From Microbacterium murale (GTDB lineage: Bacteria > Actinomycetota > Actinomycetes > Actinomycetales > Microbacteriaceae): a DNA stretch of 64,000 nucleotides. The stretch spans positions 186,001-250,000 of the forward strand of contig NZ_BMCM01000001.1 in NCBI RefSeq assembly GCF_014635185.1, read 5' to 3'. Both the position numbers and the translations under genes were made by a program. This document shows positions 1 through 64,000 of this stretch, in pieces. Under the pieces are notes generated by a model. The model was not told where the DNA came from. It saw only the letters and a program-made list of their open reading frames with translations, and ran no database searches. Numbering within the stretch: the first letter of the stretch is position 1; each line of letters starts with the position of its first letter.

Positions 1-337
1 GCTCGATCAGATCGAGACTGCGACGATCGACGGCGTGCGCGAGAAGTCGAAGACCCTCACAGACTTCGCAGTGCGGGCGTTCGATGAGCTGCTCGCACCG
101 CTCGATGTAAGACTGCTGAGCCCGCGGGATGCGGGCAAGCGCGGCGGCCACGTGACGATCGGCCACCCGGACTTCGCCGAGGTGACGAAGACGCTGTGGG
201 CCGACGGAGTGATTCCCGACTTCCGCTTTCCCGACGGCATCCGCCTCGGCCTGTCGCCGCTGAGCACCTCGCATGCGGAGGTGCTCAGCGGCGTGCTGGC
301 CGTGCGCGACGCGCTGCGTGCGCGCGCAGACGGATAA
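1..337 (+). CDS. kynU: Kynureninase, C-terminal part (gene starts before the window)
   Basis: The reading frame is open from base 2 and ends with TAA at 335-337, giving the last 111 residues. Kynureninase is a PLP enzyme that cleaves kynurenine to anthranilate and alanine in tryptophan breakdown. The visible part has the family's C-terminal small domain: a GGHVTIGHPDF stretch, then DGVIPDFRFPDGIRLGLSPL, which matches the usual GxHVSLxHP and GVIxDFRxPDxxRxGxxPL pattern. The PLP lysine lies upstream and cannot be seen. The gene is convergent with the next one, and their stop codons abut. Confidence 0.88.
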   Translation, partial: LDQIETATIDGVREKSKTLTDFAVRAFDELLAPLDVRLLSPRDAGKRGGHVTIGHPDFAEVTKTLWADGVIPDFRFPDGIRLGLSPLSTSHAEVLSGVLAVRDALRARADG

Positions 338-823
338 TCAGTCGGCGACGGCGCGCAGGAACCCCGTCACGTTCTCCTGCAGACGCAGGATGCGCAGTTC
401 GCGCGCCGTCTCGCGGTCGAAGCCCTCGTAGGCGAGCGGCGGCAGCCGCCGCACGGTGCTCGAGCAGCCGAACTCGGCGCACACCAGCGTGCCGATCGTG
501 TCGCCCTTGCGGCCGGCGGCGCCGGCTTTGCGTGCCGAGTACAGCTGGACGTCGTGGCGGAGCGTGACGTCTTCGCACCACGAGCACTGCGCACGCGCGA
601 GCACGCGCTGCTCGGCACGCTGCAGGAGCGCGCCGGTGAGGACGCCGTCGACCTCGGTGACCACGTACGCGCGCCGCGGGAACTTCTGGTCGGACCAGCC
701 GAGGTAATCGAGCCGGTCGAAGTCGATCTCGGCGAAGTCCTGCGGAAGAGAAAGGGAGGAGACCTCTTTGCGGGAGGCGTTGATGAAGGACGCGCGGATG
801 GCGCGCTCGTCGATGGGACGCAT
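338..823 (-). CDS. FBP domain protein (treble-clef zinc finger, FusB/elongation-factor-G-binding type)
   Basis: This 161-residue protein resembles the actinobacterial FBP family, whose C-terminal zinc finger is related to the ribosome-rescue fusidic-acid-resistance protein FusB that binds elongation factor G. The sequence shows four cysteines in treble-clef spacing: C80 and C83 (QCSWC) and C115 and C120 (CAEFGC). They are followed by a basic TVRRLPP stretch. The N-terminal half is an alpha-helical region with a conserved-looking DYLGW motif. Resistance itself is not shown by the sequence; a role on the translation machinery is inference from the family. It sits alone between kynU (convergent) and a hairpin that separates it from the aminotransferase upstream. 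Confidence 0.75.
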   Translation of the reverse strand: MRPIDERAIRASFINASRKEVSSLSLPQDFAEIDFDRLDYLGWSDQKFPRRAYVVTEVDGVLTGALLQRAEQRVLARAQCSWCEDVTLRHDVQLYSARKAGAAGRKGDTIGTLVCAEFGCSSTVRRLPPLAYEGFDRETARELRILRLQENVTGFLRAVAD

Positions 824-859
824 GGAAGAGCTGCTTTCTGGAGTGTGGTGAGAAGGTCA

Positions 860-882
860 CGGCATCCGTCAGATGGATGCCG
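860..882 (-). terminator. Hairpin between the aminotransferase and FBP genes
   Basis: A perfect inverted repeat CGGCATCC-N7-GGATGCCG (8-bp stem, 7-nt loop) lies in the 189-nt gap 824-1012. It follows the stop of the aminotransferase gene and precedes the FBP gene, both on the minus strand. No U-run follows, as is common in actinobacteria. Both stem arms are copies of the GGATGCC motif that is abundant throughout the window, so the hairpin may also arise by chance from that motif. I see no other gene in the gap. Confidence 0.4.
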
Positions 883-1012
883 GGTATCACGAGTCACCGG
901 CGACGGGGGTTCCGCCTCCGGCTCGCACTCAGCCTCTGCCGCCGGCGCTCGACGCGCCTGCAACCGCCTTCCGCGCCCTCAGGGCGCTCATCGAGAACAG
1001 CACCCGGCGAGT

Positions 1013-2104
1013 TTACACCCGTGCGCCGAGCTCGGCGAGTGATGCCGCGATCCGCACGATGGGCGCGAGAGACTCTTCCTCGCCGATGGTGATGCGGATG
1101 CCGTCCTCACCGTATCCACGGACGATGAGCCCCGCGTCGGCGAAGGCCGCCACCGCGCGGGCGGTGCCGAGGCCGGTGGGCAGCCACACGAAATTCGCCT
1201 GCGATCGGGGAACAGTCCAGCCGCTCTCACGAATCGCCTGCGCGAGCCGGTCGCGCCGCTCGGCGATCACGCGCACGCGTTCGAGGAGGGCGGGCTCGGC
1301 GTCGAGGCTGGCCAGCGCCGCCTCCTCGCCGTGCGCAGTCACGGAGAGCGGGATGCCGGCGATGCGCGCGGCCTCGAGCACGCGAGGGTGCCCGATAGCG
1401 TACCCGACCCGCAGCCCGGCCAGTCCGTACGCCTTGGAGAACGTGCGCAGCACGACGACGTTCTCGTGTCCGGCGGCGACGACGCGTCGCCCGTCGACGA
1501 CGCCGGCATCCGTCGCGAACTCGGCGTAGGCCTCATCGAGCAGCACGAGCGCACCGGGCGGCACCCTCGCGAGGAACGCGTCGAACGCCGCCTGTGTCAC
1601 AGCGGTTCCCGAGGGGTTGTTCGGGCTGCACACGACGATGAGCCGGGTGCGCTCTGTGATGGCGTCCGCCATCGCGTCGAGGTCGTGACGCTCATCCGCA
1701 TCCAGGGCCACCGCGATCGGCACTGCCCCGGAGACGTCCGCCATCCAGGGATAGCCGTCGAAGGATCGCCAGGCGAAGAGCAGCTCGTCTCCCGGTTCGC
1801 ACAGCGCCAGGGCGAACTGCTGCAGCAGCGATGTGGAGCCCGCGGTCACGTGCACGGCATCCGCGCCGACGCCGAAGCGCTCCGCGAGCCGCGCGCGCAG
1901 CCGTGGCGCCGACGCGTCCGGGTAGCGATTGAAAGAGACGGTCCGGTGCACGGCATCCACTACCCCCGGGAGTGGGCCGAAGGGATTCTCGTTGCTGGAG
2001 AGCTTGAACGCGTCCGCTCCCGCCTGGGCGCCCTGCTGGTACGCGGATCGTGCGGCGATGCGTGCGCGTGCCGCGATCGGCGGCGTAGCCGACCACGACC
2101 GCAT
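1013..2104 (-). CDS. HisC-like/aromatic aminotransferase (class I/II PLP enzyme)
   Basis: A 363-residue fold-type I aminotransferase of the histidinol-phosphate/aromatic aminotransferase group. Visible motifs are SNENPFGPLPG near the N-terminus, CSPNNPSG, LLDEAYAEF with the aspartate that contacts the PLP nitrogen, FSKAYGLAGLRVGY with the PLP lysine at about K224, and the C-terminal IRITIG phosphate/carboxylate arginine region. I chose the ATG at 2104 because it overlaps the upstream stop as TGATG, suggesting translational coupling; an ATG 24 nt upstream is in frame but lies inside the neighbour. No his genes are nearby, and it is the last gene of a catabolic run, so transamination of the amino acid released by the M20 hydrolase is a better guess than histidine synthesis. 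Its substrate cannot be fixed from sequence. Confidence 0.85.
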   Translation of the reverse strand: MRSWSATPPIAARARIAARSAYQQGAQAGADAFKLSSNENPFGPLPGVVDAVHRTVSFNRYPDASAPRLRARLAERFGVGADAVHVTAGSTSLLQQFALALCEPGDELLFAWRSFDGYPWMADVSGAVPIAVALDADERHDLDAMADAITERTRLIVVCSPNNPSGTAVTQAAFDAFLARVPPGALVLLDEAYAEFATDAGVVDGRRVVAAGHENVVVLRTFSKAYGLAGLRVGYAIGHPRVLEAARIAGIPLSVTAHGEEAALASLDAEPALLERVRVIAERRDRLAQAIRESGWTVPRSQANFVWLPTGLGTARAVAAFADAGLIVRGYGEDGIRITIGEEESLAPIVRIAASLAELGARV

Positions 2105-3285
2105 CAGACGCGCTCCAGACGTCGCCATGCGAGTTCGGCGAGCACTGAGGCCTGCAATCCGAGCACCGAGTCGTCGAACACCGCACGTTCGGAGTGCAGC
2201 GGCCCGGAGTCCACGTCGGGCGCAGCGCCGAGGAACACGAGCGTTCCAGGGACCTCTTCGAGCACGTACGCGAAGTCCTCTGATGCCATCGACGGCACCT
2301 CGAGGCGAATGACACGCTCGGCCCCGACCAGATCGTCGAGCACGTCGAGCACGAAGGCGGTCTCAGCGGGGTCGTTATAGGTCACCGGGTACGAGGCGAT
2401 GAACTCGGCGTCCAGCGTGCAGCCGTTCGCTTCGGCGATTCCCGTGAGCATCTTCGGCAGCTGTTCACGGACTGTCTCCAACGTCGCCTTCGAGAGCGTC
2501 CTGATGTTCGCCTCCAGCTGCACCTCGGCCGCCAGCACGTTACTCGCGGCAGAGTCGCTGCTGAGGCGAGTGATCGAGATCACCGCCTGGTCGGTGGCGG
2601 GAAGACGGCGCGCGGCGAACGTCTGCACCGCGAGGATGAGCTGCGCCGCCACAGGGACGGGGTCGATGCCGTTCTGCGGGAAAGCGGCATGCCCGCCCGT
2701 ACCTCGCAGTGTCATGCGCAGCGCGCTCGCGCTGGCCATCATCGAGCCCTGCCGGGTGACGAGCTGCCCGCGCTCGAGCGTGCATTCGACGTGGATCGCG
2801 TATGCCGCGACGGGGCGCTCGCCCGCGACCTCCAGCACACCCTCGTCGAGCATGATCCGGCCGCCGGCCTGCCCTTCTTCCCCGGGCTGGAACATGAAGA
2901 TCACGGTTCCGGGGAGTTCGTCGCGACGTGCGACCAGGAGACGGATCGCACCCAGAAGACCCGCCATGTGGAGATCGTGCCCGCACGCGTGCATGCGTCC
3001 GGACGTCGAGGCGTAGTCGAGGCCGGTGGCCTCGCGCACCGGCAGGCCGTCCATGTCGGCGCGCAGCAGCACGACCGGCCCTGGTCTCACACCTCGAAGC
3101 ACGGCGGTCACCGAGGTGAGGGCGGTGCCGGTCGTGATCTCCAGCCCGAGTCCGGCGAGTTCGCGCAGGAGGACCTCTTGCGTGCGCGGCAGATCGAGAC
3201 CGAGCTCGACCACCTGGTGCAGCTCGCGCCTGACCGCGATCAGGCTGTCCTGCAGTACCGCGGCATCCGCCTCGAATCGCGTCAT
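2104..3285 (-). CDS. M20 family metallo-amidohydrolase (N-acyl/N-carbamoyl amino acid hydrolase type)
   Basis: A 393-residue member of the M20D group (hippurate hydrolase, IAA-amino-acid hydrolase, N-acyl-amino-acid amidohydrolase). The metal-site motifs are intact: RADMDGLPV, then MHACGHDLHMAG with C101 and H103, then PGEEGQAGG with the catalytic Glu pair, and a late SEDFAYVLEEVPG region. These enzymes cut the amide bond of N-acyl amino acids in the cytoplasm with one or two divalent metals. It is coupled (TGATG) to the aminotransferase downstream. Within the hydantoin-type cluster, a natural role is hydrolysis of the ring-opened N-carbamoyl or N-acyl amino acid, but that is inference. An N-acetyl-diaminopimelate or plain peptidase role is less supported. 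Confidence 0.85.
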   Translation of the reverse strand: MTRFEADAAVLQDSLIAVRRELHQVVELGLDLPRTQEVLLRELAGLGLEITTGTALTSVTAVLRGVRPGPVVLLRADMDGLPVREATGLDYASTSGRMHACGHDLHMAGLLGAIRLLVARRDELPGTVIFMFQPGEEGQAGGRIMLDEGVLEVAGERPVAAYAIHVECTLERGQLVTRQGSMMASASALRMTLRGTGGHAAFPQNGIDPVPVAAQLILAVQTFAARRLPATDQAVISITRLSSDSAASNVLAAEVQLEANIRTLSKATLETVREQLPKMLTGIAEANGCTLDAEFIASYPVTYNDPAETAFVLDVLDDLVGAERVIRLEVPSMASEDFAYVLEEVPGTLVFLGAAPDVDSGPLHSERAVFDDSVLGLQASVLAELAWRRLERV

Positions 3286-3308
3286 CAGAACTGCATCCTC
3301 TCGCCGAG

Positions 3309-3377
3309 CACTGGCACCGCGTCCAGGTGGTCACTGGCACCGCGTCCAGGTGGTCACTGGCACCGCGTCCAGGTGGT
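3309..3377. repeat. Three perfect tandem copies of a 23-bp unit
   Basis: The copies are at 3309-3331, 3332-3354 and 3355-3377, without mismatch. The unit begins CACTGGCACC and ends CCAGGTGGT. Inside each unit is CACC-N7-GGTG, and across each junction is CCAG-N7-CTGG, so the array is a ladder of short inverted repeats. It lies in the 182-nt gap between the MOSC reductase and the M20 gene (both minus), just upstream of the M20 start. A TATGAT -10-like hexamer on the minus strand at 3419-3424 would place the array in the leader of an M20 transcript, but no good -35 is seen. It could be a set of regulator sites or a small minisatellite. Confidence 0.9.
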
Positions 3378-3467
3378 CCGAGCGTATTCAGCGAGAAGGA
3401 TCCGCAGAATGTGCGCCGATCATACGGATGGCTGATTCCGGTGTGCGAATCCCCCAGAGCGAAGTGA

Positions 3468-5240
3468 TCAGGCTTCGGAGTCGGCCGGCGGCTCGACGAC
3501 CACGAGATCGGAGAGCGGATAGGCGATGCACAGAAGCGCGCGACGGGTGCCGTCGACGGCGACGGACTCTCCTCTGTCGATCTCGCCGAAAAGCAGTCGC
3601 GCCTCACACGTACGACAGGTGCCGGCGCGGCAGTCGGAAGGCAGTTCCAGTCCGCTGTCCTCAGCGAGCTCGAGGAGCGTCTGCTCCCCGGTCGCGACCC
3701 AGGTCTTCTCGAGTCCGCGTGATGCGTAGACGACGGTCGCGTCCGCCTGGCGCCGAGGTGCCGACGGATCGACCGCGCTCGGAGCGAACTCCTCCGCGAA
3801 CACGTGATCCGGGTTCGCGCCGGCAGCGATCAGCCCTTCCTGCACCGCATCGTTGAACTCGACAGGGCCGCACACGTACATGTCGCTCTCGAACCAGGGG
3901 ATGCTCGCCCTGCCGTCGGGCACCGAAAGATAGTTTCCCCGCATCACGTCGATGACCCGCTCGGCGGTGATCCGTCCGCGGTGCACTGATGCGCGATCGG
4001 GCGCCGCGGCCTCCGGCACGGCGTCATCTGGAGCAGCGGAATAGAAGTAGTGCAGGTTCAGATCGTCGTGCGCTCCGAAGAGCTCGTCGAGTTTTTCGCG
4101 GAAGGCGGTGTGCTCAGGCGTCCGCGACGCGTAGAGCAGCCACAGCGGCGGCACGTGCCCGCGCGCGAGATGGGATCGGATCATCGCCATCATCGGGGTG
4201 ATGCCGATCCCCGCAGCGATGAGGACCACCGGCCGGAAACTGCCGCGATCGAGGCGGAAACGACCCGCCGGCGAACGCAGTTCGACGTGAAGCTCGCCAC
4301 GCGCCGCCCGGAACAGAGCACCGCTGCCCAGACCGCCGGAGAGGCGCTTGACCGTGATCCGGAACCGGTCGGGTTCGCCCGCGAAGTCCGAGAGGCTCCA
4401 GGTCCGCACGATCGGCTGCGCGCCGGGAGCGCTCAAGCGCACGACGACGTGCTGTCCGGCGCGGAATGCCGGAAGGATGCCACCGTCCGAGGGCTTGAGC
4501 GAGAAAGAGCGCACATCGGCGGTCTCCTCGACGATCTCGTCGATCTCGAACGGGCGCCATCCCCTCCAGGCACCGGGAGAATTCCGCGCATCCCGATCGA
4601 GTCCCGCCAGCTTGAGCGTCAGAGTACCCCGCACCGTCGCGCTGAGGTGCTCGGATGCGAGCGCCCTGTCGATCGTCTCGCGCTGCACGGTCGTCACCCC
4701 GGTACCGGAGTCGCACAACAACGACAGGTCTGCGACCGAGGGCATCCCCTCGCCCCCACCGAGCAGGACGAGATCGTCTCCCGGGCGGACGACTCCCGGC
4801 TCGATCACCCCGAAGTAGGCTCCTGAGCGGCCGGACAGACGGAAGCGCCGCATGAAGGTCTTCGGCTGTCCGAGCCGCCACGTGAGCTTCCAGCACGGCA
4901 CTCTCGGACCGGTGACGACGATCGTGGCGGTGCCCAGCCGATATCGGTCACCGACTCGCAGCTGCGTCTGATCGAGCGTGTCCAACGTCAGATTCTCCGC
5001 GAAATGACCGTCATCCCAGTCGTCGCGCGCAACGCCGAGCTCCTCGGACCAGTAGTCATAGCTTTCGTGGTCGAAGGCGTACAGGTGGTCGCTGTGCACC
5101 GCGACCTCGTCTCCGGCGGCTCCGGTCGTCGTGATGACCCACGGTTCCGGCACCGGCGACTTCACGTATGCGGTGCGAACGTTCTCACCATCGATCAACT
5201 GGGTGCGGATCTTTCCCGCGCTGAAGGCGATGAGGTGCAT
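3468..5240 (-). CDS. MOSC domain - FAD/NAD(P) reductase - [2Fe-2S] ferredoxin fusion
   Basis: A 590-residue three-part redox protein. Residues about 1-220 are a MOSC domain (YiiM-like) with its characteristic cysteine in the GPRVPCWK segment, followed by the 3-alpha linker. Residues about 230-480 are a phthalate-dioxygenase-reductase-like FAD/NAD(P) unit, with RTWSLSD for flavin binding and AAGIGITPMMAM for the nicotinamide nucleotide. The C-terminus is a plant-type ferredoxin with C537-x4-C542-x2-C545-x25-C571. MOSC proteins bind molybdenum cofactor or act as sulfur carriers; relatives reduce N-hydroxylated compounds. The cytoplasmic fusion could pass electrons from NAD(P)H through the iron-sulfur centre to the MOSC active site. 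It lies in the run that includes the desulfurase-like DUF917 gene, which makes a role in sulfur or N-oxide chemistry attractive but unproven. Confidence 0.87.
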   Translation of the reverse strand: MHLIAFSAGKIRTQLIDGENVRTAYVKSPVPEPWVITTTGAAGDEVAVHSDHLYAFDHESYDYWSEELGVARDDWDDGHFAENLTLDTLDQTQLRVGDRYRLGTATIVVTGPRVPCWKLTWRLGQPKTFMRRFRLSGRSGAYFGVIEPGVVRPGDDLVLLGGGEGMPSVADLSLLCDSGTGVTTVQRETIDRALASEHLSATVRGTLTLKLAGLDRDARNSPGAWRGWRPFEIDEIVEETADVRSFSLKPSDGGILPAFRAGQHVVVRLSAPGAQPIVRTWSLSDFAGEPDRFRITVKRLSGGLGSGALFRAARGELHVELRSPAGRFRLDRGSFRPVVLIAAGIGITPMMAMIRSHLARGHVPPLWLLYASRTPEHTAFREKLDELFGAHDDLNLHYFYSAAPDDAVPEAAAPDRASVHRGRITAERVIDVMRGNYLSVPDGRASIPWFESDMYVCGPVEFNDAVQEGLIAAGANPDHVFAEEFAPSAVDPSAPRRQADATVVYASRGLEKTWVATGEQTLLELAEDSGLELPSDCRAGTCRTCEARLLFGEIDRGESVAVDGTRRALLCIAYPLSDLVVVEPPADSEA

Positions 5241-5264
5241 CAGGTGCGCCCCGGCCCTCCCGCG

Positions 5265-6041
5265 TCAGGCATCTTCGAACTCCATCTTCCGGCCGAGGAC
5301 CGGAACCGCGGTGAGCAGCTCCCGAGTGTACGACTCCGACGGTGCCTGCAGCAGAGATTCCGTCTCTCCTCGTTCGACGATCCGCCCGTCGCGCATCACG
5401 GCGATCTCGTCGCTGATGTAGCGCACGACCGCGAGGTTGTGCGAGATGAACAGCATCGTCAGGTCCAGCCGCTGCTGCAGATCACGCAGCAGGTTCAGGA
5501 CCGTGGACTGCACTGAGACGTCCAGCGCGCTGGTCACCTCGTCTGCGATGAGAATCTCCGGATCGCCCGCGAGCGCCCTGGCGATGGTGATCCGCTGGCG
5601 CTGGCCACCGGAGAAGGACTTCGGCAGCTCCCCCGCCCTGGCCGGGTCGAGATCGACCTGCCGGAGCAGCTCGGCGACGCGGTCGCGACGAGCCTGGCGG
5701 GAGAGGTCGCGACCCGTCGCTCTCAGCCCCTCCGCGATGGATTCGCCGATCGGCATCCGCGGGTCGAGTGCGGAGAACGGATCCTGGAACACCATCTGGA
5801 TGCGCCGACGGGCGGTCCGCGCCTCGCGTCGACGTCCGACCGAGCTGACACCGTGCACGCGGATGTCGCCCGAGTGCACCGGGGCCAGCCCCACAGCGGC
5901 GTTCGCGATCGTCGACTTACCGGAGCCCGACTCGCCGACGAGCCCGAGCGTGCGTCCGGCCGGCACCTCGAGGGACACCCCGGATACGACCTCTCGCCGC
6001 CCGTACCGAACATGCAGATCGTGGAGTTCCAGTGCGCTCAC
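5265..6041 (-). CDS. Peptide/nickel-type ABC transporter ATPase (OppF/DppF-like)
   Basis: A 258-residue cytoplasmic ATPase with Walker [11 protein letters not shown]-loop QMVFQDPFSALDPR, signature FSGGQRQR, Walker B ILIADE and the H-switch SHNLAVV. The C-terminal TRELLTAVPVLG is the short tail typical of OppF/DppF. It overlaps the fused permease-ATPase upstream by 4 nt (ATGA). It is the second nucleotide-binding domain of the importer encoded by 5265-10498; the first is carried on the fusion protein. Confidence 0.9.
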   Translation of the reverse strand: MSALELHDLHVRYGRREVVSGVSLEVPAGRTLGLVGESGSGKSTIANAAVGLAPVHSGDIRVHGVSSVGRRREARTARRRIQMVFQDPFSALDPRMPIGESIAEGLRATGRDLSRQARRDRVAELLRQVDLDPARAGELPKSFSGGQRQRITIARALAGDPEILIADEVTSALDVSVQSTVLNLLRDLQQRLDLTMLFISHNLAVVRYISDEIAVMRDGRIVERGETESLLQAPSESYTRELLTAVPVLGRKMEFEDA

Positions 6042-7864
6042 GCGGACACCTCCTCAAGCTCAGAATGCGAAAGATCACCGATGACGGGCAGCGGGCGCGT
6101 GCGGTCCGAGCTCATGTCCGGAAGGCAGGCGATCAGCGCCCGCGTGTACGGGTGCGTGGCCTGCTCCTTGATGCGCGCAGCATCCAGTTCTTCGACGATC
6201 TCGCCGTCTTTCATCACGACCACCCGATCGCAGAAGCCGGAGACGAGGGCGATGTCATGAGAGATGAAGACGATGCCCGCGCCGGTGGCGTGCTGCGCCC
6301 GGCGCAGTACGCCGAGCACTTGACGCTGCACCGTGACGTCGAGCGCCGTCGTCGGTTCGTCGGCGATGATCAGACGCGGATGTCCGGTCAGCGCGATGCC
6401 GATCATCGCGCGCTGCCGCATCCCGCCGGAGAACTGGTGCGGGTAATCGCCGAGTCGTGCGGACGGATCGGGGATGCCGACGGCATCCAACCCCTCGACA
6501 GCGCGGGCGCGCGCCTGCGCCCTGCTCATACCGAGATGCTGCTGAGGCACTTCGGTCAGCTGGCGTCCGATCGTCAGCGCCGGGTTCAGCGAGGTGAGCG
6601 GATCCTGGAAGATGACGCCGAGTTCGACACCGAGACGCTTCCGGTCGGCGGACGTGAGCTTCGCAGCGAGGTCGATGTCGTCGAAACGACGCACCTCGGC
6701 TTCGACGATGGCCGGCGCTTCCAGAAGACCCGCGAGCGCCATCGCTGTCAGGGATTTTCCCGAGCCCGACTCGCCGACGATGCCGACGACCTCACCGGAG
6801 CGGACCCGCAGACTCACACCGCGGACACGCTCGACGATCCCGCCGTCGCCATCGGGGTAGGAGATGTGGAGGTTCTGCACCTCGGCGAGCGCCGTATCGC
6901 TGTCGTTCGTGGACGCAGGAGCTGCCGCCGTCGACCGGGATCCGACGCGTGTGAGCGCCGCCAGCCGGCTCGCACGGGCGACCGCCCGCAGCCCCTGACC
7001 AGGCTGTTCGGCGATCGTCTCAGCGATCATGGTGAACACGAGCCCCGAGAAGACGATGGCTATGCCTGGGCCGATGGCTGCCATGGGGTTGGTGTAGAGA
7101 TGCCCGAGACCTTCGTTGAGCAGTCGACCCCAGTCGTATTCCGGCGCCTGCACGCCGAGTCCGAGGAACGAGAGCCCGGCGAACGCGAGCAGGGTGACGC
7201 TGGCGGATGCCGCGGACTGCACGAGCAGCGGGTTCGCGATGTTCGGCAGCACATGCTTGAACATGATCCCCAAGGGGCCGACACCGACGACCCGCGCCGC
7301 ACGCACGTAGTCCTGATCGGCGACGGACGACGCCATGTTGTAGACGAGTCTCGTGATGCTGGGGATGCCGGCCAGGCCGATCGCCAGCATCGCCCCGGTC
7401 GCCGAAGCGTCCCAGATCACCGTGAAGAACAGCACGAGCAGCAGCCACGGGAACGCCAGCAGCATGTCCATCACCCAGATCAGCGCCCGTCTGGCGTGCT
7501 TGGGGAGAATGGCCGCCGTGAGCCCGATGATGAGGCCGCCGCCGATGAGCATCGCCGTGGCTCCCGCGGTGAGCAGCAGCGAGAGGCGCGCGGCGACCAT
7601 GACCCTGGCGAAGATGTCGCGGCCGATGTCGTCGGTGCCGAAGACGTGCTGGGCGCTCGCGCCGGACCATCGCTCGGCGATGTTGCGTTCCGTGGCCGCC
7701 GTCATCCACGTGTCGGGGCCGATGATCGCGATCGTGACCAGCACGGCGATGCCGATCAGTGCGGCGATGCCTGGCACGCTGATCCAACGCGATCGGCGCC
7801 GCGGCTTCTCGGGTACGGTGCTGATGAGGTCGGCATCCGGATTACGGGGAACGATCGTCGTCAT
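6038..7864 (-). CDS. Fused ABC permease (DppC-like) and ATPase (DppD-like)
   Basis: A single 608-residue frame holds both halves. Residues about 1-310 are an OppC/DppC-type inner-membrane permease: an N-terminal membrane segment, the periplasmic [11 protein letters not shown] motif, and the EAA-like coupling loop [19 protein letters not shown]. Residues about 340-608 are an ATPase with [28 protein letters not shown] and [12 protein letters not shown]. These parts are normally two proteins. The ATG at 7864 has an AAGGGTG ribosome site and lies 9 nt after the upstream stop; the much longer open frame upstream of it runs in the wrong frame over the next permease. There is no stop or frameshift at the joint, so the fusion looks genuine. 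An assembly error would need two coincident changes. Confidence 0.88.
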
Positions 7865-7872
7865 CTCGACAC

Positions 7873-8895
7873 TCACCCTTCTGCGATCGTGGTGCGCGGA
7901 TCGATCGTGATGAGGATCAGATCGACGACGAGGTTCACGGCGAGGACCATGGCGGCATACACGAGCACCATGCCCTGCACCATCGGGTAGTCCTTCGTGC
8001 CGACGGCTGCGACGAGCGTGCTGCCGGTACCGGGGATCGCGAACACGGTCTCGATGATGACCGTACCGGCGACGAGCCCGGAGAGAAGGAGCCCTCCCAC
8101 GGTCAACGTGGCGGTGATGATGTTCGGCAGCGCGTGCCGGAGCAGGATCAGCCGCTGCGGCAGGCGCTTCGCCCGTGCGGTGGCGATGTAGGTCGAATCC
8201 AGCACCTTGATCATCTCCACCTGCACGATCCGCGCGAGGTAGGCCATCGGACCGAGCGCGAGCCCGAGCACCGGCAGCACGGCGTTCGGCGCACCACCCC
8301 ATCCGGCCGGGGGGAACAGCCCCAGCCACATGCTGAACAGGGCGATCAGTCCGACCGAGAGCAGGAAATCCGGTACGGCGATGAGCACACCGAGCAGACC
8401 GGACACTCCGCTGTTGAGCGAGCGACCCCGACCGGTGCGTGCGAGCAGCGCCGCGCCCATGCCGATCGGCAGCGCGCCGATCACGGCGACGATGAAGCCC
8501 AGCGCGGCGAGGCTCAGCGTGGTCGGAAAACGAGACACGATCGTGCCGGTGACCGAGAGACCCGACTGGATCGACGTGCCGAGATCTCCCTGCAGCAGTC
8601 CCGCCAGGTAGTCGAGGAGCTGCTGAGGTACCGGCTTGTCCAGCCCGAGGTCGGCCCGAGTGCTCTCGACCAGGGCCGCCGGGGCGGTGGGCCCGAGGGC
8701 CGCCCGCACCGGATCACCCGGGACGAAGTGGATGAGGAAGAACGCGGCGAGGACCACGACCAGAAGACTGACGATCAGCCGTCCGATCCGCCGGATGGCG
8801 AAGTCGGTGCGCGGCGAGCGCCGCTGCTGCAGTTCTCGCAGTTGCAGCAGCCGTCCGGTGACGGGTGTTCCCTGACGGGGCTCGGTCGTGGTCAT
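7873..8895 (-). CDS. Peptide/nickel-type ABC transporter permease (OppB/DppB-like)
   Basis: A 340-residue inner-membrane permease. After a basic 30-residue N-tail comes a first helix (IVSLLVVVLAAFFLIHFVPG) ending in the conserved FVPGDPVRAALG motif of this family. Further helices and the cytoplasmic loop TARAKRLPQRLILLRHALPN follow; this loop couples to the ATPase. It pairs with the permease half of the downstream fusion. The gene starts 10 nt after the binding-protein stop and belongs to the same transcription unit. Confidence 0.9.
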   Translation of the reverse strand: MTTTEPRQGTPVTGRLLQLRELQQRRSPRTDFAIRRIGRLIVSLLVVVLAAFFLIHFVPGDPVRAALGPTAPAALVESTRADLGLDKPVPQQLLDYLAGLLQGDLGTSIQSGLSVTGTIVSRFPTTLSLAALGFIVAVIGALPIGMGAALLARTGRGRSLNSGVSGLLGVLIAVPDFLLSVGLIALFSMWLGLFPPAGWGGAPNAVLPVLGLALGPMAYLARIVQVEMIKVLDSTYIATARAKRLPQRLILLRHALPNIITATLTVGGLLLSGLVAGTVIIETVFAIPGTGSTLVAAVGTKDYPMVQGMVLVYAAMVLAVNLVVDLILITIDPRTTIAEG

Positions 8896-8905
8896 CGCCT
8901 GCGGC

Positions 8906-10498
8906 TCACTCGGTCATTCGGATCGTGACCGGCTGGAGGTAGTCGGTGATCTCGAACGTTGCACCGGACATGTACGTCGGGCGGATGGTTCCGGTCAGCA
9001 GCAGCGTGTGGAAGTTCTCCACCACGGTCTTCTCCGCCTGCTGCCAGTATCCGCAGGCCTCGTCGGCATCTGCCGCTGCACGAGCCTGATCGGCGAACGC
9101 GTTGTACTCCTCGTCATCGACGCCCATGAAGTTCAGGCCGCCTTCTTCGGGGAAGGCGCCTCCGTAGAAGAGGTCCTGCGTCACGGGGCTTCCGACGCCG
9201 ATCTGGATCCAGCCGGTGTCGTAGTCGAAGGTCTCGTAGAGATACTCCGACCAGCTGGCACCGTCCATCGCGATCAGCTCGGTAGTGATGCCGAGCTCGT
9301 CCCAGTCCTCGGCGACGAGTTCAGCCGCCGACGCATGAGCGGTGGAGGTGGCGTCGTAGATGAAGTTGATGGTCAGCGGCTCGCCGTCCTTGCTGCGCTG
9401 TCCGTCGGCGCCTTCCACCCAGCCCGCCTCGTCCAGCAGTTCGGCTGCGCGCTCCGTGTCGGAATCCGGACGGTCCCAGACCGGCTCCTCGCTGAAGCAG
9501 GTGAACGGCGCGTCGGTGATCCAGGAGGTCAGCTCGACGGGGCGACCGCCGCTGACGACCTCGGCGGTGTCCTCGTGGTTGAAGCCCAGGATGAGCGCTT
9601 CACGGACCAGCGGGTCGTGCGTGGGCCGATCCGCTCGCTCGTTGAAGAGCATCTGACCGATCGGATTGATGATTCCGGCGAACTCGTAGCCGGCGGCCTC
9701 GATGCGATCCTGGTCCGGCCCCTCGACCGCAGCCGCGTTGAGCTCGCCGGAGAGCAGCAGGTTCGTGCGGGTTGACGTGTCCGTGACGACGCTGATCTCC
9801 AGGGACCCTGGCAGACCAACGGTGTCGGAGGTGACGTCGTTCGGTCCCCAGGTGTAGTCGTCTCGTGCCTCGAAGAGATAGCGATCCGCCTTCACGTCCG
9901 TCAGCTCGTAGAGCCCGGTTCCGTTGGAGGCCTCCTCGAGGCTCGACGGGTTCTCGAGCCCAGCCTCGCCGACCATCATGATGCTGCCGACGATGCTCGC
10001 CAGGAACGGGTCGGAGGCGTCTGCCGTGACCTCCAGGGTCGACCCGCTGCCGGTGGCCTTGAGGCCCGCGGGCAGGACGTCCGCCAGCACTGTGGCGTTG
10101 GCGGGGTCGGCATGGTAGTTGAGGTTCGCGGCCGCGACTTCGGCGGTGAACTCCGATCCGTCGTGGAAGGTCACGCCGTCCTTGAGTTCGAACGTCACCG
10201 ACTTCCCGTCGTCTCCCAGCTCCCAGGAATCGGCGAGCCACGGCGATTGCTCGCCCTCGGCATCCGTATAGATCAGGGTCTCGTAGGCGTAGGTGTTGAT
10301 CTGGATCTCCTGCGGCTGCGTGGCGGTCATCGGGATGATGCTGCCCACCTCCGGGAAGATCGCTTGGGTGAAGGTTCCACCGGAGACGTAGTCTCCCTCG
10401 GGCGACCCTTGGCCGCCTGCGGAACCCGAGCATGACGCCAATGTCATGGCGAGGACGACGAGTCCGGCTCCCACCGGTACTGCGATACTGCGTTTCAT
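8906..10498 (-). CDS. ABC transporter substrate-binding lipoprotein, family 5
   Basis: A 530-residue family 5 (peptide/opine/nickel) binding protein. The N-terminus is a lipoprotein signal with lipobox LASC and lipidation at C23, so it is tethered to the outside of the membrane. The family signature region with WLADSWELGDDGKSVTFELKDGVTF is clear, as is the C-terminal DYLQPVTIRM. The ribosome site GAGGAG stands 6 nt before ATG. It lies directly behind the hydantoinase gene, and the ligand is probably the compound handled by that enzyme; the sequence alone does not name it. Confidence 0.9.
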   Translation of the reverse strand: MKRSIAVPVGAGLVVLAMTLASCSGSAGGQGSPEGDYVSGGTFTQAIFPEVGSIIPMTATQPQEIQINTYAYETLIYTDAEGEQSPWLADSWELGDDGKSVTFELKDGVTFHDGSEFTAEVAAANLNYHADPANATVLADVLPAGLKATGSGSTLEVTADASDPFLASIVGSIMMVGEAGLENPSSLEEASNGTGLYELTDVKADRYLFEARDDYTWGPNDVTSDTVGLPGSLEISVVTDTSTRTNLLLSGELNAAAVEGPDQDRIEAAGYEFAGIINPIGQMLFNERADRPTHDPLVREALILGFNHEDTAEVVSGGRPVELTSWITDAPFTCFSEEPVWDRPDSDTERAAELLDEAGWVEGADGQRSKDGEPLTINFIYDATSTAHASAAELVAEDWDELGITTELIAMDGASWSEYLYETFDYDTGWIQIGVGSPVTQDLFYGGAFPEEGGLNFMGVDDEEYNAFADQARAAADADEACGYWQQAEKTVVENFHTLLLTGTIRPTYMSGATFEITDYLQPVTIRMTE

Positions 10499-10554
10499 TG
10501 CAATCTCCTCTTTCGGGTGATGATGTCCATCGGGTGTGGTGCAGGGCTGGTGCG

Positions 10555-12129
10555 TCAGCCGGAGATAGCTCCGGCTGTGAGTCGGGCGAGCGGTCCGGCC
10601 GCCTTCACGGAGACGTTCACGGTCGGCTGCGCCGTATAGGGCACATGGGTCTCGAGGATCTCGACGACGGAGACCTCGAGCGGATCGGCTCCGGCCTGGA
10701 TGGCCTTGGCGATGGCCGCTTCGGATGCCTGCTCGATGGCCGCCTCACGCTCACCCATCGGCGCCATCTGATCGGCACGTCCACCGGCGAGCGAGATCGC
10801 CGCGCCAACGGCGTTGGCGACGCCGCCGTGATCCGGACGCAGCACTTCTCCGGCACTGGGAAGACGATCGGGAACGAGGAATCCTCCGCCGCCGACGACG
10901 ACGAGCGGGATATCGGCCCGGCCGAGCGACAGGCGCTCGACGGCGGCATCCAGTCGATCGGTGATGATGGCGAGGGCCGCCTCAAGTGCGGCTGCCGTGG
11001 CGGGCGGCAATGCGGGGAGCCGGCGACCGGCCACAGGGCTGCTGATGAGTGCAGCGGCGTCCGTCAGCGTCGGCGTCGAGCCGCCGAACAGCAGACCCTC
11101 CCGATCGATCCGGTAGCCGACCGACTCCGGTCCGACGCGACCGGTGGCGACATCGACGATCGTGCCGCCGCCGATCCCCACGGAGAGCACGTCCGGCATC
11201 CGGAAGTTCGTGCGCACGCCACCGATCTCGCGGGGCAGCGTCGACTCACGGGGGAACCCGCCGACCACGACGCCGAGGTCGCTGGTCGTGCCGCCCACAT
11301 CCACGACGATCGCGTTGTCGTGGCCGGAGAGGTATGCAGCGCCTCTGATCGAGTTCGCCGGACCAGAACCGATCGTGAGCACCGGGTACTGGGCCGCGTA
11401 GTCGAGCGACATGAGCGTGCCGTCGTTCTGTGCGAAGAAGGTCTGCGCGTCGAGTCCCTCCTCAGCGACGACGGTGACGAGAGCATCCGTGACCGCGAGC
11501 GCGACGCTGTACAGCGCGGCGTTGAGCACGGTGGCGTTCTCGCGTTCGAGCAGCCCGGTCGGGCCGATGTCCTGGCTGAGGAAGACGCGCGTGTCCTGGC
11601 CGAGGTGATTTCGCAGCATCTCTGCGACCTCGAGCTCCTGCTCGGGCGAGGACGGGCTGAAGATCCCGGCAACGGCGATCGCGTCGAAGCCGCCCAGTCC
11701 GTCGACGAATCGGCGGATTCCGTCACGGTCCAGCGGCGAGATCGGCGTGCCGTCGACCATATGGCCGCCGCCGACCATGGCAGAGCCGGCGAGGACCATG
11801 TCGGCGAGGTCCTGCGGCCACCCGGTGAGCGGAGGGAACTCCGTCGCCGCCGGCGCGCCGAGGCGGATCATCGCGACCCTGTCGAGGCCGCGACGCTGCA
11901 CGATCGCGTTCGTCGCATGAGTGGTGCCGAGCATGACGCGGGAGACACGGCTGCGCTCCGCGCCGACCGCCGCCAGCACGTCGGCGATACTGGCGCGGAT
12001 GCCGCCGGTGACGTCGTCGGTCGTCGGTCGCTTCGTCTCGGCGAGGACGGTGCCGTACCCGTCGAGGATGACGGCGTCGGTGTTCGTTCCACCGACGTCG
12101 ACGCCGAGGGCGAGATCACGGGCGGTCAT
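10555..12129 (-). CDS. Hydantoinase/oxoprolinase family protein (HyuA-like, ATP-dependent)
   Basis: A 524-residue protein of the acetate-kinase-fold hydantoinase A/oxoprolinase family. It has the N-terminal phosphate-binding GVDVGGTNTDAVI, a GTTHATNAIVQRR motif, the second phosphate loop VVDVGGTTSDLG, and a VGIGGGTIVDV segment. Relatives open hydantoin or 5-oxoproline rings with ATP. No HyuB partner is present. Instead the upstream neighbour is a DUF917 protein, with a 4-nt overlap (ATGA at 12126-12129). This HyuA-DUF917 pairing is recurrent in bacteria and suggests a joint enzyme or successive steps. The importer genes follow immediately. Confidence 0.87.
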   Translation of the reverse strand: MTARDLALGVDVGGTNTDAVILDGYGTVLAETKRPTTDDVTGGIRASIADVLAAVGAERSRVSRVMLGTTHATNAIVQRRGLDRVAMIRLGAPAATEFPPLTGWPQDLADMVLAGSAMVGGGHMVDGTPISPLDRDGIRRFVDGLGGFDAIAVAGIFSPSSPEQELEVAEMLRNHLGQDTRVFLSQDIGPTGLLERENATVLNAALYSVALAVTDALVTVVAEEGLDAQTFFAQNDGTLMSLDYAAQYPVLTIGSGPANSIRGAAYLSGHDNAIVVDVGGTTSDLGVVVGGFPRESTLPREIGGVRTNFRMPDVLSVGIGGGTIVDVATGRVGPESVGYRIDREGLLFGGSTPTLTDAAALISSPVAGRRLPALPPATAAALEAALAIITDRLDAAVERLSLGRADIPLVVVGGGGFLVPDRLPSAGEVLRPDHGGVANAVGAAISLAGGRADQMAPMGEREAAIEQASEAAIAKAIQAGADPLEVSVVEILETHVPYTAQPTVNVSVKAAGPLARLTAGAISG

Positions 12130-13232
12130 CGGGCTGCTCCCTCGAAAGGCGTGTACGGAAGGTCGTAGCCGAAGGCGGCTGGTCCCGCGAGCTCAAGACC
12201 GCGCGGAGTGCGCCACACCGGATCGCATGGCCACGCGAGCACGGAGACCCGTTGCCCGAAGCGGAGCATCTCGGTCGTGATGGCATGCCCGGTCTCGGTG
12301 TCGATGATGGTGATGAGATCCGGCACGCTGACGAGCACCTCGCCGTCCTCGAGCACCAGGAGGTTCTCGTTCTGCAGCTCCAGCCGCTGCAATCGACCGC
12401 GGTCGTCGCCGATGCCGGTGATCGTCACCGATCCGCGGACGAATCCGCCGACGGTGCGACGGTCGAGATCGGTGATCTTTCCGCTGAGGAGCACCCGGGC
12501 GTCCAGCTCGGCGGCGATCGCCGCCACGGGCTCCGATGCGCTCAGGAGAGCGTGGCCCACACGGATCGCCGCGCTCACGGTGCCCTCGATGACGGCGCCG
12601 CGCACGGTGTCGGCCGTCATCGGGTAGTGGGCGCCGATGCAGATCGATCCACTCGCGACCGTGAGCGCGCGCGCATGCCGCTCCAGCCAGTGCAGGTCGA
12701 CCGTCTTCATGACGGTGATGTTGCCGACAACGTCGCTCTGCACCGCCCAGTCGCAGTGCACTCCCGCGACGTTCATGGCCATCATCGCGGCATCCGGGAA
12801 CGCGCGGCCCATGCCGTCGGCGTCGAGCACCTGCAAGCCCAGCTGCGCGGCCCAGCCGATCGGACGGACACCGTTGCTGCCGCCGATCTCCGCCGCCATC
12901 AGCGTCGTGACAGGGCGACCGAGGAGCCGCTCGGCCTCTTCCAGAAGAGCGTGGATCTGCCCCTTCGAGGACAGCATCTCGATGCCGACCGTCGGTGCGC
13001 CGATGCCGGACATCAGGATCACGACATCGTCCGGCCCGAGGTCGTCGACGGTCACGAGCCGGACGGGGCCGTGCGTACGAAGTTCGCGTTCGACCATGGT
13101 CTGTGCGCCGTACACCTCACCGCCCCCGCCGGTGCCGAAGATCGCCGTGCCGATGCCGAGGGCTGCGATGTCGCCCTCGGTGATCTCGGTGATGCGCACC
13201 GCTGTCTGCGGAGCGGGAGATGTCTGAGCCAT
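12126..13232 (-). CDS. DUF917 family protein (S-methyl-thiohydantoin desulfurase-like)
   Basis: A 368-residue DUF917 protein, a family more recently linked by name to S-methyl-thiohydantoin desulfurases. Typical features are the early glycine-rich GTAIFGTGGGGEVYG, the MSGIGAPTVGIEM loop, the AAEIGGSNGVRPIGWAA segment and LDADGMGRAFPD. I place the start at ATG 13232. The longer in-frame start at 13307 would overlap the divergent regulator, whereas 13232 has a -10 box TACGGT ending 6 nt upstream, so the mRNA is probably leaderless. It is the first gene of the long minus-strand cluster and is translationally coupled to the hydantoinase. The family assignment is secure; the reaction is inferred. 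Confidence 0.85.
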   Translation of the reverse strand: MAQTSPAPQTAVRITEITEGDIAALGIGTAIFGTGGGGEVYGAQTMVERELRTHGPVRLVTVDDLGPDDVVILMSGIGAPTVGIEMLSSKGQIHALLEEAERLLGRPVTTLMAAEIGGSNGVRPIGWAAQLGLQVLDADGMGRAFPDAAMMAMNVAGVHCDWAVQSDVVGNITVMKTVDLHWLERHARALTVASGSICIGAHYPMTADTVRGAVIEGTVSAAIRVGHALLSASEPVAAIAAELDARVLLSGKITDLDRRTVGGFVRGSVTITGIGDDRGRLQRLELQNENLLVLEDGEVLVSVPDLITIIDTETGHAITTEMLRFGQRVSVLAWPCDPVWRTPRGLELAGPAAFGYDLPYTPFEGAAR

Positions 13233-13238
13233 GTCCCC

Positions 13239-13277
13239 ACCGTACGGAGGGCATTGCCTACCGACAATGTCTTGAGC
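13239..13277. promoter_or_regulatory. Divergent promoter region with PucR-type palindrome
   Basis: On the minus strand TTGTCG (13262-13267) and TACGGT (13239-13244) are separated by 17 bp and lie 6 nt before the DUF917 start: a near-consensus leaderless promoter. The palindrome CATTG-N8-CAATG at 13252-13269 contains that -35 box. On the plus strand TTGAGC at 13272-13277 could be the -35 of the divergent regulator gene. Control by that regulator is inferred from position. Confidence 0.55.
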
Positions 13278-13305
13278 ATCCAGTGATTCCTGCCAGACTG
13301 TGCTC

Positions 13306-14781
13306 ATGGCACAGTACTCGATCGAGGATCTCCGAACGGATGCCGAACGCCTTGGCCTGCGGCATCAGGCCGGCCCCGTCGATGATCGAGCGATCGAGCG
13401 CGTGGACCTCGTCGCCGTCGACGGCCTCAGTTCCACGGCGGCCGGCACCCTCGTCATCATCACCGGCGACGAGCAGCCGCCGCCGTTCCGCATCGATGTG
13501 GCGCTGCGCCAGGCGAGCGCGAGGGGCCTCGCCGGTGTCGTCTTCGCCTCCGACCTCGCGCTGCCGGAGACGGCGGCCGTCCTCGCCGGCCGCGCCGGCG
13601 TCCCGGTGTTCGCCGCGCCGGGCACGAAGGCCGCCGACCTCGCGAAGGCGATCGACAGGGCGATCGCCGGCGGCGCCTCCGAGGCCATGATGCGCGGAGC
13701 GCTGGCGGTGGAACGGGCGACAGCCGCCGCCGCATCCGACGGCACGATCGACGCGATCCTCGCCGCCGCGTCCGCAGCTCTGGGCATCGAGGTGGCGCTC
13801 GTCGAGGATCCGTCCGTCTCCTGGTCGCAGAGCGATGCCGTCTGCATCGGCGAGGTGCCGATCGGCCGCGTCGTCGCCTCCTCACCGGATGCCGCCACAG
13901 GTGTCGCCGTCCCCGTGATCGCCTCGCTGCTCTCACGCGCGGTGCAGCGCAGCACCCGCGACCGCTACGCCTCCACGCAGTCCCGCGCCGACCTGCTGAT
14001 CGAGCTCGTCCTCGCGGAGTCCTCACGCGTGGAGGGGTTCGTCGGACAGGCCGCACGGCTGGGGCTGCCCCTGCAGCAGTCGCACGTCGCGGCATGGCTG
14101 GCCCCGACGAGCGCGGCCGATCCCCAGGCTCGTGCCCCGCGCACTGTGCAACCGGCACTCGAACTCTTCGCGCTGCAACTCGTCGAAGCACGCGACGAGA
14201 TGTGGCACCTCGCGTTCCTGCAGGACGATCTCATGCTCGTGTGCACCGAGGAGCACGGGGCAGCCGACCACCAGCGCCGGGTGCGTGAGGTCGCCGTGCG
14301 CATCCAGGAGCAGGCGCAGGTGCTCGGTGGGCCCGGCTGGGCGTACACCCTTGGTCTCGGCACACCGCAGCTGGGCGCGATCGGTGTGCGTCAGTCCGCC
14401 GCAGAGGCGCGGATCGCTGCGGAGTCGGCCATCGCGGCTGGGCGCTTGGGCGGGGTAGAGCTCACCGATGTCACTGGACTGCGCCGTGTTCTGCTGGACG
14501 TGTACGCCTCCCCGATCAGCAGGGATCTGCTGCACGACATCCTGCATCCGCTCGACGCCCTCGGCCCGGAGCGCGCCCTCACCGCGGTGCGCACACTGCA
14601 GGTGTATCTCGCCCACGGCAGCTCGCTCGTGCACGCCGGTCGCGAGCTGATGATGCATCCGAACGGCGTCGGCTACCGGATGCGGCAGATCCGCGAGCGC
14701 CTGGATGTCGATCTGGATGACCCCGACACCCGCTTCGCCGTCGAGCTCGCCTGCCGGGTGCGACTGCTCGGCGCCGTCTGA
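13306..14781 (+). CDS. PucR family transcriptional regulator
   Basis: A 491-residue regulator. The first 130 residues resemble the purine-catabolism regulator-like (PucR) sensor domain: VDLVAVDGLSSTAAGTLVII, then alternating beta-alpha units. A middle domain follows. The C-terminus is a CdaR/PucR helix-turn-helix, with RTLQVYLAHGSSLVHAGREL then HPNGVGYRMRQIRERL. Such proteins activate or repress nitrogen-compound catabolism on sensing a metabolite. ATG 13306 was preferred over GTG 13300, 6 nt upstream, because neither has a clear ribosome site and ATG is spaced better from a possible TTGAGC-N16-CAGACT promoter. It is transcribed away from the DUF917-hydantoinase cluster and shares its control region, so it is the likely regulator. 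Confidence 0.85.
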   Translation: MAQYSIEDLRTDAERLGLRHQAGPVDDRAIERVDLVAVDGLSSTAAGTLVIITGDEQPPPFRIDVALRQASARGLAGVVFASDLALPETAAVLAGRAGVPVFAAPGTKAADLAKAIDRAIAGGASEAMMRGALAVERATAAAASDGTIDAILAAASAALGIEVALVEDPSVSWSQSDAVCIGEVPIGRVVASSPDAATGVAVPVIASLLSRAVQRSTRDRYASTQSRADLLIELVLAESSRVEGFVGQAARLGLPLQQSHVAAWLAPTSAADPQARAPRTVQPALELFALQLVEARDEMWHLAFLQDDLMLVCTEEHGAADHQRRVREVAVRIQEQAQVLGGPGWAYTLGLGTPQLGAIGVRQSAAEARIAAESAIAAGRLGGVELTDVTGLRRVLLDVYASPISRDLLHDILHPLDALGPERALTAVRTLQVYLAHGSSLVHAGRELMMHPNGVGYRMRQIRERLDVDLDDPDTRFAVELACRVRLLGAV

Positions 14782-14864
14782 GCGTCGCACCGGGTGGGCT
14801 TCGGAACCAGTCACCGCCGTCGGGCATGTGCCGATCGCCCATGAGACTTGTCGATCCGACTCGA

Positions 14865-14876
14865 TAGCGTGACCGC
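14865..14876 (+). promoter_or_regulatory. Probable leaderless -10 box of the CoA-transferase gene
   Basis: TAGCGT at 14865-14870 is followed by 6 nt and then the ATG at 14877. There is no ribosome-binding sequence. This is the same TAnnnT-to-start spacing seen at several first genes in this window. No convincing -35 box is visible. Confidence 0.35.
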
Positions 14877-16016
14877 ATGCCCGGTGAGCCGAATGAACCA
14901 GAGCCGTTCCAGCCGTTGCGCGGCATCCGCGTCATCGACTTCACCCGACTCCTCGCGGGACCCTACGCGACCATGACGCTCGCCGAGCTCGGCGCCGACG
15001 TCATCAAGATCGAGAAGCCGGATGCCGGCGATGACACCCGCGCATGGGGCCCGCCGTTCGTGGGCGAGGACAGCGCCTACTTCCACGCGATCAATCGCGG
15101 CAAGCGGAGTGTCGCGCTCGACCTCACGGTCGCCGCCGATCGAGAGAAGGCCATCGGCCTGATCGCCGATGCGGATGTCGTCGTCGAGAGCTTCCGCCCT
15201 GGAGTCGCCGAGCGGCTCGGCGTCGGCCCCGGCGTGCTGACGGAGCGGTTCCCCCATCTCATCTACGCGTCGATCAGCGGCTTCTCCCCCGTCGGCCCCA
15301 TGTGGGCGGAGCCGGGGACGGCCGTGACGGTGGAGGCGGAGTCCGGGCTCATGCAGTTGACCGGCTACGCGGACAGCGGACCGGTGCGCTCCGGCGTCGC
15401 GATGGTCGACATCGCCACCGGCATGTCGATGATCAACGGTGTGCTCGCCGCACTCCTGGAGCGCACCCGTACCGGCAAGGGGCGCCGTATCGAGGTCTCG
15501 CTGTTCGCCACCGCGCTCTCCTCTCTCGGCACCGTGATCGCAAGCGTCTCGGCCGGAGGCCCCGCTCCCCGGCCGTGGGGCAGCGGGCATCCGTCGATCG
15601 TGCCGTACCGCGCCTTCGCCGCCGCCGACGGGCATGCCGTGCTGGGCGCGACCAACGACCCGATGTTCGCCCGTCTCGCCACAGCGCTCGACATGGAGGA
15701 TGAGCTCGGCCGCGAGCAGTGGCGACGCAACGAAGGACGCGTGCGAGACCGCGACACACTCGAGGCACTGCTCGCGGAACGGCTCGCGCTTCTCACCGTC
15801 GATGAGATCGCCGAGCGGCTGCAGCGGCATCGTGTGCTGATCGCCCGCGTGCGCCCGGCTGACGAAGCGGCTCGCGGCGCCCAGGCCACTGCCATGGGCA
15901 TGGTCTTCGAAGACGAGGGCGTACTCATCGCCCGCTCCGCTCTCGGAACGAACGGCACCGCCGTGCTCGGCCGCGCTCCCCTGCTGGGCGAGCACAACGA
16001 GGAACTGCTCGGCTGA
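14877..16016 (+). CDS. Family III CoA-transferase (CaiB/BaiF)
   Basis: A 379-residue type III CoA-transferase that moves CoA from one carboxylic acid thioester to another. The N-terminal hallmark IRVIDFTRLLAGPYATMTLAELGADVIKIEKP is present in substance (GP-x2-T/C-x4-DLGA region), then RGKRSVALDL, VVVESFRPGVAERLG and LIYASISGFS. The length is near the usual 380-410. It stands behind the PucR gene on the same strand, with its own possible promoter, and is convergent with the amidohydrolase genes. It is more distant from the other two CoA-transferases in the window than those are from each other. Substrates are unknown. Confidence 0.85.
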   Translation: MPGEPNEPEPFQPLRGIRVIDFTRLLAGPYATMTLAELGADVIKIEKPDAGDDTRAWGPPFVGEDSAYFHAINRGKRSVALDLTVAADREKAIGLIADADVVVESFRPGVAERLGVGPGVLTERFPHLIYASISGFSPVGPMWAEPGTAVTVEAESGLMQLTGYADSGPVRSGVAMVDIATGMSMINGVLAALLERTRTGKGRRIEVSLFATALSSLGTVIASVSAGGPAPRPWGSGHPSIVPYRAFAAADGHAVLGATNDPMFARLATALDMEDELGREQWRRNEGRVRDRDTLEALLAERLALLTVDEIAERLQRHRVLIARVRPADEAARGAQATAMGMVFEDEGVLIARSALGTNGTAVLGRAPLLGEHNEELLG

Positions 16017-16035
16017 CGCGCGGGTGCAGTTCGCC

Positions 16036-17622
16036 TCAGCGCGTGAACACCCGTTCCCCGCGGATCCACGTCTCCGCGACACGCACCTCGGAGATCTCCT
16101 CCGCCGGCACCGTGAACACGTCGCGCTCGAGCACGGCGAAGCTGGCGTCGAACCCCGGCGTGATCTCGCCGACGTGCTCCAGCGGCGACAGCATCCGCGC
16201 CCTGCCGGTATAGAGCACCAGCGCCTGCGCGGCCGTGATCGCGGCTGCGGGGCCGAAGTCGATTCCGTTGTAGGTGCGCCGACGCACGGCGGCCTCCACC
16301 GAGAGCATGACGTCGTCGGCGCCGCTCCATGCCGTGGCCGGGCGGTCCGACGACAGCGCGAGCGCCTCGACGCCCGCGTACAGCCTGGCGATGGGATAGG
16401 CATCCGTCACCTGCTCGGCGCGCAGCGCCTTCTCATAGCCGTCGTACTCGGCGAAGAAGAACACGGTGTGCGTGGCGATGCCGAAACTCATCCGCGCATC
16501 CCGCAACCGGCGCACGTAGTCGTCGCTCACGATCGTCGCGTGCTCGATGCGCACCGACGGGATGCCGGTGAGCCAGGGTTCTTCGTCTGCGAACAGTTCG
16601 ACGACGCGGTCGAGCGCCTGGTCCCCCATCGCATGCACGGCCAACTGCACGCCGTTGCGGCGTGCCCAGTCCGCCGCCGCACGGACGTCCTCATCCGCGA
16701 CGAGGCGCAGGCCGTGATCGCAGGACTCAGGGTACGGCTCGTGGACCCAGGCCGTGCGGTTCGAGTACGCCCCGTCGAGCACGACCTTGACTCCGGCGAT
16801 GCGGATCCGCCCCTCGCGGTCGTCGTCGTGGAGATCGGCCAGAGGCTGTTCCGGATCCCAGCCCGGGTACAGCGCAACCCGCAGGCGGAGGCCGCGCTCC
16901 GCCGCGGCACGGAAGGTGGTGAGCGGCTCGGCAAGACGTGTGGAGAGCAGATCGCACACGGCGACGATGCCGCGCGATGCGAGCTCGTCACCGAGTGCGA
17001 TCAGCGCGTCGATCTGCTCGTCGCGGCTCGGTGCGGGGATGAATGCGGCCACGTCGCCGACGGCCGCGATCTCGGTGAGCACGCCGTTGGGCGCTCCGTC
17101 GGGGTGGCGTTCGAAGCGGGCCCCGTCCGGGTCGGGAGTGGCCGCCGTGATGCCGGCGAGCTCGAGCGCCTTCGTGTTGCACACCGCGGAGTGCGCGTCG
17201 CAGCGCCAGATGAGCACCGGCCGATCGAGTGACACCCGGTCGAGGTCGGCCGCGGTCGGCATGCGGCGCTCGGGGAACTTCGTGTCGTCGAAGCCGCGGC
17301 CCAGGATCCAGGCACCCTCTGCGGTGACGGTCTCCGCGTGCGCCCGCATGACCTCGACGAGGTCGTCGACGGAGGTGACCGCCGGCGGGAAGCACTCGGC
17401 CGCAGCGGCCGTGCCCGCCATCAGCGCCGGGTGCGTGTGGCTGTCGATCAGGCCGGGCAGCACCGTGCGTCCACCAAGGTCGACAGCATCCTGTCCGTCG
17501 ACGTCCGTGGCATCGCCGACCCAGTCGAAGACACCGTCTCGGATGCGGAAGGCGGACGCGAAGTCGTCCTCCCCCGTGCCCGTGAAGACCTTCGCGTTCG
17601 TGAAGAGCTGCTCCATCGTCAT
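16036..17622 (-). CDS. YtcJ-like metal-dependent amidohydrolase (Amidohydro_3), copy A
   Basis: A 528-residue amidohydrolase-superfamily protein of the YtcJ group. The N-terminal beta-sandwich leads to LPGLIDSHTHPALMAG with the first HxH metal ligands. The middle has LAVHAMGDQALDRVVELF, then RIEHATIVSDDYVRRL with another metal histidine, and the C-terminal strand region FTVPAEEISEVRVAETWIRG. Such enzymes hydrolyse amide or ester bonds in formamides, N-acyl or cyclic compounds; specificity is poorly known. ATG 17622 (MTMEQLF) was chosen since GAGGAA lies upstream and the longer start overlaps the next gene. It starts 8 nt after the stop of a paralogue and ends the five-gene putA operon. Confidence 0.85.
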   Translation of the reverse strand: MTMEQLFTNAKVFTGTGEDDFASAFRIRDGVFDWVGDATDVDGQDAVDLGGRTVLPGLIDSHTHPALMAGTAAAAECFPPAVTSVDDLVEVMRAHAETVTAEGAWILGRGFDDTKFPERRMPTAADLDRVSLDRPVLIWRCDAHSAVCNTKALELAGITAATPDPDGARFERHPDGAPNGVLTEIAAVGDVAAFIPAPSRDEQIDALIALGDELASRGIVAVCDLLSTRLAEPLTTFRAAAERGLRLRVALYPGWDPEQPLADLHDDDREGRIRIAGVKVVLDGAYSNRTAWVHEPYPESCDHGLRLVADEDVRAAADWARRNGVQLAVHAMGDQALDRVVELFADEEPWLTGIPSVRIEHATIVSDDYVRRLRDARMSFGIATHTVFFFAEYDGYEKALRAEQVTDAYPIARLYAGVEALALSSDRPATAWSGADDVMLSVEAAVRRRTYNGIDFGPAAAITAAQALVLYTGRARMLSPLEHVGEITPGFDASFAVLERDVFTVPAEEISEVRVAETWIRGERVFTR

Positions 17623-17629
17623 CCGTTCC

Positions 17630-19102
17630 TCAGATCGTCCGCCAGGTGAATCGTCCGCCCAGCAGCGTGGCCGCCACCGGCATGTCGCGCAGCTCGTCCC
17701 GATCGGACGCGTAGGGGTCACGACCTGTGATCACGAGATCGGCCGGCTGCCCGACGGCGAGCGTCGAGCGAGTGGATGCCGCGAGCGCGACATCCAGCGG
17801 AACCTGCTGCTCCGGGTGCCAGGCTTCCCGCTCACCCCGACTGCGGGCGGTGGCGGCGCCGATCGAGATCCAGGGATCCAAGGGCGCGACCGGAGCATCG
17901 GAGCCCAGCCGCAACTCGGCACCGGCACGGTGCATTGAACCGAACGCGAACGCGCGGTCCGTGCGCCCTGCCCAGTGATGATCGGCGACGTCACGGTCGT
18001 CCATGGCGTGCTCCGGCTGCACACTGGCCACCAGGCCGAGTTCGGCGAAACGGGCGAAGTCATCCTCGCGCACCAACTGCGCGTGCTCGATCACACCGCG
18101 CATGCCGAGCTCGGCGAACGTGTCGAGCACCTCGCTGTTGGCGCGGTCGCCGATCGCGTGCACGGCGGCGTCGATCCCCGCATCCCGCGCACGCTCGAGC
18201 AGACGGCGAAGCTCTGAGATCGGCACGCTCTCCATGCCGCAGGCGAGCGGATGGGACGGGTCCATGCCCGGGTACGGGTCCCAGCACCACGCGGTGCGGG
18301 TGTTGAGCGATCCGTCGACCACGACTTTGAGCCGGCCGAACCGCACCAGGCCCTGGTCGTCGATCGGGTCGCCGGTGCGCCACCCGTCGGCGATGACCTT
18401 CTCCAACCGGTCGGGCCAGACGGCGCCCTCGACGCGCAGGCTCGTGACGCCGCCGTCCACGCGGGCTCGCCATTCGGTCACGTTGTCGGCACTCTCGAAC
18501 TCGACGACGCCCACCACCCCACGGGATGCGGCGGCATCCGCCGCTTCGCGGTACGCCGATAGCGGCAGAGCATCGGTCTGGTCCATCGAGTGGTGCACCT
18601 CGATCCAGGGTCCCTCGCGCAGCAGGCCGGTCTCATCGAGGTCGACACCGAGACGCGCGGCAGCGGCGCGGTTCATCCAGCCGCAGTGCAGATCACCACT
18701 GACGAGAATGACGGGCACCTCGGGTATGGCCGCCTCGATCGCGGCGAGCGAGGCCGGTTCCTCCCACAGCCCGTCGCGGAAGCCGTAGCCCATGAGCATG
18801 CCGTTCAGCAGCGGATGTCCCGAGTCAAGGGCACGGCGGGCGGTGGCGAGCACGTCAGCGGCACTGGTCGTGCCGGTGAGATCGACCCGGCTCCGCCGGA
18901 TCACGTGCTGCGTGAAATGCACGTGCGAGTCCCACATGCCCGGCCCGATCCAGCGGCCGGAGACGTCGACGGTCTCGCCCTCGACGGTTCCTTCTCCGGA
19001 CAGTGAGCCTGCGGGGACGATCTCGGCGATCAGGCCATCACGGATGACGATGTCGACGGGGTCTCCGCCGAAAGGTCGCGCGCCGAGGAGGGTGAGGGAC
19101 AT
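17630..19102 (-). CDS. YtcJ-like metal-dependent amidohydrolase (Amidohydro_3), copy B
   Basis: A 490-residue paralogue of the downstream protein. The first metal motif is WDSHVHFTQHV. The helical insert contains HAIGDRANSEVLDTFAELG and is followed by VIEHAQLVREDDFARFAELG. The C-terminal VAATLLGGRFTWR closes the beta-sandwich. The two adjacent copies differ enough in sequence to suggest different substrates or a heteromer. It lies 45 nt behind the ornithine cyclodeaminase stop, on the same strand, so it may supply a basic amino acid to that enzyme by deacylating or opening a precursor. That link is inference from position. Confidence 0.85.
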   Translation of the reverse strand: MSLTLLGARPFGGDPVDIVIRDGLIAEIVPAGSLSGEGTVEGETVDVSGRWIGPGMWDSHVHFTQHVIRRSRVDLTGTTSAADVLATARRALDSGHPLLNGMLMGYGFRDGLWEEPASLAAIEAAIPEVPVILVSGDLHCGWMNRAAAARLGVDLDETGLLREGPWIEVHHSMDQTDALPLSAYREAADAAASRGVVGVVEFESADNVTEWRARVDGGVTSLRVEGAVWPDRLEKVIADGWRTGDPIDDQGLVRFGRLKVVVDGSLNTRTAWCWDPYPGMDPSHPLACGMESVPISELRRLLERARDAGIDAAVHAIGDRANSEVLDTFAELGMRGVIEHAQLVREDDFARFAELGLVASVQPEHAMDDRDVADHHWAGRTDRAFAFGSMHRAGAELRLGSDAPVAPLDPWISIGAATARSRGEREAWHPEQQVPLDVALAASTRSTLAVGQPADLVITGRDPYASDRDELRDMPVAATLLGGRFTWRTI

Positions 19103-19147
19103 GATTCTCCGGTTCTGGTTCGGGTCAGGCGACAGGAGGGCAGACGA

Positions 19148-20176
19148 TCAGGCGACGGGCACGGGAGCGGTGGCGAACCCGAAAAGATCCTTCGGGTCTT
19201 CTGGTGCTGCGACGAGGTCGATCTCGTGAGCGAGTGACGTACCGGCAACACTCTCGCGCAGATACCGCAGCGCGGAGAAATCCTCGATCGCGAAGCCGAC
19301 GGAGTCGAAGATGGTGACCTGCTCGGCAGACGTGCGTCCTGGAGCAGTCCCGGCGAGCACCTTCCAGAACTCCGTCACCGGGAAATCTGCGGCGACGTTC
19401 TGGATCTCGCCCTCGATCCGGGTCTGCGGCGGGTACTCGACGAACACGGGTCCGCGATCGAGGATGCGCGGATCGAGCTCGGTTTTACCTGGGCAGTCCC
19501 CGCCGATCGTGTTGATGTGCATGCCGGGAGTGACGTCGGCGTCGGTCAGCACCTGCGCCACCGCCTTGTCCGCCGTGCACGTGGTGACGATGTCGGCACC
19601 GGCAGCCGCCTCGGATGCCGAGGAGCACACCGTGATGTCGAAACCGCGCGAGCCGAGATTGCGCACGAACTTCTCGGATGCTGCCGGGTCGACGTCGAAG
19701 ATGCGCAGCTTCTCGATGCCGAGCACCGCGTGGAAGGCGAGCGCCTGGAATTCCGCTTGACTGCCGGCGCCGATCATCGCCATCACCTGCGAGTCCGCCC
19801 TGGCGAGGTGGCGGGCGACCATGGCCGATGTCGCCGCGGTGCGCAAGGCCGTCAGCACTGTCATCTCGGCCAGGAAGACCGGGTACCCGTTGTGCACATC
19901 GGCGAGCACCCCGAACGCGGTGACCGTCTGGTAGCCGCGAGCCGGATTGAACGGATGCCCGTTGACGTACTTGAACGCGTAGAGGTCGGGGTCGCTGATC
20001 GGCATCAGCTCGATGACGCCGAAGGGGGTGTGGCTGGCGACCCTGGCCGACTTGTCGAATGACTCCCATCGCCGGAAGTCCTCCTCGACGGCATCCGCCA
20101 TGCCCGCCATGATCTCGGCCGCGCCATGCTGCGCGATCCACCGCACCATGTCGGAGACGCCGACGAACGCGGTCAT
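19148..20176 (-). CDS. Ornithine cyclodeaminase/mu-crystallin family protein
   Basis: A 342-residue member of the OCD/mu-crystallin family, closest in layout to bacterial ornithine cyclodeaminase, which converts ornithine to proline and ammonia with bound NAD. Visible are KYVNGHPFNPARGYQTV for substrate binding, FLAEMTVLTALRTAATSAM, the nucleotide loop MIGAGSQAEFQALAF, and DIVTTCTADKAV followed by INTIGGDCPGKTEL, in which the aspartate takes the catalytic position. It overlaps the PaiB-like gene by 4 nt (ATGA) and shares an operon with putA, which breaks down proline; this supports a true ornithine-to-proline role over ketimine reductase or alanine dehydrogenase roles known in the family. Confidence 0.85.
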   Translation of the reverse strand: MTAFVGVSDMVRWIAQHGAAEIMAGMADAVEEDFRRWESFDKSARVASHTPFGVIELMPISDPDLYAFKYVNGHPFNPARGYQTVTAFGVLADVHNGYPVFLAEMTVLTALRTAATSAMVARHLARADSQVMAMIGAGSQAEFQALAFHAVLGIEKLRIFDVDPAASEKFVRNLGSRGFDITVCSSASEAAAGADIVTTCTADKAVAQVLTDADVTPGMHINTIGGDCPGKTELDPRILDRGPVFVEYPPQTRIEGEIQNVAADFPVTEFWKVLAGTAPGRTSAEQVTIFDSVGFAIEDFSALRYLRESVAGTSLAHEIDLVAAPEDPKDLFGFATAPVPVA

Positions 20177-20805
20177 GCCGACACCTCGTTGACAGCCCGC
20201 ATACGCGCGGCGAGGGCGGGGTTCTGATACGGCCCTGGCTTGCCGAGTGCGTCGATCACGCGGCCGATGACGCCTGCGGGTTTGTCCTGGCTCATCTTGT
20301 CCTTCGCCTCGAAACGGGTGACTCTCATTCGGAATCCGACGGTGCCGTGCACGATGCGCGCCGCGTAGTCGGCGTTCTCCAGCGTGCGGTTCATCAGATA
20401 GGGCTCGGGCAGCGGGTGCTCGAAGTGGTCGACGAGCCGCTCCAGCACCTGGAGGTTCTCTTCGTCGGAGAGGAGCTCCGGCGTGCCGTACAGGTGGGCG
20501 ACGGCGAAGTTCCAGGTGGGCACGGCCGGTGACGCGTCGTACCAGCTCGGTGACACATAGCCCTGTGGTCCGTAGATGATCACCATCGCCTCATGGCCGC
20601 CGAGCTCGTGCAGACGCTCGTCTGGACGACCGACGTGGCTGAGCAGCACGATGCCGTCGGCGTCGTCATCCAGCAGGATCGGATAGTGCGAGGCGATGAG
20701 GCCCTTTCCCGGCACGAAGCTGACGATGCTCGCCCATGGGTTCTCGCGTACGAGCTCGCGGATCGTCGCGACGTCGTCGAGCAGGTAGTCGGTGTTGGGC
20801 CTCAT
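20173..20805 (-). CDS. PaiB-like FMN-binding flavoprotein, copy A
   Basis: A 210-residue protein of the PaiB family, a split-barrel FMN-binding fold annotated historically as a negative regulator of sporulation in Bacillus. The sequence shows IASHYPILLDDD, LLSHVGRPDERLHELG, the YGPQGYVSPSWYDA segment and VPTWNFAVAHLYGTPELL, then a C-terminal KMSQDKPAGVIGRVIDAL. There is no DNA-binding domain, so an enzyme or flavin-carrier role is more likely than repression. It sits between putA (11 nt away) and the cyclodeaminase (overlapping). A second copy at 44849 is also next to a YtcJ-like amidohydrolase. Confidence 0.82.
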   Translation of the reverse strand: MRPNTDYLLDDVATIRELVRENPWASIVSFVPGKGLIASHYPILLDDDADGIVLLSHVGRPDERLHELGGHEAMVIIYGPQGYVSPSWYDASPAVPTWNFAVAHLYGTPELLSDEENLQVLERLVDHFEHPLPEPYLMNRTLENADYAARIVHGTVGFRMRVTRFEAKDKMSQDKPAGVIGRVIDALGKPGPYQNPALAARMRAVNEVSA

Positions 20806-20816
20806 CGTTGTTCTCC

Positions 20817-23800
20817 TCAGGCGGGGTGCGCGACGAGCGCGGCGATGTCGTGACGGTGCGGGGTGCCGAAGCGGTGCGATGAGATGGACACGGCCTGCTC
20901 GCGCAGGAACGGGAGCAGCTCGATCCTGCCGGCGGAGAGCACTGGGCCCGCGTACACGGCGACGGCGGGCGAGCCACCCGTCGCGGCGGCGGTTGCTGCG
21001 AGATCTCCACCGACGAGGCGGATGCGACCGCCACCGGTCTCAGCGAGACGAGTGGCACGTGCAGCCCATCCGGACGCGTCCTCCACGGCGATGACGACAC
21101 CGGCCTCCTGCGCCCAGCGCGCGACCGAGGCGGGGAGCTCGGATGCCGTGCTGACATTGACGCGGCCACCGGGGCGGAGCCCGGCGGCGATCACTCGGAC
21201 CGCCTCGGCGACGCTCGCCTGCTCCAGGCGGAGCGTGACCGGGACGACGTCATAGCGCAGGGCGTTCTGCTCGGTGGTGAGAGCGGTGACGTCGCGCACG
21301 GCGCCGAACTCGCCCTGCCAGGCGGAGACATCGGTCGAGAGGGCACCCTGCAGCCAAGAGCGATCAGCTTCGGCATCCGCCTTCGCGAGCGCCGCGAGCG
21401 CGGCGCGGGAGAGAGCGTCCGTCGGTGCGTCCGCCGTGACGGGCGCGTCCTCCCAGTCCGAGAGTCCGATGAGGTAGCTCGGGCCGCCGGCCTTCGTACC
21501 AGCGCCGACGGCGGCCTTCTTCCAGCCGCCGAACGGCTGACGCTGAACGATGGCGCCGGTCGTGCCGCGGTTGACGTAGAGGTTGCCTGCCTGCACAGAC
21601 GCGAGCCACTGCGCGATCTCGTCGTCATCCAGCGAGTGCAGGCCGCTGGTGAGTCCATAGTCGATCGCATTGACCATCGCGGTCGCCTCATCGAGCGAGT
21701 TCGCCGTCATGACGCCGAGCACCGGACCGAAGTACTCGGTGAGGTGGAACGGGCTGCCTGCGGCAACACCCTCGCGGATGCCTGGGCGCCATAGCTTTCC
21801 CTCGTCGTCGAGCTTCTCGGGCTCGATGACCCACGTCTCACCCGGCTCCAACGTCGTGAGCGCGTGCAGCAGCTTGCCTTCGGCCGGTCCGATCAGAGGC
21901 CCGATGCGTGTGGAGCCCTCCCACGGCTCGCCGACACGGTAGGAGCCGACAGCATCGATGAGCTGGCGGCGGAATCGCTCGCTGCGCGCGACGGATCCGA
22001 CGAGGATCACGAGCGATGCCGCGGAGCACTTCTGACCTGCGTGCCCGAATGCCGAGTAGGCGACATCCTTCGCGGCGAGGTCGAGGTCGGCGCTCGGCGT
22101 GATGATGATGGCGTTCTTGCCACTCGTCTCAGCCAACAGCGGCAGGTCGGGACGGAAGCTGCGGAACAGCTCGGCGGTCTCGTAGCCGCCGGTGAGGATC
22201 ACGCGTTCGACGGCAGGACTGCTGATGAGCTGCGTGCCGAGCTCGCGCCCGTCCAGCTGCACGTACTGCAGCACGTCACGCGGCACACCGGCTTCCCACA
22301 GCGCTTCGATCATGACGGCGCCGGAGCGACGAGCCTGACGCGCGGGCTTGATGATCACCGGGGAGCCGGCGGCGAGCGCGGACAACGTGGATCCGGCGGG
22401 GATGGCGACCGGGAAGTTCCACGGCGGCGTGACGACGGTGAGTCCGACCGGCTTATGGGTCGCCCCGTCGATCTCTTCGATGCGCTTGGCGCTCTCGGCG
22501 TAGAAGTGCGCGAAGTCGATCGCCTCCGACACCTCTGGGTCGCCCTGTTCGAGCACCTTGCCCGCCTCGGAGCCCATGACCTCGAGCAGATCGGCGCGAC
22601 GCGCCTGGAGGGCGTCGCCGGCGCGGTGCAGGATCTCCGCCCGCCCCTCGGCGCCGAGCGCCCGCCAGCTCTCACCGGCAGCCACGGCGGTGGCGATGAC
22701 CTCGTCGAGGGCGCCGGCATCCGACAGCGTGTTCGCCTGGACCGTCTGGTCGCCGAGGGTGGAGGCTTCCATGCGGGAGCGGATGCTGTCGCCCCACGTG
22801 CGGTTGGCCGCGAGGCTCGGATCGGTGTCTGGAGTGTTCGTGAACGAATCGCGCGCGGCGGCGGGCTGCTCGGCGGTGCGGTCCTGGGTGCGGTTGGACG
22901 CCGGGACGTCCGTGGGCATCGACCGGATGGATGCCAGGAACCGGTCGCGTTCGCGAGCGAACAGCGCTGGTTCGTCGTCGAGTTCGAACACGGCAGACAT
23001 GAAGTTGTCCGTCGACGCTCCCTCTTCGAGTCGGCGGATCAGGTAGGCGATCGCGACATCGAACTCGGCGGGGTGCACGACGGGCGTGTACAGCAGCAGC
23101 GAGCCGACGGTACGGCGCACGACGGATGCCTGGGCGGTGGCCATGCCCAGCAGCATCTCGAACTCGATGTCCTTGGTCGCTGAACCAGCGACGATCCCGC
23201 GCTGATTCGCGAGCAGCCAGGCGAGGGCGATGTCGAACAGGTTGTGACCGGCGATGCCGATGCGCACGTTCTTCACGTGCTCCGGGCGCAGCGCGTAGTC
23301 GAGCACGGCCTTGTACGAGGCATCCGACGCCTGCTTGCTGTCCCAGGTCGCGAGCGGCCAGTCATGCGTCTCGGCATCCACACGCTCCATCGGCAGGTTC
23401 GCGCCCTTGACGACGCGTACCTTGATCGGTGCGCCGCCATCCGCCACCCGGGCGGCAGACCACTCCTGCAGACGGATCATGGCGCCGAGGGCATCCGGCA
23501 GGTACGCCTGCAACACGATGCCGGCTTCGAGCGCCTTGAACTCATCGCGGTCGAGGATCGAGGTGAAGACCGCGATCGTCAGATCGAGGTCTTTGAACTC
23601 CTCCATGTCGAGGTTGATGAACTTGCCGCCGCGCGTCTTCGCGATGCGGAAGAGCGGTACGAGCGCCTCGGCCGCGTGCTCGACGGCTTCGTCGAATGCC
23701 CACGGGCTGTGCGGCGCGACCGTCGAGGACACCTTGATCGAGACGTAGTCGACGTCGTCGCGCTCGAGGAGTCGGCGGGTGCCGGCCAGCCGCCTGGCGG

Positions 23801-24290
23801 CCTCGTCCTCGCCGAGGATCGCCTCGCCGAGGAGGTTGATGTTCAGGTGCACGCCGTCATCGGAGCGGATGCGGCGGATCGCCTTGCCGAGCTTGGCGTC
23901 GGTGGCGTCGACGATGAGGTGCCGCACCATGCCGCGCAGCACACGGCGGCTGATCGGCACGACGATGCCGGGGAACGCCGGCGCGAGCGCGCCGCCGAGG
24001 CGGATGAGTCCGCGCAGCGCGGCAGGCAGGAACTTCGGGGTGAGGGGCACGAGGTCACGCAGGTTGTGCGCGGCGACCTTCAGGTCTTCGGGCCTGACCA
24101 CGCCGTCGACGAATCCCACGGTGAAGTCGAGCCCGTTCGGATCGCTGAGCACACCGGCGAGCCGAGCGGCCGACGTGTCCGTCGGCACCTCTCGGCTCTC
24201 GACGAGCCAGCGCTGCACGAGCGCGATCGCGTCATCCGCGAGTCCTGCGAGCTCTGCCTGTCCGGTCGGGGCGGCTGTGGCCTGTGTCAT
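20817..24290 (-). CDS. putA: Bifunctional proline dehydrogenase / L-glutamate-gamma-semialdehyde dehydrogenase
   Basis: A 1157-residue two-domain PutA that oxidises proline to glutamate with FAD and NAD. Residues about 100-480 are the TIM-barrel proline dehydrogenase: INLLGEAILGEDEAARRL, FINLDMEEFKDLDLT, KVRVVKGANLPME and RIGIAGHNLFDIA. After a low-complexity linker near residue 480-510, residues about 560-1010 are the aldehyde dehydrogenase, with TPPWNFPVAIPAG, LAETSGKNAIII and the catalytic C755 in GHAGQKCSAAS. No ribbon-helix-helix DNA-binding domain is present at the N-terminus, so it does not regulate its own gene as E. coli PutA does. It heads the five-gene operon; a LysR gene is divergent. 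Confidence 0.95.
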   Translation of the reverse strand: MTQATAAPTGQAELAGLADDAIALVQRWLVESREVPTDTSAARLAGVLSDPNGLDFTVGFVDGVVRPEDLKVAAHNLRDLVPLTPKFLPAALRGLIRLGGALAPAFPGIVVPISRRVLRGMVRHLIVDATDAKLGKAIRRIRSDDGVHLNINLLGEAILGEDEAARRLAGTRRLLERDDVDYVSIKVSSTVAPHSPWAFDEAVEHAAEALVPLFRIAKTRGGKFINLDMEEFKDLDLTIAVFTSILDRDEFKALEAGIVLQAYLPDALGAMIRLQEWSAARVADGGAPIKVRVVKGANLPMERVDAETHDWPLATWDSKQASDASYKAVLDYALRPEHVKNVRIGIAGHNLFDIALAWLLANQRGIVAGSATKDIEFEMLLGMATAQASVVRRTVGSLLLYTPVVHPAEFDVAIAYLIRRLEEGASTDNFMSAVFELDDEPALFARERDRFLASIRSMPTDVPASNRTQDRTAEQPAAARDSFTNTPDTDPSLAANRTWGDSIRSRMEASTLGDQTVQANTLSDAGALDEVIATAVAAGESWRALGAEGRAEILHRAGDALQARRADLLEVMGSEAGKVLEQGDPEVSEAIDFAHFYAESAKRIEEIDGATHKPVGLTVVTPPWNFPVAIPAGSTLSALAAGSPVIIKPARQARRSGAVMIEALWEAGVPRDVLQYVQLDGRELGTQLISSPAVERVILTGGYETAELFRSFRPDLPLLAETSGKNAIIITPSADLDLAAKDVAYSAFGHAGQKCSAASLVILVGSVARSERFRRQLIDAVGSYRVGEPWEGSTRIGPLIGPAEGKLLHALTTLEPGETWVIEPEKLDDEGKLWRPGIREGVAAGSPFHLTEYFGPVLGVMTANSLDEATAMVNAIDYGLTSGLHSLDDDEIAQWLASVQAGNLYVNRGTTGAIVQRQPFGGWKKAAVGAGTKAGGPSYLIGLSDWEDAPVTADAPTDALSRAALAALAKADAEADRSWLQGALSTDVSAWQGEFGAVRDVTALTTEQNALRYDVVPVTLRLEQASVAEAVRVIAAGLRPGGRVNVSTASELPASVARWAQEAGVVIAVEDASGWAARATRLAETGGGRIRLVGGDLAATAAATGGSPAVAVYAGPVLSAGRIELLPFLREQAVSISSHRFGTPHRHDIAALVAHPA

Positions 24291-24364
24291 CGTGCATCCT
24301 CACTCGAGAGCGCGGCGCTGCCGCGCGACCTGCTCTCAGTGTGATGCTCAGCTATCATTCGTGA

Positions 24365-24377
24365 AAAGCGAGGCTTT
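24365..24377. promoter_or_regulatory. Inverted repeat in the putA-lysR divergent region
   Basis: AAAGC-GAG-GCTTT is a perfect 5+3+5 repeat, flanked by partly symmetric CGT and ACG triplets, in the 131-bp space 24291-24421. It lies about 45 bp upstream of the LysR start. It is the best candidate for the LysR binding site, although the classic T-N11-A core is not obvious. Confidence 0.4.
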
Positions 24378-24421
24378 ACGATGGGTACCATTCGGTTCTG
24401 TCGATGTTTTGAAAGGCTGTG

Positions 24422-25312
24422 ATGTTCGAGCTGCGACGACTGCGACTTCTCCACGAGTTGGCCCTGCGCGGCACGATCTCGGATGTCGCCCGGGCACTCT
24501 CGTACAGCCCGTCGACGGTGTCTCAGCAACTCGCTCTGCTGGAACGCGAAGCGGGCGTCGCACTGCTCGAGCCCGACGGACGTCGCGTGCGCCTGACCGC
24601 GCAGGGGCGGATGCTGGCCGCGCATGCCGCACGGGCTCTCGAGCTCGACGAGTCGGCCCGTGCCGAGCTCTCTGTTTCGCAGGACTCCTCGGCCGTCGTG
24701 AGGATCGCCGTGATGCCGACCGCGGCCGAAGCCCTCGTGCCCGCGGCGCTCACGCTCCTCGCCGAACGCGAACCGCGGCTTCGGCTCGAGATGGTCGAGA
24801 TGCCGCCGGAGGAGGGCCTGTTCGAGCTGCAGGCGCACGCCTTCGATCTCGTCGTCGCCGAGCAGTACCCCGGTTACACGCGGGAACTCCATCCGGGTAT
24901 CGAGCGGACACTGATCGGACGCGATCCGGTGCGGCTCGTCGTGCCGCCTGACTCGGCCGCGAACGAGCTCGCCGACCTGCACGATGCGGCGTGGGCGATG
25001 GAGCCGCAGGGCGCCGCAGTGCGGCAGTGGGCGGTGCAGCAGTGCCGGGCGGCGGGGTTCGAACCCGACGTGCGGTTCGAATCGACCGACCTCACTGCGC
25101 ATGCGCGCCTGGCTGCCGCGGGGCATGCCGCCGCCATGCTGCCCGATCTGATCTGGACCGGAGACCGCTCCTCGGTGCGGCTGCTCGAGCTGCCGGGAAG
25201 CCCGGTGCGGGAGATCTTCGCCGCGACGAGATCGTCTTCGCGCGACGGTGCCGCGGTCGGCGCCGTGCTGGTGGCGCTGACGGATGCCCTCGCCGCCTCC
25301 CAGTCCCGGTGA
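24422..25312 (+). CDS. LysR family transcriptional regulator
   Basis: A 296-residue LysR protein. Residues 1-60 hold the winged helix-turn-helix: FELRRLRLLHELALRGTISD, then YSPSTVSQQLALLEREAG and LLEPDGRRVRLTAQGR. Residues about 88-290 are the periplasmic-binding-like effector domain, with two lobes beginning VRIAVMPTAAEALVP and ERTLIGRDPVRLVVPP. The ATG at 24422 has GAAAGG upstream; a GTG 3 nt earlier also fits. It is transcribed divergently from putA and is the probable activator of the proline/ornithine operon, with proline or a precursor as effector. Convergent with the MaoC-like gene. Confidence 0.88.
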   Translation: MFELRRLRLLHELALRGTISDVARALSYSPSTVSQQLALLEREAGVALLEPDGRRVRLTAQGRMLAAHAARALELDESARAELSVSQDSSAVVRIAVMPTAAEALVPAALTLLAEREPRLRLEMVEMPPEEGLFELQAHAFDLVVAEQYPGYTRELHPGIERTLIGRDPVRLVVPPDSAANELADLHDAAWAMEPQGAAVRQWAVQQCRAAGFEPDVRFESTDLTAHARLAAAGHAAAMLPDLIWTGDRSSVRLLELPGSPVREIFAATRSSSRDGAAVGAVLVALTDALAASQSR

Positions 25313-25341
25313 GTCGGGGGCGCGGATGCTCTCGGTGCGGT

Positions 25342-26160
25342 TCACACCCAGTTCACCTCGGCGAGCGCGAGAACGGTGTCGGCGGCATCCAGGGCGGTCA
25401 CCGTCGTCGTGTCGGCGACGGTGCGACCCGCGAACCGGATGGGGCGATCCACCAGTACCGGTGCCACCGCGCGGAGGTTCAGCGCCGCGGGGACGCGGTC
25501 CGGCGCATGCCGGCGGGCGGCATCCATCAGCAGGATGCGCGTGAGCGGGCCGTGCACGAGCAGGTCGTCGAGACCCTCGACGTCCCTGGCCCACGCACGG
25601 TCGTAGTGGATGAGATGGGTGTTGAACGTCAGCGCGGAGAAGCGGAAGAGCTGGCGAGCGTCCAGCGTGAGCTCGTCGATCCAGTCGGCGGATGCCGCGG
25701 CATCCGGATCCGTCTTCGGCGGCCGGACCGGCGCATCCGGATCGGCGTGCTCGAGGAAGACGTCGTGCCAGACGCTCCGGATCGCCGTCTCGCCGCCCAC
25801 GGCATACTCCCGCTCGACGTCGACGAATGTGAGCCGTCCGCTCGAGCCGTTCTTCTCGACCACGCTGCCCAGCGCAGTGATCTGCGTCACCTCGTCGTCA
25901 AGGGCGATCGGCAGGAGGAACTCGGTCGTTTCCCCCGCATACATCCGACGCGGCAGATCGATCTCGGGAATCACGCCGTCGCGCGCCGGCGTGCCGTCTG
26001 GACGCAGATCAGCCAATGGCGCGGTGAACGGGAAGTACACGCCCTCCCATGCGGGCGGCAGCGCGGCACCGGGATCCCGTGGCTCCTCCACAGCCGCGAA
26101 CGTGCCGCGGTACGCCTCCGCCTGCTCGGCGGCGATGCGCTCGGTTCGCACCACGCTCAC
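25342..26160 (-). CDS. MaoC-like (HTD2/mesaconyl-CoA hydratase type) dehydratase
   Basis: A 272-residue double-hotdog hydratase. The N-terminal half carries the degenerate domain with PRRMYAGETTEFLLPI. The C-terminal half has RFSALTFNTHLIHYDRAWAR, which is the MaoC active-site helix with the Asp/His dyad, then DDLLVHGPLTRILLMDA. Relatives hydrate mesaconyl-C4-CoA, itaconyl-CoA or beta-methyl-enoyl-CoAs. The start is GTG 26160, which overlaps the CoA-transferase stop as GTGA; the longer ATG frame lies inside that neighbour. As the last gene of the HMG-CoA operon it could hydrate 3-methylglutaconyl-CoA to HMG-CoA, or itaconyl-CoA to citramalyl-CoA; the choice is inference. Confidence 0.85.
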   Translation of the reverse strand: MSVVRTERIAAEQAEAYRGTFAAVEEPRDPGAALPPAWEGVYFPFTAPLADLRPDGTPARDGVIPEIDLPRRMYAGETTEFLLPIALDDEVTQITALGSVVEKNGSSGRLTFVDVEREYAVGGETAIRSVWHDVFLEHADPDAPVRPPKTDPDAAASADWIDELTLDARQLFRFSALTFNTHLIHYDRAWARDVEGLDDLLVHGPLTRILLMDAARRHAPDRVPAALNLRAVAPVLVDRPIRFAGRTVADTTTVTALDAADTVLALAEVNWV

Positions 26161-27386
26161 GGCAGCACTCCCGCCGCTCGCAGCTCGGCGATGCGAGCCT
26201 CGTCGTATCCGGCGAGTTCCGACAGCACCTGGTCGGCGTGCTCTGCGAGACGGTTGGCGGTTCGTGCCGGAGTGGCCGGCGTCGCCGACAGCTTGATGGG
26301 CTGTCCGAACATCCGAAGAGTCCCGAGGTCGCCGTAGTCGGCCTCGACGATCATGTCGCGCTCGGCGGTGCCGGGATCGTCCACGACCTCGCCGATCGTC
26401 TTGATCGCCGTCAGCGGCACGACGTCGCCCGCCATCTCCTCCAGTTCGGCCTTCGTGTGGCCGGCGAGCCAGTCGACCACGATCGGCTTGACCTTGCGCT
26501 CGTAGACCTCCGGGACGAGACGCTTGCGCATGGTGTCGATCTCCGGGTCGGCCTTGACCTCCGGAGTGCCGAAGAGGTCGCACGCCGCGTTCCAGAGCTT
26601 GTCGGTGTACGCGCCGAAGAACACCTGTCCGTCCGCGCAGTCGAACAGCTCATACGGCTTGACCCAGGAATGCTGGTTGCCCGCGGGCTGCGCGACCTTG
26701 CCATCGACCGTGTAGTCGACCACCGCGGTCTCGGTGAGCGCCATGATGCTGTCGACCTGGGCGACGTCGACGAGCTGCCCCTCCCCCGTCGCCTCGGCGT
26801 GACGCAGCGCGGCCAGAGTGCCGATCACGGCGAACAGCGTCGCAGAGAGGTCGCCGATCGTCACCCCGACGCGCACCGGCGGCTGGCCCGGGTAGCCGCT
26901 CATCGACCAGAGTCCGCCGGCCGCCTGCGCGGTGTTGTCGAACGCAGGGCGGCGACTGCGCGATCCCGTCTGGCCGTAGCCGGAGATCGCGGTGTAGACG
27001 AGCTTCGGGTTGATCTCGTGCAGCACGTCGTAGCCGACGCCGAGCTTCGCCATCGTGCCAGGGCGGAAGTTCTCGACCAGGATGTCGGCGTTTCGCACCA
27101 GGTCCTTCAGGACCTCCTTGCCCTCGTCACTCGCGAGGTCGAGTCCGACGCCGAGTTTGCCGCGGTTGTACTGGGCGTAGTAGGCGCTGAACTCCTCGTC
27201 GCCGTCGGTCAGGTACGGCGGGAAGCCGCGCGACACATCAGGGTCGCGCGGGTTCTCGATCTTGATGACCGTGGCGCCCAGGTCTGCGAGCATCTGGGCG
27301 GCATAGGGGCCGGCGAGCACGCGTGAGAGATCGAGCACGGTCACGCCGTTCAGAGAACCGGGAGCGGGAAGAGTGGTGTCGATCAT
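26157..27386 (-). CDS. Family III CoA-transferase in the HMG-CoA operon
   Basis: A 409-residue CaiB/BaiF-type CoA-transferase. Motifs include VLDLSRVLAGPYAAQMLADLG, then NRGKLGVGLDL, VENFRPGTMAKLGVGYD and YTAISGYGQTG, with the family's aspartate-bearing RVGVTIGDLSATLFAV. The ATG at 27386 overlaps the lyase stop by 4 nt (ATGA), and its own stop overlaps the MaoC gene. A likely job is making a CoA thioester of an imported dicarboxylic acid such as 3-hydroxy-3-methylglutarate, 3-methylglutaconate or itaconate. Mevalonate itself would not need it. It is clearly paralogous to the CoA-transferase at 53918. Confidence 0.88.
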   Translation of the reverse strand: MIDTTLPAPGSLNGVTVLDLSRVLAGPYAAQMLADLGATVIKIENPRDPDVSRGFPPYLTDGDEEFSAYYAQYNRGKLGVGLDLASDEGKEVLKDLVRNADILVENFRPGTMAKLGVGYDVLHEINPKLVYTAISGYGQTGSRSRRPAFDNTAQAAGGLWSMSGYPGQPPVRVGVTIGDLSATLFAVIGTLAALRHAEATGEGQLVDVAQVDSIMALTETAVVDYTVDGKVAQPAGNQHSWVKPYELFDCADGQVFFGAYTDKLWNAACDLFGTPEVKADPEIDTMRKRLVPEVYERKVKPIVVDWLAGHTKAELEEMAGDVVPLTAIKTIGEVVDDPGTAERDMIVEADYGDLGTLRMFGQPIKLSATPATPARTANRLAEHADQVLSELAGYDEARIAELRAAGVLP

Positions 27387-28378
27387 GCGTTCGTCGCCTC
27401 CTGAGTGCGAGTGTCGTTGCCTGCTCCGGCGGCGGCGAGTGCGGCTGCGACGTTCGACGGCGCCTTGACGCCGCGCACACGTGACAGCCAGAGCGTCGTC
27501 GCGGCGAGAGCCGTGAGGTCGAGGCCGGTTTTGATGCCGAGTCCGTGCAGCATCCACACGAGATCCTCTGTCGCGAGGTTACCGGTCGCGCCCTTCGCGT
27601 AGGGGCATCGGCCGAGTCCTCCTACCGATGCGTCGAACTCGGCGATGCCGAGGCGAAGCGCCGCATGCACGTTCGCCAACGACTGACCGTAGGTGTCGTG
27701 GAGGTGCAGCGCGATGCTTCCGACCGGCACTCCGGCGGCCAGCGTCTGCTCGACGACGCGCGTGGTGAGCCCTGGGGTGGCGACGCCGATCGTGTCGCCG
27801 AGGGCGACGGTGCGGCATCCGGCCTGGTGCAGCACCGATGCGGTCTCGACGACCACGTCGGTGTCGACCTGACCCTCCCATGGGTCGCCGAAGGCCATCG
27901 AGACGTACCCGCGCACCGGGATGCCGTCGGCGGTCGCCGCCGCGATCACCTCGGTGGCACGGTCGATCGCGCCTGCGCGCGTGTTGTTGAGATTGGCCTT
28001 CGCGAACGACTCGGTGGCGCTGACGACGACGGCCACTTCGCGGATGCCGGAGTCGATCGCCCGCTGTAGACCCTTCAGATTCGGGACGAGGGCGACGGAG
28101 CGCGCGCCGGCAGGCACGTCGACGGATGCCACGACCTCTGCCGCGTCGGCGAGCTGCGGGATCCACGCCGGCGGCACGAAACTCGTGATCTCGAGGTTGC
28201 GCGTGCCCGCGGCGAACAGCCGGCGGCACAGCTCGGCCTTGACGGCCGCCGGGATGATGTCGGCCTCGGCCTGCAGTCCGTCACGGGGTCCTACCTCGTA
28301 CACGGTCACGCGCTGGGGCAGGCCGGGCTCCGGTTGCACACGCGGCGCCGGCATAGTGCTCATCGTGCCGGTGCTCAT
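27383..28378 (-). CDS. Hydroxymethylglutaryl-CoA lyase
   Basis: A 331-residue TIM-barrel lyase of the HMGL-like family that splits HMG-CoA into acetoacetate and acetyl-CoA with a divalent metal. The N-terminal EVGPRDGLQAE carries the metal Asp and catalytic Arg. Later come LHLHDTYGQSLANV with the metal histidines and the hallmark DASVGGLGRCPYAKGATGN with catalytic C258. This glycine-rich cysteine loop is specific to HMG-CoA lyase against isopropylmalate synthase relatives. Activity on the related citramalyl-CoA cannot be excluded. It overlaps the reductase stop by 4 nt (ATGA) and the CoA-transferase start by 4 nt, so the products are probably made in fixed ratio. Confidence 0.92.
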   Translation of the reverse strand: MSTGTMSTMPAPRVQPEPGLPQRVTVYEVGPRDGLQAEADIIPAAVKAELCRRLFAAGTRNLEITSFVPPAWIPQLADAAEVVASVDVPAGARSVALVPNLKGLQRAIDSGIREVAVVVSATESFAKANLNNTRAGAIDRATEVIAAATADGIPVRGYVSMAFGDPWEGQVDTDVVVETASVLHQAGCRTVALGDTIGVATPGLTTRVVEQTLAAGVPVGSIALHLHDTYGQSLANVHAALRLGIAEFDASVGGLGRCPYAKGATGNLATEDLVWMLHGLGIKTGLDLTALAATTLWLSRVRGVKAPSNVAAALAAAGAGNDTRTQEATNA

Positions 28379-29646
28379 CGTGCGGCTCGCAACTCGGTCA
28401 GCACCTCGCGGGCGTACTCGACCCGGATGCGGCGATCGGCCACGATGCGCGCGGCGACGGCGCCGATCTCATCGACTTCGGCGCCGGCGCTCGCGGCGAT
28501 CGTGCGCGCGTGCAGTGTCATGTGCCCTCGTTGGATGCCCTCTGCGGCGAGCGCACGGCACGCCGCGAGGTTCTGGGCGAGGCCGACGGCTGCGATCACG
28601 CTCGCCAGCTCTCTGGCCGTCCCCACGCCGAGCATCTTCACTGCGGCCTGCGCGGTCGGGTGCACGCGGGTGGCGCCGCCGACGAGGCCGACCGCGAGCG
28701 GCACCTCGAGTGTGCCCACGAGGTTGCCATCGGCGTCCTTCTCGAACTGCGACAGCGCCGAGTACTGCCCTGTGCGTGCCGCATGCGAATGGCATCCGGA
28801 TTCGACGGCCCTGGTGTCGTTGCCCGTGGCCAGCACCACCGCGGTGATGCCGTTCATGATGCCCTTGTTGTGCGTCGCCGCACGATACGGGTCGGCTTCG
28901 GCGAACGCGCTCGCGGCCACGATGTCATCGACGACCTGTGCGCCGCCGAGGAGCCCGGCATCGAACACGGCACGCGCCCGCGTGACGCGCAGTTCTGCCT
29001 TGTTCGTGAGGATGCGCAGCAGCGTGCGGCTGCCGGCGACCTCCGCGATGCGGGGAGCGATGGCCTCGGCCATCGTGTTGACGGCGTTGGCCCCCATGGC
29101 GTCTCTGACGTCGACGTGAAGATGGGCGATGACCTGGGTGCCTGCACGGGTGGGCAGGACACGAACGATGATGTCGAAGGCGCCGCCGCCGAGGGAGACG
29201 AGCATCGGGTCCTGCTCGTTGGCGAGTGCGAGGAGCTCGTCCTTCGCCTCGAGCAGCGCGAAGCGCGTGCCGTGCGGGTCGACGGAGTCGAGCACCTGGA
29301 TCTGCGCGATCATGACATCGCCGGTATAAGAGGTGGTGAACCCGCCGTGATCGCGCGCCATGCGAGCGGCGTTCGAAGCCGCGGCGACGACGCTCGGCTC
29401 CTCCGTGGCCATCGGGATCAGCCGGTCCTGGCCGTCGATCGTGAAGTTCGTGGCGACGCCCACCGGGATCGAGAGCAGCCCGACGACGTTCTCGATCATG
29501 TGATCGGCCTGGGCGAGGGAGAGTCCTCCGTCCGGCCCCAGAGCGGCGAGCGCATCCGAGTCGACGGCTGCGCCCTCGGCCACGAGAGCGAGCCGCTCTT
29601 CCGGTGTGTGATCTCGCAGTCCTGAGATGCGGCTGTTGACAGGCAT
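28375..29646 (-). CDS. mvaA: Hydroxymethylglutaryl-CoA reductase, degradative (class II)
   Basis: A 423-residue soluble class II HMG-CoA reductase, close in length to the Pseudomonas mevalonii enzyme (428). In catabolism it oxidises mevalonate with CoA and NAD to HMG-CoA. Motifs: MIENVVGLLSIPVGVATNF for CoA, MATEEPSVVAAAS with the catalytic Glu, DVRDAMGANAVNTMAEA for NAD, THNKGIMNGI with the catalytic Lys, and GHMTLHARTIA with the catalytic His. No membrane segments and no mevalonate-to-isoprenoid genes lie nearby; the next gene is HMG-CoA lyase, so the direction is degradative. It has AAGG upstream of ATG 29646 and heads the operon. Confidence 0.92.
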   Translation of the reverse strand: MPVNSRISGLRDHTPEERLALVAEGAAVDSDALAALGPDGGLSLAQADHMIENVVGLLSIPVGVATNFTIDGQDRLIPMATEEPSVVAAASNAARMARDHGGFTTSYTGDVMIAQIQVLDSVDPHGTRFALLEAKDELLALANEQDPMLVSLGGGAFDIIVRVLPTRAGTQVIAHLHVDVRDAMGANAVNTMAEAIAPRIAEVAGSRTLLRILTNKAELRVTRARAVFDAGLLGGAQVVDDIVAASAFAEADPYRAATHNKGIMNGITAVVLATGNDTRAVESGCHSHAARTGQYSALSQFEKDADGNLVGTLEVPLAVGLVGGATRVHPTAQAAVKMLGVGTARELASVIAAVGLAQNLAACRALAAEGIQRGHMTLHARTIAASAGAEVDEIGAVAARIVADRRIRVEYAREVLTELRAAR

Positions 29647-29737
29647 CGGCTACCTTCCCTCATAGGCAGCGGCCGGCTTCTGGCGCTGCGGTCTAGGAAA
29701 CACTATGAGGGGCGCTCGCAGCCGACGATGGGCGCAT

Positions 29738-29750
29738 CACCTATTGGGTG
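29738..29750. promoter_or_regulatory. Inverted repeat between the HMG-CoA operon and the hydrolase gene
   Basis: CACC-TATTG-GGTG is a perfect 4+5+4 repeat in the 193-bp divergent space 29647-29839. A plus-strand -10-like TAGACT stands at 29799-29804 for the hydrolase. On the minus strand a TAGTGT hexamer close to 29700 could serve the reductase operon. Binding by the nearby GAF-PucR regulator is a guess from position. Confidence 0.3.
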
Positions 29751-29839
29751 CCCGCTGGTGTATGTCCATGTCACATCACTGCCGCTCGGCACCCGACCTA
29801 GACTCGCAGCACGCATCCGATGCACCCGAGGAGACCCAG

Positions 29840-30703
29840 ATGCCTTACACCGAGCCCGACGGAGCTCGCCTGTACTACGAGACGTTCGGCGCTGAGACGG
29901 ACCCGCTGCTGGTGCTGGTCTCCGGCGGCGGTGCGCAGCTGCTGAGCTGGGATGAGGAGTTCATCGCGCATCTGACGTCAGGGGGGCTGCGGGTCGTCCG
30001 CTTCGACAACCGCGACACCGGGTTCTCCGAGCGCTTCGGCGGCGAGGACGACGTCGACGGCGGCTACGACCTGGCCGATATGGGTGACGACATCGTGCGC
30101 ATCCTCGATCATCTCGGCGTGGAATCGGCGCACATCGCCGGGCACTCGATGGGCGGGATGATGGCGCAGATGGTCGCGATCCAGCATCCTGAGCGCGTCC
30201 GCAGCCTCGGGCTGCTCTCCACGATCCCCGGCCGCAGCCCGCGGTGGGTCCTGCACGGCGAACGCCCGGAGCTGCTCCAGCCGCCGGTTCGGGTGACGCG
30301 AGAGCAGGCCGTGGCCTTCGCCGAGCACGCCGTGTCTTCCGCCCCTCCGACGCGATATGACCCGCAGGCGGCGTGGCATGTGGCCAAGGCGGGCGAAGCG
30401 TACGACCGCGGATACGCGCCTGAGGGGTTCTCGCGGCAGTGGGCCGCGCTGAGGCGTGCGCCGGAGCGCCTCGAGGACCTGCGGACAGTGACCGTGCCGA
30501 CCCTGGTGTTCCACGGTCGCGATGACGACGTGCTCAGTTGGCTCTCGGCGGTCGACATCGCCGAAGCGATGCAGGGCGCGGAGCTGCAGGTGCAGCCGGA
30601 CATGGGCCACCTCATCCCCCACGAGCTGTGGCCGGATCTCGCGGGGGCGCTGCTGCGCACCGCCAGACGGGCTGAAGAACGACTGGCCGAGGGATCCCGC
30701 TGA
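29840..30703 (+). CDS. Alpha/beta-fold hydrolase
   Basis: A 287-residue cytoplasmic hydrolase with the canonical triad: nucleophile serine in IAGHSMGGMMAQM, aspartate in LVFHGRDDDVLS, and histidine in PDMGHLIPHELW. The oxyanion region is LVLVSGGGAQLLSWDEEF, and RFDNRDTGFSERF resembles the RdmC/haloperoxidase-like esterase group. ATG 29840 has GGAGA upstream and starts the conserved part; an upstream in-frame ATG would add 45 residues of low-quality sequence. It is divergent from the mevalonate-type operon and precedes the GAF-PucR regulator on the same strand. An ester or lactone substrate, for example mevalonolactone, is imaginable but not shown. Confidence 0.85.
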   Translation: MPYTEPDGARLYYETFGAETDPLLVLVSGGGAQLLSWDEEFIAHLTSGGLRVVRFDNRDTGFSERFGGEDDVDGGYDLADMGDDIVRILDHLGVESAHIAGHSMGGMMAQMVAIQHPERVRSLGLLSTIPGRSPRWVLHGERPELLQPPVRVTREQAVAFAEHAVSSAPPTRYDPQAAWHVAKAGEAYDRGYAPEGFSRQWAALRRAPERLEDLRTVTVPTLVFHGRDDDVLSWLSAVDIAEAMQGAELQVQPDMGHLIPHELWPDLAGALLRTARRAEERLAEGSR

Positions 30704-30793
30704 CCGAGGACGCCCACGTTGATCAGGGAACCTGACATGCTCGACACTGGAGTCGTGCGCATCACCGCGCCGCTCGGCGAGGAAGGAGTCCGG

Positions 30794-32704
30794 GTGAGAG
30801 AGGATTCCGAGGCGATCGCAGCTCTGCTCGATGCTGCCTACGACCCCGACCTGGTCGGTCCCACCGCCGTCAGCGACGCCCTGCGCCTGATCGGAGCGTC
30901 GGACGACGATGCCGCCGACCTCGCCGACCGTGTCGGCCGCTCGCAGCGCGAACTGTCGCGACTGCGACGCAGGGAGCACGAACTGTCCGCGCTGTTCTCC
31001 AGCGCCCGCGAGCTCGCAGAGCTCCGCGACAGCGACGCCGTCCTGGCCAGACTCGTGCAGCGTGCTCACGAGATGATGGGCGTGGATGTCGCCTACCTGT
31101 CCGAGTTCGATCCAGAGACGCGCGAACTGCGAGTGCGGGAGACGAGCGGCTCGGTGAGCGCCTCGTTCCAGTCCCTGCGGGTTCCGCCAGGGCGGGGTCT
31201 CGCGAGCGTCGTGGTCGAATCGCGCACGGCGCAGTGGGTGTCGGACTATTCCGCATACGCCGCGGAGCGGCACGACTCCGGCATCGATGACGCCGTATCC
31301 TCCGAAGGTCTGGTGGCGCTGCTCGGCGTGCCGATGCTCACGAGCGACGACGTGCTCGGAGTGCTGTTCGTAGCGAACCGCGCGGCGACGCACTTCAGCC
31401 CGGAGGAGGTCGCGCTGCTCTCCGCGGTCGCAGACCATGCCTCGGTCATCCTGCAGACCACCCAGACGCTGCGCAGTCTGCAGGAGTCGGAGGACGCCAG
31501 CCGTCGGACGCTGGAGAGCCTGACGGCGCATCTCGTGGAACGCGACCGGGCCAACACCGTGCACCAGGAACTCGTCCAGGCGGTGCTCGCGGGCGGTGGT
31601 TTCGCGCCCGTCGCCGAGACCCTGGCATCGGCCCTGAACCGGGCCGTCGCGATCCTCGATGCACAGGAGCACGTGATCGCGGCGGCAGGGCTCCCGCTCG
31701 CCCCGCGAATGCTGGCACCCGATGCAGCGACTCGTGAGGCGATCGCGGAGAGCCGACGCTCAGGGCACTGCGTCGCCGTCGACGGGCCCGGAGTGCGAGC
31801 GGTCGCCGCCCTCACGGCCGGCAATCGGCACTTCGGCGCGCTGCTGCTCGGCGACGGAGACTTCGAGCTCGGCGCCGTCGACTTCCGCACAGTGGAGCGC
31901 GCCGCACAGGTGGGGGCTCTGCTCGAGCTGCAGCAGGAGGCGGCCTCCGGTGCAGATCACCGGGTGCGCAGCGAACTCATCGCGGATCTTCTCGACGATG
32001 TCCCTGAGCGGCGTCCGGATGTCGAGCGTCGGGCCAGGCGACTGGGCGTGGACCTGCACACACTGGATTCGCTGCTGCTGCTTTCCGTGCCCGGAGATCA
32101 GCAGACCGCAGCCGCGCGGTCACTCGGCCGCCAACTCGACGACCGGACGCTGGTCGGCGAGTACCGTGGCTTCGTCGTCGCTGCGCACTCCTCGGCGCGT
32201 GACGCGTTCGATCCGGAGCGACTGCGGAGGCAGGTGGCCGCGGCGATCGAGCATCCGGTCGCCGCCGTCATCCCCCGTCGGTCTCCCGGCTCCCTGTCGG
32301 AAGCGTTCCAGACGGCGATGCGCACGGCACGGCTGCTGACCGCGCTGGAGATCACCGACGTCACCGCCAGCGTGGACGACTTCCTTCCCTACTCCGCGAT
32401 CCTCGACACGGACTCGCAGGCGCTCAGCGCATTCCTGCGCGATACGATCGGCGCCGTGCGCGAGTACGACGCCGAGCGCAATGCCGACCTGCTCGGGACG
32501 CTGCGCGCGTTCATGCGCAACAACGCCAGCCCGACGCGCACGGCCAGGGCGCTGAACTTCCACACGAACACGATCCTGCAGCGCCTCGACCGTCTCGATC
32601 ACGTACTCGGTGCGTCATGGCGCGATGACGAGCGGATGTTCCGCCTCGGCATCGCCGTGCGTCTGGACGAACTGCGGGAGCGACTGCAGTCGCGTCGGTC
32701 CTGA
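30794..32704 (+). CDS. GAF domain PucR/CdaR-type transcriptional regulator, copy A
   Basis: A 636-residue regulator. The first 75 residues are helical, with a coiled-coil-like RSQRELSRLRRREHELSALF. Residues about 75-230 are a GAF sensor (DVAYLSEFDPETRELRVRE, then GLVALLGVPMLTSDDVLGVLFVANR). A variable middle domain follows. The C-terminus is the PucR helix-turn-helix: RAFMRNNASPTRTARALNFHTNTILQRLDRL. I chose GTG 30794 because GAGGAAGGAG lies at ideal distance; ATG 30737 would add 19 residues. It probably controls the divergent mevalonate-type operon and/or the hydrolase. Its paralogue is at 51169. Confidence 0.87.
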   Translation: MREDSEAIAALLDAAYDPDLVGPTAVSDALRLIGASDDDAADLADRVGRSQRELSRLRRREHELSALFSSARELAELRDSDAVLARLVQRAHEMMGVDVAYLSEFDPETRELRVRETSGSVSASFQSLRVPPGRGLASVVVESRTAQWVSDYSAYAAERHDSGIDDAVSSEGLVALLGVPMLTSDDVLGVLFVANRAATHFSPEEVALLSAVADHASVILQTTQTLRSLQESEDASRRTLESLTAHLVERDRANTVHQELVQAVLAGGGFAPVAETLASALNRAVAILDAQEHVIAAAGLPLAPRMLAPDAATREAIAESRRSGHCVAVDGPGVRAVAALTAGNRHFGALLLGDGDFELGAVDFRTVERAAQVGALLELQQEAASGADHRVRSELIADLLDDVPERRPDVERRARRLGVDLHTLDSLLLLSVPGDQQTAAARSLGRQLDDRTLVGEYRGFVVAAHSSARDAFDPERLRRQVAAAIEHPVAAVIPRRSPGSLSEAFQTAMRTARLLTALEITDVTASVDDFLPYSAILDTDSQALSAFLRDTIGAVREYDAERNADLLGTLRAFMRNNASPTRTARALNFHTNTILQRLDRLDHVLGASWRDDERMFRLGIAVRLDELRERLQSRRS

Positions 32705-32709
32705 TCGGC

Positions 32710-33135
32710 TCAGCGGTCAGTCTCGACGTCGAACTTCTCCTCGCCGGTCTGGTTGAAGGGGTGCGGGCCCCGTGGGCCGAAGACCAGGATCAACTCTGCC
32801 GGAGCATCCGATTCATTGCGCACGCCGTGCCGCACCCCTTCCGGGGCGTAGAAGGCATCCCCAGGGCGCAGCACACGCCGTTCGTCGTCCGAGCTGAAGA
32901 CCACCTCGCCGGCAGTGACGACGTAGATCTCGTCTGAGCTGCCGGGAGAGCAGCTGTCCCCGGAGCCCTCCAGGTGGATGTGCTGGCCCTCCTCGGCACC
33001 GGGCTCGAGGTGGTAGAGCATCACGGAACTCGGCAGATGCGTCGTCTCCTTGAAGTACCACTCGATGCCGATGCGTCCCGCGCCGCGGTACAGCTCCCAT
33101 TCGTGGGCGTTGTCGCCTCGCCTCTGCATCCGCAT
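32710..33135 (-). CDS. Cupin domain protein
   Basis: A 141-residue single-domain cupin. The first motif is HLEPGAEEGQHIHLEG with metal-type histidines, and the second is PGDAFYAPEGVRHGVRNES. Cupins of this size are often sugar or amino-acid-derivative isomerases, dioxygenases or binding proteins. GAGGAG stands 5 nt before ATG. It begins 9 nt after the OppF stop and ends the importer operon; convergent with the GAF-PucR gene (4 nt between the stops). It may act on the imported substrate; no more can be said. Confidence 0.8.
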   Translation of the reverse strand: MRMQRRGDNAHEWELYRGAGRIGIEWYFKETTHLPSSVMLYHLEPGAEEGQHIHLEGSGDSCSPGSSDEIYVVTAGEVVFSSDDERRVLRPGDAFYAPEGVRHGVRNESDAPAELILVFGPRGPHPFNQTGEEKFDVETDR

Positions 33136-33144
33136 GTCTGCTCC

Positions 33145-33918
33145 TCAGGTGCGATACAGCACCGGCATCGACTGCAGCAGACCCTGGGTGTACGGATGCT
33201 GCGGAGCAGTCATCACCTGCTCGCCGGTGCCCTCTTCGACGACCCGGCCATCGTGCATGACGGCCACCCGATGGGCGATGTGGTGCACGACCGCGAGGTT
33301 GTGGGTGATGAACAGGTACGTGACGCCGGTCTGCTCCTGCAGCCGCACGAGGAGGTTCAGCACCTGTGCCTGCACCGAGACGTCCAGCGCAGACGTGGGC
33401 TCATCGAGCACGATGAACTCCGGCTCGGCGGCCATGGCGCGGGCGATCGCGATGCGCTGGCGCTGCCCGCCGGAGAACTCGTGGGGATACTTGTTGACCG
33501 CGTCCGACGGGATGCCGACCTGATCCAGCGCCTCGTACACGCGCATCCGTCGTTCTGAACTCGCCATTCCGGCCGCCACCAGCGGCTCAGCGATGGAGCG
33601 TGCGATCGTGAACCGGGGATCGAGGGAGTCGTTCGGATCTTGGAAGACCATCTGGATCCGCCGGCGGTGCCGGCGCAACGACCGGCCGCGCAGTCCGGTG
33701 ACGTCTTCGCCATCGAACTCGATGCTGCCGGCCGTCGGGCGACGCATGAGCAGGATGGCTCGAGCCAGGGTGCTCTTGCCGGAGCCGGACTCGCCGACGA
33801 GCCCGAGCGTCTCTCCGCGGCGCACGTCGAGGCTCACGTCATCCAGGGCGGTCATGGTGTTCTCGCCATGGCCGAAGCGCTGGGTGATGTTCTTCACCCG
33901 CAGGACGTCGTCGGTCAT
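33145..33918 (-). CDS. Opp-type ABC transporter ATPase (OppF-like), second importer
   Basis: A 257-residue ATPase with [29 protein letters not shown], the signature EFSGGQRQR, Walker B FIVLDEPTSALD and the switch THNLAVVHH. The C-terminal HPYTQGLLQSMPVL is family-typical. It overlaps OppD by 4 nt (ATGA). It completes the full importer OppB-OppC-SBP-OppD-OppF at 33145-38370. Confidence 0.9.
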   Translation of the reverse strand: MTDDVLRVKNITQRFGHGENTMTALDDVSLDVRRGETLGLVGESGSGKSTLARAILLMRRPTAGSIEFDGEDVTGLRGRSLRRHRRRIQMVFQDPNDSLDPRFTIARSIAEPLVAAGMASSERRMRVYEALDQVGIPSDAVNKYPHEFSGGQRQRIAIARAMAAEPEFIVLDEPTSALDVSVQAQVLNLLVRLQEQTGVTYLFITHNLAVVHHIAHRVAVMHDGRVVEEGTGEQVMTAPQHPYTQGLLQSMPVLYRT

Positions 33919-34784
33919 GAGACCTCCTCCAGAACAGCCGGAACCTCATGGAAGTCGTTGTCGGCGGGTATGACCGCCAGCGGCGAGCGCACAGGCACGG
34001 ACGGTCGCGGGATGCTCTCGAGCAGAGCCCTGGTGTACGGATGCTGCGGGTCATCGAGGATGCGTTCGGTGGATCCGTACTCCACGATGCGGCCGCGATA
34101 CATCACCGCGATGCGCTCGCAGAGCTGACCGATGACGCCGAGGTCGTGACTGATGAAGAGCACCCCCATCCCTGTCTCGTCGCGCAGCGCGCGGATGAGG
34201 TCGAGGATCTGCGCCTGGACCGTGACATCCAGCGCGGTGGTCGGCTCGTCGGCGACGAGAAGGGCTGGATCGGCGGCCACGGCGATCGCGATGACGACGC
34301 GCTGGCGCTGTCCGCCGGACAGCTGGTGGGGGTAATAGCCCATGCGGCGCTCGGCGTCTGGCATCTGGACGAGCCGGAGGATGTCGAGGGCTTTGGCGCG
34401 AGCCGTCCTCTTGTCGGCGACGCCGTGGATGAGCAGCACCTCTGCGATCTGCGCGCCGATCCTCATGCACGGATTCAGCGCCGACATCGGCTCCTGGAAC
34501 ACCATCGAGGCGCGGACGCCCCGCACGCGGCCCCAGTCGCGCTCAGAGGCGTTGTTCATCTCGGAGCCGACCACAGACATGGTGTCTGCGGTGACGGTCG
34601 CGGAATCGGGAAGCAGCCCCATCATCGCCAGTGCGACGCTGGACTTGCCACTGCCCGATTCGCCGATGACGCCGACGATCTCTCCCTGGCGCACGCGCAG
34701 CGAGACGTCGGTCACCGACGCGGGTGCGTTGCCGTAGGCGATGGTCAGGCCCTCCACCCGGAGAGCGTCGGTATCGGTGCTCAC
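33915..34784 (-). CDS. Opp-type ABC transporter ATPase (OppD-like), second importer
   Basis: A 289-residue ATPase with [51 protein letters not shown] and FISHDLGVIGQ. The extended C-terminal segment after PYTRALLESIP is longer than in OppF, as usual for OppD. The start is uncertain: GTG 34784 begins a normal-looking N-terminus (STDTDALRVEGLTIAYG), while ATG 34814 would add ten residues; neither has a strong ribosome site. It follows the binding-protein gene. Confidence 0.87.
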   Translation of the reverse strand: MSTDTDALRVEGLTIAYGNAPASVTDVSLRVRQGEIVGVIGESGSGKSSVALAMMGLLPDSATVTADTMSVVGSEMNNASERDWGRVRGVRASMVFQEPMSALNPCMRIGAQIAEVLLIHGVADKRTARAKALDILRLVQMPDAERRMGYYPHQLSGGQRQRVVIAIAVAADPALLVADEPTTALDVTVQAQILDLIRALRDETGMGVLFISHDLGVIGQLCERIAVMYRGRIVEYGSTERILDDPQHPYTRALLESIPRPSVPVRSPLAVIPADNDFHEVPAVLEEVS

Positions 34785-34868
34785 TGTGTAAACCAGCTTT
34801 CGGTCAGAAATCATCGGAACTGCGGGTTCGGAGAGCGAGGCGACCGCTGCCGCCCCGCTCTCCGGTGC

Positions 34869-36446
34869 TCACTGTGCGAGCCAGGCGGTGTCGAGACCGG
34901 AACGCGAGTAGAACACGTCGTTCTCGTAGCCCTGCAGTTTGGTGCTGTCCCACACTTCGAAGTACACCGGCACCGCGGCGGGCACGAACTCGAGCACCTG
35001 CTCGGCGGCTTCCGTCGCGAACTGATCGACGAGGTCGGCGTACTCCTCCGGCGTCGCGGCCGCCTTCGCCTGGATCAGCAGCTCGCGCGCCTTCTCGGCG
35101 TCGGGATTGCCGTCCCAGTGGTTGTACACGCCGCCGGGCAGCAGTACCGGCTCCATGTAGAACACCGCAGATGCGCGGGGACTGCCCGGAATGGCCACGA
35201 GGTCGGTCCATGTCTCGCCCGAGGTGAATATCGGCGCGATCTCCGACAGCGGGGTCGATTCGAGCTTCAGCGTGATGCCGGCCTCAGCGAGCTGCTGCTG
35301 CATCATCTCGTAGACCGGATGGTGTGCCGCGGCGACATCACCCATGTAGCTCAGTGTGATCTCGGGGTTCGGCTGACCGGCCTCTTCCAGCAACTTCTTC
35401 GCCTCATCGACGTCGCGCTGGTAGTACGGCAGGTCGGCAGCGTCCGGAGCACCGGGGTCGCCGGCCGGCGGCACGAATGAGACGCCGGCGTTGCCGAGCA
35501 TCGCGGTGTCGACCAGTGCGTCACGGTCGAGGGCGAGTGAGAAGGCGCGCCGCACGTTGACGTCGGCGAGCGGGCCGGCCTCAGGGTTGATGTAGATCGC
35601 GAGGTTCTGCCGGAACGCGGCATCTCCGAGCGTGAAGCCGGCGGACTCGGCCTGCTGAGCGAGGCTTCCGTCGATGAACGACGCGGCCTGGACACTCCCC
35701 TGCTGCACCGCGGCGAGAAGCGTGTTCTCATCCGGGTAGAACTCGAAGACGATCTTGTCCAGGTACGACTCCTCGCCCCAGTAGTTCTCGTTCTTCTCCA
35801 GCGTGATCGACACGCCCTGCTTCCACTCGGTCACCTGGTAGGCGCCGGTGCCGACGCTGAGGGTCTGTCGCTCCTCCTCGGTGGCACCGCCGTACGCCTC
35901 CTCACCGACGATGAAGAACGTCTGACGCGCGGACACCGCGTCGAGGAAGGTCCCGTCCGGCTGGCTGAAGTGGAAGGTGACCTCGTGGTCGCCGGTCGCC
36001 TCCACGCTCTCCATGCTGCTGAGATACGTGGCGTTGGATCCGCCGTCCTTGCGTGTCTCGAAGGAGTAGACCACGTCGCCGGCGTCGAATGCAGTGCCGT
36101 CGGCGAACGTCACGTCATCGCGGAGCTGGAAGACCCAGGTCAGCTCATCGGTCTGCTCCCACTCGGTGGCGAGTGCAGGCTGAATGGTTCCATCATCATC
36201 GCGGGTGAGGAGGGTGTCGTAGGCGATCGAGTCGATGACCTCGGCTGCGATCGCCGACGCGACCATCGGGTCGATGCCGCCGGCGGATGGTTCTGCGGGG
36301 ACACCCCAGGTGAGGGTGCCTCCGGCAACGGGGTCGCCTACCGGTTCTGCAGGGCCGGCAGCGTCGCCGGTCCCGGAGGTGCAGCCGGTGAGTACCAGGA
36401 CGGCCACGGCGGCGGTCGCCACTCCCGTCAGGAATCTCTTGTTCAT
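34869..36446 (-). CDS. ABC transporter substrate-binding lipoprotein, family 5, second importer
   Basis: A 525-residue family 5 binding lipoprotein with lipobox VLTGC and lipidation at C22. The mature start is followed by PVAGGTLTWGVPAEPSAGG. The family region LTWVFQLRDDVTFADGTAFD is present. It overlaps OppC by 4 nt (ATGA), an unusual place for the binding protein, between permeases and ATPases. Its closest relative in the window is the orphan at 40661: they share long matching stretches such as GVDPMVA / GIDPMVA, then AYETLLTRD / AYDTLLTRD and EEERQT. Confidence 0.9.
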   Translation of the reverse strand: MNKRFLTGVATAAVAVLVLTGCTSGTGDAAGPAEPVGDPVAGGTLTWGVPAEPSAGGIDPMVASAIAAEVIDSIAYDTLLTRDDDGTIQPALATEWEQTDELTWVFQLRDDVTFADGTAFDAGDVVYSFETRKDGGSNATYLSSMESVEATGDHEVTFHFSQPDGTFLDAVSARQTFFIVGEEAYGGATEEERQTLSVGTGAYQVTEWKQGVSITLEKNENYWGEESYLDKIVFEFYPDENTLLAAVQQGSVQAASFIDGSLAQQAESAGFTLGDAAFRQNLAIYINPEAGPLADVNVRRAFSLALDRDALVDTAMLGNAGVSFVPPAGDPGAPDAADLPYYQRDVDEAKKLLEEAGQPNPEITLSYMGDVAAAHHPVYEMMQQQLAEAGITLKLESTPLSEIAPIFTSGETWTDLVAIPGSPRASAVFYMEPVLLPGGVYNHWDGNPDAEKARELLIQAKAAATPEEYADLVDQFATEAAEQVLEFVPAAVPVYFEVWDSTKLQGYENDVFYSRSGLDTAWLAQ

Positions 36447-37426
36447 TGCTGACTCTCTTCTGTGTCGGTGTTTCGGGTATGTGCTGCTTCTTCGGGTGCT
36501 TCGGTGTTACGGGTGGAAGTCGCTTTCGTGCCGCGGCGCTTCTTCACGCCGGTGAGGGAGAACGCCGGCTCACGGCGAGGGGCGAGCCAGTCCTGCAGGC
36601 CGTCGGCGAGCAGGTTCCACGCGGCGGAGAGAAGGATGATCACCAGCGACGGCAGGATGATGAGCAGCGGCTGCAGCTGCATGAAGCGGGTGAACTCGCT
36701 GATCATCCGGCCCGCCGACGGCTCGGGGGCCTGAACGCCCTGACCGAGGTAGCTCAATGCCGCCTCGATGAGCACGATCTGCGAGGCGACGGAGGCGAAC
36801 TGCACGAACAGCGGTGTGAGCACGTTCGGGAGGAGGTGCTCGACGACGACGCGCGAGCCGCGGACGCCGCTGAGCTTCGCGGCCAGGACGAAGTCGCGTT
36901 CGCGCATCGCGATGACCGGCGCCCGCATGACCCGGGCGAAGCCAGGGGCGAACACGAGGCCGAGCGCGAAGATCAGCGGTATCGGACCGTTGCCGATGAT
37001 GACGCCGACGACGAGTGCGACGAGGATGGCCGGCAACGCCAGCACGGCATCGACGATGCGCATGATGACGGCATCCACCCACCCGCCGATGTAGCCGGCG
37101 ATGAGACCGAACGTCGTGCCGACGACAGCGCCGAGAAGCGCGCCCGCCCCGGAGATGATCAGGCTGGTGCGCGCCGCGAGCGCGAGCCGGGTGAACGTGT
37201 CCCGGCCGAGGTTGTCGGTGCCGAGGAGGTTCGATCCGCTCGGTCCTGACAGCGGCGTGCCCGCCGTGGCGAGTGGATCATAGGGCGGCCAGAAGGTCAT
37301 CCATCCGGCGAGGATGAGGATGAAGGCGAGGATGCCGGCTCCGCTCCAGAATGCGGGGCCGAACTTCGGACGGCGACGGCGGGTGCCTGCGCCCTTGATC
37401 ATGGCGATCTCGCGGGTGACAGTCAT
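36443..37426 (-). CDS. Opp-type ABC transporter permease (OppC-like), second importer
   Basis: A 327-residue inner-membrane permease. An N-terminal helix at about residues 27-47 is followed by LLGTDNLGRDTFTRL, the family's periplasmic motif, then several helices with VDAVLALPAILVALVVG and the coupling loop AAKLSGVRGSRVVVEHLLPN. The hydrophilic C-tail of about 30 residues (rich in Thr, Glu, Arg) is longer than usual. ATG 37426 overlaps the OppB stop by 4 nt; the longer ATG-less extension upstream is an off-frame artefact over OppB. Confidence 0.9.
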   Translation of the reverse strand: MTVTREIAMIKGAGTRRRRPKFGPAFWSGAGILAFILILAGWMTFWPPYDPLATAGTPLSGPSGSNLLGTDNLGRDTFTRLALAARTSLIISGAGALLGAVVGTTFGLIAGYIGGWVDAVIMRIVDAVLALPAILVALVVGVIIGNGPIPLIFALGLVFAPGFARVMRAPVIAMRERDFVLAAKLSGVRGSRVVVEHLLPNVLTPLFVQFASVASQIVLIEAALSYLGQGVQAPEPSAGRMISEFTRFMQLQPLLIILPSLVIILLSAAWNLLADGLQDWLAPRREPAFSLTGVKKRRGTKATSTRNTEAPEEAAHTRNTDTEESQQ

Positions 37427-38370
37427 GTGTGAACCCTCACTCGTGGGTCGATCAGCGGGTAGATCAGATCGACGATGAAATTGATGAGGACGTAGACCGC
37501 GCCGATCAGCAGCACGGTGGCCTGGATGATCGGGTAGTCGGAGGATCGGATGCCGCTGAGCAGCAGCGACCCGATGCCGGGGATGGCGAACACGGCCTCG
37601 ATCACGACGGTGCCGCCGACGAGCGCAGCGAGCTCGATCCCGATCACGGTGGTAACCGGGATCAGTGCGTTGCGCAGGGCGTGACGGCCGACGAGTCGAC
37701 CGGGTGAGGCGCCCTTCGCGCGAGCAGTGCGGACGAAGTCCTGGCCCAGGGTATCCAGCAGGGTCCCTCGTGTGTAGCGGGCGATGATCGCCGCGAGCAC
37801 CAGACCGATGAGCAGAGCGGGAAGCACCAGGACTCCGAGAGCGCGCAGCGGATCGTTCGCCGCCCCGGCGAACCCCACCAGAGGCAGCTTCAGGGTCAAT
37901 GAGTTGATGAGGATCAGGACCGTTCCGAGTACGAACGGCGGAGTGGCCAGCAGCACGAACGACGCACCGCGCACGACGTTGTCGCTGGGCTTGCGCCACC
38001 GGGTCGCGGCGAGGACACCGGCCGGAATGCCCATGGCGACGCCGAAGATGGTGGCGAGCACAGCGAGCATGAGACTGATCGGGAGTCGTGCAGCGATGAG
38101 GCTGGATACCGAGCCGGGGATGGTGATGGCCGCGCCGAAGTCGCCGCGCAGCACGCCGAACAGCCAGACGAAGTACTGCGTGAACCACGGCTGGTCGAGG
38201 CCGAGTTTGGTGCGCAGCGCATCCAGGGCCGCCGGGTCAGGGTTCGCAGGATCGGCGAAGGCCGCGAGCGGATCTCCGGGGATGATCCGCACCATCGAGA
38301 ACACGAGGATCGAGAGCACGAAGAGGACGAAGAGCGAGGAGAGGATCCGCGTGATGACGTAGCGAACCAT
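37423..38370 (-). CDS. Opp-type ABC transporter permease (OppB-like), second importer
   Basis: A 315-residue permease with the short basic N-terminus MVRYVITRILSSLF, a first helix, and the MVRIIPGDPLAAF motif of OppB/DppB. The coupling loop is TARAKGASPGRLVGRHALRN and the C-terminal IDLIYPLIDPRVR-like end is typical. Its ATG follows directly after the stop of a 32-codon small ORF (TGA-ATG), with no other good ribosome site, so translation may be coupled to that small ORF. It is the first importer gene of the operon. Confidence 0.9.
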   Translation of the reverse strand: MVRYVITRILSSLFVLFVLSILVFSMVRIIPGDPLAAFADPANPDPAALDALRTKLGLDQPWFTQYFVWLFGVLRGDFGAAITIPGSVSSLIAARLPISLMLAVLATIFGVAMGIPAGVLAATRWRKPSDNVVRGASFVLLATPPFVLGTVLILINSLTLKLPLVGFAGAANDPLRALGVLVLPALLIGLVLAAIIARYTRGTLLDTLGQDFVRTARAKGASPGRLVGRHALRNALIPVTTVIGIELAALVGGTVVIEAVFAIPGIGSLLLSGIRSSDYPIIQATVLLIGAVYVLINFIVDLIYPLIDPRVRVHT

Positions 38371-38469
38371 TCAGCAGCTCATCTCTGTCTTCGGTGACAT
38401 AGCGGTCACGGTACTGGCATCGTCGTCAGCGGATAACGTCAGGTCGGCCCAGGCAATCGGGTACATCAT
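38371..38469 (-). CDS. Candidate small ORF of 32 codons before OppB
   Basis: Between the flavin oxidase and OppB lies an ATG-ATG start at 38469 with a strong ribosome site GGAGG (38478-38482, 8-nt spacing). The frame encodes 32 residues, starting MMYPIAWADLTLS, passing an acidic DDDA stretch and ending PKTEMSC, and stops immediately before the OppB ATG. It could be a leader that couples or tunes OppB translation, a small membrane-associated protein, or a peptide product. No homologue is known to me. The strong start signal and exact junction make translation plausible, but the length alone is not proof. Confidence 0.45.
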   Translation of the reverse strand: MMYPIAWADLTLSADDDASTVTAMSPKTEMSC

Positions 38470-38516
38470 GGGTGAAACCTCCATAGGCTGGGGGTGCGGC
38501 ATCGCTCGGGTTGCGA

Positions 38517-39647
38517 TCAGCGCGAAGCGGCGGGAGCGGGCGCTGCGAACATCGAGATGTCGTCGGTGGATTCCCCGTCGAGTGCGAGCTCGGCGAGGAT
38601 GCGTCCGATGGCCGGCGTGAACTTGAACCCGTGTCCTGCGGCGAGCGCGACGATGATGTCGGGGTGCTCGTGCAGAGGACTCAGGATGAAGCGACGATCC
38701 GGGGTGAGGGCGTACTGGCATGTCACGGTGCGCATCTCGGGACCCGCATCCGGAATCAATCCGTGCACGAACTCGCCGAGCTGCGTGGTCAGCTCCGGAG
38801 ACGGCACGTACGTGCGCTCTGCCGGCGTCATCCGATTGAACGACACGTCGCGCGCCGCCTTGATCGTGGGTTCCCCGTACGTCGGGAATCCGTAGTAGCA
38901 CTCGTCGTCCTCCCAGATCCAGACCGGGAATCGGTCGCTGCCGTGCTCCTCCGGGCTCGCCGATTGAAAGTACGTGACCTGCTCCTGCATGACATCCAGC
39001 GGGATGGCCGCGCCGAGCGGCTCGAGGAGCGCATTGGTCCAGGCATCCGCCGCGACGACGACCTTGCCGGCCCTGATATCGCCGCCCGCGGTGCGAACGA
39101 TCACCCCATCGCCGTCCGGAATCAGCGCCTCGACCTGTGTGCGGTCACGGATGTCGGCGCCGTGCACGCGCGCCCGCATCTGCAGTGTGGCAACGGTGCG
39201 CGCCGCGTGGGCGATTCCGGTGTCGGCGGTGTAGACGGTCTCGACGCCTTCCGGCACCCGGAACTGCGGCCAGCGCTCCTGGACCTCTGAAGGACTGAGC
39301 AGTTCGTGCGGCACATCGCACTCCTCGAGCGCCGAGGTGAAGTCGGATGCCGAGTAGGGCCCCGCGATGGGAAGGAAGATCACTCCACCGGTGATGGTCA
39401 GCAGCCGCTCGCCGGATTCCGCTTCGAGATCGGCCCAGTCCCGGTAGGCGGACTGCGCCAGACGGACGTACTGGGTTGCGCCGTATGAGGTCCGCACGAT
39501 GCGCGAGGTGTCGTGCGATGCTCCGCGCACGTGCCCGAGTTCATACTGCTCGAAGGCGACGACCTTCGCCCCGCGACGGGCGAGCTGATACGCGGCGGCG
39601 CTGCCGAGCGCTCCCATTCCGACGACTGCGACCTCGAATGACTCCAT
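38517..39647 (-). CDS. MSOX/MTOX-type FAD oxidase (sarcosine or N-methyl-amino-acid oxidase)
   Basis: A 376-residue DAO-superfamily flavoenzyme. The N-terminal FAD loop is VAVVGMGALGSAAAYQLARRG, followed by FEQYELGHVRGASHDTSRIVR, characteristic of monomeric sarcosine oxidase and N-methyltryptophan oxidase. C310 in TVTCQYALTPDRRF lies where those enzymes bind FAD covalently, and AAGHGFKFTPAIG is the conserved C-terminal motif. The reaction would be oxidative demethylation or deamination of a secondary amino acid, giving hydrogen peroxide. Pipecolate or other imino acids are alternatives. It lies upstream of the importer genes on the same strand and is preceded by a GntR gene. Confidence 0.88.
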   Translation of the reverse strand: MESFEVAVVGMGALGSAAAYQLARRGAKVVAFEQYELGHVRGASHDTSRIVRTSYGATQYVRLAQSAYRDWADLEAESGERLLTITGGVIFLPIAGPYSASDFTSALEECDVPHELLSPSEVQERWPQFRVPEGVETVYTADTGIAHAARTVATLQMRARVHGADIRDRTQVEALIPDGDGVIVRTAGGDIRAGKVVVAADAWTNALLEPLGAAIPLDVMQEQVTYFQSASPEEHGSDRFPVWIWEDDECYYGFPTYGEPTIKAARDVSFNRMTPAERTYVPSPELTTQLGEFVHGLIPDAGPEMRTVTCQYALTPDRRFILSPLHEHPDIIVALAAGHGFKFTPAIGRILAELALDGESTDDISMFAAPAPAASR

Positions 39648-39793
39648 GACGCTTCACTGCTCCTTCTGCGGGTGGGATTCACGCAAGTGTGAGGGAGTGC
39701 GCGGGCCCTCGTATATGGATCGAAGCTCCATGTTGATCGGGTCAGGATGTGTGGGATGCACGGCGAACGCTCGCTCGTCACACGAGAAGGTCC

Positions 39794-39809
39794 GTCCCGT
39801 TTCAGGGAC
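39794..39809 (-). terminator. Weak hairpin downstream of the GntR gene
   Basis: GTCCC-GTTTCA-GGGAC, a 5-bp stem with 6-nt loop, lies 33 nt beyond the GntR stop in the 194-nt gap 39648-39841. The same gap must also hold the promoter of the oxidase-importer operon. A TGGA-N7-TCCA repeat occurs near 39720 and may be an operator. Both are weak signals. Confidence 0.25.
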
Positions 39810-39841
39810 GTTTCCGATCGCGCCTATCTCGGCTGCGAGGC

Positions 39842-40552
39842 TCAGACGGGTGCCGACGCTGATGCCAGCAGATCGTCCGGCCACCCGTCCGGGAGGGGCT
39901 CCCCTGTGCGGTCTCCGACCTGGCGCATCAGCAGCCGTGCAGTCTGAAGAAGATGACGGTTCATCTCATCGCCTGCTGTGCGCGGATCGCCCGCGAGCAC
40001 AGCATCCACGATGGGCAGATGCTCTTCATGCACGTCCAGGAGGCTGCGCGAACGGTCGAACGTGGATGCGTCCATCACGAGAGTCAGCTCGCGCAGGGCG
40101 CGCACATGCGCGGTGAGTCGGTCATTGCCCATGGCGTCGAGGATGCGCTCATGCATCATGATGTCCCGTTCGACGAAGGCGGCCACATCGTCCTTCTGCG
40201 CCGCATCGCGCATGACCTCGAGATCTTCCTCGAGCAGTCGCGCTCGTTCTGGAGTGCAGTGCGCTGCCGCGAACCTGGTGGCGGGGACCTCGAGCAGCAG
40301 TCGCAGTTCGAAGATGCGCCGGATGTCGTCCACACCGATTCCTCGAACGCGAACGCCCCTGTTGCGTTCCACCGTCACCAGGCCTGCTTCTGCCAACCGC
40401 AGCACGGCGTCGCGCGTCGGTGTCCTTGAGACGTCGAAGCGCTCGGCGAGCGCGTAGATCGAATGGAGGCTGCCCTCGGCCAGCGCACCGGAGACGATCT
40501 CCATGCGCAGACGCTCGAACAGACGATCCGAGATCGTCGCACGCTCGTGCAT
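39842..40552 (-). CDS. GntR family transcriptional regulator (FCD type)
   Basis: A 236-residue FadR-like regulator. Residues about 8-75 form the winged helix-turn-helix: LFERLRMEIVSGALAEG, then ALAERFDVSRTPTRDAVLRL and GLVTVERNRGVRV. Residues about 80-215 form the helical FCD effector domain with FELRLLLEVPATRFAA, ERDIMMHERILDAMGND and the late EEHLPIVDAVLAGD histidine motif; these residues bind a metal and a small acid in relatives. ATG 40552 has GGAGG at ideal spacing; the longer frame is rejected. It probably regulates the oxidase and importer operon just downstream. Confidence 0.87.
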   Translation of the reverse strand: MHERATISDRLFERLRMEIVSGALAEGSLHSIYALAERFDVSRTPTRDAVLRLAEAGLVTVERNRGVRVRGIGVDDIRRIFELRLLLEVPATRFAAAHCTPERARLLEEDLEVMRDAAQKDDVAAFVERDIMMHERILDAMGNDRLTAHVRALRELTLVMDASTFDRSRSLLDVHEEHLPIVDAVLAGDPRTAGDEMNRHLLQTARLLMRQVGDRTGEPLPDGWPDDLLASASAPV

Positions 40553-40612
40553 CGCCGCCTCCTGCTGCCGCCACACGCGGCAGTCGACTCTACCCGCTCG
40601 ACAGCACGCGGT

Positions 40613-40649
40613 GCATCTGCAGGCGCCACGCCGGGCGCGCTGCAGATGC
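40613..40649 (-). terminator. Strong hairpin after the orphan binding-protein gene
   Basis: GCATCTGCAG (40613-40622) and CTGCAGATGC (40640-40649) are perfect 10-bp arms, extended inward by GCGC pairs, with a short GC-rich loop. On the minus strand it begins 11 nt after the binding-protein stop and lies 60 nt before the GntR start. There is no U-run. It should end or reduce transcription between the two genes, separating the amidohydrolase-binding-protein operon from GntR. Confidence 0.65.
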
Positions 40650-40660
40650 CCCACCGTCGA

Positions 40661-42250
40661 TCAGTGCGTGACCCAGGCGTTCTTCAGGTTGTAGCGCGAT
40701 CCATACGGATCGGTGGCGTACCCGTGGAACGTGTCGGCGTTCCACATCTCGAACTTCTGCGGGACCGCCATCGGGATGAGGATGAGGCCCTGGTCGGCGA
40801 CCTCGGTCGTCAGCTGTTCGATGAGGTCTGCCTTCTCGTCGGCGTCGGATGTGGCCTTCGCCTCGGCCAGCAGGGCCTTGGCGGCATCTGCATCGGCGTT
40901 GCCGTCCCAATGGTTCATGGCTCCGGATTCCGACAGGAACGGGTCGAAGTAGAACGTCGGGTCGGCACGGTAGCTCCACGGCAGCGACACGAGATCGGTG
41001 AAGGTCTCACCGGCCGTGAAGATCGGCGAGAGCTCTGATGCCGGCGTCGCCTTCAGATCGAGCGTGATACCGGCCTCGGCGAGCTGCTGCTGCATTTGCT
41101 CGTAAATGGGATGCTGCGACTGGACGGCATCCGAGAAGTACGACAGCACGATCGTCGGGTTCGGCTGCCCTGCCTCGTCGAGCAGCTTCTTCGCGGCGTC
41201 CACATCCCTGGTGTAGTTCGGGGTGTTCTCATCCACGCCTGGGGTGGCCGGGTCACCGGCGGGGACGACGAGCGACTCCTCACCGTGTCCGAGCATCGCG
41301 ACATCCACGAGATCCTGCCGGTCGAGCGCCAGTGAGACGGCCTGACGGACGCGGACGTCCGAGAGCGGACCCGACTCGGGGTTGATGAAGATCGGCAGCG
41401 TCTGAGTGAAGGCGGGATCGCCCAGCGTGAAACCGGCGGCCACCGCTTGGTCGGCGATGCTCCCGTCGCCGAACCACGCCGCATCCGCCGTGCCCTGCTG
41501 CAGAGCCGCCAGACGTGTGCTCTCATCCGCGATGATCGGCATCTCGATCGTGTCGAGGTAGGGCTTGCCCTCCTCCCAGTAGTGCTCGTTCTTGGAGAGC
41601 GTCATCGAGACGCCGTCCTCCCAGGCAGTCAGCTGGAACGGACCGGTGCCGAAGGTACGCGTCTGACGCTCCTCTTCGGTGGCGTTGCCGTAGCCCTCAC
41701 GGCCGACGATCATGAAGGTCTCGCGGTGCGCTGCGGCGTTGAGGAACGTGCCGTTGGGCTGGCTGAAGGTGAATGTCACTGTGAGGTCGTCGGTCGCGGT
41801 GACCGACTCCAGTCCGAGGAGATAGGCCTTCTTGCTCGTGGTCGCCGCCTGGTAGCTCTCAAAGGTGTAGACGACGTCGTCCGCGGTGAAGTCTGATCCA
41901 TCCGCGAACTTCACACCTTCTCGGAGCGTGAACACGTAGGTGAGCTCGTCGGGCTGGTCGTATTCGAGGGCGAGGCCCGGTTGGATCTCACCGTTCTCGT
42001 CTCTCGTGAGCAGGGTCTCGTATGCCTGGTCCATGATCGTCTGTGCGGCGAGGGCCGTGGCGACCATGGGGTCGACACCTCCGCCGAGAGGCTGGATGTC
42101 GATCGCGTAGGTGGCTGTACCTCCGGCGACCGGCTCACCGGCGTCGCCGGTTCCGTCTGGTCCGGTGGCGGATGGGCCGCTGCAGGCCGTCACCGCCAGG
42201 GTCAGCGCGGCGATGGTGCCGAGCAGGGATAAACGCAGGGAGTGTTTCAT
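40661..42250 (-). CDS. Orphan ABC substrate-binding lipoprotein, family 5
   Basis: A 529-residue family 5 binding lipoprotein with lipobox AVTAC and lipidation at C23, then a flexible Gly/Asp/Pro-rich linker. AAGGAG stands upstream of ATG 42250. It overlaps the 2-hydroxyacid dehydrogenase by 4 nt (ATGA). No permease or ATPase belongs to this transcription unit; it is closely similar along its length to the binding protein at 34869 and may deliver a second ligand to that importer. The strong hairpin follows the gene. Confidence 0.9.
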   Translation of the reverse strand: MKHSLRLSLLGTIAALTLAVTACSGPSATGPDGTGDAGEPVAGGTATYAIDIQPLGGGVDPMVATALAAQTIMDQAYETLLTRDENGEIQPGLALEYDQPDELTYVFTLREGVKFADGSDFTADDVVYTFESYQAATTSKKAYLLGLESVTATDDLTVTFTFSQPNGTFLNAAAHRETFMIVGREGYGNATEEERQTRTFGTGPFQLTAWEDGVSMTLSKNEHYWEEGKPYLDTIEMPIIADESTRLAALQQGTADAAWFGDGSIADQAVAAGFTLGDPAFTQTLPIFINPESGPLSDVRVRQAVSLALDRQDLVDVAMLGHGEESLVVPAGDPATPGVDENTPNYTRDVDAAKKLLDEAGQPNPTIVLSYFSDAVQSQHPIYEQMQQQLAEAGITLDLKATPASELSPIFTAGETFTDLVSLPWSYRADPTFYFDPFLSESGAMNHWDGNADADAAKALLAEAKATSDADEKADLIEQLTTEVADQGLILIPMAVPQKFEMWNADTFHGYATDPYGSRYNLKNAWVTH

Positions 42251-43269
42251 CGTGATGTCTCCTTCAATGCATTCTTGGTGGGAACTCCTCGACCAGGGCC
42301 GATCGAGGAGTGGTTGAGAATGATGTTCTCGGGGTCGTCGCCGCCTCCGACCCTGACGATCTGTTCGGCGACGAGGCGGTGCAGCAGCAGGCGCATCGCA
42401 TCGGTGTTGCCGCCGACGTGCGGGGTGACGAGCGCGTTCGGCAGATCCCACAGCGCATGTCCATCCGGCAACGGCTCCGGATCCGTGACGTCGAGTGCCG
42501 CGGACAGCCGTCCGGATGTCAGCTCCGCGACGAGCGCCTCGGTGTGCACGACGGGCCCGCGTCCGACGTTGACGACGATCGCGCCGTCTGCGAGCGCGGC
42601 GAGGATGCCGGCATCCACGAGACCGGCCGTCTCGGAGCTGAGCGGCACGGTGCAGATCAGGGCGTCTGCGCCCTGAACGATCTCGGCGAGCACCGAGACC
42701 GGGTGGATGACCGTGCCGTCGTGGAGGGTGCGCCCGGTGCGGGCGATGCACACGATCTCCGCCTCGAAGGGTGCGAGGCGTCTGACGACCTCGCGGCCGA
42801 TGCCGCCGTGGCCGAGGACCACGACGCGCTTGCCCCAGAGACCGGGGCTGCGGGAGTTCGCCCATGTCGCCTGCTGCGCGAACGCGGGGATGCCACGGCT
42901 CGCCGCGAGCAGCAAGGTGCAGGCGAGCTCGGCGGTCTGATGTTCCATGGCGCCGGCGGCGTTGGCGAGCACAGCGTGCGGCGGCAGGTGCGTGGCGACG
43001 CCTTCGCTGCCGAGCGAGAGCAACTGAACGAGGCGGGCGTTCGTCGCGAGCGGAAGCGATGCCGCCAGCGCGGGGATCCCGACGTAGGTGGGGTTGGGAG
43101 TGGGGCTGGTGGTGTGGAAGGGCGAGACGACGACGTCGATGTCAGCGGGGTCGGCGCCTTCCGGGGGCGAGAGGAAGTCCCAGCCGATCAGCCGAGCCGT
43201 GACGCGCCCGCCGATGAGCCGCTCGATCTCAGCGCGGTCGATGACGGGTGGCAGGGAGACGGTGATCAT
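42247..43269 (-). CDS. D-isomer-specific 2-hydroxyacid dehydrogenase
   Basis: A 340-residue NAD(P)-dependent 2-hydroxyacid dehydrogenase. The Rossmann loop is VVVLGHGGIGREVVRRL. The catalytic set is present: Arg in VVNVGRGPVVHTEAL, Glu in VTDPEPLPDG and His in LVTPHVGGNTDAM. It would interconvert a 2-keto acid and a D-2-hydroxy acid in the cytosol. ATG 43269 overlaps the amidohydrolase stop by 4 nt, and the gene's own stop overlaps the binding-protein start. The order PaiB-amidohydrolase-dehydrogenase-binding protein suggests processing of a hydroxy- or keto-acid moiety released by the amidohydrolase. Confidence 0.88.
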   Translation of the reverse strand: MITVSLPPVIDRAEIERLIGGRVTARLIGWDFLSPPEGADPADIDVVVSPFHTTSPTPNPTYVGIPALAASLPLATNARLVQLLSLGSEGVATHLPPHAVLANAAGAMEHQTAELACTLLLAASRGIPAFAQQATWANSRSPGLWGKRVVVLGHGGIGREVVRRLAPFEAEIVCIARTGRTLHDGTVIHPVSVLAEIVQGADALICTVPLSSETAGLVDAGILAALADGAIVVNVGRGPVVHTEALVAELTSGRLSAALDVTDPEPLPDGHALWDLPNALVTPHVGGNTDAMRLLLHRLVAEQIVRVGGGDDPENIILNHSSIGPGRGVPTKNALKETSR

Positions 43270-44849
43270 GACACTTCGTTCCAGGCGCCGTCGAGCACCG
43301 TCGCGCGCACGCCGATCGCAGCGATCTCGGATATGTCGACATCGATCGGGCTGCGCTCCAGCACCGTGAAGTCGGCGAGGAAGCCGGAGGCGACGCGGCC
43401 GAGACGATCCTCCATCCCGGCGATCCACGCGCCGTTCACCGTGACCGTGTTCAGCGCCTCGGCGACCGTGAGCTGTTCGCCGTCGCCGATGATCGCTCCG
43501 CTGCTGCTGGTTCGATCGGCGAGCACCTGCACTGCCCGCAGGGGCGACCCTGCCAATGGGCGATCGGTGCTTCCGACAATGCGGATGCCGGCATCGGTCA
43601 ACGACCGTCCGCGATACAGCCACGGCGCACGGCTGACACCCATCTGCGCCACGAAGTCGTCGCCGGAGTCATAGAGGAACGACGGCTGACTGACGATCGC
43701 GATGCCGAGTCCGGCCAGCACGGAGATCTGGTCGGGACGGATGAGCCCGCCATGCTCGATGCGATGACGACGATCGATGGTGCCGCCATGAGATGCTGCC
43801 TGCCGGAAGGCTTCGATCGCGACGTCGATCGCCTCGTCGCCGATCGCGTGCACGGCCAGCTGCCAGCCGGCGCGGTGCCCGTCCACGATGCCGGCGATCA
43901 GGTCCTCTGGGTCGATGCTGTACTGCCCGCGCTCGTCCGAACCCTCATAGGGTTCGGTGAGCCGCGCGGTGCGCACCATCATTCCGCCGTCGATGACGAC
44001 CTTCAGCGCGCCGATGCGAAGGCGGTCGGAACCGAGACCGGTGCGAAGGCCGACGTCGAGACCTCGCTCGAAGCCGTCGCCGTGTCCGCCGAGCACAGGG
44101 TGCAGCGCGTCCAGGCTCGGCATCAGCTGCATGCGTACCGGGATGCGACCGCTCTCTAGCAGCCGCAGATGCGTGCTGATATCGAGCGGGTTGAGACTGC
44201 CGATGCGGCCGCCGGCCCCGGCATCCATGCAGAAGGTCACGCCTTGCCGCCGTGCCGCCTCCGCGGCGATCTCGATCGTGCGGCCGGCCTCGTCGAGCGA
44301 GAAGGGCAGCCGCTGGGCGCGGACGAGATCCTGTTCGACCTCGTGGAGGACGCCCAGATTCCGCTCGGCGAAGTCGCGGTCCACTGCGCCGGGGATGTCG
44401 CGGATCACGGAAGAGGAGATCACGGAGGAGTGGCTGGAGATGTGACGCGCCCAGGCCTTGCGCCCACCGGCGGCGCGATCCAGTTCTGCGGCCGTGAGGT
44501 CGCGTCCGATCACCCGCTGGTCGTAGCCGCTGATCTCGACCCACTGCTCGGGGGCGAACGACGCTGAGCCGTCGGCGATGATCGTGAGGGCCTCATCGAC
44601 GGTGCCGGCAGCGCTGATGTCGATGGCGAGCAGACCCTGGCCGGTCAGCTGCAGGTGGGTGTGCGAATCGATGAATCCGGGAAGGACGGCCGCCCCGCCC
44701 GCATCGATCATCTCCACGGCATCCAGGCCCGCGACGTCGTCGTCGAGACCGACGACACGGCCACGCCACAGACCGATCCGGCCCGCGGTGGGGCGTTCGG
44801 GATCGAGGGTGACGACCTGCGCGTTCTCGATGATCGTGTCGAGTCGCAT
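43266..44849 (-). CDS. YtcJ-like metal-dependent amidohydrolase (Amidohydro_3), copy C
   Basis: A 527-residue amidohydrolase. The N-terminal metal motif is LPGFIDSHTHLQLTG. The middle has LAVHAIGDEAIDVAIEAF, then RHRIEHGGLIRPDQI with a metal histidine, and the C-terminal DFTVLERSPIDVDISEI is like that of copy A. It starts as TGATG with the PaiB-like gene stop and overlaps the dehydrogenase by 4 nt. This is the third YtcJ-like protein in the window and, like the pair at 16036-19102, it is next to a PaiB-like flavoprotein. Confidence 0.86.
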   Translation of the reverse strand: MRLDTIIENAQVVTLDPERPTAGRIGLWRGRVVGLDDDVAGLDAVEMIDAGGAAVLPGFIDSHTHLQLTGQGLLAIDISAAGTVDEALTIIADGSASFAPEQWVEISGYDQRVIGRDLTAAELDRAAGGRKAWARHISSHSSVISSSVIRDIPGAVDRDFAERNLGVLHEVEQDLVRAQRLPFSLDEAGRTIEIAAEAARRQGVTFCMDAGAGGRIGSLNPLDISTHLRLLESGRIPVRMQLMPSLDALHPVLGGHGDGFERGLDVGLRTGLGSDRLRIGALKVVIDGGMMVRTARLTEPYEGSDERGQYSIDPEDLIAGIVDGHRAGWQLAVHAIGDEAIDVAIEAFRQAASHGGTIDRRHRIEHGGLIRPDQISVLAGLGIAIVSQPSFLYDSGDDFVAQMGVSRAPWLYRGRSLTDAGIRIVGSTDRPLAGSPLRAVQVLADRTSSSGAIIGDGEQLTVAEALNTVTVNGAWIAGMEDRLGRVASGFLADFTVLERSPIDVDISEIAAIGVRATVLDGAWNEVS

Positions 44850-45499
44850 CAGTGACCAGGCCTCCTCGCGTCGGGCTCCTGCAGGGTCTCGGTCATCCGC
44901 TCGGCGACCATGCGTGCCTCCTCATCGGCAGAACGTCGAAGATGCTCCTGGGTGGCGATCCTGTCGGCCTGCGTGCGGTTCTGCCCGAACTTCGTCTTTG
45001 CCTGGGCACTCTCCACGTGGATGCGGAAACCCATGACGAGCGGCAGCAGACTGTCGATCCGCTTGTCGGCGACATCGTCGATCTTCCAAGGTCCGCCGTC
45101 GGACGGACTCTTCAGAGCCTCGTGGACACGAGTGAGTTCGACGAGGTGCGCACGGAGTTCGCTCGTCTCGCTCATCGGCTCGCTGCGTCCCTGCAGGTGA
45201 GCGACGCTGAAGTTGTAGGTCGACAACCCGGGTGCCGTGTACCAGTCGGGGCTCACATACGCGCGCGCTCCGTGGAAGATGCACAGCACCTCCTTCCCCG
45301 CGGCGATCGCCTCGGAGAGCGGATCGACCCGCGGGATGTGACCGATGAGCGTCATGCGCTCACCGTCGTCTTCGAGCAGCAGAGGGAGGTGCGCTGCGCG
45401 CATAGGGGCTTCCACGACGAGTGTGGCCAGGGCGTGCGCGCTGATGAGCTGCGCGACTTCTTGGCGGGAATCTGCGGAAAAGAGTGGATTGATCCACAT
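44849..45499 (-). CDS. PaiB-like FMN-binding flavoprotein, copy B
   Basis: A 216-residue PaiB-family protein. The split-barrel motifs are AAHLPLLLEDDGERMTLIG, then IFHGARAYVSPDWYTA and LSTYNFSVAHLQGRSEPM; the C-terminal KTKFGQNRTQADRIATQEHL is the family's end motif. There is no helix-turn-helix. The N-terminus begins directly at the palindrome shared with the MocR gene, and a -10-like TACTAG ends 5 nt before the ATG, so its mRNA is probably leaderless. It heads the operon that includes amidohydrolase copy C. Confidence 0.82.
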   Translation of the reverse strand: MWINPLFSADSRQEVAQLISAHALATLVVEAPMRAAHLPLLLEDDGERMTLIGHIPRVDPLSEAIAAGKEVLCIFHGARAYVSPDWYTAPGLSTYNFSVAHLQGRSEPMSETSELRAHLVELTRVHEALKSPSDGGPWKIDDVADKRIDSLLPLVMGFRIHVESAQAKTKFGQNRTQADRIATQEHLRRSADEEARMVAERMTETLQEPDARRPGH

Positions 45500-45513
45500 G
45501 TGTTCTAGTACAC
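45500..45513. promoter_or_regulatory. Palindromic operator shared by PaiB-like and MocR genes
   Basis: GTGTtCTAGtACAC is a 14-bp palindrome broken only at the two t positions. It abuts the PaiB-like ATG (45499) and lies 9 bp before the MocR ATG (45523), filling most of the 23-bp divergent space. The plus-strand -10-like TACACT (45509-45514) and minus-strand TACTAG both fall within it. A bound MocR dimer would block both promoters, so autoregulation is likely. Confidence 0.6.
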
Positions 45514-45522
45514 TTTCTAACT

Positions 45523-46839
45523 ATGCTAGCTGATGATCTCCCCACCCTAGTGTCGTCGAGCGCGATAGCGAAAGCCTTTTCTGCGGCGATCGCCAGCGGG
45601 GAGCTCGCCGTCGGCACTGCACTCCCGTCGATCCGCTCGCTCTCTGAAGAGATCGGCGTGAGTCCTGGCACGGTCGCCCTCGCATTCCGCCTGCTGCGCG
45701 AGCGAGGCGTGATCACGTCTGCGCATGGCAAGCGCAGTCGTGTCGCAGAACGCCCACCGATCCCTCGCCCGTTCCGCCTTCCGCTGCCGGACGACGTACG
45801 CGATCTGTCCACGTCTTCGCCGGACCCCGCGCTGCTTCCCGACGTCGGCAGCTTCCTCTCCCCCGACCTCTACGCACCGCGCCTGTACAACACGCCCGCG
45901 CTGGATGACGCGCTCGTCCCGATCATGTCGGCGCAGTTCGCCGCAGACGGCATCGACGGGCAGCTGACCGTCGTCAACGGCGCGCTGGATGGCATGGAGC
46001 GGATTCTCGCCACGCACCTCCGCCCTGGCGATGCCGTGATCGTCGAGGACCCGCAGTGGGTCTCGTCGCTGTCGCTGTTCCGCGTCCTCGGACTCACGGT
46101 CGTGCCGGTGCCTGTCGACGACGAGGGCATGATCCCGAGCGCTCTCGCCGAGGCGCTCGGATCCCGCCGGTCGGCGGCGCTTATCCTCACGCCACGCGCC
46201 CAGAACCCGTACGGCTCGGCTCTTTCCCCCGAGCGCGCCGAGCGTCTGCGCGCTGTCATCGCGAAGACGCCGGAGCTGATCGTGATCGAGGACGACCATG
46301 CGAGTCTCATCGCGGGAGCCCCCGCGTCGACCTTGGCCACCGGTCGCCAGAAGTGGGCGGTCATCCGCTCGATGAGCAAGGCGCTGGGGCCGGATCTTCG
46401 GATCGCTGTGATGAGCAGCGACGCGGAGACGGCCGATCGCGTGGAGGGTCGACTCCTGCTCGGGCCCGGCTGGGTGAGTCACCTGACACAACGACTGGTC
46501 GCCGCCGTGCTGTCCGATGAGCAGGCGGTCGCGCAGATCGCGACTGCGGAGCGCGTGTACACGGAGCGACGGAGCGCCTTCGCCGGCGCGCTCGCGGACC
46601 GCGGCATTCCGAGCGTCGGACGATCGGGCATGAACGTGCTCATCCCCGTCGCCGAGGAGAGCACTCTCGCCGGCTTCCTCCTCACCCGCGGCTGGGCGGT
46701 CAGAACCGGCGAGCCGTTCCGCCTCCACACACCGCCCTTCATCCGGGTGACGACCGCCGCTCTGAAACCGGAGGATGGCGTCCGCCTGGCCGACGATCTG
46801 CGATTCGCGCTGGGCGGAGAGCGCTACCGACCGGCGTGA
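45523..46839 (+). CDS. MocR family (GntR helix-turn-helix fused to aminotransferase-like domain) regulator
   Basis: A 438-residue MocR/PtsJ-type regulator. Residues about 15-75 are the winged helix-turn-helix: AFSAAIASGELAVGTALPS then EEIGVSPGTVALAFRLLRER. Residues about 95-430 are a fold-type I aminotransferase-like domain with NPYGSALSPERAERL, the IVIEDDHAS aspartate, and the PLP lysine K286 in IRSMSKALGPDLR. Such proteins use PLP adducts with an amino compound as signal. Transcribed divergently from the PaiB-like/amidohydrolase operon with a shared palindrome, it probably controls that operon. Its mRNA is probably leaderless. Confidence 0.87.
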   Translation: MLADDLPTLVSSSAIAKAFSAAIASGELAVGTALPSIRSLSEEIGVSPGTVALAFRLLRERGVITSAHGKRSRVAERPPIPRPFRLPLPDDVRDLSTSSPDPALLPDVGSFLSPDLYAPRLYNTPALDDALVPIMSAQFAADGIDGQLTVVNGALDGMERILATHLRPGDAVIVEDPQWVSSLSLFRVLGLTVVPVPVDDEGMIPSALAEALGSRRSAALILTPRAQNPYGSALSPERAERLRAVIAKTPELIVIEDDHASLIAGAPASTLATGRQKWAVIRSMSKALGPDLRIAVMSSDAETADRVEGRLLLGPGWVSHLTQRLVAAVLSDEQAVAQIATAERVYTERRSAFAGALADRGIPSVGRSGMNVLIPVAEESTLAGFLLTRGWAVRTGEPFRLHTPPFIRVTTAALKPEDGVRLADDLRFALGGERYRPA

Positions 46840-46843
46840 GCGG

Positions 46844-46881
46844 TTGACATACTGCCGCCGCCTGTGAGTAGCATGCTACTC
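46844..46881 (+). promoter_or_regulatory. Promoter with perfect 16-bp palindrome before the dehydrogenase
   Basis: TTGACA (46844-46849) is a consensus -35; TAGCAT (46869-46874) is a -10-like box with 19-bp spacing. GAGTAGCATGCTACTC at 46866-46881 is a perfect palindrome that covers the -10 box and ends exactly at the ATG 46882. The message would be leaderless and a protein on the palindrome would block polymerase. The regulator is not identified; MocR (next upstream) recognises a different-looking site. Confidence 0.65.
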
Positions 46882-49767
46882 ATGTCCCTCGTTGAGCCAG
46901 AGCTGTCGCGGTCCGACGTGACCGACGTCGTCTCAGCGCTGCGCCGCGCAGTCGGCGGCGAGGTCGACGACGGCAGCCGCCGCCGTGCCGAGTACTCCAG
47001 CGACGCCTCCAACTATCGGGTGCCGCCGCGCGTGGTCGTCTTTCCCCGGGATGTCGACGATGTTCTGGCCGTGGTCGATACGGCCAGAGCGACACGCACT
47101 CCCCTGACTTCACGCGGCGCCGGGACATCTGTCGCGGGCAACGCCGTGGGCCCCGGGATCGTGATGGACTTCTCCCGGCATCTCTCGACGATCCACGAGA
47201 TCGATCCTGTCGAACGCATCGCCCGTGTCGACCCTGGCGTCGTGATGGCCCGCCTCCAAGATGCCGCTGCGCCCTTCGGCCTGCGGTTCGGGCCCGATCC
47301 CTCCACATGGGCGCGTTGCACGATCGGCGGAATGATCGGCAACAACGCCTGCGGATCGCACTCCCTCGCTTACGGGCGCACAGTCGACAACGTCATCGAT
47401 CTCGACGTCATCGACGGCCGCGGGAGACGTTTCGACGCAGCATCCGGTTTTCATGCCGTCACCGGCATGGACGCCTTCGTCAGCGCGAACATGGCGACCA
47501 TCCGCACCGAGCTGGGCCGCTTCGGCCGCCAGGTCTCCGGCTATTCGCTCGAGCACCTGCTGCCCGAGAACGGGCGCTCACTCGCCAAGGCGCTCGTCGG
47601 AACCGAGGGCACCTGCGCCGTCATCCTCGGCGCGACAGTGCGGCTCGTCGAGAAGGCGACCGCCCCTGTGCTCATCGTGCTCGGCTACCCCAGCATGGTC
47701 GCGGCGGCCGACGATGTGCCGAATCTGCTCACGCATCGTCCCGGTTCGATAGAGGGCCTGGATGCCCGGCTCGTCGATGCGGTGCGCGATGCCAAGGGTG
47801 CGGGTGCCGTCTCGGCGCTTCCCGAGGGCGCCGGCTGGCTGCTCGTCGAGGTGTCGGGCGAAGACCTGCGCGATGCCGAGGCCGGCGCCGCGCGTCTCAT
47901 CGCGGATGCCGCGGCGATATCCTCCCGAGTCATCGCCGACCCCGTCGCCGCACGGCCGGTCTGGCTCATCCGCGAGGACGGAGTGGGGTTGGCCGGGCGC
48001 ACCGCGGCCGGAGCGCAGGCCTGGCCCGGTTTCGAGGATGCCGCGGTACCACCTGAACGGCTCGGGCAGTATCTGCGCGACATGGACGAGCTGTTCGATC
48101 AGCACGGGCTGTCCGGCATGCCGTACGGGCATTTCGGCGACGGCTGCATCCACGTGCGCCTGGACATCCCGCTCGAGAAAGACGGCTCGGCCCTGCGTGC
48201 GTTCATGGTGGATGCCTCTCGCCTGGTCGCGAGTCACGGTGGATCGCTCTCCGGAGAGCACGGCGACGGGCGTGCACGCAGCGAGCTGCTGCCGCTGATG
48301 TACTCGCCCGCCGCGCTCGAGGCATTCGCCGGATTCAAGCGCCTGTTCGATCCGGACGACCTCTTCAATCCCGGCGTCATCGTGCGCCCCGCCGCAGTTG
48401 ACGCCGACCTGCGCCGCCCGCAGGCCCTCCCGCTGCTGCGCGCCGACGGCATGGCCTTCGCACACGACGACGGAGACTTCACGAAGGCTGTGCACCGCTG
48501 CGTCGGCGTCGGCAAATGCCGCGCAGACAACACGGCATCCGGCGGATTCATGTGCCCCTCGTATCTCGCGACCTCTGACGAGAAGGACTCGACCCGCGGC
48601 AGAGCACGCGTGCTTCAGGAGATGATCAACGGGCAGCTGGTCACCGACGGATGGGCCTCGGCCGAGGTCGAAGACGCACTCGATCTCTGCCTGTCATGCA
48701 AGGCCTGTGCGAGCGACTGCCCCGCCGGGGTCGACATGGCGGCGTACAAGGCGGAAGCACTGCATCGTCGGTACCAGGGGCGATTGCGTCCGATCACGCA
48801 CTACGTTCTCGGCTGGCTGCCGCGCTGGGCACGGCTCGCGTCGCCCTTTGCTCCGATCGTGAACGCTGCCCTGCGCGTTCCCGGTGTCAGCCGCCTCGCG
48901 CTGCTGCTCGGCGGCATGGACACTCGCCGGTCGATCCCCTCCTTCGCCCGCCGCAGCTTCCATTCCTCCGCACGCAAGCGCGAGCGCGGGCGCCACAGCG
49001 CCCCCGCCCCCGCGCAGCGTCGGGTGCTGTTGTGGGCCGACTCCTTCTCCGACAGCTTCAGCCCGGACATCCCTGTCGCGGCCATCGAGGTGCTCGCGGA
49101 TGCCGGAATCTCCGCCGTGCTGCCGGAGAGCCCGCAATGCTGCGGCCTGACGTGGATCTCGACCGGACAGCTGAACGGGGCGCGGCGCAGACTGACCGCT
49201 CTCGTCGACGCCTTTCATCCCTACGTCGCGGACGGCGTGCCGATCGTCGGCCTCGAACCCTCGTGCACGGCGGTGCTGCGCTCCGACCTGCTCGAGATCC
49301 TTCCTGACGATCCGCGGGCACGCGATATCGCCCGGAACACGTTCACGCTCGCCGAAGTGCTCACCGGTCGCACGCCCGTCAGACCTGATCCTTCCTGGAG
49401 TCCCCCCATCCTGGACGGCGCCGAGATCGTCGTGCAGCCGCACTGCCATCAACACGCCGTGATGGGCTTCGCCGCCGATGCGGAGCTGCTCGGCCGGATG
49501 GGCGCGACCGTCACGGAGCTCGCCGGATGCTGCGGCCTGGCCGGCAACTTCGGTATGGAGCGCGGCCACTACGACGTCTCGGTCGCCGTAGCCGAGAACG
49601 CGCTGCTCCCGGCGTTGCGCGCCAAGTCGGAGACCGCGGTGTTCCTCGCCGACGGCTTCTCCTGCCGTACGCAGGCCGACCAGCTCGCCGACATCCCCGG
49701 CATCCATCTCGCCCAGCTCATCTCCGGCGCGCAGGACCGCGCGCCCCGACCGAAGGACCGCACATGA
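46882..49767 (+). CDS. YdiJ-like FAD/Fe-S 2-hydroxyacid dehydrogenase (D-2-hydroxyglutarate or D-lactate type)
   Basis: A 961-residue protein. Residues about 45-220 are the PCMH-type FAD domain, with TSRGAGTSVAGNAVGPGIV and IGGMIGNNACGSHSLAYG. Residues about 230-520 are the FAD-oxidase C domain ending SGEHGDGRARSELLPLMYS. Then come two iron-sulfur motifs, CVGVGKCRADNT...CPSY near residue 540 and CLSCKACASDCPAG near 602, and two CCG motifs (QCCGLTW near 752, GCCGLAGNFG near 882). This is the layout of E. coli YdiJ (about 1018 residues), a D-2-hydroxyglutarate dehydrogenase. Electrons would leave through the Fe-S centres to the respiratory chain. The ATG at 46882 is preferred to a GTG inside the palindrome. 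The aldehyde dehydrogenase overlaps by 4 nt. Confidence 0.87.
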   Translation: MSLVEPELSRSDVTDVVSALRRAVGGEVDDGSRRRAEYSSDASNYRVPPRVVVFPRDVDDVLAVVDTARATRTPLTSRGAGTSVAGNAVGPGIVMDFSRHLSTIHEIDPVERIARVDPGVVMARLQDAAAPFGLRFGPDPSTWARCTIGGMIGNNACGSHSLAYGRTVDNVIDLDVIDGRGRRFDAASGFHAVTGMDAFVSANMATIRTELGRFGRQVSGYSLEHLLPENGRSLAKALVGTEGTCAVILGATVRLVEKATAPVLIVLGYPSMVAAADDVPNLLTHRPGSIEGLDARLVDAVRDAKGAGAVSALPEGAGWLLVEVSGEDLRDAEAGAARLIADAAAISSRVIADPVAARPVWLIREDGVGLAGRTAAGAQAWPGFEDAAVPPERLGQYLRDMDELFDQHGLSGMPYGHFGDGCIHVRLDIPLEKDGSALRAFMVDASRLVASHGGSLSGEHGDGRARSELLPLMYSPAALEAFAGFKRLFDPDDLFNPGVIVRPAAVDADLRRPQALPLLRADGMAFAHDDGDFTKAVHRCVGVGKCRADNTASGGFMCPSYLATSDEKDSTRGRARVLQEMINGQLVTDGWASAEVEDALDLCLSCKACASDCPAGVDMAAYKAEALHRRYQGRLRPITHYVLGWLPRWARLASPFAPIVNAALRVPGVSRLALLLGGMDTRRSIPSFARRSFHSSARKRERGRHSAPAPAQRRVLLWADSFSDSFSPDIPVAAIEVLADAGISAVLPESPQCCGLTWISTGQLNGARRRLTALVDAFHPYVADGVPIVGLEPSCTAVLRSDLLEILPDDPRARDIARNTFTLAEVLTGRTPVRPDPSWSPPILDGAEIVVQPHCHQHAVMGFAADAELLGRMGATVTELAGCCGLAGNFGMERGHYDVSVAVAENALLPALRAKSETAVFLADGFSCRTQADQLADIPGIHLAQLISGAQDRAPRPKDRT

Positions 49768-51203
49768 CCACAGCGACCGGCATCTACATCGACGGCGCCT
49801 GGCACGACGTGTCGGAGCACCGGGAGAACATCAACCCGTCCGATCACAGCGACGTCATCGGACTGTTCGCCAGGGCGGAGCGCTCTGCCGTCGACGACGC
49901 GGTGGATGCCGCCACCCGCGCTTTCCCCTCCTGGTGGCGCTCCTCACCGCAGCGTCGTGCCGATCTGCTCGAGGCGGTCGCCGCCCGGATCATCGCCGAT
50001 GCCGACACGCTGGGCACGCTGCTGGCGCGCGAGGAGGGCAAGACTCTCGTCGAGGCGAAGGGCGAGGTGATGCGCGCCGCGCACATCTTCCGGTTCTTCA
50101 GCGGCGAGGCGCTGCGGATGCACGGAGAGCGTCAGGCGTCGACACGCGAGGGCGTGACCGTGAACCTGCTGCGCGAGCCGCTCGGAGTCGTCGGGATCAT
50201 CGCGCCGTGGAACTTCCCCATCGCGATCCCCGCATGGAAGGCCGCACCAGCACTCGCCTACGGCAACACCGTTGTCATGAAGCCGGCCGAGCTGGTTCCG
50301 GCGAGCGCCGTCGCGTTGACCCGCATCATCCACGACGTCGGCTTCCCACCGGGCGTCTTCAATCTCGTCACCGGTTCGGGGTCGGTCATCGGCGACGCCA
50401 TCGCCGCGCATGAGGGCGTCGCCGCTGTGACTTTCACCGGGTCCGAGCCGATCGGGCGCCGGGTCGCGGCGACCGCGGTAGGGCGCCTGGCTGAGGTACA
50501 ACTCGAGATGGGTGGGAAGAACCCGCTGATCGTCCTCGCCGACACGGACCTCGACGTGGCCGTCGACTGTGCGGTGCAGGGCGCCTTCTACTCCACCGGG
50601 CAGCGGTGCACGGCATCCAGCAGGCTCATCGTCGAGGCGTCGATCCATGATGAGTTCGTCGATGCCGTGCTCGGCCGGATGGCGCAGTTGCGTGTCGGAC
50701 ACGCGCTGGCGGATGCGACGACGATCGGCCCCGTGGTCGACGAACGGCAGTTGGAGACCGATCTGCGCTACCTCGGGATCGCCCGCGGCACCGCGGGTTC
50801 CATCGTCCACGGCGGCGAGGTGATCGACAGCGACACCGAGGGAAACTTCCTCACTCCGGCGCTGATCGTCGGAGCGAGCAATTCCGACACCGTGAGCCGC
50901 GAAGAAGTGTTCGGCCCGGTCGCATCCGTCATCAGCGTCAGCGACTACGACGAGGCCGTCGCGGTGGCGAACGACACTCCGTTCGGACTCGTCGCCGGCA
51001 TCTGCACGCGCTCACTGCGTGCGGCGGAGGACTTCCAGTCCCGCTCCGACACCGGCATGGTCATGGTGAATCTGCCGACGGCCGGCGTCGATCCGCACGT
51101 GGCGTTCGGGGGACGAAAGGGCTCGAGCTTCGGACCCCGAGAGCAGGGCGCTCACGCCCGCGACTTCTTCACCCAGACGAAGACGGCGTACGTGCGTCCC
51201 TGA
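49764..51203 (+). CDS. Aldehyde dehydrogenase (2-oxoglutarate-semialdehyde dehydrogenase-like)
   Basis: A 479-residue NAD(P)-dependent aldehyde dehydrogenase. IIAPWNFPIAIPAWK binds the nucleotide, E248 lies in QLEMGGKNPL and nucleophile C282 in STGQRCTASS. The C-terminal SSFGPREQGAHARDFFTQTK resembles enzymes of the ketoglutaric-semialdehyde/gucD group more than betaine aldehyde enzymes. The start overlaps the dehydrogenase stop as ATGA. If both assignments hold, the two enzymes of this operon both yield 2-oxoglutarate, suggesting breakdown of a five-carbon compound. Its last 35 bp overlap the convergent GAF-PucR gene. Confidence 0.87.
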   Translation: MTTATGIYIDGAWHDVSEHRENINPSDHSDVIGLFARAERSAVDDAVDAATRAFPSWWRSSPQRRADLLEAVAARIIADADTLGTLLAREEGKTLVEAKGEVMRAAHIFRFFSGEALRMHGERQASTREGVTVNLLREPLGVVGIIAPWNFPIAIPAWKAAPALAYGNTVVMKPAELVPASAVALTRIIHDVGFPPGVFNLVTGSGSVIGDAIAAHEGVAAVTFTGSEPIGRRVAATAVGRLAEVQLEMGGKNPLIVLADTDLDVAVDCAVQGAFYSTGQRCTASSRLIVEASIHDEFVDAVLGRMAQLRVGHALADATTIGPVVDERQLETDLRYLGIARGTAGSIVHGGEVIDSDTEGNFLTPALIVGASNSDTVSREEVFGPVASVISVSDYDEAVAVANDTPFGLVAGICTRSLRAAEDFQSRSDTGMVMVNLPTAGVDPHVAFGGRKGSSFGPREQGAHARDFFTQTKTAYVRP

Positions 51204-53097
51204 TTACGCGGCGCAGGCTCTCGAGCCGTACGGCTGCCTGCACTCGGAAGCGGAACTCGGAGTCGTCCCACTCGCCTTGGAGGAGTGCGTGAACGCGTTG
51301 CAGACGCTGCTGCACGGTGTTCTTGTGGATGTGCATCTTCTCTGCGACCGCCTGGCGACTCTCCCCGCTGTCGAAGAAGCATGCCAACGTCTCGAACAGG
51401 GCCGTACCTCGCCGCTCGTCCCAGGAGAGGACCGCCCCGAGCAGGTCGCCCACGAACCGTGTCGCCGACTCCGGGTCCGCGGCCGCGAGCGAGTGATACG
51501 GCGCGAACAGATCGGATGACACGGTGGTGGCCTCGATCCCCAGCGCGGGAAGGAAGCCGAGGTCGGCCGTTGCACGCTCCACTGCGCCGGCGAGACCGGC
51601 GGTCCCCGTGACAGGGCTGCGCGCCACCGCGGTCAACGCCTGCTCGCGCAGCCGGTCCGCCAGGATCCGTCGCACGCGCTCGCTCTGAGCCACGGCATCG
51701 CCGGTCGTCCAGGCGATGATCAGACGATGATCGCGATGTGCGACGAAGCCATCCTCTGCGACGGCTGCGGCGGCCATCGACGCGGCATCCGCCACGTCAC
51801 GATCTCGCAGATCGATCACCGCGCAGCCGATGATCGGTGCCGAGAACTCCACGCCGTCATCGCTCGCCGAGTCGGAATCGCCATCGTCGATCACCTTCAG
51901 CAGCCAACGCGCGCGGCGCTCTGCGCGAAGCGCGCTCGCCGCCTCGCGCTTGAATGAGACCAGGGCCGCCACATGACCTGCGCGCTCGAGTGTGCGCTGG
52001 TCGACATCATCGATGTCGCCGCTGCCCTTCGAGCCGCTCCCCTCCGCGATGATCGCGCCGACGATGCGGTCGGCACCGAGGATGGCGACGAGAATCCAAT
52101 GCGATCCACGTGCCTCGAACGATTCGGCGTGGCCGCTCGCCTGGCTGGCCTCCATCGCATCGCGTATGGCCCGACGGGGCGGTAGCGTCCCGTCTCGATG
52201 CAGCGCACGGCCATCCTCGTCGAGCGCCCAGACTTTGCGTTCCAGACGGCGCGCGACGGTGGAGACGAGATCGACGACCGTGGCGCCGGACATCACCGCC
52301 GAGGTCAGTTCTTCGTGGATGCCGCTCGCACGCTCGGTCGCCGCGAGATGCCGCTCCAGCTCGCGATACGCCTCCTCGGCGCGCGCTGTCGCGGCGGCCC
52401 GTTCGGCGAGAGCTCGCGCCGTGTGGAGGACGGCGGCCGCGTGGTCGGCGAACGCGGAGAGGAGAAGAATCTCTTCCGGCGTGTATTCGTAGCCGAAGCG
52501 GTTGCACGCGAAGAGCGCACCGAGCACCTCATCGCCGACGGCGAGGGGCACTCCGAGGAAGGAGACCAAGCCTTCCGCCTCGACCGCTGCGTCGATACGG
52601 GGGTCGTGCGGTGTCTCGCTCATCTGCTGATAGCGCGCGACCCACGCTGGTTCTCGCGTGCTCGCCACCTTGCTGGCGAGCCCGAAGCCCGCGGGGACCA
52701 GCAGGTCGCGGAACTCCGGAGTCACGGTGCCCGCCGAGTGGCGCACGCGGAGATCGCCCGCGTCATTCTCGACCTCGGAGAGGTAGGTGACGTCGGTTCC
52801 CATGAGCTCGTGGGCTCGTTCGACGAGACGCTTCAGGACGTCGTCGACGTCTTGAAGGCGCACGAGTTCGCGTGCGGTGGAGAAGAGCGCCTCGACTTCG
52901 GCCGCCCGGCGGCGCAGACGCGCGTTGAGCAGCTGGGACTCCCGCACGGAGGCGATGACTTCGCCAGCATCCGAGGCGCTCATGCCCGATCGTTCGAGAA
53001 TCCCTCCCACGCCGGCATCCGACTGCCCTGGTTCGGCGCGCGAAGCGGCGAGCACCTCACGAGCGAGCTCGGAGGCGGTGAGCTCCGAGCCAGCCAT
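51169..53097 (-). CDS. GAF domain PucR/CdaR-type transcriptional regulator, copy B
   Basis: A 642-residue paralogue of the regulator at 30794. A helical N-part with LRRRAAEVEALFSTARELV leads to the GAF domain (about 90-235), DVTYLSEVENDAGDLRVRH and GLVSFLGVPLAVGDEVLGALFACNR. The C-terminal helix-turn-helix is ESRQAVAEKMHIHKNTVQQRLQRV. It lies 35 nt after the enoyl-CoA hydratase stop on the same strand, so it is probably the last gene of the transporter-CoA-transferase-hydratase unit and its regulator. Its 3' end overlaps the aldehyde dehydrogenase gene by 35 bp on the opposite strand. Confidence 0.87.
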   Translation of the reverse strand: MAGSELTASELAREVLAASRAEPGQSDAGVGGILERSGMSASDAGEVIASVRESQLLNARLRRRAAEVEALFSTARELVRLQDVDDVLKRLVERAHELMGTDVTYLSEVENDAGDLRVRHSAGTVTPEFRDLLVPAGFGLASKVASTREPAWVARYQQMSETPHDPRIDAAVEAEGLVSFLGVPLAVGDEVLGALFACNRFGYEYTPEEILLLSAFADHAAAVLHTARALAERAAATARAEEAYRELERHLAATERASGIHEELTSAVMSGATVVDLVSTVARRLERKVWALDEDGRALHRDGTLPPRRAIRDAMEASQASGHAESFEARGSHWILVAILGADRIVGAIIAEGSGSKGSGDIDDVDQRTLERAGHVAALVSFKREAASALRAERRARWLLKVIDDGDSDSASDDGVEFSAPIIGCAVIDLRDRDVADAASMAAAAVAEDGFVAHRDHRLIIAWTTGDAVAQSERVRRILADRLREQALTAVARSPVTGTAGLAGAVERATADLGFLPALGIEATTVSSDLFAPYHSLAAADPESATRFVGDLLGAVLSWDERRGTALFETLACFFDSGESRQAVAEKMHIHKNTVQQRLQRVHALLQGEWDDSEFRFRVQAAVRLESLRRVIRDARTPSSSG

Positions 53098-53132
53098 ATG
53101 ACCCTCCGTCTGGATTCGAACGCGCGATCCGC

Positions 53133-53918
53133 TCAGTCTATGAGCTTGTGAGAGGGGAATACCGGTGCCCGGCGCTCGCCGAAAGCCGCCAACCCCTCCC
53201 GCGCATCATCGCTGGTGAAGGCTGCCTGTCCGAGCTGCGCCTCGAGGCGGAACGCATCCTCGAGCGGCAGGTCGGAGAGAGCGCGCACGGCGCTCTTGAT
53301 CGTGGCGACGGCGGTGCGGCTCTTCGACAGCAACTCGTCCGCGATCCCGTGCGCGGCATCCAGCAGGTCAGCCGCCGGCACGATGCGATTCAGGATGCCG
53401 TAGCGCAGGGCGGTCTCCGCGTCGATCCGGTCGCCCCGGAGCATGAGATCCATTGCGAACGCGTAGGGGATCTGTCGGACGAGCCGGGCGAGCGTTCCGC
53501 CCGCCGGCACCACCCCGACACCGGTCTCGGGAAACGCGAAGCTCGCCTCCTCCGTGGCGAGCCGAATGTCGGTCGACAGCAGGATCTCGAAGCCGCCGCC
53601 CAGGCACAGTCCGTTCACCGCGGCGATGACCGGTTTGTCCAGCTGCGTGTGCTTCTGATGCGCAGCATCCCATTCGCTGATGTCGAAGCGTCCCTCTGTG
53701 AGAGCCGGGATCGACTCGCCGAGATCGGCGCCGACGCAGAACGCACGGGGCCCTGCGCCGGTGAGGATCGCCACGCCGATGCGAGGATCGTCCCTAACCT
53801 CGGCGAATGCCTCTCCCAGCTGCTCGTACATGGCGAGAGTGAGCGAATTGAGCTTGTCCGGGCGGTCGATCGTGATCACCGCAGTCGCGCCGGAACGATC
53901 CAGCCGAACCCGCCCCAT
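53133..53918 (-). CDS. Enoyl-CoA hydratase/isomerase (crotonase family)
   Basis: A 261-residue crotonase. The oxyanion-hole parts are AFCVGADLGES and LCLGGGFEILLSTDI; the two catalytic glutamates of true hydratases are in place, E111 (GGGFE) and E131 (FPETGVG). It would add water to, or remove it from, an enoyl-CoA. It starts as TGATG with the CoA-transferase. In carnitine metabolism a CaiB-like transferase is paired with the crotonase CaiD; the same pairing here suggests activation of a carboxylic acid followed by hydration. Substrate unknown. Confidence 0.87.
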   Translation of the reverse strand: MGRVRLDRSGATAVITIDRPDKLNSLTLAMYEQLGEAFAEVRDDPRIGVAILTGAGPRAFCVGADLGESIPALTEGRFDISEWDAAHQKHTQLDKPVIAAVNGLCLGGGFEILLSTDIRLATEEASFAFPETGVGVVPAGGTLARLVRQIPYAFAMDLMLRGDRIDAETALRYGILNRIVPAADLLDAAHGIADELLSKSRTAVATIKSAVRALSDLPLEDAFRLEAQLGQAAFTSDDAREGLAAFGERRAPVFPSHKLID

Positions 53919-55183
53919 CAGATCGTCCCCGCGTCGCGCAGCGCATCGATCTCGTCGCTCTCGAAGCCGAGCAGATCACGCAGGATCTCGGCGGTGTGGG
54001 CGCCCTTGTCCGGAGCCCTGCCGCTGGTGCGCGCAGGAGTGACATCGAGCTTGACCGGTGACCCGAACGTCCGCAATGATCCGTATCCCGGATACGTGGT
54101 CTCCACGACCATGTCGCGGGCCGCGATCTGCGGATCCTCGACGACCTCGCCGATGTCCTTCACCGCGCTGAGCGGCACCAGGTCTCCGGCGAGTTCCTCG
54201 AGTTCCTTCTTGGTGCGGCCCTGGAACCATCGCTCCACCATCGGCTTGACCCGTTCGCGGTAGACGACCGCGTCGAAGCGGTCTGCCATCGCATGCAGGT
54301 CGGGGTTGCCCGCATGGTCCTCGGCGTCGCCGAAGATCTCGCAGGAGATCTTCCAGAACTTGTCGGTGTAGCCGCCGAAGAAGACGAAACCGTCCTTGCA
54401 GGGGAACAGCTCGTACGGGCGGACGAAGGGGTGCGCGTTGCCGAGCGGCTTCGGGATCGTTCCCTCCGTCGTGTACGCGACGACCGCGTTCTCGGTGAGA
54501 GTCAGCACGGAATCCTGCTGCGAGATGTCGACGAGCTGTCCCTTCCCGGTCGACTCGGCGTGACGCAGCGCGGCGAGAACGCCGATGACGCCGTACAGGC
54601 TCGCCGCAAGGTCGCCGATGATCGTCCCCACCCGCGTCGGCGGGCCGTCGGCCGCGCCGTTCATCGACCACAGCCCTCCGGTGGCCTGCGCGCTGTTGTC
54701 GTACGCAGGCCGCTTGCGGTACGGCCCGGACTGTCCGTACCCGCTGAGTGCGGCGTAGACCAGTCGCGGGTTGACCTCCCGCAGTCGCGAGTAGCCGATG
54801 CCGAGCTTGTCCATGGTGCCCGGACGGAAGTTCTCCACCAGCACGTCCGCACTGGCGACGAGCCGCTCCAGGAGCGCAGCGCCCTCCGGGTGTTTGAGGT
54901 TCGCGGTGAACCCGAGCTTGTTGCGGTTGTACTGTGCGAAGAAGCCGCTCATCGGCTCATCGCCCTCGCGGTCGAGCATCGGCGGGAACGTGCGGGTGTA
55001 GTCCGGGTCATCCGGATGCTCCACCTTGATCACTGTCGCGCCGAGATCCGCGAGGATCATGGAGCAGTACGGCCCTGCGACGACGCGGGTCACATCGACC
55101 ACGACGACGCCGGCGAGGGAGCCTGGAGTCGCGTCGAAGTTCCCCAGAGCGGCCAGGGTGTCGCGGATCTCATCGGTGATCAT
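53918..55183 (-). CDS. Family III CoA-transferase with the crotonase
   Basis: A 421-residue CaiB/BaiF CoA-transferase, with VVDVTRVVAGPYCSMILADLG, then NRNKLGFTANL, VENFRPGTMDKLGIGYS, YAALSGYGQSG and RVGTIIGDLAASLYGV. Along its length it aligns closely with the enzyme at 26157, including SGYGQ, AYDNSAQATGGLWSMNG / AFDNTAQAAGGLWSMSG and the C-terminal VPL-x-A segment. It overlaps the transporter stop region by ATGA upstream and the hydratase by TGATG downstream. It probably activates the acid imported by the adjacent MHS transporter. Confidence 0.88.
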   Translation of the reverse strand: MITDEIRDTLAALGNFDATPGSLAGVVVVDVTRVVAGPYCSMILADLGATVIKVEHPDDPDYTRTFPPMLDREGDEPMSGFFAQYNRNKLGFTANLKHPEGAALLERLVASADVLVENFRPGTMDKLGIGYSRLREVNPRLVYAALSGYGQSGPYRKRPAYDNSAQATGGLWSMNGAADGPPTRVGTIIGDLAASLYGVIGVLAALRHAESTGKGQLVDISQQDSVLTLTENAVVAYTTEGTIPKPLGNAHPFVRPYELFPCKDGFVFFGGYTDKFWKISCEIFGDAEDHAGNPDLHAMADRFDAVVYRERVKPMVERWFQGRTKKELEELAGDLVPLSAVKDIGEVVEDPQIAARDMVVETTYPGYGSLRTFGSPVKLDVTPARTSGRAPDKGAHTAEILRDLLGFESDEIDALRDAGTI

Positions 55184-56562
55184 CGTGCGTTCTCCTCGAT
55201 CTCGGCGGCGGCGGATTCGGCGGTGGTGGATTCAGCGGTGGTGGTCTCGATGCCGGCCGAACGCTCGGAACGGCGCTGCAGCCGGTGCAGCAGGGTGGAT
55301 GCCGCGAGCGTGATGAGTCCCGCCACGACGATGTACACGGCGATCGACCACGATCCGCCAGTCGATGCGAGGAGCTCGAGATAGATGACGGGGACGAACG
55401 CGGAACCGACGATCGTGCCGATCCCGAGCGCGAGGGACATGCCGGTGTAACGGATTCGCACCTCGAAGGCCTGGGCGTAGAGGACGCCCAGCGTTCCATA
55501 GGTCGCGCAGAAGCCGACAGTCGTCGCGATGTAGGCCACGTATGCGGCGACAAGGCTGCCGGTGTCGATGAGCCAGAACGCCGGGAAGGCCACCACGATC
55601 GACAGGACCGTCCCGATGGCGAAGACACGCCACACGCCGAACCGGTCTGCGAGCCAGCCGGCGAGGGGAAGCCCCGCCAGCGCGAGCACCGAGCAGACTG
55701 TGGCGATGACCAGCATGTCCGAACGTCCGTGGCCGATGAACTCGGTGCCGTACGTGAGGCTGAACGTGAACAGCATGTAGAACACGGCCCCGATGACGGC
55801 GAAGCTCAACGCGGCGAGCAGCACCTGAGCGGTGTGCGTCTTGAGGGTGTCCCAGAGCGGAACGCGCGCCTCTTGACCTGCGCGGCGCATCGCCTCGAAC
55901 TCCGGCGTCTCCGCGATGCGCAGTCGGATGAACAGCCCGATCAGCACGAGGACAGCGCTGACGAGGAAGGGGATGCGCCAGCCCCAGGCCTGGAAGGCAT
56001 CGCCGGGGAGTGCGACGAGCGGCAGGAAGATGAGGGTCGAGAGCGTCAGGCCGAGTGCGAGTCCGACCTGCGGGAAGCTGCCCAGGAATGCTCGACGCCC
56101 GGGTTTCGCGTGCTCGACGACCAGAAGCACTGCTCCACCCCATTCGCCGCCGAGGGCGAAGCCCTGGATGAACCGGAGGAGCATGAGGATCACCGGCGCC
56201 GCAACGCCGATCGTCTCGTACGTCGGCAGCAGGCCGATGACGAACGTCGCCGCTCCCATGGTGACGAGGGAGACGACCAGCACCTTCTTGCGGCCGATCC
56301 GATCCCCGAAGTGGCCGAAGACGATCGACCCGAGTGGGCGACCGAAGTAGCCGACGGCGATGCCGCCGAACGCGAGGATCGTGCCGACCAGCGGATCGAA
56401 GTCAGGGAAGAACAGCGCATTCAGGATCAGCGCGGCCGCGGTCGAGTAAGCGAAGAAATCGAACCACTCCACCGTCGTACCCACGACGCTCGAGGCGACG
56501 ATCGTCCGAATCTGCGACGGGGGCGCCACGTGTTCGTCCGCGGGCGTCTCTACCGTGCTCAT
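55180..56562 (-). CDS. MFS transporter, metabolite:H+ symporter (MHS) family
   Basis: A 460-residue, 12-helix transporter. It begins after a short tail with VVGTTVEWFDFFAYSTAAAL, the MHS hallmark in helix 1. The loop 2-3 motif is FGHFGDRIGRKKVLV, and FIQGFALGGEWGGAVLLVVEH is helix 4 of the family. MHS proteins import carboxylates, betaines or aromatic acids with protons (ShiA, ProP, KgtP). The C-tail is rich in Thr, Glu and Ala repeats. ATG 56562 follows GGAG; an upstream in-frame ATG would add 79 doubtful residues. It heads the operon 51169-56562. Confidence 0.88.
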   Translation of the reverse strand: MSTVETPADEHVAPPSQIRTIVASSVVGTTVEWFDFFAYSTAAALILNALFFPDFDPLVGTILAFGGIAVGYFGRPLGSIVFGHFGDRIGRKKVLVVSLVTMGAATFVIGLLPTYETIGVAAPVILMLLRFIQGFALGGEWGGAVLLVVEHAKPGRRAFLGSFPQVGLALGLTLSTLIFLPLVALPGDAFQAWGWRIPFLVSAVLVLIGLFIRLRIAETPEFEAMRRAGQEARVPLWDTLKTHTAQVLLAALSFAVIGAVFYMLFTFSLTYGTEFIGHGRSDMLVIATVCSVLALAGLPLAGWLADRFGVWRVFAIGTVLSIVVAFPAFWLIDTGSLVAAYVAYIATTVGFCATYGTLGVLYAQAFEVRIRYTGMSLALGIGTIVGSAFVPVIYLELLASTGGSWSIAVYIVVAGLITLAASTLLHRLQRRSERSAGIETTTAESTTAESAAAEIEENAR

Positions 56563-56850
56563 CTCGCTCCATCCCGCGACCGTCACCGGTGAAGATCGCT
56601 CCTCAGCGATCGTGGCATCGACCGCATCCGGCGCATATGGTCGCTTCGCCATATTCATGCAGCCCGAAGTAGCGGTCTCGCACATGTCCAACGCCTTCTG
56701 CGGGAGGCGCAGTTCTACCCGCCGCGTTCGTCCGAGCGGGGAGATCGCCGACGGCGAGCGAATGTTGCGGTGTGTGTCGGCTCTTGTTGGCCGATGCACG
56801 ACGGCGACCTACCGTATGGAAGAAGACATCCGCCGACCGAGGAGATCATC
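56563..56850. promoter_or_regulatory. Divergent space of 288 bp with a palindrome
   Basis: This space holds promoters for the MHS operon (minus) and the small unknown gene (plus). TCGGC-N8-GCCGA at 56777-56794 is the clearest inverted repeat and may be the site for the GAF-PucR regulator of the operon. I see no RNA gene. Parts of the space are open on the minus strand as a possible N-terminal extension of the transporter, but without a typical sequence. Confidence 0.35.
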
Positions 56851-57198
56851 GTGTCCACCCCGCTGCACCGCCTTTCACCCCTCGAGGTGACGGAGCGTGC
56901 GGCGTGCATGTGCGACCACGGCGACGTCTGCTCCTCGTTCGCACCAGGACACGCCCTGCATCTGATTCAGGCGCGCCTCGCGTCGGCGACGCCGAGCGAC
57001 TGGGTCGACGGGATCGTCGAGCAGGCGGATGCCGTCACCGGCGAGCTGCGTGTGCGCAGTCTCGACGGCGATCAGCACTCGCTCTGGAATGCGTCCGGTG
57101 CCGCGCTCGAGGCGCCGGAGGGCACGCCGGTGGCTCTGCACTCGCGATACAACGTGCTCGCCGTCGGTCGCGTGCAGTTCAACGTCGCCGCGGTCTGA
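56851..57198 (+). CDS. Small protein of unknown function
   Basis: A 115-residue protein from GTG 56851, with GGAG 8 nt upstream. The first 45 residues contain a Cys/His group, ERAACMCDHGDVCSSF, that could bind metal; the second half is beta-rich (ITGELRVRSLDGDQHSLWN, then TPVALHSRYNVLAVGRVQFNVA). I do not recognise the family. It is convergent with the copper-storage gene (15 nt between stops), and the Cys/His cluster makes a metal-related role possible, no more. Confidence 0.7.
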   Translation: MSTPLHRLSPLEVTERAACMCDHGDVCSSFAPGHALHLIQARLASATPSDWVDGIVEQADAVTGELRVRSLDGDQHSLWNASGAALEAPEGTPVALHSRYNVLAVGRVQFNVAAV

Positions 57199-57213
57199 GC
57201 GGCAGGACTGCGC

Positions 57214-57615
57214 TCAGGCGGTCGCCATCATCATGTTCTTCATGTCCATGCAGGCGTCCATGCATGCCTTGCAGGACTGTGCGCACATCTTGCAGACCTC
57301 GCTGTGAGCGGCGTGCTCCATGCACTCTTCCATGCACATCTGACACATCGCGATGCAGGCGTCGAGCATCGCCATCATGACTGCGGGCGTCATGCCCTGC
57401 ATCCGCATCATCGAACGCATCATGGTGTTGCACATATCTGCGCAGTTCATGCATGCCGGCGCGCAGTCCATCATCTGCATGGAACAGACCGTGCACGCCT
57501 GCTCACAGGCCGCGCACGCATCCATGCACGCCTGCATGACCGCCATGTCCATCGCTTCCATGCCCGGCATCGCCTTCACATCCGCCGACATGGCACCCAT
57601 CATCATCGAATCCAT
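57214..57615 (-). CDS. Four-helix-bundle copper-storage protein (Csp3-like)
   Basis: A 133-residue, extremely Cys- and Met-rich protein with 18 cysteines, most in CxxxC and CxxC pairs (for example CMDACAACEQAC, CNTMM, CQMCMEEC, CKMCAQSC, CKACMDAC). The cysteines line the core of a four-helix bundle that stores Cu(I); cytosolic Csp3 of Methylosinus also carries 18. There is no signal peptide, so it acts in the cytoplasm. His residues H101 and H104 region may gate entry. Many methionines give an unusual codon run of ATG. It is divergent from a drug-efflux gene and separated by a 147-bp space with inverted repeats. Confidence 0.9.
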   Translation of the reverse strand: MDSMMMGAMSADVKAMPGMEAMDMAVMQACMDACAACEQACTVCSMQMMDCAPACMNCADMCNTMMRSMMRMQGMTPAVMMAMLDACIAMCQMCMEECMEHAAHSEVCKMCAQSCKACMDACMDMKNMMMATA

Positions 57616-57628
57616 CGCACACCGCTTT

Positions 57629-57675
57629 CGTCAGGGCTTTCGCCTTCGAGAAGCGGGCAGGAGACCCGCCTGACG
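57629..57675. promoter_or_regulatory. Nested inverted repeats upstream of the copper-storage gene
   Basis: CGTCAGG (57629-57635) pairs with CCTGACG (57669-57675) and, within it, GCGGG-N7-CCCGC lies at 57653-57669. The structure sits 14-60 nt upstream of the copper-storage start. It may be a metal-regulator site (CsoR-type operators are GC-rich palindromes) or an mRNA hairpin. Weak evidence. Confidence 0.35.
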
Positions 57676-57749
57676 CCAGCGTAATGCCGTTGCGCGCGGG
57701 CGTCGATGGCGATCTTGCGCGGTCGCGTCCCGCCCCGGCCACCAGGGCG

Positions 57750-57762
57750 TAGTCTCATCACC
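57750..57762 (+). promoter_or_regulatory. Probable leaderless -10 box of the first MFS efflux gene
   Basis: TAGTCT at 57750-57755 is followed by 7 nt and GTG 57763, with no ribosome site. No clear -35 is seen. This spacing supports GTG 57763 over the ATG at 57706. Confidence 0.4.
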
Positions 57763-59148
57763 GTGCCGGCATTCTCCTCGCTCCAGCGGCTCGTCATCAG
57801 CATCGCCGTCCTCGCATCGTTCGTGACGTTCCTCGACGGAACGGTCGTCACCGTCGCGCTGCCCGCGATCAGGGACGAACTCGGCGGCGGCATCACGACC
57901 CAGCAGTGGGTGGTCGACGCCTATCTCATCACGCTCAGTGCTCTCATCCTGCTGGCCGGATCCCTGTCCGACGCGTACGGCCGCGTGCGCATCATGCGCA
58001 TCGGCCTCATCGCGTTCGGCATCGCATCCGTCGCAGTGGCAGCGGCGCCGGAGCCGCTCACGCTCATCATCGCCCGTGCCCTCCAGGGTGCCGCAGGCGC
58101 CCTGCTCGTGCCGAGTTCACTCGCCCTCATCATGGCGACCATGCGCGGCGAGCTGCAATCACGGGCCATCGGCGTGTGGACGGCCTTCACCACTGGTGCT
58201 CAGATCGCCGGTCCGCTCCTGGGCGGACTGTTCGTCGACCTGCTGTCGTGGCGGTTCGTCTTCCTCATAAACGTCATCCCGATCGGCATCACGCTCATCC
58301 TGCTCGCTCGCCTGCACCTGCCCGATCAGCCGCGTGGCGCGCGCGTGGACTGGTGGAGCGGGATGCTGTGCGCGGTCGGTCTCGGCGCGGTGGTGTTCGC
58401 CCTCATCGAGCAGCCGAACCTCGGTTGGGGCTCACCCGCGATCTGGATCCCGGGTCTCGTCGGCGTCGCACTGTTCATCGTCTTCCTGCTGCGCCAGCCC
58501 AGCTCGCCCGCACCGCTGATGCCGCTCTCGCTCTTCAACGCCCGCAACTTCGCATGGGGCAACCTCGCCACCCTGTTCATCTACGCCGCGCTCTCCTTGA
58601 ACGGATTCGTCATCGGCGTCTACCTGCAGGAGGGTGCGGGACTTCCCGCGACCGCGGCGGGCCTGGCGAGCCTGCCGATCACGATCCTGATGATCCTGCT
58701 CAGCTCGCAGGCGGGCGCGTGGGCTGGCAAGCTCGGGCCGCGGCTGTTCATGACGGTCGGGCCCTTGCTGATGGCCGCCGGCGCGCTGCTCCTTCTCACC
58801 GTCTCGCTGGAGTTCAGCTACTGGTGGCAGGTGCTCCCGTCGATGATCCTCCTCGGACTCGGACTGTCACTCACTGTCGCACCGCTCACCTCTGCCGTCC
58901 TCGGCGCCATCGACGAAAGCCGTTCGGGCATCGCATCCGCCGTCAACAACGCGATCTCCCGCGTCGCCGGTCTCATCGTCGTCGCCATGCTGTCGACGAT
59001 CGTCGGCGGCACGCTCGACCTCGACGGATTCCACAACGCGGCATGGGTCACCGCGACGCTCATGGCGCTCGGCGGAGTGATCTCGTGGATCGGCATCAGG
59101 CGACCGGTCGCGCAACCCAGCGAACCCGCTGATCAGCCGCACACCTGA
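57763..59148 (+). CDS. DHA2 family MFS drug-efflux transporter
   Basis: A 461-residue, 14-helix transporter of the EmrB/QacA group. Helix 1 contains FVTFLDGTVVTVALPAI, the DHA2 motif D1; the loop 2-3 has GSLSDAYGRVRIM; helix 5 has the antiporter motif C region GPLLGGLFVDLLSWRFVF. It exports hydrophobic compounds for protons. GTG 57763 is chosen on the leaderless promoter. The MarR gene at 59158 is convergent, 9 nt away, and may control it in trans. Confidence 0.88.
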   Translation: MPAFSSLQRLVISIAVLASFVTFLDGTVVTVALPAIRDELGGGITTQQWVVDAYLITLSALILLAGSLSDAYGRVRIMRIGLIAFGIASVAVAAAPEPLTLIIARALQGAAGALLVPSSLALIMATMRGELQSRAIGVWTAFTTGAQIAGPLLGGLFVDLLSWRFVFLINVIPIGITLILLARLHLPDQPRGARVDWWSGMLCAVGLGAVVFALIEQPNLGWGSPAIWIPGLVGVALFIVFLLRQPSSPAPLMPLSLFNARNFAWGNLATLFIYAALSLNGFVIGVYLQEGAGLPATAAGLASLPITILMILLSSQAGAWAGKLGPRLFMTVGPLLMAAGALLLLTVSLEFSYWWQVLPSMILLGLGLSLTVAPLTSAVLGAIDESRSGIASAVNNAISRVAGLIVVAMLSTIVGGTLDLDGFHNAAWVTATLMALGGVISWIGIRRPVAQPSEPADQPHT

Positions 59149-59157
59149 CCCGCCGGA

Positions 59158-59664
59158 TCACCGCCCGAGCGCGCCGAGCAGCTCCACGAAGTGGTCGAGG
59201 TCGGCCGGCGACCAGGTGCGCAGCCGCTCGCCGATGCGTCCCTCATAGCGAGCACGCGCGATCGCGATGCGCTCCTGCGCGAGATCTGTCGCGACCAACA
59301 GGCGTGCACGCCGGTCTTCGGGATCGGGGACGCTCTCGACCAGACCGAGTTCTTCCAGTTGACGCACCTGGCGGCTCACGGCCGACTTGTCGGTCTGCAG
59401 CCTCTCGATGATCGCGCTGGCAGACGTCGCCTTGCCGCTCGCGATCGAGGTCAGCACCTGGTAGCCGAGCGGCTGCAGGTCGGGATGCACGGTGACAGCC
59501 GCCTCGCGCCAGCTCACGCGGATGCGCGCGAAGAGCCGGCCCAACTCATGTTCGACCCTGCTGACCGCCTGGTCGAGTTCGCTGCCTTCGAGCACCCCGT
59601 CGCCGGTCTCAGGATCGGATGCTGCGGCGCCGGGAGCCACGGGTTCGGGAGACGACGCACTCAT
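59158..59664 (-). CDS. MarR family transcriptional regulator, copy A
   Basis: A 168-residue MarR protein with a 30-residue acidic N-tail. The winged helix-turn-helix runs TSIASGKATSASAIIERLQTD, then KSAVSRQVRQLEELGLVESV and the wing PDPEDRRARLLVAT. It is very similar in layout to copy B, including KSxVSRQVRxLExLxLxES. A strong hairpin separates it from copy B upstream. Convergent with the efflux gene at 57763. It may read through from the operon upstream or have its own promoter near 59670. Confidence 0.87.
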   Translation of the reverse strand: MSASSPEPVAPGAAASDPETGDGVLEGSELDQAVSRVEHELGRLFARIRVSWREAAVTVHPDLQPLGYQVLTSIASGKATSASAIIERLQTDKSAVSRQVRQLEELGLVESVPDPEDRRARLLVATDLAQERIAIARARYEGRIGERLRTWSPADLDHFVELLGALGR

Positions 59665-59681
59665 GATCGCCAGTGTACGGC

Positions 59682-59730
59682 GAAGCCCCGCCGCAGCACG
59701 CCTCGGGGGCGATGGCTGCGACGGGGCTTC
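59682..59730 (-). terminator. Long perfect hairpin between two MarR genes
   Basis: GAAGCCCCG (59682-59690) and CGGGGCTTC (59722-59730) form a 9-bp stem, extended after one mismatch by CGCAGC/GCTGCG and a further GCC/GGC. It lies 13 nt after the stop of MarR copy B and 17 nt before the start of copy A on the same strand. It lacks a U-run. It should be the terminator of the efflux-MarR operon. Confidence 0.7.
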
Positions 59731-59743
59731 TCCTGCTCGGACA

Positions 59744-60199
59744 TCAGACCTCGGCGAGAAGGCGGAACACCTTCGATGCGGCGTGAAGCTCGTCGGGCGT
59801 CAGCTCGGCGAGGATCTCGCGCAGCCGCTCGGCGTGGTCGCCTCTCAGATCGGCGAGGATCTCGCACGCAGCCGGCGTCGCCGTGAGCACACGCTGGCGT
59901 CCGTCGTTGTCGTCCGGGCGCGATTCGAGAAGATCGAGATCCTCCAGCATCCGCACCTGACGGCTGACGACCGACTTGTCCATCTCGAAGCGATCGGCGA
60001 GCTGATGCGCGTTCGCGTTGCCCGCCCTGGCGATGAACGTCAGCAGCTTGTAGCCGGATGGCTGCAGCTCGGGGTGGATCCGTGCAGCGGCTTCCTTCCA
60101 GAGCGACCTCGCCCTCGCGAAGATCAGGTTCAGATGTCCCTGGAACTCCGCGAGGGCTTCATCGATGTCGGTCGGCACCGCAGTGTCGGCGGCGGTCAT
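59744..60199 (-). CDS. MarR family transcriptional regulator, copy B
   Basis: A 151-residue MarR protein. The core is LTFIARAGNANAHQLADRFEM, then KSVVSRQVRMLEDLDLLESR and the wing PDDNDGRQRVLTATP. ATG 60199 lies one base after the transporter stop (TGA-C-ATG), so translation is coupled; a GTG 18 nt upstream is less likely. It probably represses its own operon through the palindromes at 61941-61985, with efflux substrates as inducers. Confidence 0.88.
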   Translation of the reverse strand: MTAADTAVPTDIDEALAEFQGHLNLIFARARSLWKEAAARIHPELQPSGYKLLTFIARAGNANAHQLADRFEMDKSVVSRQVRMLEDLDLLESRPDDNDGRQRVLTATPAACEILADLRGDHAERLREILAELTPDELHAASKVFRLLAEV

Positions 60200-60200
60200 G

Positions 60201-61916
60201 TCAGCGCCCGTTCTCACGATCTTCGCGCTCGAGCACGGTCACCGAACCCGTGGTCGGAGATGAGGACTCAGCGGTGCTGATGCGGATGGTGCCGGTCGAC
60301 GTCGTCGCTCCCACCTCGGCCTCGGCGAACTCGATCGCGGATTCCTCTGCCTGATCGCGCAGCTGTTCGGCGGCGTTCTTCGTCGACAGCGGCTTGTTCC
60401 TGATGAAGGCGATCGCGATGATCGACAGCACGGCGAGCGGGATCGCGATGATGAAAGCCTCTGCGATGCCTTGACCGTAGGCGGATTCGACGATGGTGCG
60501 GATCGTCTCTGGCATCTCGGACATGTTCGGGACATCGCCGGATGCGAGGTGCTTCAGAGCGTCGATCTCGTCGGGAGTCGTGGGCGTGAAGCCCTTCAGC
60601 CCGCTCGCGATGTACGTGCCGACACTCGTCGACAGCACGGAGCCCATGATCGTGACACCGATGGTGCCGGCGATCGTACGGAAGAAGTTGACGTTCGAGG
60701 ATGCGGCGCCCAGCTGCGTGGGAGGCGTGTCGTTCTGCACGATCAGCGTGAGGTTCTGCATGACCATGCCGAGGCCTGCGCCGAGCACGAACATGTAGAC
60801 CGCGACGAGCGGGAACGGCGTGTCATAGCGCAGGGTGGCCATGAGGCTGACGCCGACGGTCGCGAGCACGGAGCCCGTGATCATCCAGCCCTTCCACTTG
60901 CCGAACCGGCTCACCAACTGGCCGATGATGATCGAGGCGCCCATCTGACCGATGATCATCGGGATCGTCATGAGGCCGGACTCGGTCGGCGTGGCGCCGC
61001 GCGCGAGCTGGAAGTACTGCGCCAGGAAGACCGACGTGGCGAACATCGAGACGCCGATCGCGATCGAGGCGATGACCGACAGCGTGAACGTGCGGTTGCG
61101 GAACAGCGACATCGGGACGATCGGTTCCTTCACGAAGAACTCGACCGCGATGAACCCGAGGATGGCGACACCGGAGAAGACCGCGAGCATCACGCTGGTC
61201 GACGAGTCCCACTCGAACTGGCTGCCGCCCATCGACACCCAGATCAGCAGGCTCGAGACGCCGACGGCGAGCAGGACGATGCCGAAGTAGTCGATCGACA
61301 CCTTGGTGCCGCGCTGGGGCTTGGGCAGGTGCAGCGTGAACTGCAGGAGGATGAGTGCCACGATCGCGAAGGGAACACCGACGAAGAAGTTCGCGCGCCA
61401 CCCCAGCGTGTCGGTGATGAGGCCACCCAGAAGCGGGCCGCCGATGGTGCCGAGCGCCATGATGCCGCCGACGACGCCCATGTACTTGCCTCGTTCACGC
61501 GGCGAGATGATGAGCGCGACGGCGATCATGACCAGCGACATCAGGCCGCCGACACCGATGCCCTGGATGACACGCACCGCGATGAGCATGTTGGTGTCGG
61601 TCGAGAATCCGGCGATCACCGTACCTGCGGTGAAGAGGATGAGAGAGAGCTGGACGAGGATCTTGCGATCCATGAGGTCGGCGAGCTTGCCCCAGATCGG
61701 CGTGGAGACCGCGGTCGCCAGAAGGCTCGCGGTGATGACCCAGGTGTACTGGGACTGGGTGCCGCCGAGGTCGGCGATGATGACCGGCAAGGATGTCGAC
61801 ACGATGGTGCCGGACAGCACGGCCACGAACATGCCGACGATGAGGCCGGAGATCGCGGTGAAGACCTCGCGCGCAGAGCGCTTGGTCTCCGGGGTGGGTG
61901 AGGTGTGGGATGTCAA
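60201..61916 (-). CDS. DHA2 family MFS drug-efflux transporter with regulator
   Basis: A 571-residue, 14-helix EmrB/QacA-type exporter. FVAVLSGTIVSTSLPVIIADL is helix 1, PIWGKLADLMDRKILVQ the loop 2-3 motif, and GPLLGGLITDTLGWRANFFVG motif C. A long soluble loop lies near residues 425-470, and the C-tail of 45 residues ends in a Ser/Thr-rich, acidic segment. The start is TTG 61916 with AGGAG 9 nt upstream. It forms an operon with MarR copy B. Confidence 0.9.
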   Translation of the reverse strand: MTSHTSPTPETKRSAREVFTAISGLIVGMFVAVLSGTIVSTSLPVIIADLGGTQSQYTWVITASLLATAVSTPIWGKLADLMDRKILVQLSLILFTAGTVIAGFSTDTNMLIAVRVIQGIGVGGLMSLVMIAVALIISPRERGKYMGVVGGIMALGTIGGPLLGGLITDTLGWRANFFVGVPFAIVALILLQFTLHLPKPQRGTKVSIDYFGIVLLAVGVSSLLIWVSMGGSQFEWDSSTSVMLAVFSGVAILGFIAVEFFVKEPIVPMSLFRNRTFTLSVIASIAIGVSMFATSVFLAQYFQLARGATPTESGLMTIPMIIGQMGASIIIGQLVSRFGKWKGWMITGSVLATVGVSLMATLRYDTPFPLVAVYMFVLGAGLGMVMQNLTLIVQNDTPPTQLGAASSNVNFFRTIAGTIGVTIMGSVLSTSVGTYIASGLKGFTPTTPDEIDALKHLASGDVPNMSEMPETIRTIVESAYGQGIAEAFIIAIPLAVLSIIAIAFIRNKPLSTKNAAEQLRDQAEESAIEFAEAEVGATTSTGTIRISTAESSSPTTGSVTVLEREDRENGR

Positions 61917-61940
61917 AGTGGAATGCTCCTGCGTCAGAAA

Positions 61941-61985
61941 GTTGATCTACATCAACGATAGACGCATAGTTGCTTCAAGTCAACT
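61941..61985 (-). promoter_or_regulatory. Promoter with two operators for the efflux-MarR operon
   Basis: On the minus strand TTGACT (61978-61983), 17 bp, TATCGT (61955-61960) form a near-consensus promoter. The palindrome GTTGAT-CTAC-ATCAAC (61941-61956, plus-strand reading) covers the start point, and AGTTG-N8-CAACT (61968-61985) covers the -35 box. A further GTCAACT half-site lies at 61996-62002. Two sites in repressing positions fit MarR autoregulation. Confidence 0.75.
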
Positions 61986-62025
61986 GTAGCGCGATGTCAA
62001 CTAATCGAGTCACCTCCGGGCTGGA

Positions 62026-62037
62026 TAGGCTGACTCC
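62026..62037 (+). promoter_or_regulatory. Probable leaderless -10 box before the unknown three-gene operon
   Basis: TAGGCT at 62026-62031 stands 6 nt before GTG 62038; there is no ribosome site. The -35 is unclear. The nearby GTCAACT half-site at 61996-62002 could also bring this promoter under MarR. Confidence 0.35.
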
Positions 62038-62706
62038 GTGATCAGAGTGGGGGATGCGGTCGGCAGAGCACGCGGCGCCGTCGTTCGCGTTTCTCGCACC
62101 GCCTTCAGCCGGCGAGCCGCACCCGCGTGGATCGCCGGAGCTGCCGTAGTGGCCGGCCTCGTGACGATCGTCGCCTTGGGCGGACTCGGCAGGAGCGAGG
62201 CGACGCCGACTCTCCTCACCGCCGGCGATGAAGTGAGGATGCCGCTCTACGCCGTCACTGTGCTCGACGCTGCGCTCACCGACGAGGTCGAAGAAGAATC
62301 CTTCAGCGCAGAGCCCGGCGAGACGTTGGTGATCGTCACAGTGCAGCTGGAGAACCTCACCGACCGGCCGATCGGCGTCGGTCTGGCTGCCGACAAGGTG
62401 GAATCGCACCTCATCGGCCTGAGCAACCCTCTCCTCAGCCTCACGGGCATGACACCGACCGAAAGACCTCGGGTATGGCGCGGCGACGGCTCCGCGGGGC
62501 CCGTCTTCCTTCAGCCGGGAGTGCCGAGCGAGGTCACGCTGGCATGGACCGCACCGGATGCCGTCTTCGCAGACGGCATCGTCGAACTCGACGTGTACGA
62601 GGCCGTCGAGTCACACGGTCAGATCCTCATCTCGGCCGACCACATCAACTGGCGGCGCGGCGACCTCACCGCGAGGATCACCGTCGATACGAAGGACGGC
62701 CGATGA
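62038..62706 (+). CDS. Membrane-anchored protein of unknown function, first of three
   Basis: A 222-residue protein. A basic N-terminus is followed by one hydrophobic helix at about 27-50 (AAPAWIAGAAVVAGLVTIVAL), then an extracytoplasmic domain. That domain has the beta-rich pattern of DUF4352-like folds: ETLVIVTVQLENLTDRPIGVG, then VFLQPGVPSEVTLAWTAP. Such domains are found in exported actinobacterial proteins and telokin-like folds of unknown role. It overlaps the second gene by 4 nt. I cannot name a function. Confidence 0.75.
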   Translation: MIRVGDAVGRARGAVVRVSRTAFSRRAAPAWIAGAAVVAGLVTIVALGGLGRSEATPTLLTAGDEVRMPLYAVTVLDAALTDEVEEESFSAEPGETLVIVTVQLENLTDRPIGVGLAADKVESHLIGLSNPLLSLTGMTPTERPRVWRGDGSAGPVFLQPGVPSEVTLAWTAPDAVFADGIVELDVYEAVESHGQILISADHINWRRGDLTARITVDTKDGR

Positions 62707-63263
62707 AGCGCGCCCTCCCCTGGCTGCTCGGTGCGGCGCTCGCCCTCACGGCCGGCGTCATCAGTGTCAACACCCCGGGCGACGAGGTGTACCGCGCTCC
62801 GTTCCTGATCCAGGGCGCAGGCGGTCAGCATCCGGTGACTTCGCGCACGTTGACCGCGACGGTGCTCGACACGTCATTCGCCGACCGGGTGACGGTCGAC
62901 GACGCCGATTGGCATGCCGACGGCAACTGGCTCGTCGTCACCGTCGCAGCGTCGGCACCACGGACCGAGGTCGATGCCCGTATCCAGCTCGCGACACTCG
63001 TGATCGGCGACCGGGTCTTCCGATCGAGCGAGCGTCCGGGCGACTCCATTACGGATGCCGATCTTCGCGTCGGCGTCGACACGGTGGGGATGCTGGCTTT
63101 CGAACTTCCTCCGGACGTGCAGACGGGCAGCGGCGAGCTGCGCCTGACCACCTCTTTCGCCACCCCGGTGCTCGACGACGTCGTCGTGCTGCCGTTGTCG
63201 CTCGATGATCTGCCGCGGGTTGAGAACGTCGATTTCGCCGCCCCGACGCTGGCCGTCTCGTGA
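62703..63263 (+). CDS. Exported or membrane-anchored protein of unknown function, second of three
   Basis: A 186-residue protein whose first 22 residues are a signal-anchor (KRALPWLLGAALALTAGVIS). The rest resembles the first protein: NWLVVTVAASAPRTEVDARI, then FRSSERPGDSITDADLRVG and VGMLAFELPPDVQTG. The ATG overlaps the preceding stop (ATGA), and its own stop overlaps the third gene's GTG. The three are very likely co-translated and may form one extracytoplasmic complex. Confidence 0.75.
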   Translation: MKRALPWLLGAALALTAGVISVNTPGDEVYRAPFLIQGAGGQHPVTSRTLTATVLDTSFADRVTVDDADWHADGNWLVVTVAASAPRTEVDARIQLATLVIGDRVFRSSERPGDSITDADLRVGVDTVGMLAFELPPDVQTGSGELRLTTSFATPVLDDVVVLPLSLDDLPRVENVDFAAPTLAVS

Positions 63264-63769
63264 GGCAGCGCATCGTGACGTGGTGGAAGCGCCGGCGCGT
63301 GGCCGTGGCGGCACTCGCTGTGGCCGCGGTCGCCAGCGTCGGTGTGCACGTGTGGCTGGATGTCATCCCCTCGGTCCAGTCCCAGGCGCAGACCATCACG
63401 AACATCGACGATGGCGACAGCGTCGAGATCGCCGGTCAGACGATGTCTCTGCGCTCGGCACGGTGGGATGAGTTCGAGGCGCCGGAAGGGATGCGAACGG
63501 TCAGCGTGCGGCTGAACGCCGGCGGCGGCGAAGACGCGACCTGGTGTCGTGAGTTCATCCTGGCCGAAGCGCATGGCGATCGGGCGTGGCTGGATGCTCG
63601 CTCCGTCGTCGATGTGCCGTACGACGCGGGCGAGGCCTCGTGCCGCGACGAGTCATTCGCCTACGAGATCCTTGCGGTCTTCCTCGTCCCTGACGATGCC
63701 GTCGGGCCCTTCCACTTCGACATTCCCGGCGAACCCGGTGATGTGACCCGATTCACCGTCGAGGAGTGA
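63260..63769 (+). CDS. Membrane-anchored protein of unknown function, third of three
   Basis: A 169-residue protein with a basic start (RQRIVTWWKRRRVAVAAL), one membrane helix to about residue 34, then a soluble domain with two cysteines (WCREF and ASCRDE) that could form a disulfide outside the cell. The GTG at 63260 overlaps the preceding stop (GTGA). Its last 117 bp overlap an open frame on the opposite strand that runs off the window. Confidence 0.72.
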   Translation: MRQRIVTWWKRRRVAVAALAVAAVASVGVHVWLDVIPSVQSQAQTITNIDDGDSVEIAGQTMSLRSARWDEFEAPEGMRTVSVRLNAGGGEDATWCREFILAEAHGDRAWLDARSVVDVPYDAGEASCRDESFAYEILAVFLVPDDAVGPFHFDIPGEPGDVTRFTVEE

Positions 63770-64000
63770 CTCGTCGGCGTCTGCGCCGCCGACCGTCTCC
63801 CTCGAGTCGAGCCCTGCCTCCGGGCGCGCGATGACCGCGTCATACGCCGTGGCCACGATCGCCACGCGCAGCGGCTCGGCGACGGCGGCCACCGCGATGG
63901 TGAGGAGCGGCAGGAAGGCCGACCAGAACCAGGTCTCGTGGCCTCCCACCGTGCGCAGCAGGGCCTGAGTACCGAGTCGTTCGGCGAACGCCCAGAGCGC
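63653..64000 (-). CDS. C-terminal part of a possible membrane protein (starts beyond the window)
   Basis: The frame is open from the right edge to a stop at 63653, giving 115 residues. It contains two hydrophobic segments, ETWFWSAFLPLLTIAVAAVA and PLRVAIVATAYDAVIARP, then a hydrophilic Asp/Glu/Gly-rich tail. The part beyond 63770 looks like real coding sequence; the tail over the convergent gene is less certain, and the 117-bp overlap is unusually long. Family unknown. Confidence 0.5.
   Translation of the reverse strand, partial: ALWAFAERLGTQALLRTVGGHETWFWSAFLPLLTIAVAAVAEPLRVAIVATAYDAVIARPEAGLDSRETVGGADADESLLDGESGHITGFAGNVEVEGPDGIVRDEEDRKDLVGE

Follow-up and report, generated by a model that had tools for sequence, protein, structure and literature searches.

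A gene region of Microbacterium murale with a probable role in the catabolism of fungal hydroxamate siderophores

Introduction

Which substrate is handled by a gene cluster of Microbacterium murale that couples a DUF917 protein and a HyuA-like ATPase with a peptide-type importer? In a preliminary description of the window, i.e. the whole stretch of 64,000 nucleotides analysed here, positions 1013 to 13232 were read as a complete cluster for a hydantoin- or thiohydantoin-like compound. The gene content of a larger region of about 39 kb points to a different answer, namely that the region probably imports and dismantles fungal hydroxamate siderophores of the fusarinine, coprogen and dimerumic acid types.

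Hydroxamate siderophores have been reported as bacterial food since 1964 (Warren and Neilands, cited in PMC10866069), with ferrichrome A consumed by Pseudomonas FC1 and desferrioxamine B by Mesorhizobium and Azospirillum (cited in PMC10866069). In those cases, as is proposed here, bacteria gain carbon from the iron-free siderophore by hydrolysing its amide or peptide bonds; the reports, as presented there, are biochemical, concern other siderophores and name no genes. The parts of PMC10866069 relied on here name no bacterium that eats anhydromevalonyl siderophores, and no gene set for this purpose appeared among the titles and abstract openings listed in a literature search.

Results

Profile matches and the ORF list confirmed that the genes named in the preliminary description are all present in the order given (coordinates refer to the window; genes lie on the minus strand unless marked +). 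The genes for DUF917 (12126-13232), a putative ring-opening subunit, and for the short HyuA-like ATPase subunit of 524 aa (10555-12129) overlap by 4 nt (ATGA), as had been noted. They are followed by a family-5 solute-binding protein (8906-10498; PF00496), a permease (7873-8895; PF00528, PF19300) and an importer ATPase (5265-6041; PF00005); the peptide-type importer is present as described, except that its second permease and first ATPase constitute one fused ORF (6038-7876; PF00528 and PF00005). Next come a MOSC-FAD-NAD-[2Fe-2S] fusion (3468-5240), an M20 amidohydrolase (2104-3285; PF01546, PF07687, and TIGR01891 above cut-off) and a HisC/Pat-like aminotransferase (1013-2104; NF002878 above cut-off), whose start probably lies at 2104, in a TGATG motif shared with the M20 stop. 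A PucR-type regulator (13300-14781, +; PF13556, PF17853) is divergent. The DUF917 start at 13232 used previously is preferable to the longest-ORF start at 13307, because the extension between them is interrupted by an in-frame stop in 7 of the 11 loci L034-L044. These genes can fairly be read as a catabolic operon for import and ring opening.

The DUF917 protein belongs to the S-Me-THD superfamily, its N and C domains both exceeding the Pfam cut-offs with a fold in agreement. The proposed desulfuration of thiohydantoins is not supported: the protein scored 115.6 bits against the S-methyl thiohydantoin desulfurase profile NF058532 (cut-off 450) and 94.7 bits against the thiohydantoin desulfurase profile NF058529 (cut-off 440). 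The HyuA-like protein contains the N-terminal ATPase region of hydantoinase/oxoprolinase HyuA (PF05378 and PF01968 above cut-off); its PF01968 match spans the first 172 of 291 positions, and fold alignments with acetone carboxylase, caprolactamase and N-methylhydantoinase chains extend to residue 515-524. No Hydantoinase_B match indicative of an adjacent HyuB partner was detected among the window ORFs scanned. In Streptomyces and Nonomuraea, DUF917-HyuA occurs with family-5-like importer genes, while ornithine cyclodeaminase (OCD), the PF04299 protein FMNb and HMG-CoA reductase (HMGR) are absent within 18 kb, which indicates that the module is not specific to siderophores. On a Paenarthrobacter plasmid the pair lies alongside a membrane dipeptidase and a racemase. 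As judged from gene content, DUF917-HyuA probably opens a diketopiperazine ring at the expense of ATP.

The conservation of the cluster was evaluated on 45 relative loci around the DUF917-HyuA core, most of them about 20 kb long. The core mostly keeps its importer (solute-binding protein in 42/45) and the PucR gene (43/45); M20 recurs in 32, in line with the earlier expectation, and PutA is found near the core in six. HisC could not be upheld as a cluster member, being a recent addition found only in the closest relative, L071; in L034/L072 (one genome) and in L073, no HisC gene separates M20 from the gene that follows.

Since partner genes recurring in relatives extend to about 39.6 kb, the cluster is not complete at 13 kb. 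Beyond PucR, a variable class III CoA-transferase (14877-16016, +; PF02515) precedes two amidohydrolases matching PF07969, AH3a (16036-17721) and AH3b (17630-19102), the latter a candidate hydroxamate hydrolase that adjoins FMNb homologues in L113-L118 and L120. OCD (19148-20176; NF005762, 543.9 bits, cut-off 350), FMNb (20173-20805; PF04299) and the proline dehydrogenase/glutamate-semialdehyde dehydrogenase PutA (20817-24290; PF01619, PF00171) come next. A MaoC/FAS1-type hydratase (25342-26160; PF13452; itaconyl-CoA hydratase 8khg, 8.1e-35), candidate for an anhydromevalonyl-CoA hydratase, is followed by the class III CoA-transferase CoAT2 (26157-27386; PF02515), HMG-CoA lyase (HMGL, 27383-28378; NF004283, 342.6 bits, cut-off 246) and degradative HMGR (28375-29646; TIGR00532, 437.9 bits, cut-off 259.95), so that HMGR, HMGL and OCD all exceed curated cut-offs. 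The region continues with an alpha/beta hydrolase (29705-30703, +; PF00561), a candidate siderophore esterase, a GAF-PucR regulator (30719-32704, +; PF13185, PF13556), a small cupin-like protein (32710-33135; tblastn 63% to an L060 protein whose L052 homologue sits in an ORF matching Cupin_2), a second family-5 peptide-type importer (33145-38370; PF00005, PF00496, PF00528) and a SolA-like FAD amine oxidase (38517-39647; NF008425, 300.5 bits, cut-off 257).

The core co-occurs with the block comprising HMGR, HMGL, CoA-transferase, MaoC-like hydratase, OCD, PutA and FMNb. This association was quantified in 217 Microbacterium genomes (DUF917 at E<=1e-100; identity of at least 77% for HMGR, 63% for FMNb among the matches listed and 70% for OCD). 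Cluster-type HMGR (24 genomes) was found in 22 of the 25 genomes with DUF917 and in 2 of the 192 others (Fisher 8e-25), and the two genes lay within 20 kb in 19 of those 22; counting HMGR of any kind (30 genomes, 22 shared) gave 2e-20. Among the matches listed, FMNb relatives (32 genomes) occurred in 24/25 against 8/192 (5e-24) and included all 24 genomes with cluster-type HMGR. OCD was present in 26 genomes, 21 of them with DUF917 (9e-21); all these Fisher values ignore shared ancestry. In a set of 299 family genomes, two of which belong also to the Microbacterium set, all 10 genomes with HMGR at 74% identity or more fell within the 18 with DUF917 at 60% or more, and HMGR at E<=1e-30 was absent from 8 of these 18. 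G354, G372 and G506 carry DUF917 without HMGR. In all five genomes of genus g51, HMGR and DUF917 are either widely separated or on different contigs, and the two HMGR loci examined there (L091, L092) lack CoAT2, hydratase and OCD.

In two genomes, G410 and G478, the block M20-AH3a-AH3b-OCD-FMNb-hydratase-CoAT2-HMGL-HMGR stands without a DUF917 of this type. The other type of HMGR (61-63%) is accompanied by HMGL and by none of M20, AH3, OCD, FMNb, hydratase or CoAT2 in six of seven loci (L096-L100, L109), so the association holds for a single type of reductase. One of these six genomes, G338, is a weak control, as a different, short contig of it (L113) carries cluster-type FMNb together with AH3b and PutA.

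The best PDB matches of FMNb were NohD (6.4e-29), PaiB (3.3e-27) and piperazate synthase (5.3e-21). FMNb possesses the heme-ligand His and the catalytic Thr, Tyr and Lys of NohD and piperazate synthase (roles from PMC13274692, as far as consulted) as His57, Thr97, Tyr147 and Lys170, which are kept in 40/40 sequences at 55% identity or more, some genomes being counted twice; of the four remoter sequences, three have I at position 147 and one has F. Conversely, Asn63 and Asn66 of piperazate synthase, described in the text seen of PMC13274692 as heme propionate contacts, are replaced by Gly59 and Asp62 (40/40). According to the same portion, N5-hydroxyornithine is the substrate of piperazate synthase, and PaiB lacks this activity although a number of these residues are retained in it. 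FMNb is a candidate for an enzyme acting on N5-hydroxyornithine.

The MOSC fusion (590 aa) shows the MOSC, flavin and [2Fe-2S] domains of a YiiM-type oxidoreductase above cut-off (PF03473, PF00970, PF00175, PF00111); Cys116, the sole cysteine within the MOSC match (52-157), would be the invariant one. MoaA, for the cofactor, is encoded in the genome. The expectation that the fusion would accompany DUF917/HyuA in relatives was contradicted by its absence from all 45 loci at 50% identity or more; it occurs in 1/217 Microbacterium genomes, M. murale itself, and in 2/299 family genomes, the second at 32% identity. Comparison with L071 by blastn revealed a clean single-gene insertion of 1.8 kb (3458-5275). 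It is quite possible that a YiiM-like gene for the detoxification of N-hydroxylated bases landed here by chance and is a mere passenger with no part in the pathway; of the 81 plasmid records with a relative, the two examined place that relative between DNA glycosylase and pirin genes (Rhizobium) and amid transposases next to an aminotransferase (Streptomyces). However, the gene sits inside the operon, shares its strand and is separated from the preceding importer ATPase gene by 24 nt; the Rhizobium relative has an importer and an M20 gene a few kb upstream; and in L081-L085 a PPOX flavoprotein (Pfam match 5/5) and an NAD/[2Fe-2S] reductase (in the three scanned) adjoin the same cluster. The expected chemistry also fits a hydroxamate: the sections consulted of PMC10637980 report that mARC, a MOSC enzyme, reduces hydroxylamines and hydroxamic acids and that all MOSC proteins assayed in vitro showed N-reduction, in accordance with the earlier remark on N-O compounds. 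If the fusion participates, reduction of an N-OH group is the best explanation.

Discussion

A mevalonate-type acyl group and N5-hydroxyornithine, taken together, suggest hydroxamate siderophores of fungi, where anhydromevalonyl, derived from mevalonate, is linked with N5-hydroxyornithine (PMC3709128, part consulted). The 13-kb cluster would be the import and ring-opening half of the catabolic region, whose substrates, built from N5-anhydromevalonyl-N5-hydroxyornithine, would serve as carbon and nitrogen source. The iron-free peptide or its fragments would enter through the family-5 importers; ester-linked forms would be cut by the alpha/beta hydrolase, and the diketopiperazine core opened by DUF917 and HyuA at the cost of ATP. 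M20 and Amidohydro_3 enzymes would then cleave the peptide and hydroxamate amide bonds. Anhydromevalonate would be converted by CoA-transferase and MaoC-like hydratase into mevalonyl-CoA/mevalonate, by degradative HMGR into HMG-CoA and by HMGL into acetyl-CoA and acetoacetate. N5-hydroxyornithine would be dehydrated by the NohD-like FMNb to an imine/semialdehyde and oxidized by PutA to glutamate, while ornithine would yield proline through the cyclodeaminase before PutA. For the M. murale strain alone, a further step is probable, in which the MOSC fusion uses NAD(P)H to reduce N-OH to an amide or amine that would enter the ornithine branch. Taken jointly, these assignments, i.e. DUF917-HyuA as an ATP-driven hydrolase of diketopiperazines (or cyclic hydroxamates), the NohD-like heme protein converting N5-hydroxyornithine to glutamate semialdehyde, anhydromevalonyl burned through degradative HMGR and MOSC as a siderophore N-O reductase, are tentative.

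The same ring-opening pair might act on cyclic dipeptides in general, with peptidases and PutA finishing the job and the mevalonate genes forming an independent operon that shares niche and genomic island. The Paenarthrobacter arrangement, the cores found elsewhere with importers alone and the eight family genomes with DUF917 and no HMGR agree with this account, which we nevertheless regard as unlikely given the skewed co-occurrence of HMGR with DUF917 and its retention with FMNb, OCD and M20 in G410 and G478. Catabolism of an ergothioneine-like hydantoin or thiohydantoin, in which an imported ring would be desulfurated by DUF917, opened by HyuA with ATP and deacylated by M20, has in its favour the fold family of DUF917, the hydantoinase/oxoprolinase family of HyuA and the cyclodipeptide-oxidase clusters enriched in DUF917, hydantoin racemases and oligopeptide importers (PMC11055893, part consulted). 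M. murale resembles these clusters in that DUF917 adjoins peptide-type importers and peptidase-family genes, but no cyclodipeptide oxidase or racemase family match was found among the window ORFs scanned. We consider a hydantoin-type substrate very unlikely, as DUF917 is far under both desulfurase cut-offs, M20 reached 38 bits against the ergothioneine carbamoylase ErtE profile NF058540 (cut-off 520), and such a substrate does not account for the co-occurring genes of mevalonate and ornithine catabolism or for the NohD-like gene. Of the preliminary description, the import and ring-opening operon, the M20 recurrence and the N-O chemistry of MOSC proteins stand, while the co-occurrence of MOSC and HisC and the thiohydantoin chemistry find no support. 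Biosynthesis of a piperazate- or anhydromevalonyl-containing product, suggested by the likeness of FMNb to piperazate synthase, is extremely improbable: no NRPS or ornithine N-monooxygenase match occurred in the subset of window ORFs scanned, HMGR and HMGL are of catabolic types and the ABC systems at 5-38 kb carry solute-binding proteins and are importer-like.

The proposed siderophore catabolism contains mevalonyl-CoA, anhydromevalonyl-CoA and N5-hydroxyornithine in the reverse order of fungal fusarinine/coprogen biosynthesis by SidA, SidI, SidH and SidF (PMC3709128, part consulted). The fungal pathway uses a ligase, whereas the bacterial region has a CoA-transferase and a degradative HMGR, both of catabolic families. 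If correct, the proposal would give a genetic basis to the old observation of bacteria feeding on siderophores and a physiological role to DUF917-HyuA pairs and NohD-like proteins. It would also mark bacteria that may strip fungal iron carriers in soil and on plants, and provide a genomic test for this bacterium-fungus interaction. Diet might then be read from genes, the core with HMGR indicating dimerumic acid/coprogen, the block without the core fusarinines, and the core without HMGR acetyl types such as rhodotorulic acid.

Pseudomonas mevalonii catabolizes mevalonate by a degradative HMG-CoA reductase and HMG-CoA lyase. M. murale likewise has a TIGR00532 reductase and an NF004283 lyase above cut-off, but here the pair is tied to a CoA-transferase, a hydratase and ornithine and N-hydroxylamine-type genes. 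HMGR-HMGL pairs without such partners occur in other Microbacterium loci.

Gene Content and Extent of the Conserved Neighbourhood

Open reading frame, domain and profile searches found in the window all the genes named in the preliminary description. The DUF917 (12126-13232) and HyuA (10555-12129) genes overlap by 4 nt (ATGA) and are followed on the same strand by genes for a family-5 solute-binding protein (SBP), a permease, a fused permease-ATPase, an ATPase, a MOSC-FAD-[2Fe-2S] fusion, an M20 protein and a HisC-like aminotransferase, with a PucR gene divergent from the DUF917-HyuA operon. The source genome has a size of 3.9 Mb.

Judged from sequence comparison, the conserved neighbourhood is larger than this cluster. 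The next genes past PucR encode a CoA-transferase, a pair of Amidohydro_3 proteins (AH3a and AH3b), an ornithine cyclodeaminase, a PF04299 protein (FMNb; 20173-20805, minus strand), PutA, a MaoC/FAS1-type hydratase and a second class III CoA-transferase (CoAT2); these are followed by genes for an HMG-CoA lyase, a degradative HMG-CoA reductase, an alpha/beta hydrolase, another regulator of the PucR type and a cupin-like protein. A SolA-like oxidase, preceded by a second importer of family 5, is the last member of the block, which stops near 39.6 kb. Four products, ornithine cyclodeaminase, degradative HMG-CoA reductase, HMG-CoA lyase and SolA, scored above curated NCBIfam cut-offs.

The first importer (6038-10498) has an SBP 87% identical to that of the relative locus L034 and 52% to that of L071, although DUF917 is 94% identical to that of L071; these values suggest that relatives have exchanged the importer module. 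Further SBP5, Amidohydro_3, GAF-PucR and class III CoA-transferase genes, together with a FAD-oxidase/4Fe-4S protein, lie at 40661-55183, possibly a sister catabolic region.

Co-Occurrence of the Block Genes

A single draw of 217 Microbacterium genomes was used for all genus counts. DUF917 was detected in 25 genomes (E<=1e-100) and HMG-CoA reductase in 30 (E<=1e-30), 24 of them at 77% identity or more and the other six at 61-63%. The reductase occurred in 22 of the 25 DUF917 genomes, being absent from G354, G372 and G506; among the other 192 genomes, eight carried a reductase of any type and two the type of at least 77%. The two genes were less than 20 kb apart on one contig in 19 of the 22 genomes and on separate contigs in G258, G340 and G381. 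PF04299 proteins were present in 198/217 genomes (E<=1e-20) and, among the matches listed, the cluster-type FMNb (at least 63% identity) in 32, which include 24 of the 25 DUF917 genomes and all 24 with the reductase of at least 77%. The ornithine cyclodeaminase, at 70% or more, was found in 26 genomes, 21 of them also with DUF917. In the family set (n = 299) the reductase was detected in 16 genomes at E<=1e-30; it reached at least 74% in ten, all inside the 18 with DUF917 of at least 60%, eight of which had no reductase at E<=1e-30. Fisher values for co-occurrence ranged from 3e-14 to 2e-25, which is too small because of shared ancestry.

Several loci served as controls or contrary cases. G410 and G478 kept the whole block and lacked DUF917 of the cluster type. 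The 61-63% reductase was accompanied by the lyase at seven loci, and in six of these (L096-L100 and L109) tblastn at E<=1e-12 found no M20, Amidohydro_3, cyclodeaminase, FMNb, hydratase or CoAT2. G338, one of these six genomes, counts little as a plain-reductase control: a further short contig (L113) holds a cluster-type FMNb together with Amidohydro_3 and PutA. In five genomes of one genus of the family set (g51) the reductase was distant from DUF917 or on another contig; the two of these reductase loci that were examined (L091, L092) had M20, both Amidohydro_3 proteins, FMNb, lyase and reductase, while CoAT2, hydratase and cyclodeaminase were absent there. The seventh 61-63% locus, L095, contains a remoter DUF917-HyuA pair (41% and 47%) near a 63% HMG-CoA reductase and lyase (L095:1817-11737), perhaps an independent second association.

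Relatives and Residues of FMNb

The best solved relatives of FMNb were the N-hydroxylamine dehydratase NohD (6.4e-29), PaiB (3.3e-27) and piperazate synthase (5.3e-21), which suggests a relative of NohD and piperazate synthase whose exact reaction is putative. His57, Thr97, Tyr147 and Lys170, the counterparts of the heme-ligand His and the catalytic Thr, Tyr and Lys of this enzyme group, were kept in 40/40 sequences of at least 55% identity, a set in which some genomes were entered twice. Of the four remoter copies, one has Phe and three have Ile at position 147, where the aligned PaiB has Met; FMNb departs from piperazate synthase at two Asn positions. Asp174 and Lys175 lie 4 and 5 residues past Lys170, spaced as are Asp177 and Lys178 of SbPZS; we dropped this pair as a diagnostic, since Glu-Gln stands there in PipS, KtzT and the first NohD entry. 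The available text of PMC13274692, the source of the SbPZS numbering, states that PaiB keeps several of the same residues, reportedly without piperazate-synthase activity.

The FMNb and cyclodeaminase genes overlap by 4 nt (20173-20176), and they are also neighbours in L111 and L112, whose genomes belong to neither the DUF917 nor the reductase set. The source genome has a second FMNb-AH3b pair on another contig (L120, contig C3; 48% and 46%); FMNb relatives at about this identity occur in most Microbacterium genomes.

Proposed Substrate

The gene content points to import and catabolism of fungal hydroxamate siderophores. The degradative HMG-CoA reductase, HMG-CoA lyase, CoA-transferase and hydratase, the last with itaconyl-CoA hydratase as best solved relative (8.1e-35), would fit a mevalonate-type acid needing activation and hydration, i.e., anhydromevalonate. 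Ornithine cyclodeaminase and PutA would fit ornithine as part of the substrate, and FMNb might bridge the two halves. To our knowledge, fungal hydroxamate siderophores are the only compound class joining anhydromevalonyl to N5-hydroxyornithine. Dimerumic acid and coprogen contain a diketopiperazine core, which would be a ring for DUF917-HyuA to open. The anhydromevalonyl-N5-hydroxyornithine linkage is described for TAFC and coprogen in the accessible part of PMC3709128. Among the papers listed by a literature search that covered few subscription journals, none dealt with the genes by which bacteria break down anhydromevalonyl siderophores. The thiohydantoin/ergothioneine route, close to the pathway first proposed, was set aside on profile cut-offs and co-occurring genes.

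Conservation and Possible Role of the MOSC Fusion

The cluster was compared with 45 relative loci, defined by thresholds set in this analysis (DUF917 at least 55%, HyuA at least 60%; one genome entered twice). PucR was kept in 43, SBP in 42 and M20 in 32, and L042 and L050 showed a smaller form, DUF917, HyuA and M20 without adjacent importer. The preliminary description had made the MOSC fusion part of the pathway; in this neighbourhood comparison it accompanied DUF917/HyuA at none of the 45 loci at 50% identity or more. At E<=1e-30 it was found in 1/217 Microbacterium genomes, the source genome itself, and in 2/299 family genomes, of which the other one matched at 32% identity. Against L071, the closest relative, positions 338-3457 aligned in one piece and the alignment started again at 5276, so that the MOSC gene (3468-5240) appears as a clean 1.8-kb insertion. 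These counts and the gap led us to reject it as a member of the conserved system; by sequence comparison it is a recent private addition. HisC, at 60% or more, occurred at one locus, L071; L034/L072 (one genome) and L073 lack it between M20 and the following gene, and it was rejected as a core gene. The MOSC-M20 gap contains a 23-bp tandem repeat in three perfect copies (3309-3378).

The MOSC match of the fusion contains a single Cys, Cys116, and the ferredoxin part four (537, 542, 545 and 571); MoaA, for the cofactor, was above cut-off in the source genome. The portion of PMC10637980 available reports N-reduction for all MOSC proteins assayed in vitro, hydroxylamines and hydroxamic acids as substrates reduced by mARC, and known YiiM-like proteins that combine flavin and [2Fe-2S] domains; reduction of siderophore hydroxamates to amides in fungal culture is reported in the accessible text of PMC10866069. 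We lean slightly towards a part for the fusion in the pathway. That it has none is nearly as probable, as it is private to the source genome and neither of the two plasmid relatives examined, of 81, showed a clear pathway, although one has an importer and an M20 gene a few kb off.

A split MOSC and reductase pair was suspected beside PucR in L081-L085, but the first gene encodes a PPOX-type flavoprotein (TIGR04025 in L081), not MOSC. This flavoprotein and an NAD/[2Fe-2S] reductase adjoin the cluster on the PucR strand, a possible functional stand-in for MOSC, and L121 has a similar reductase match.
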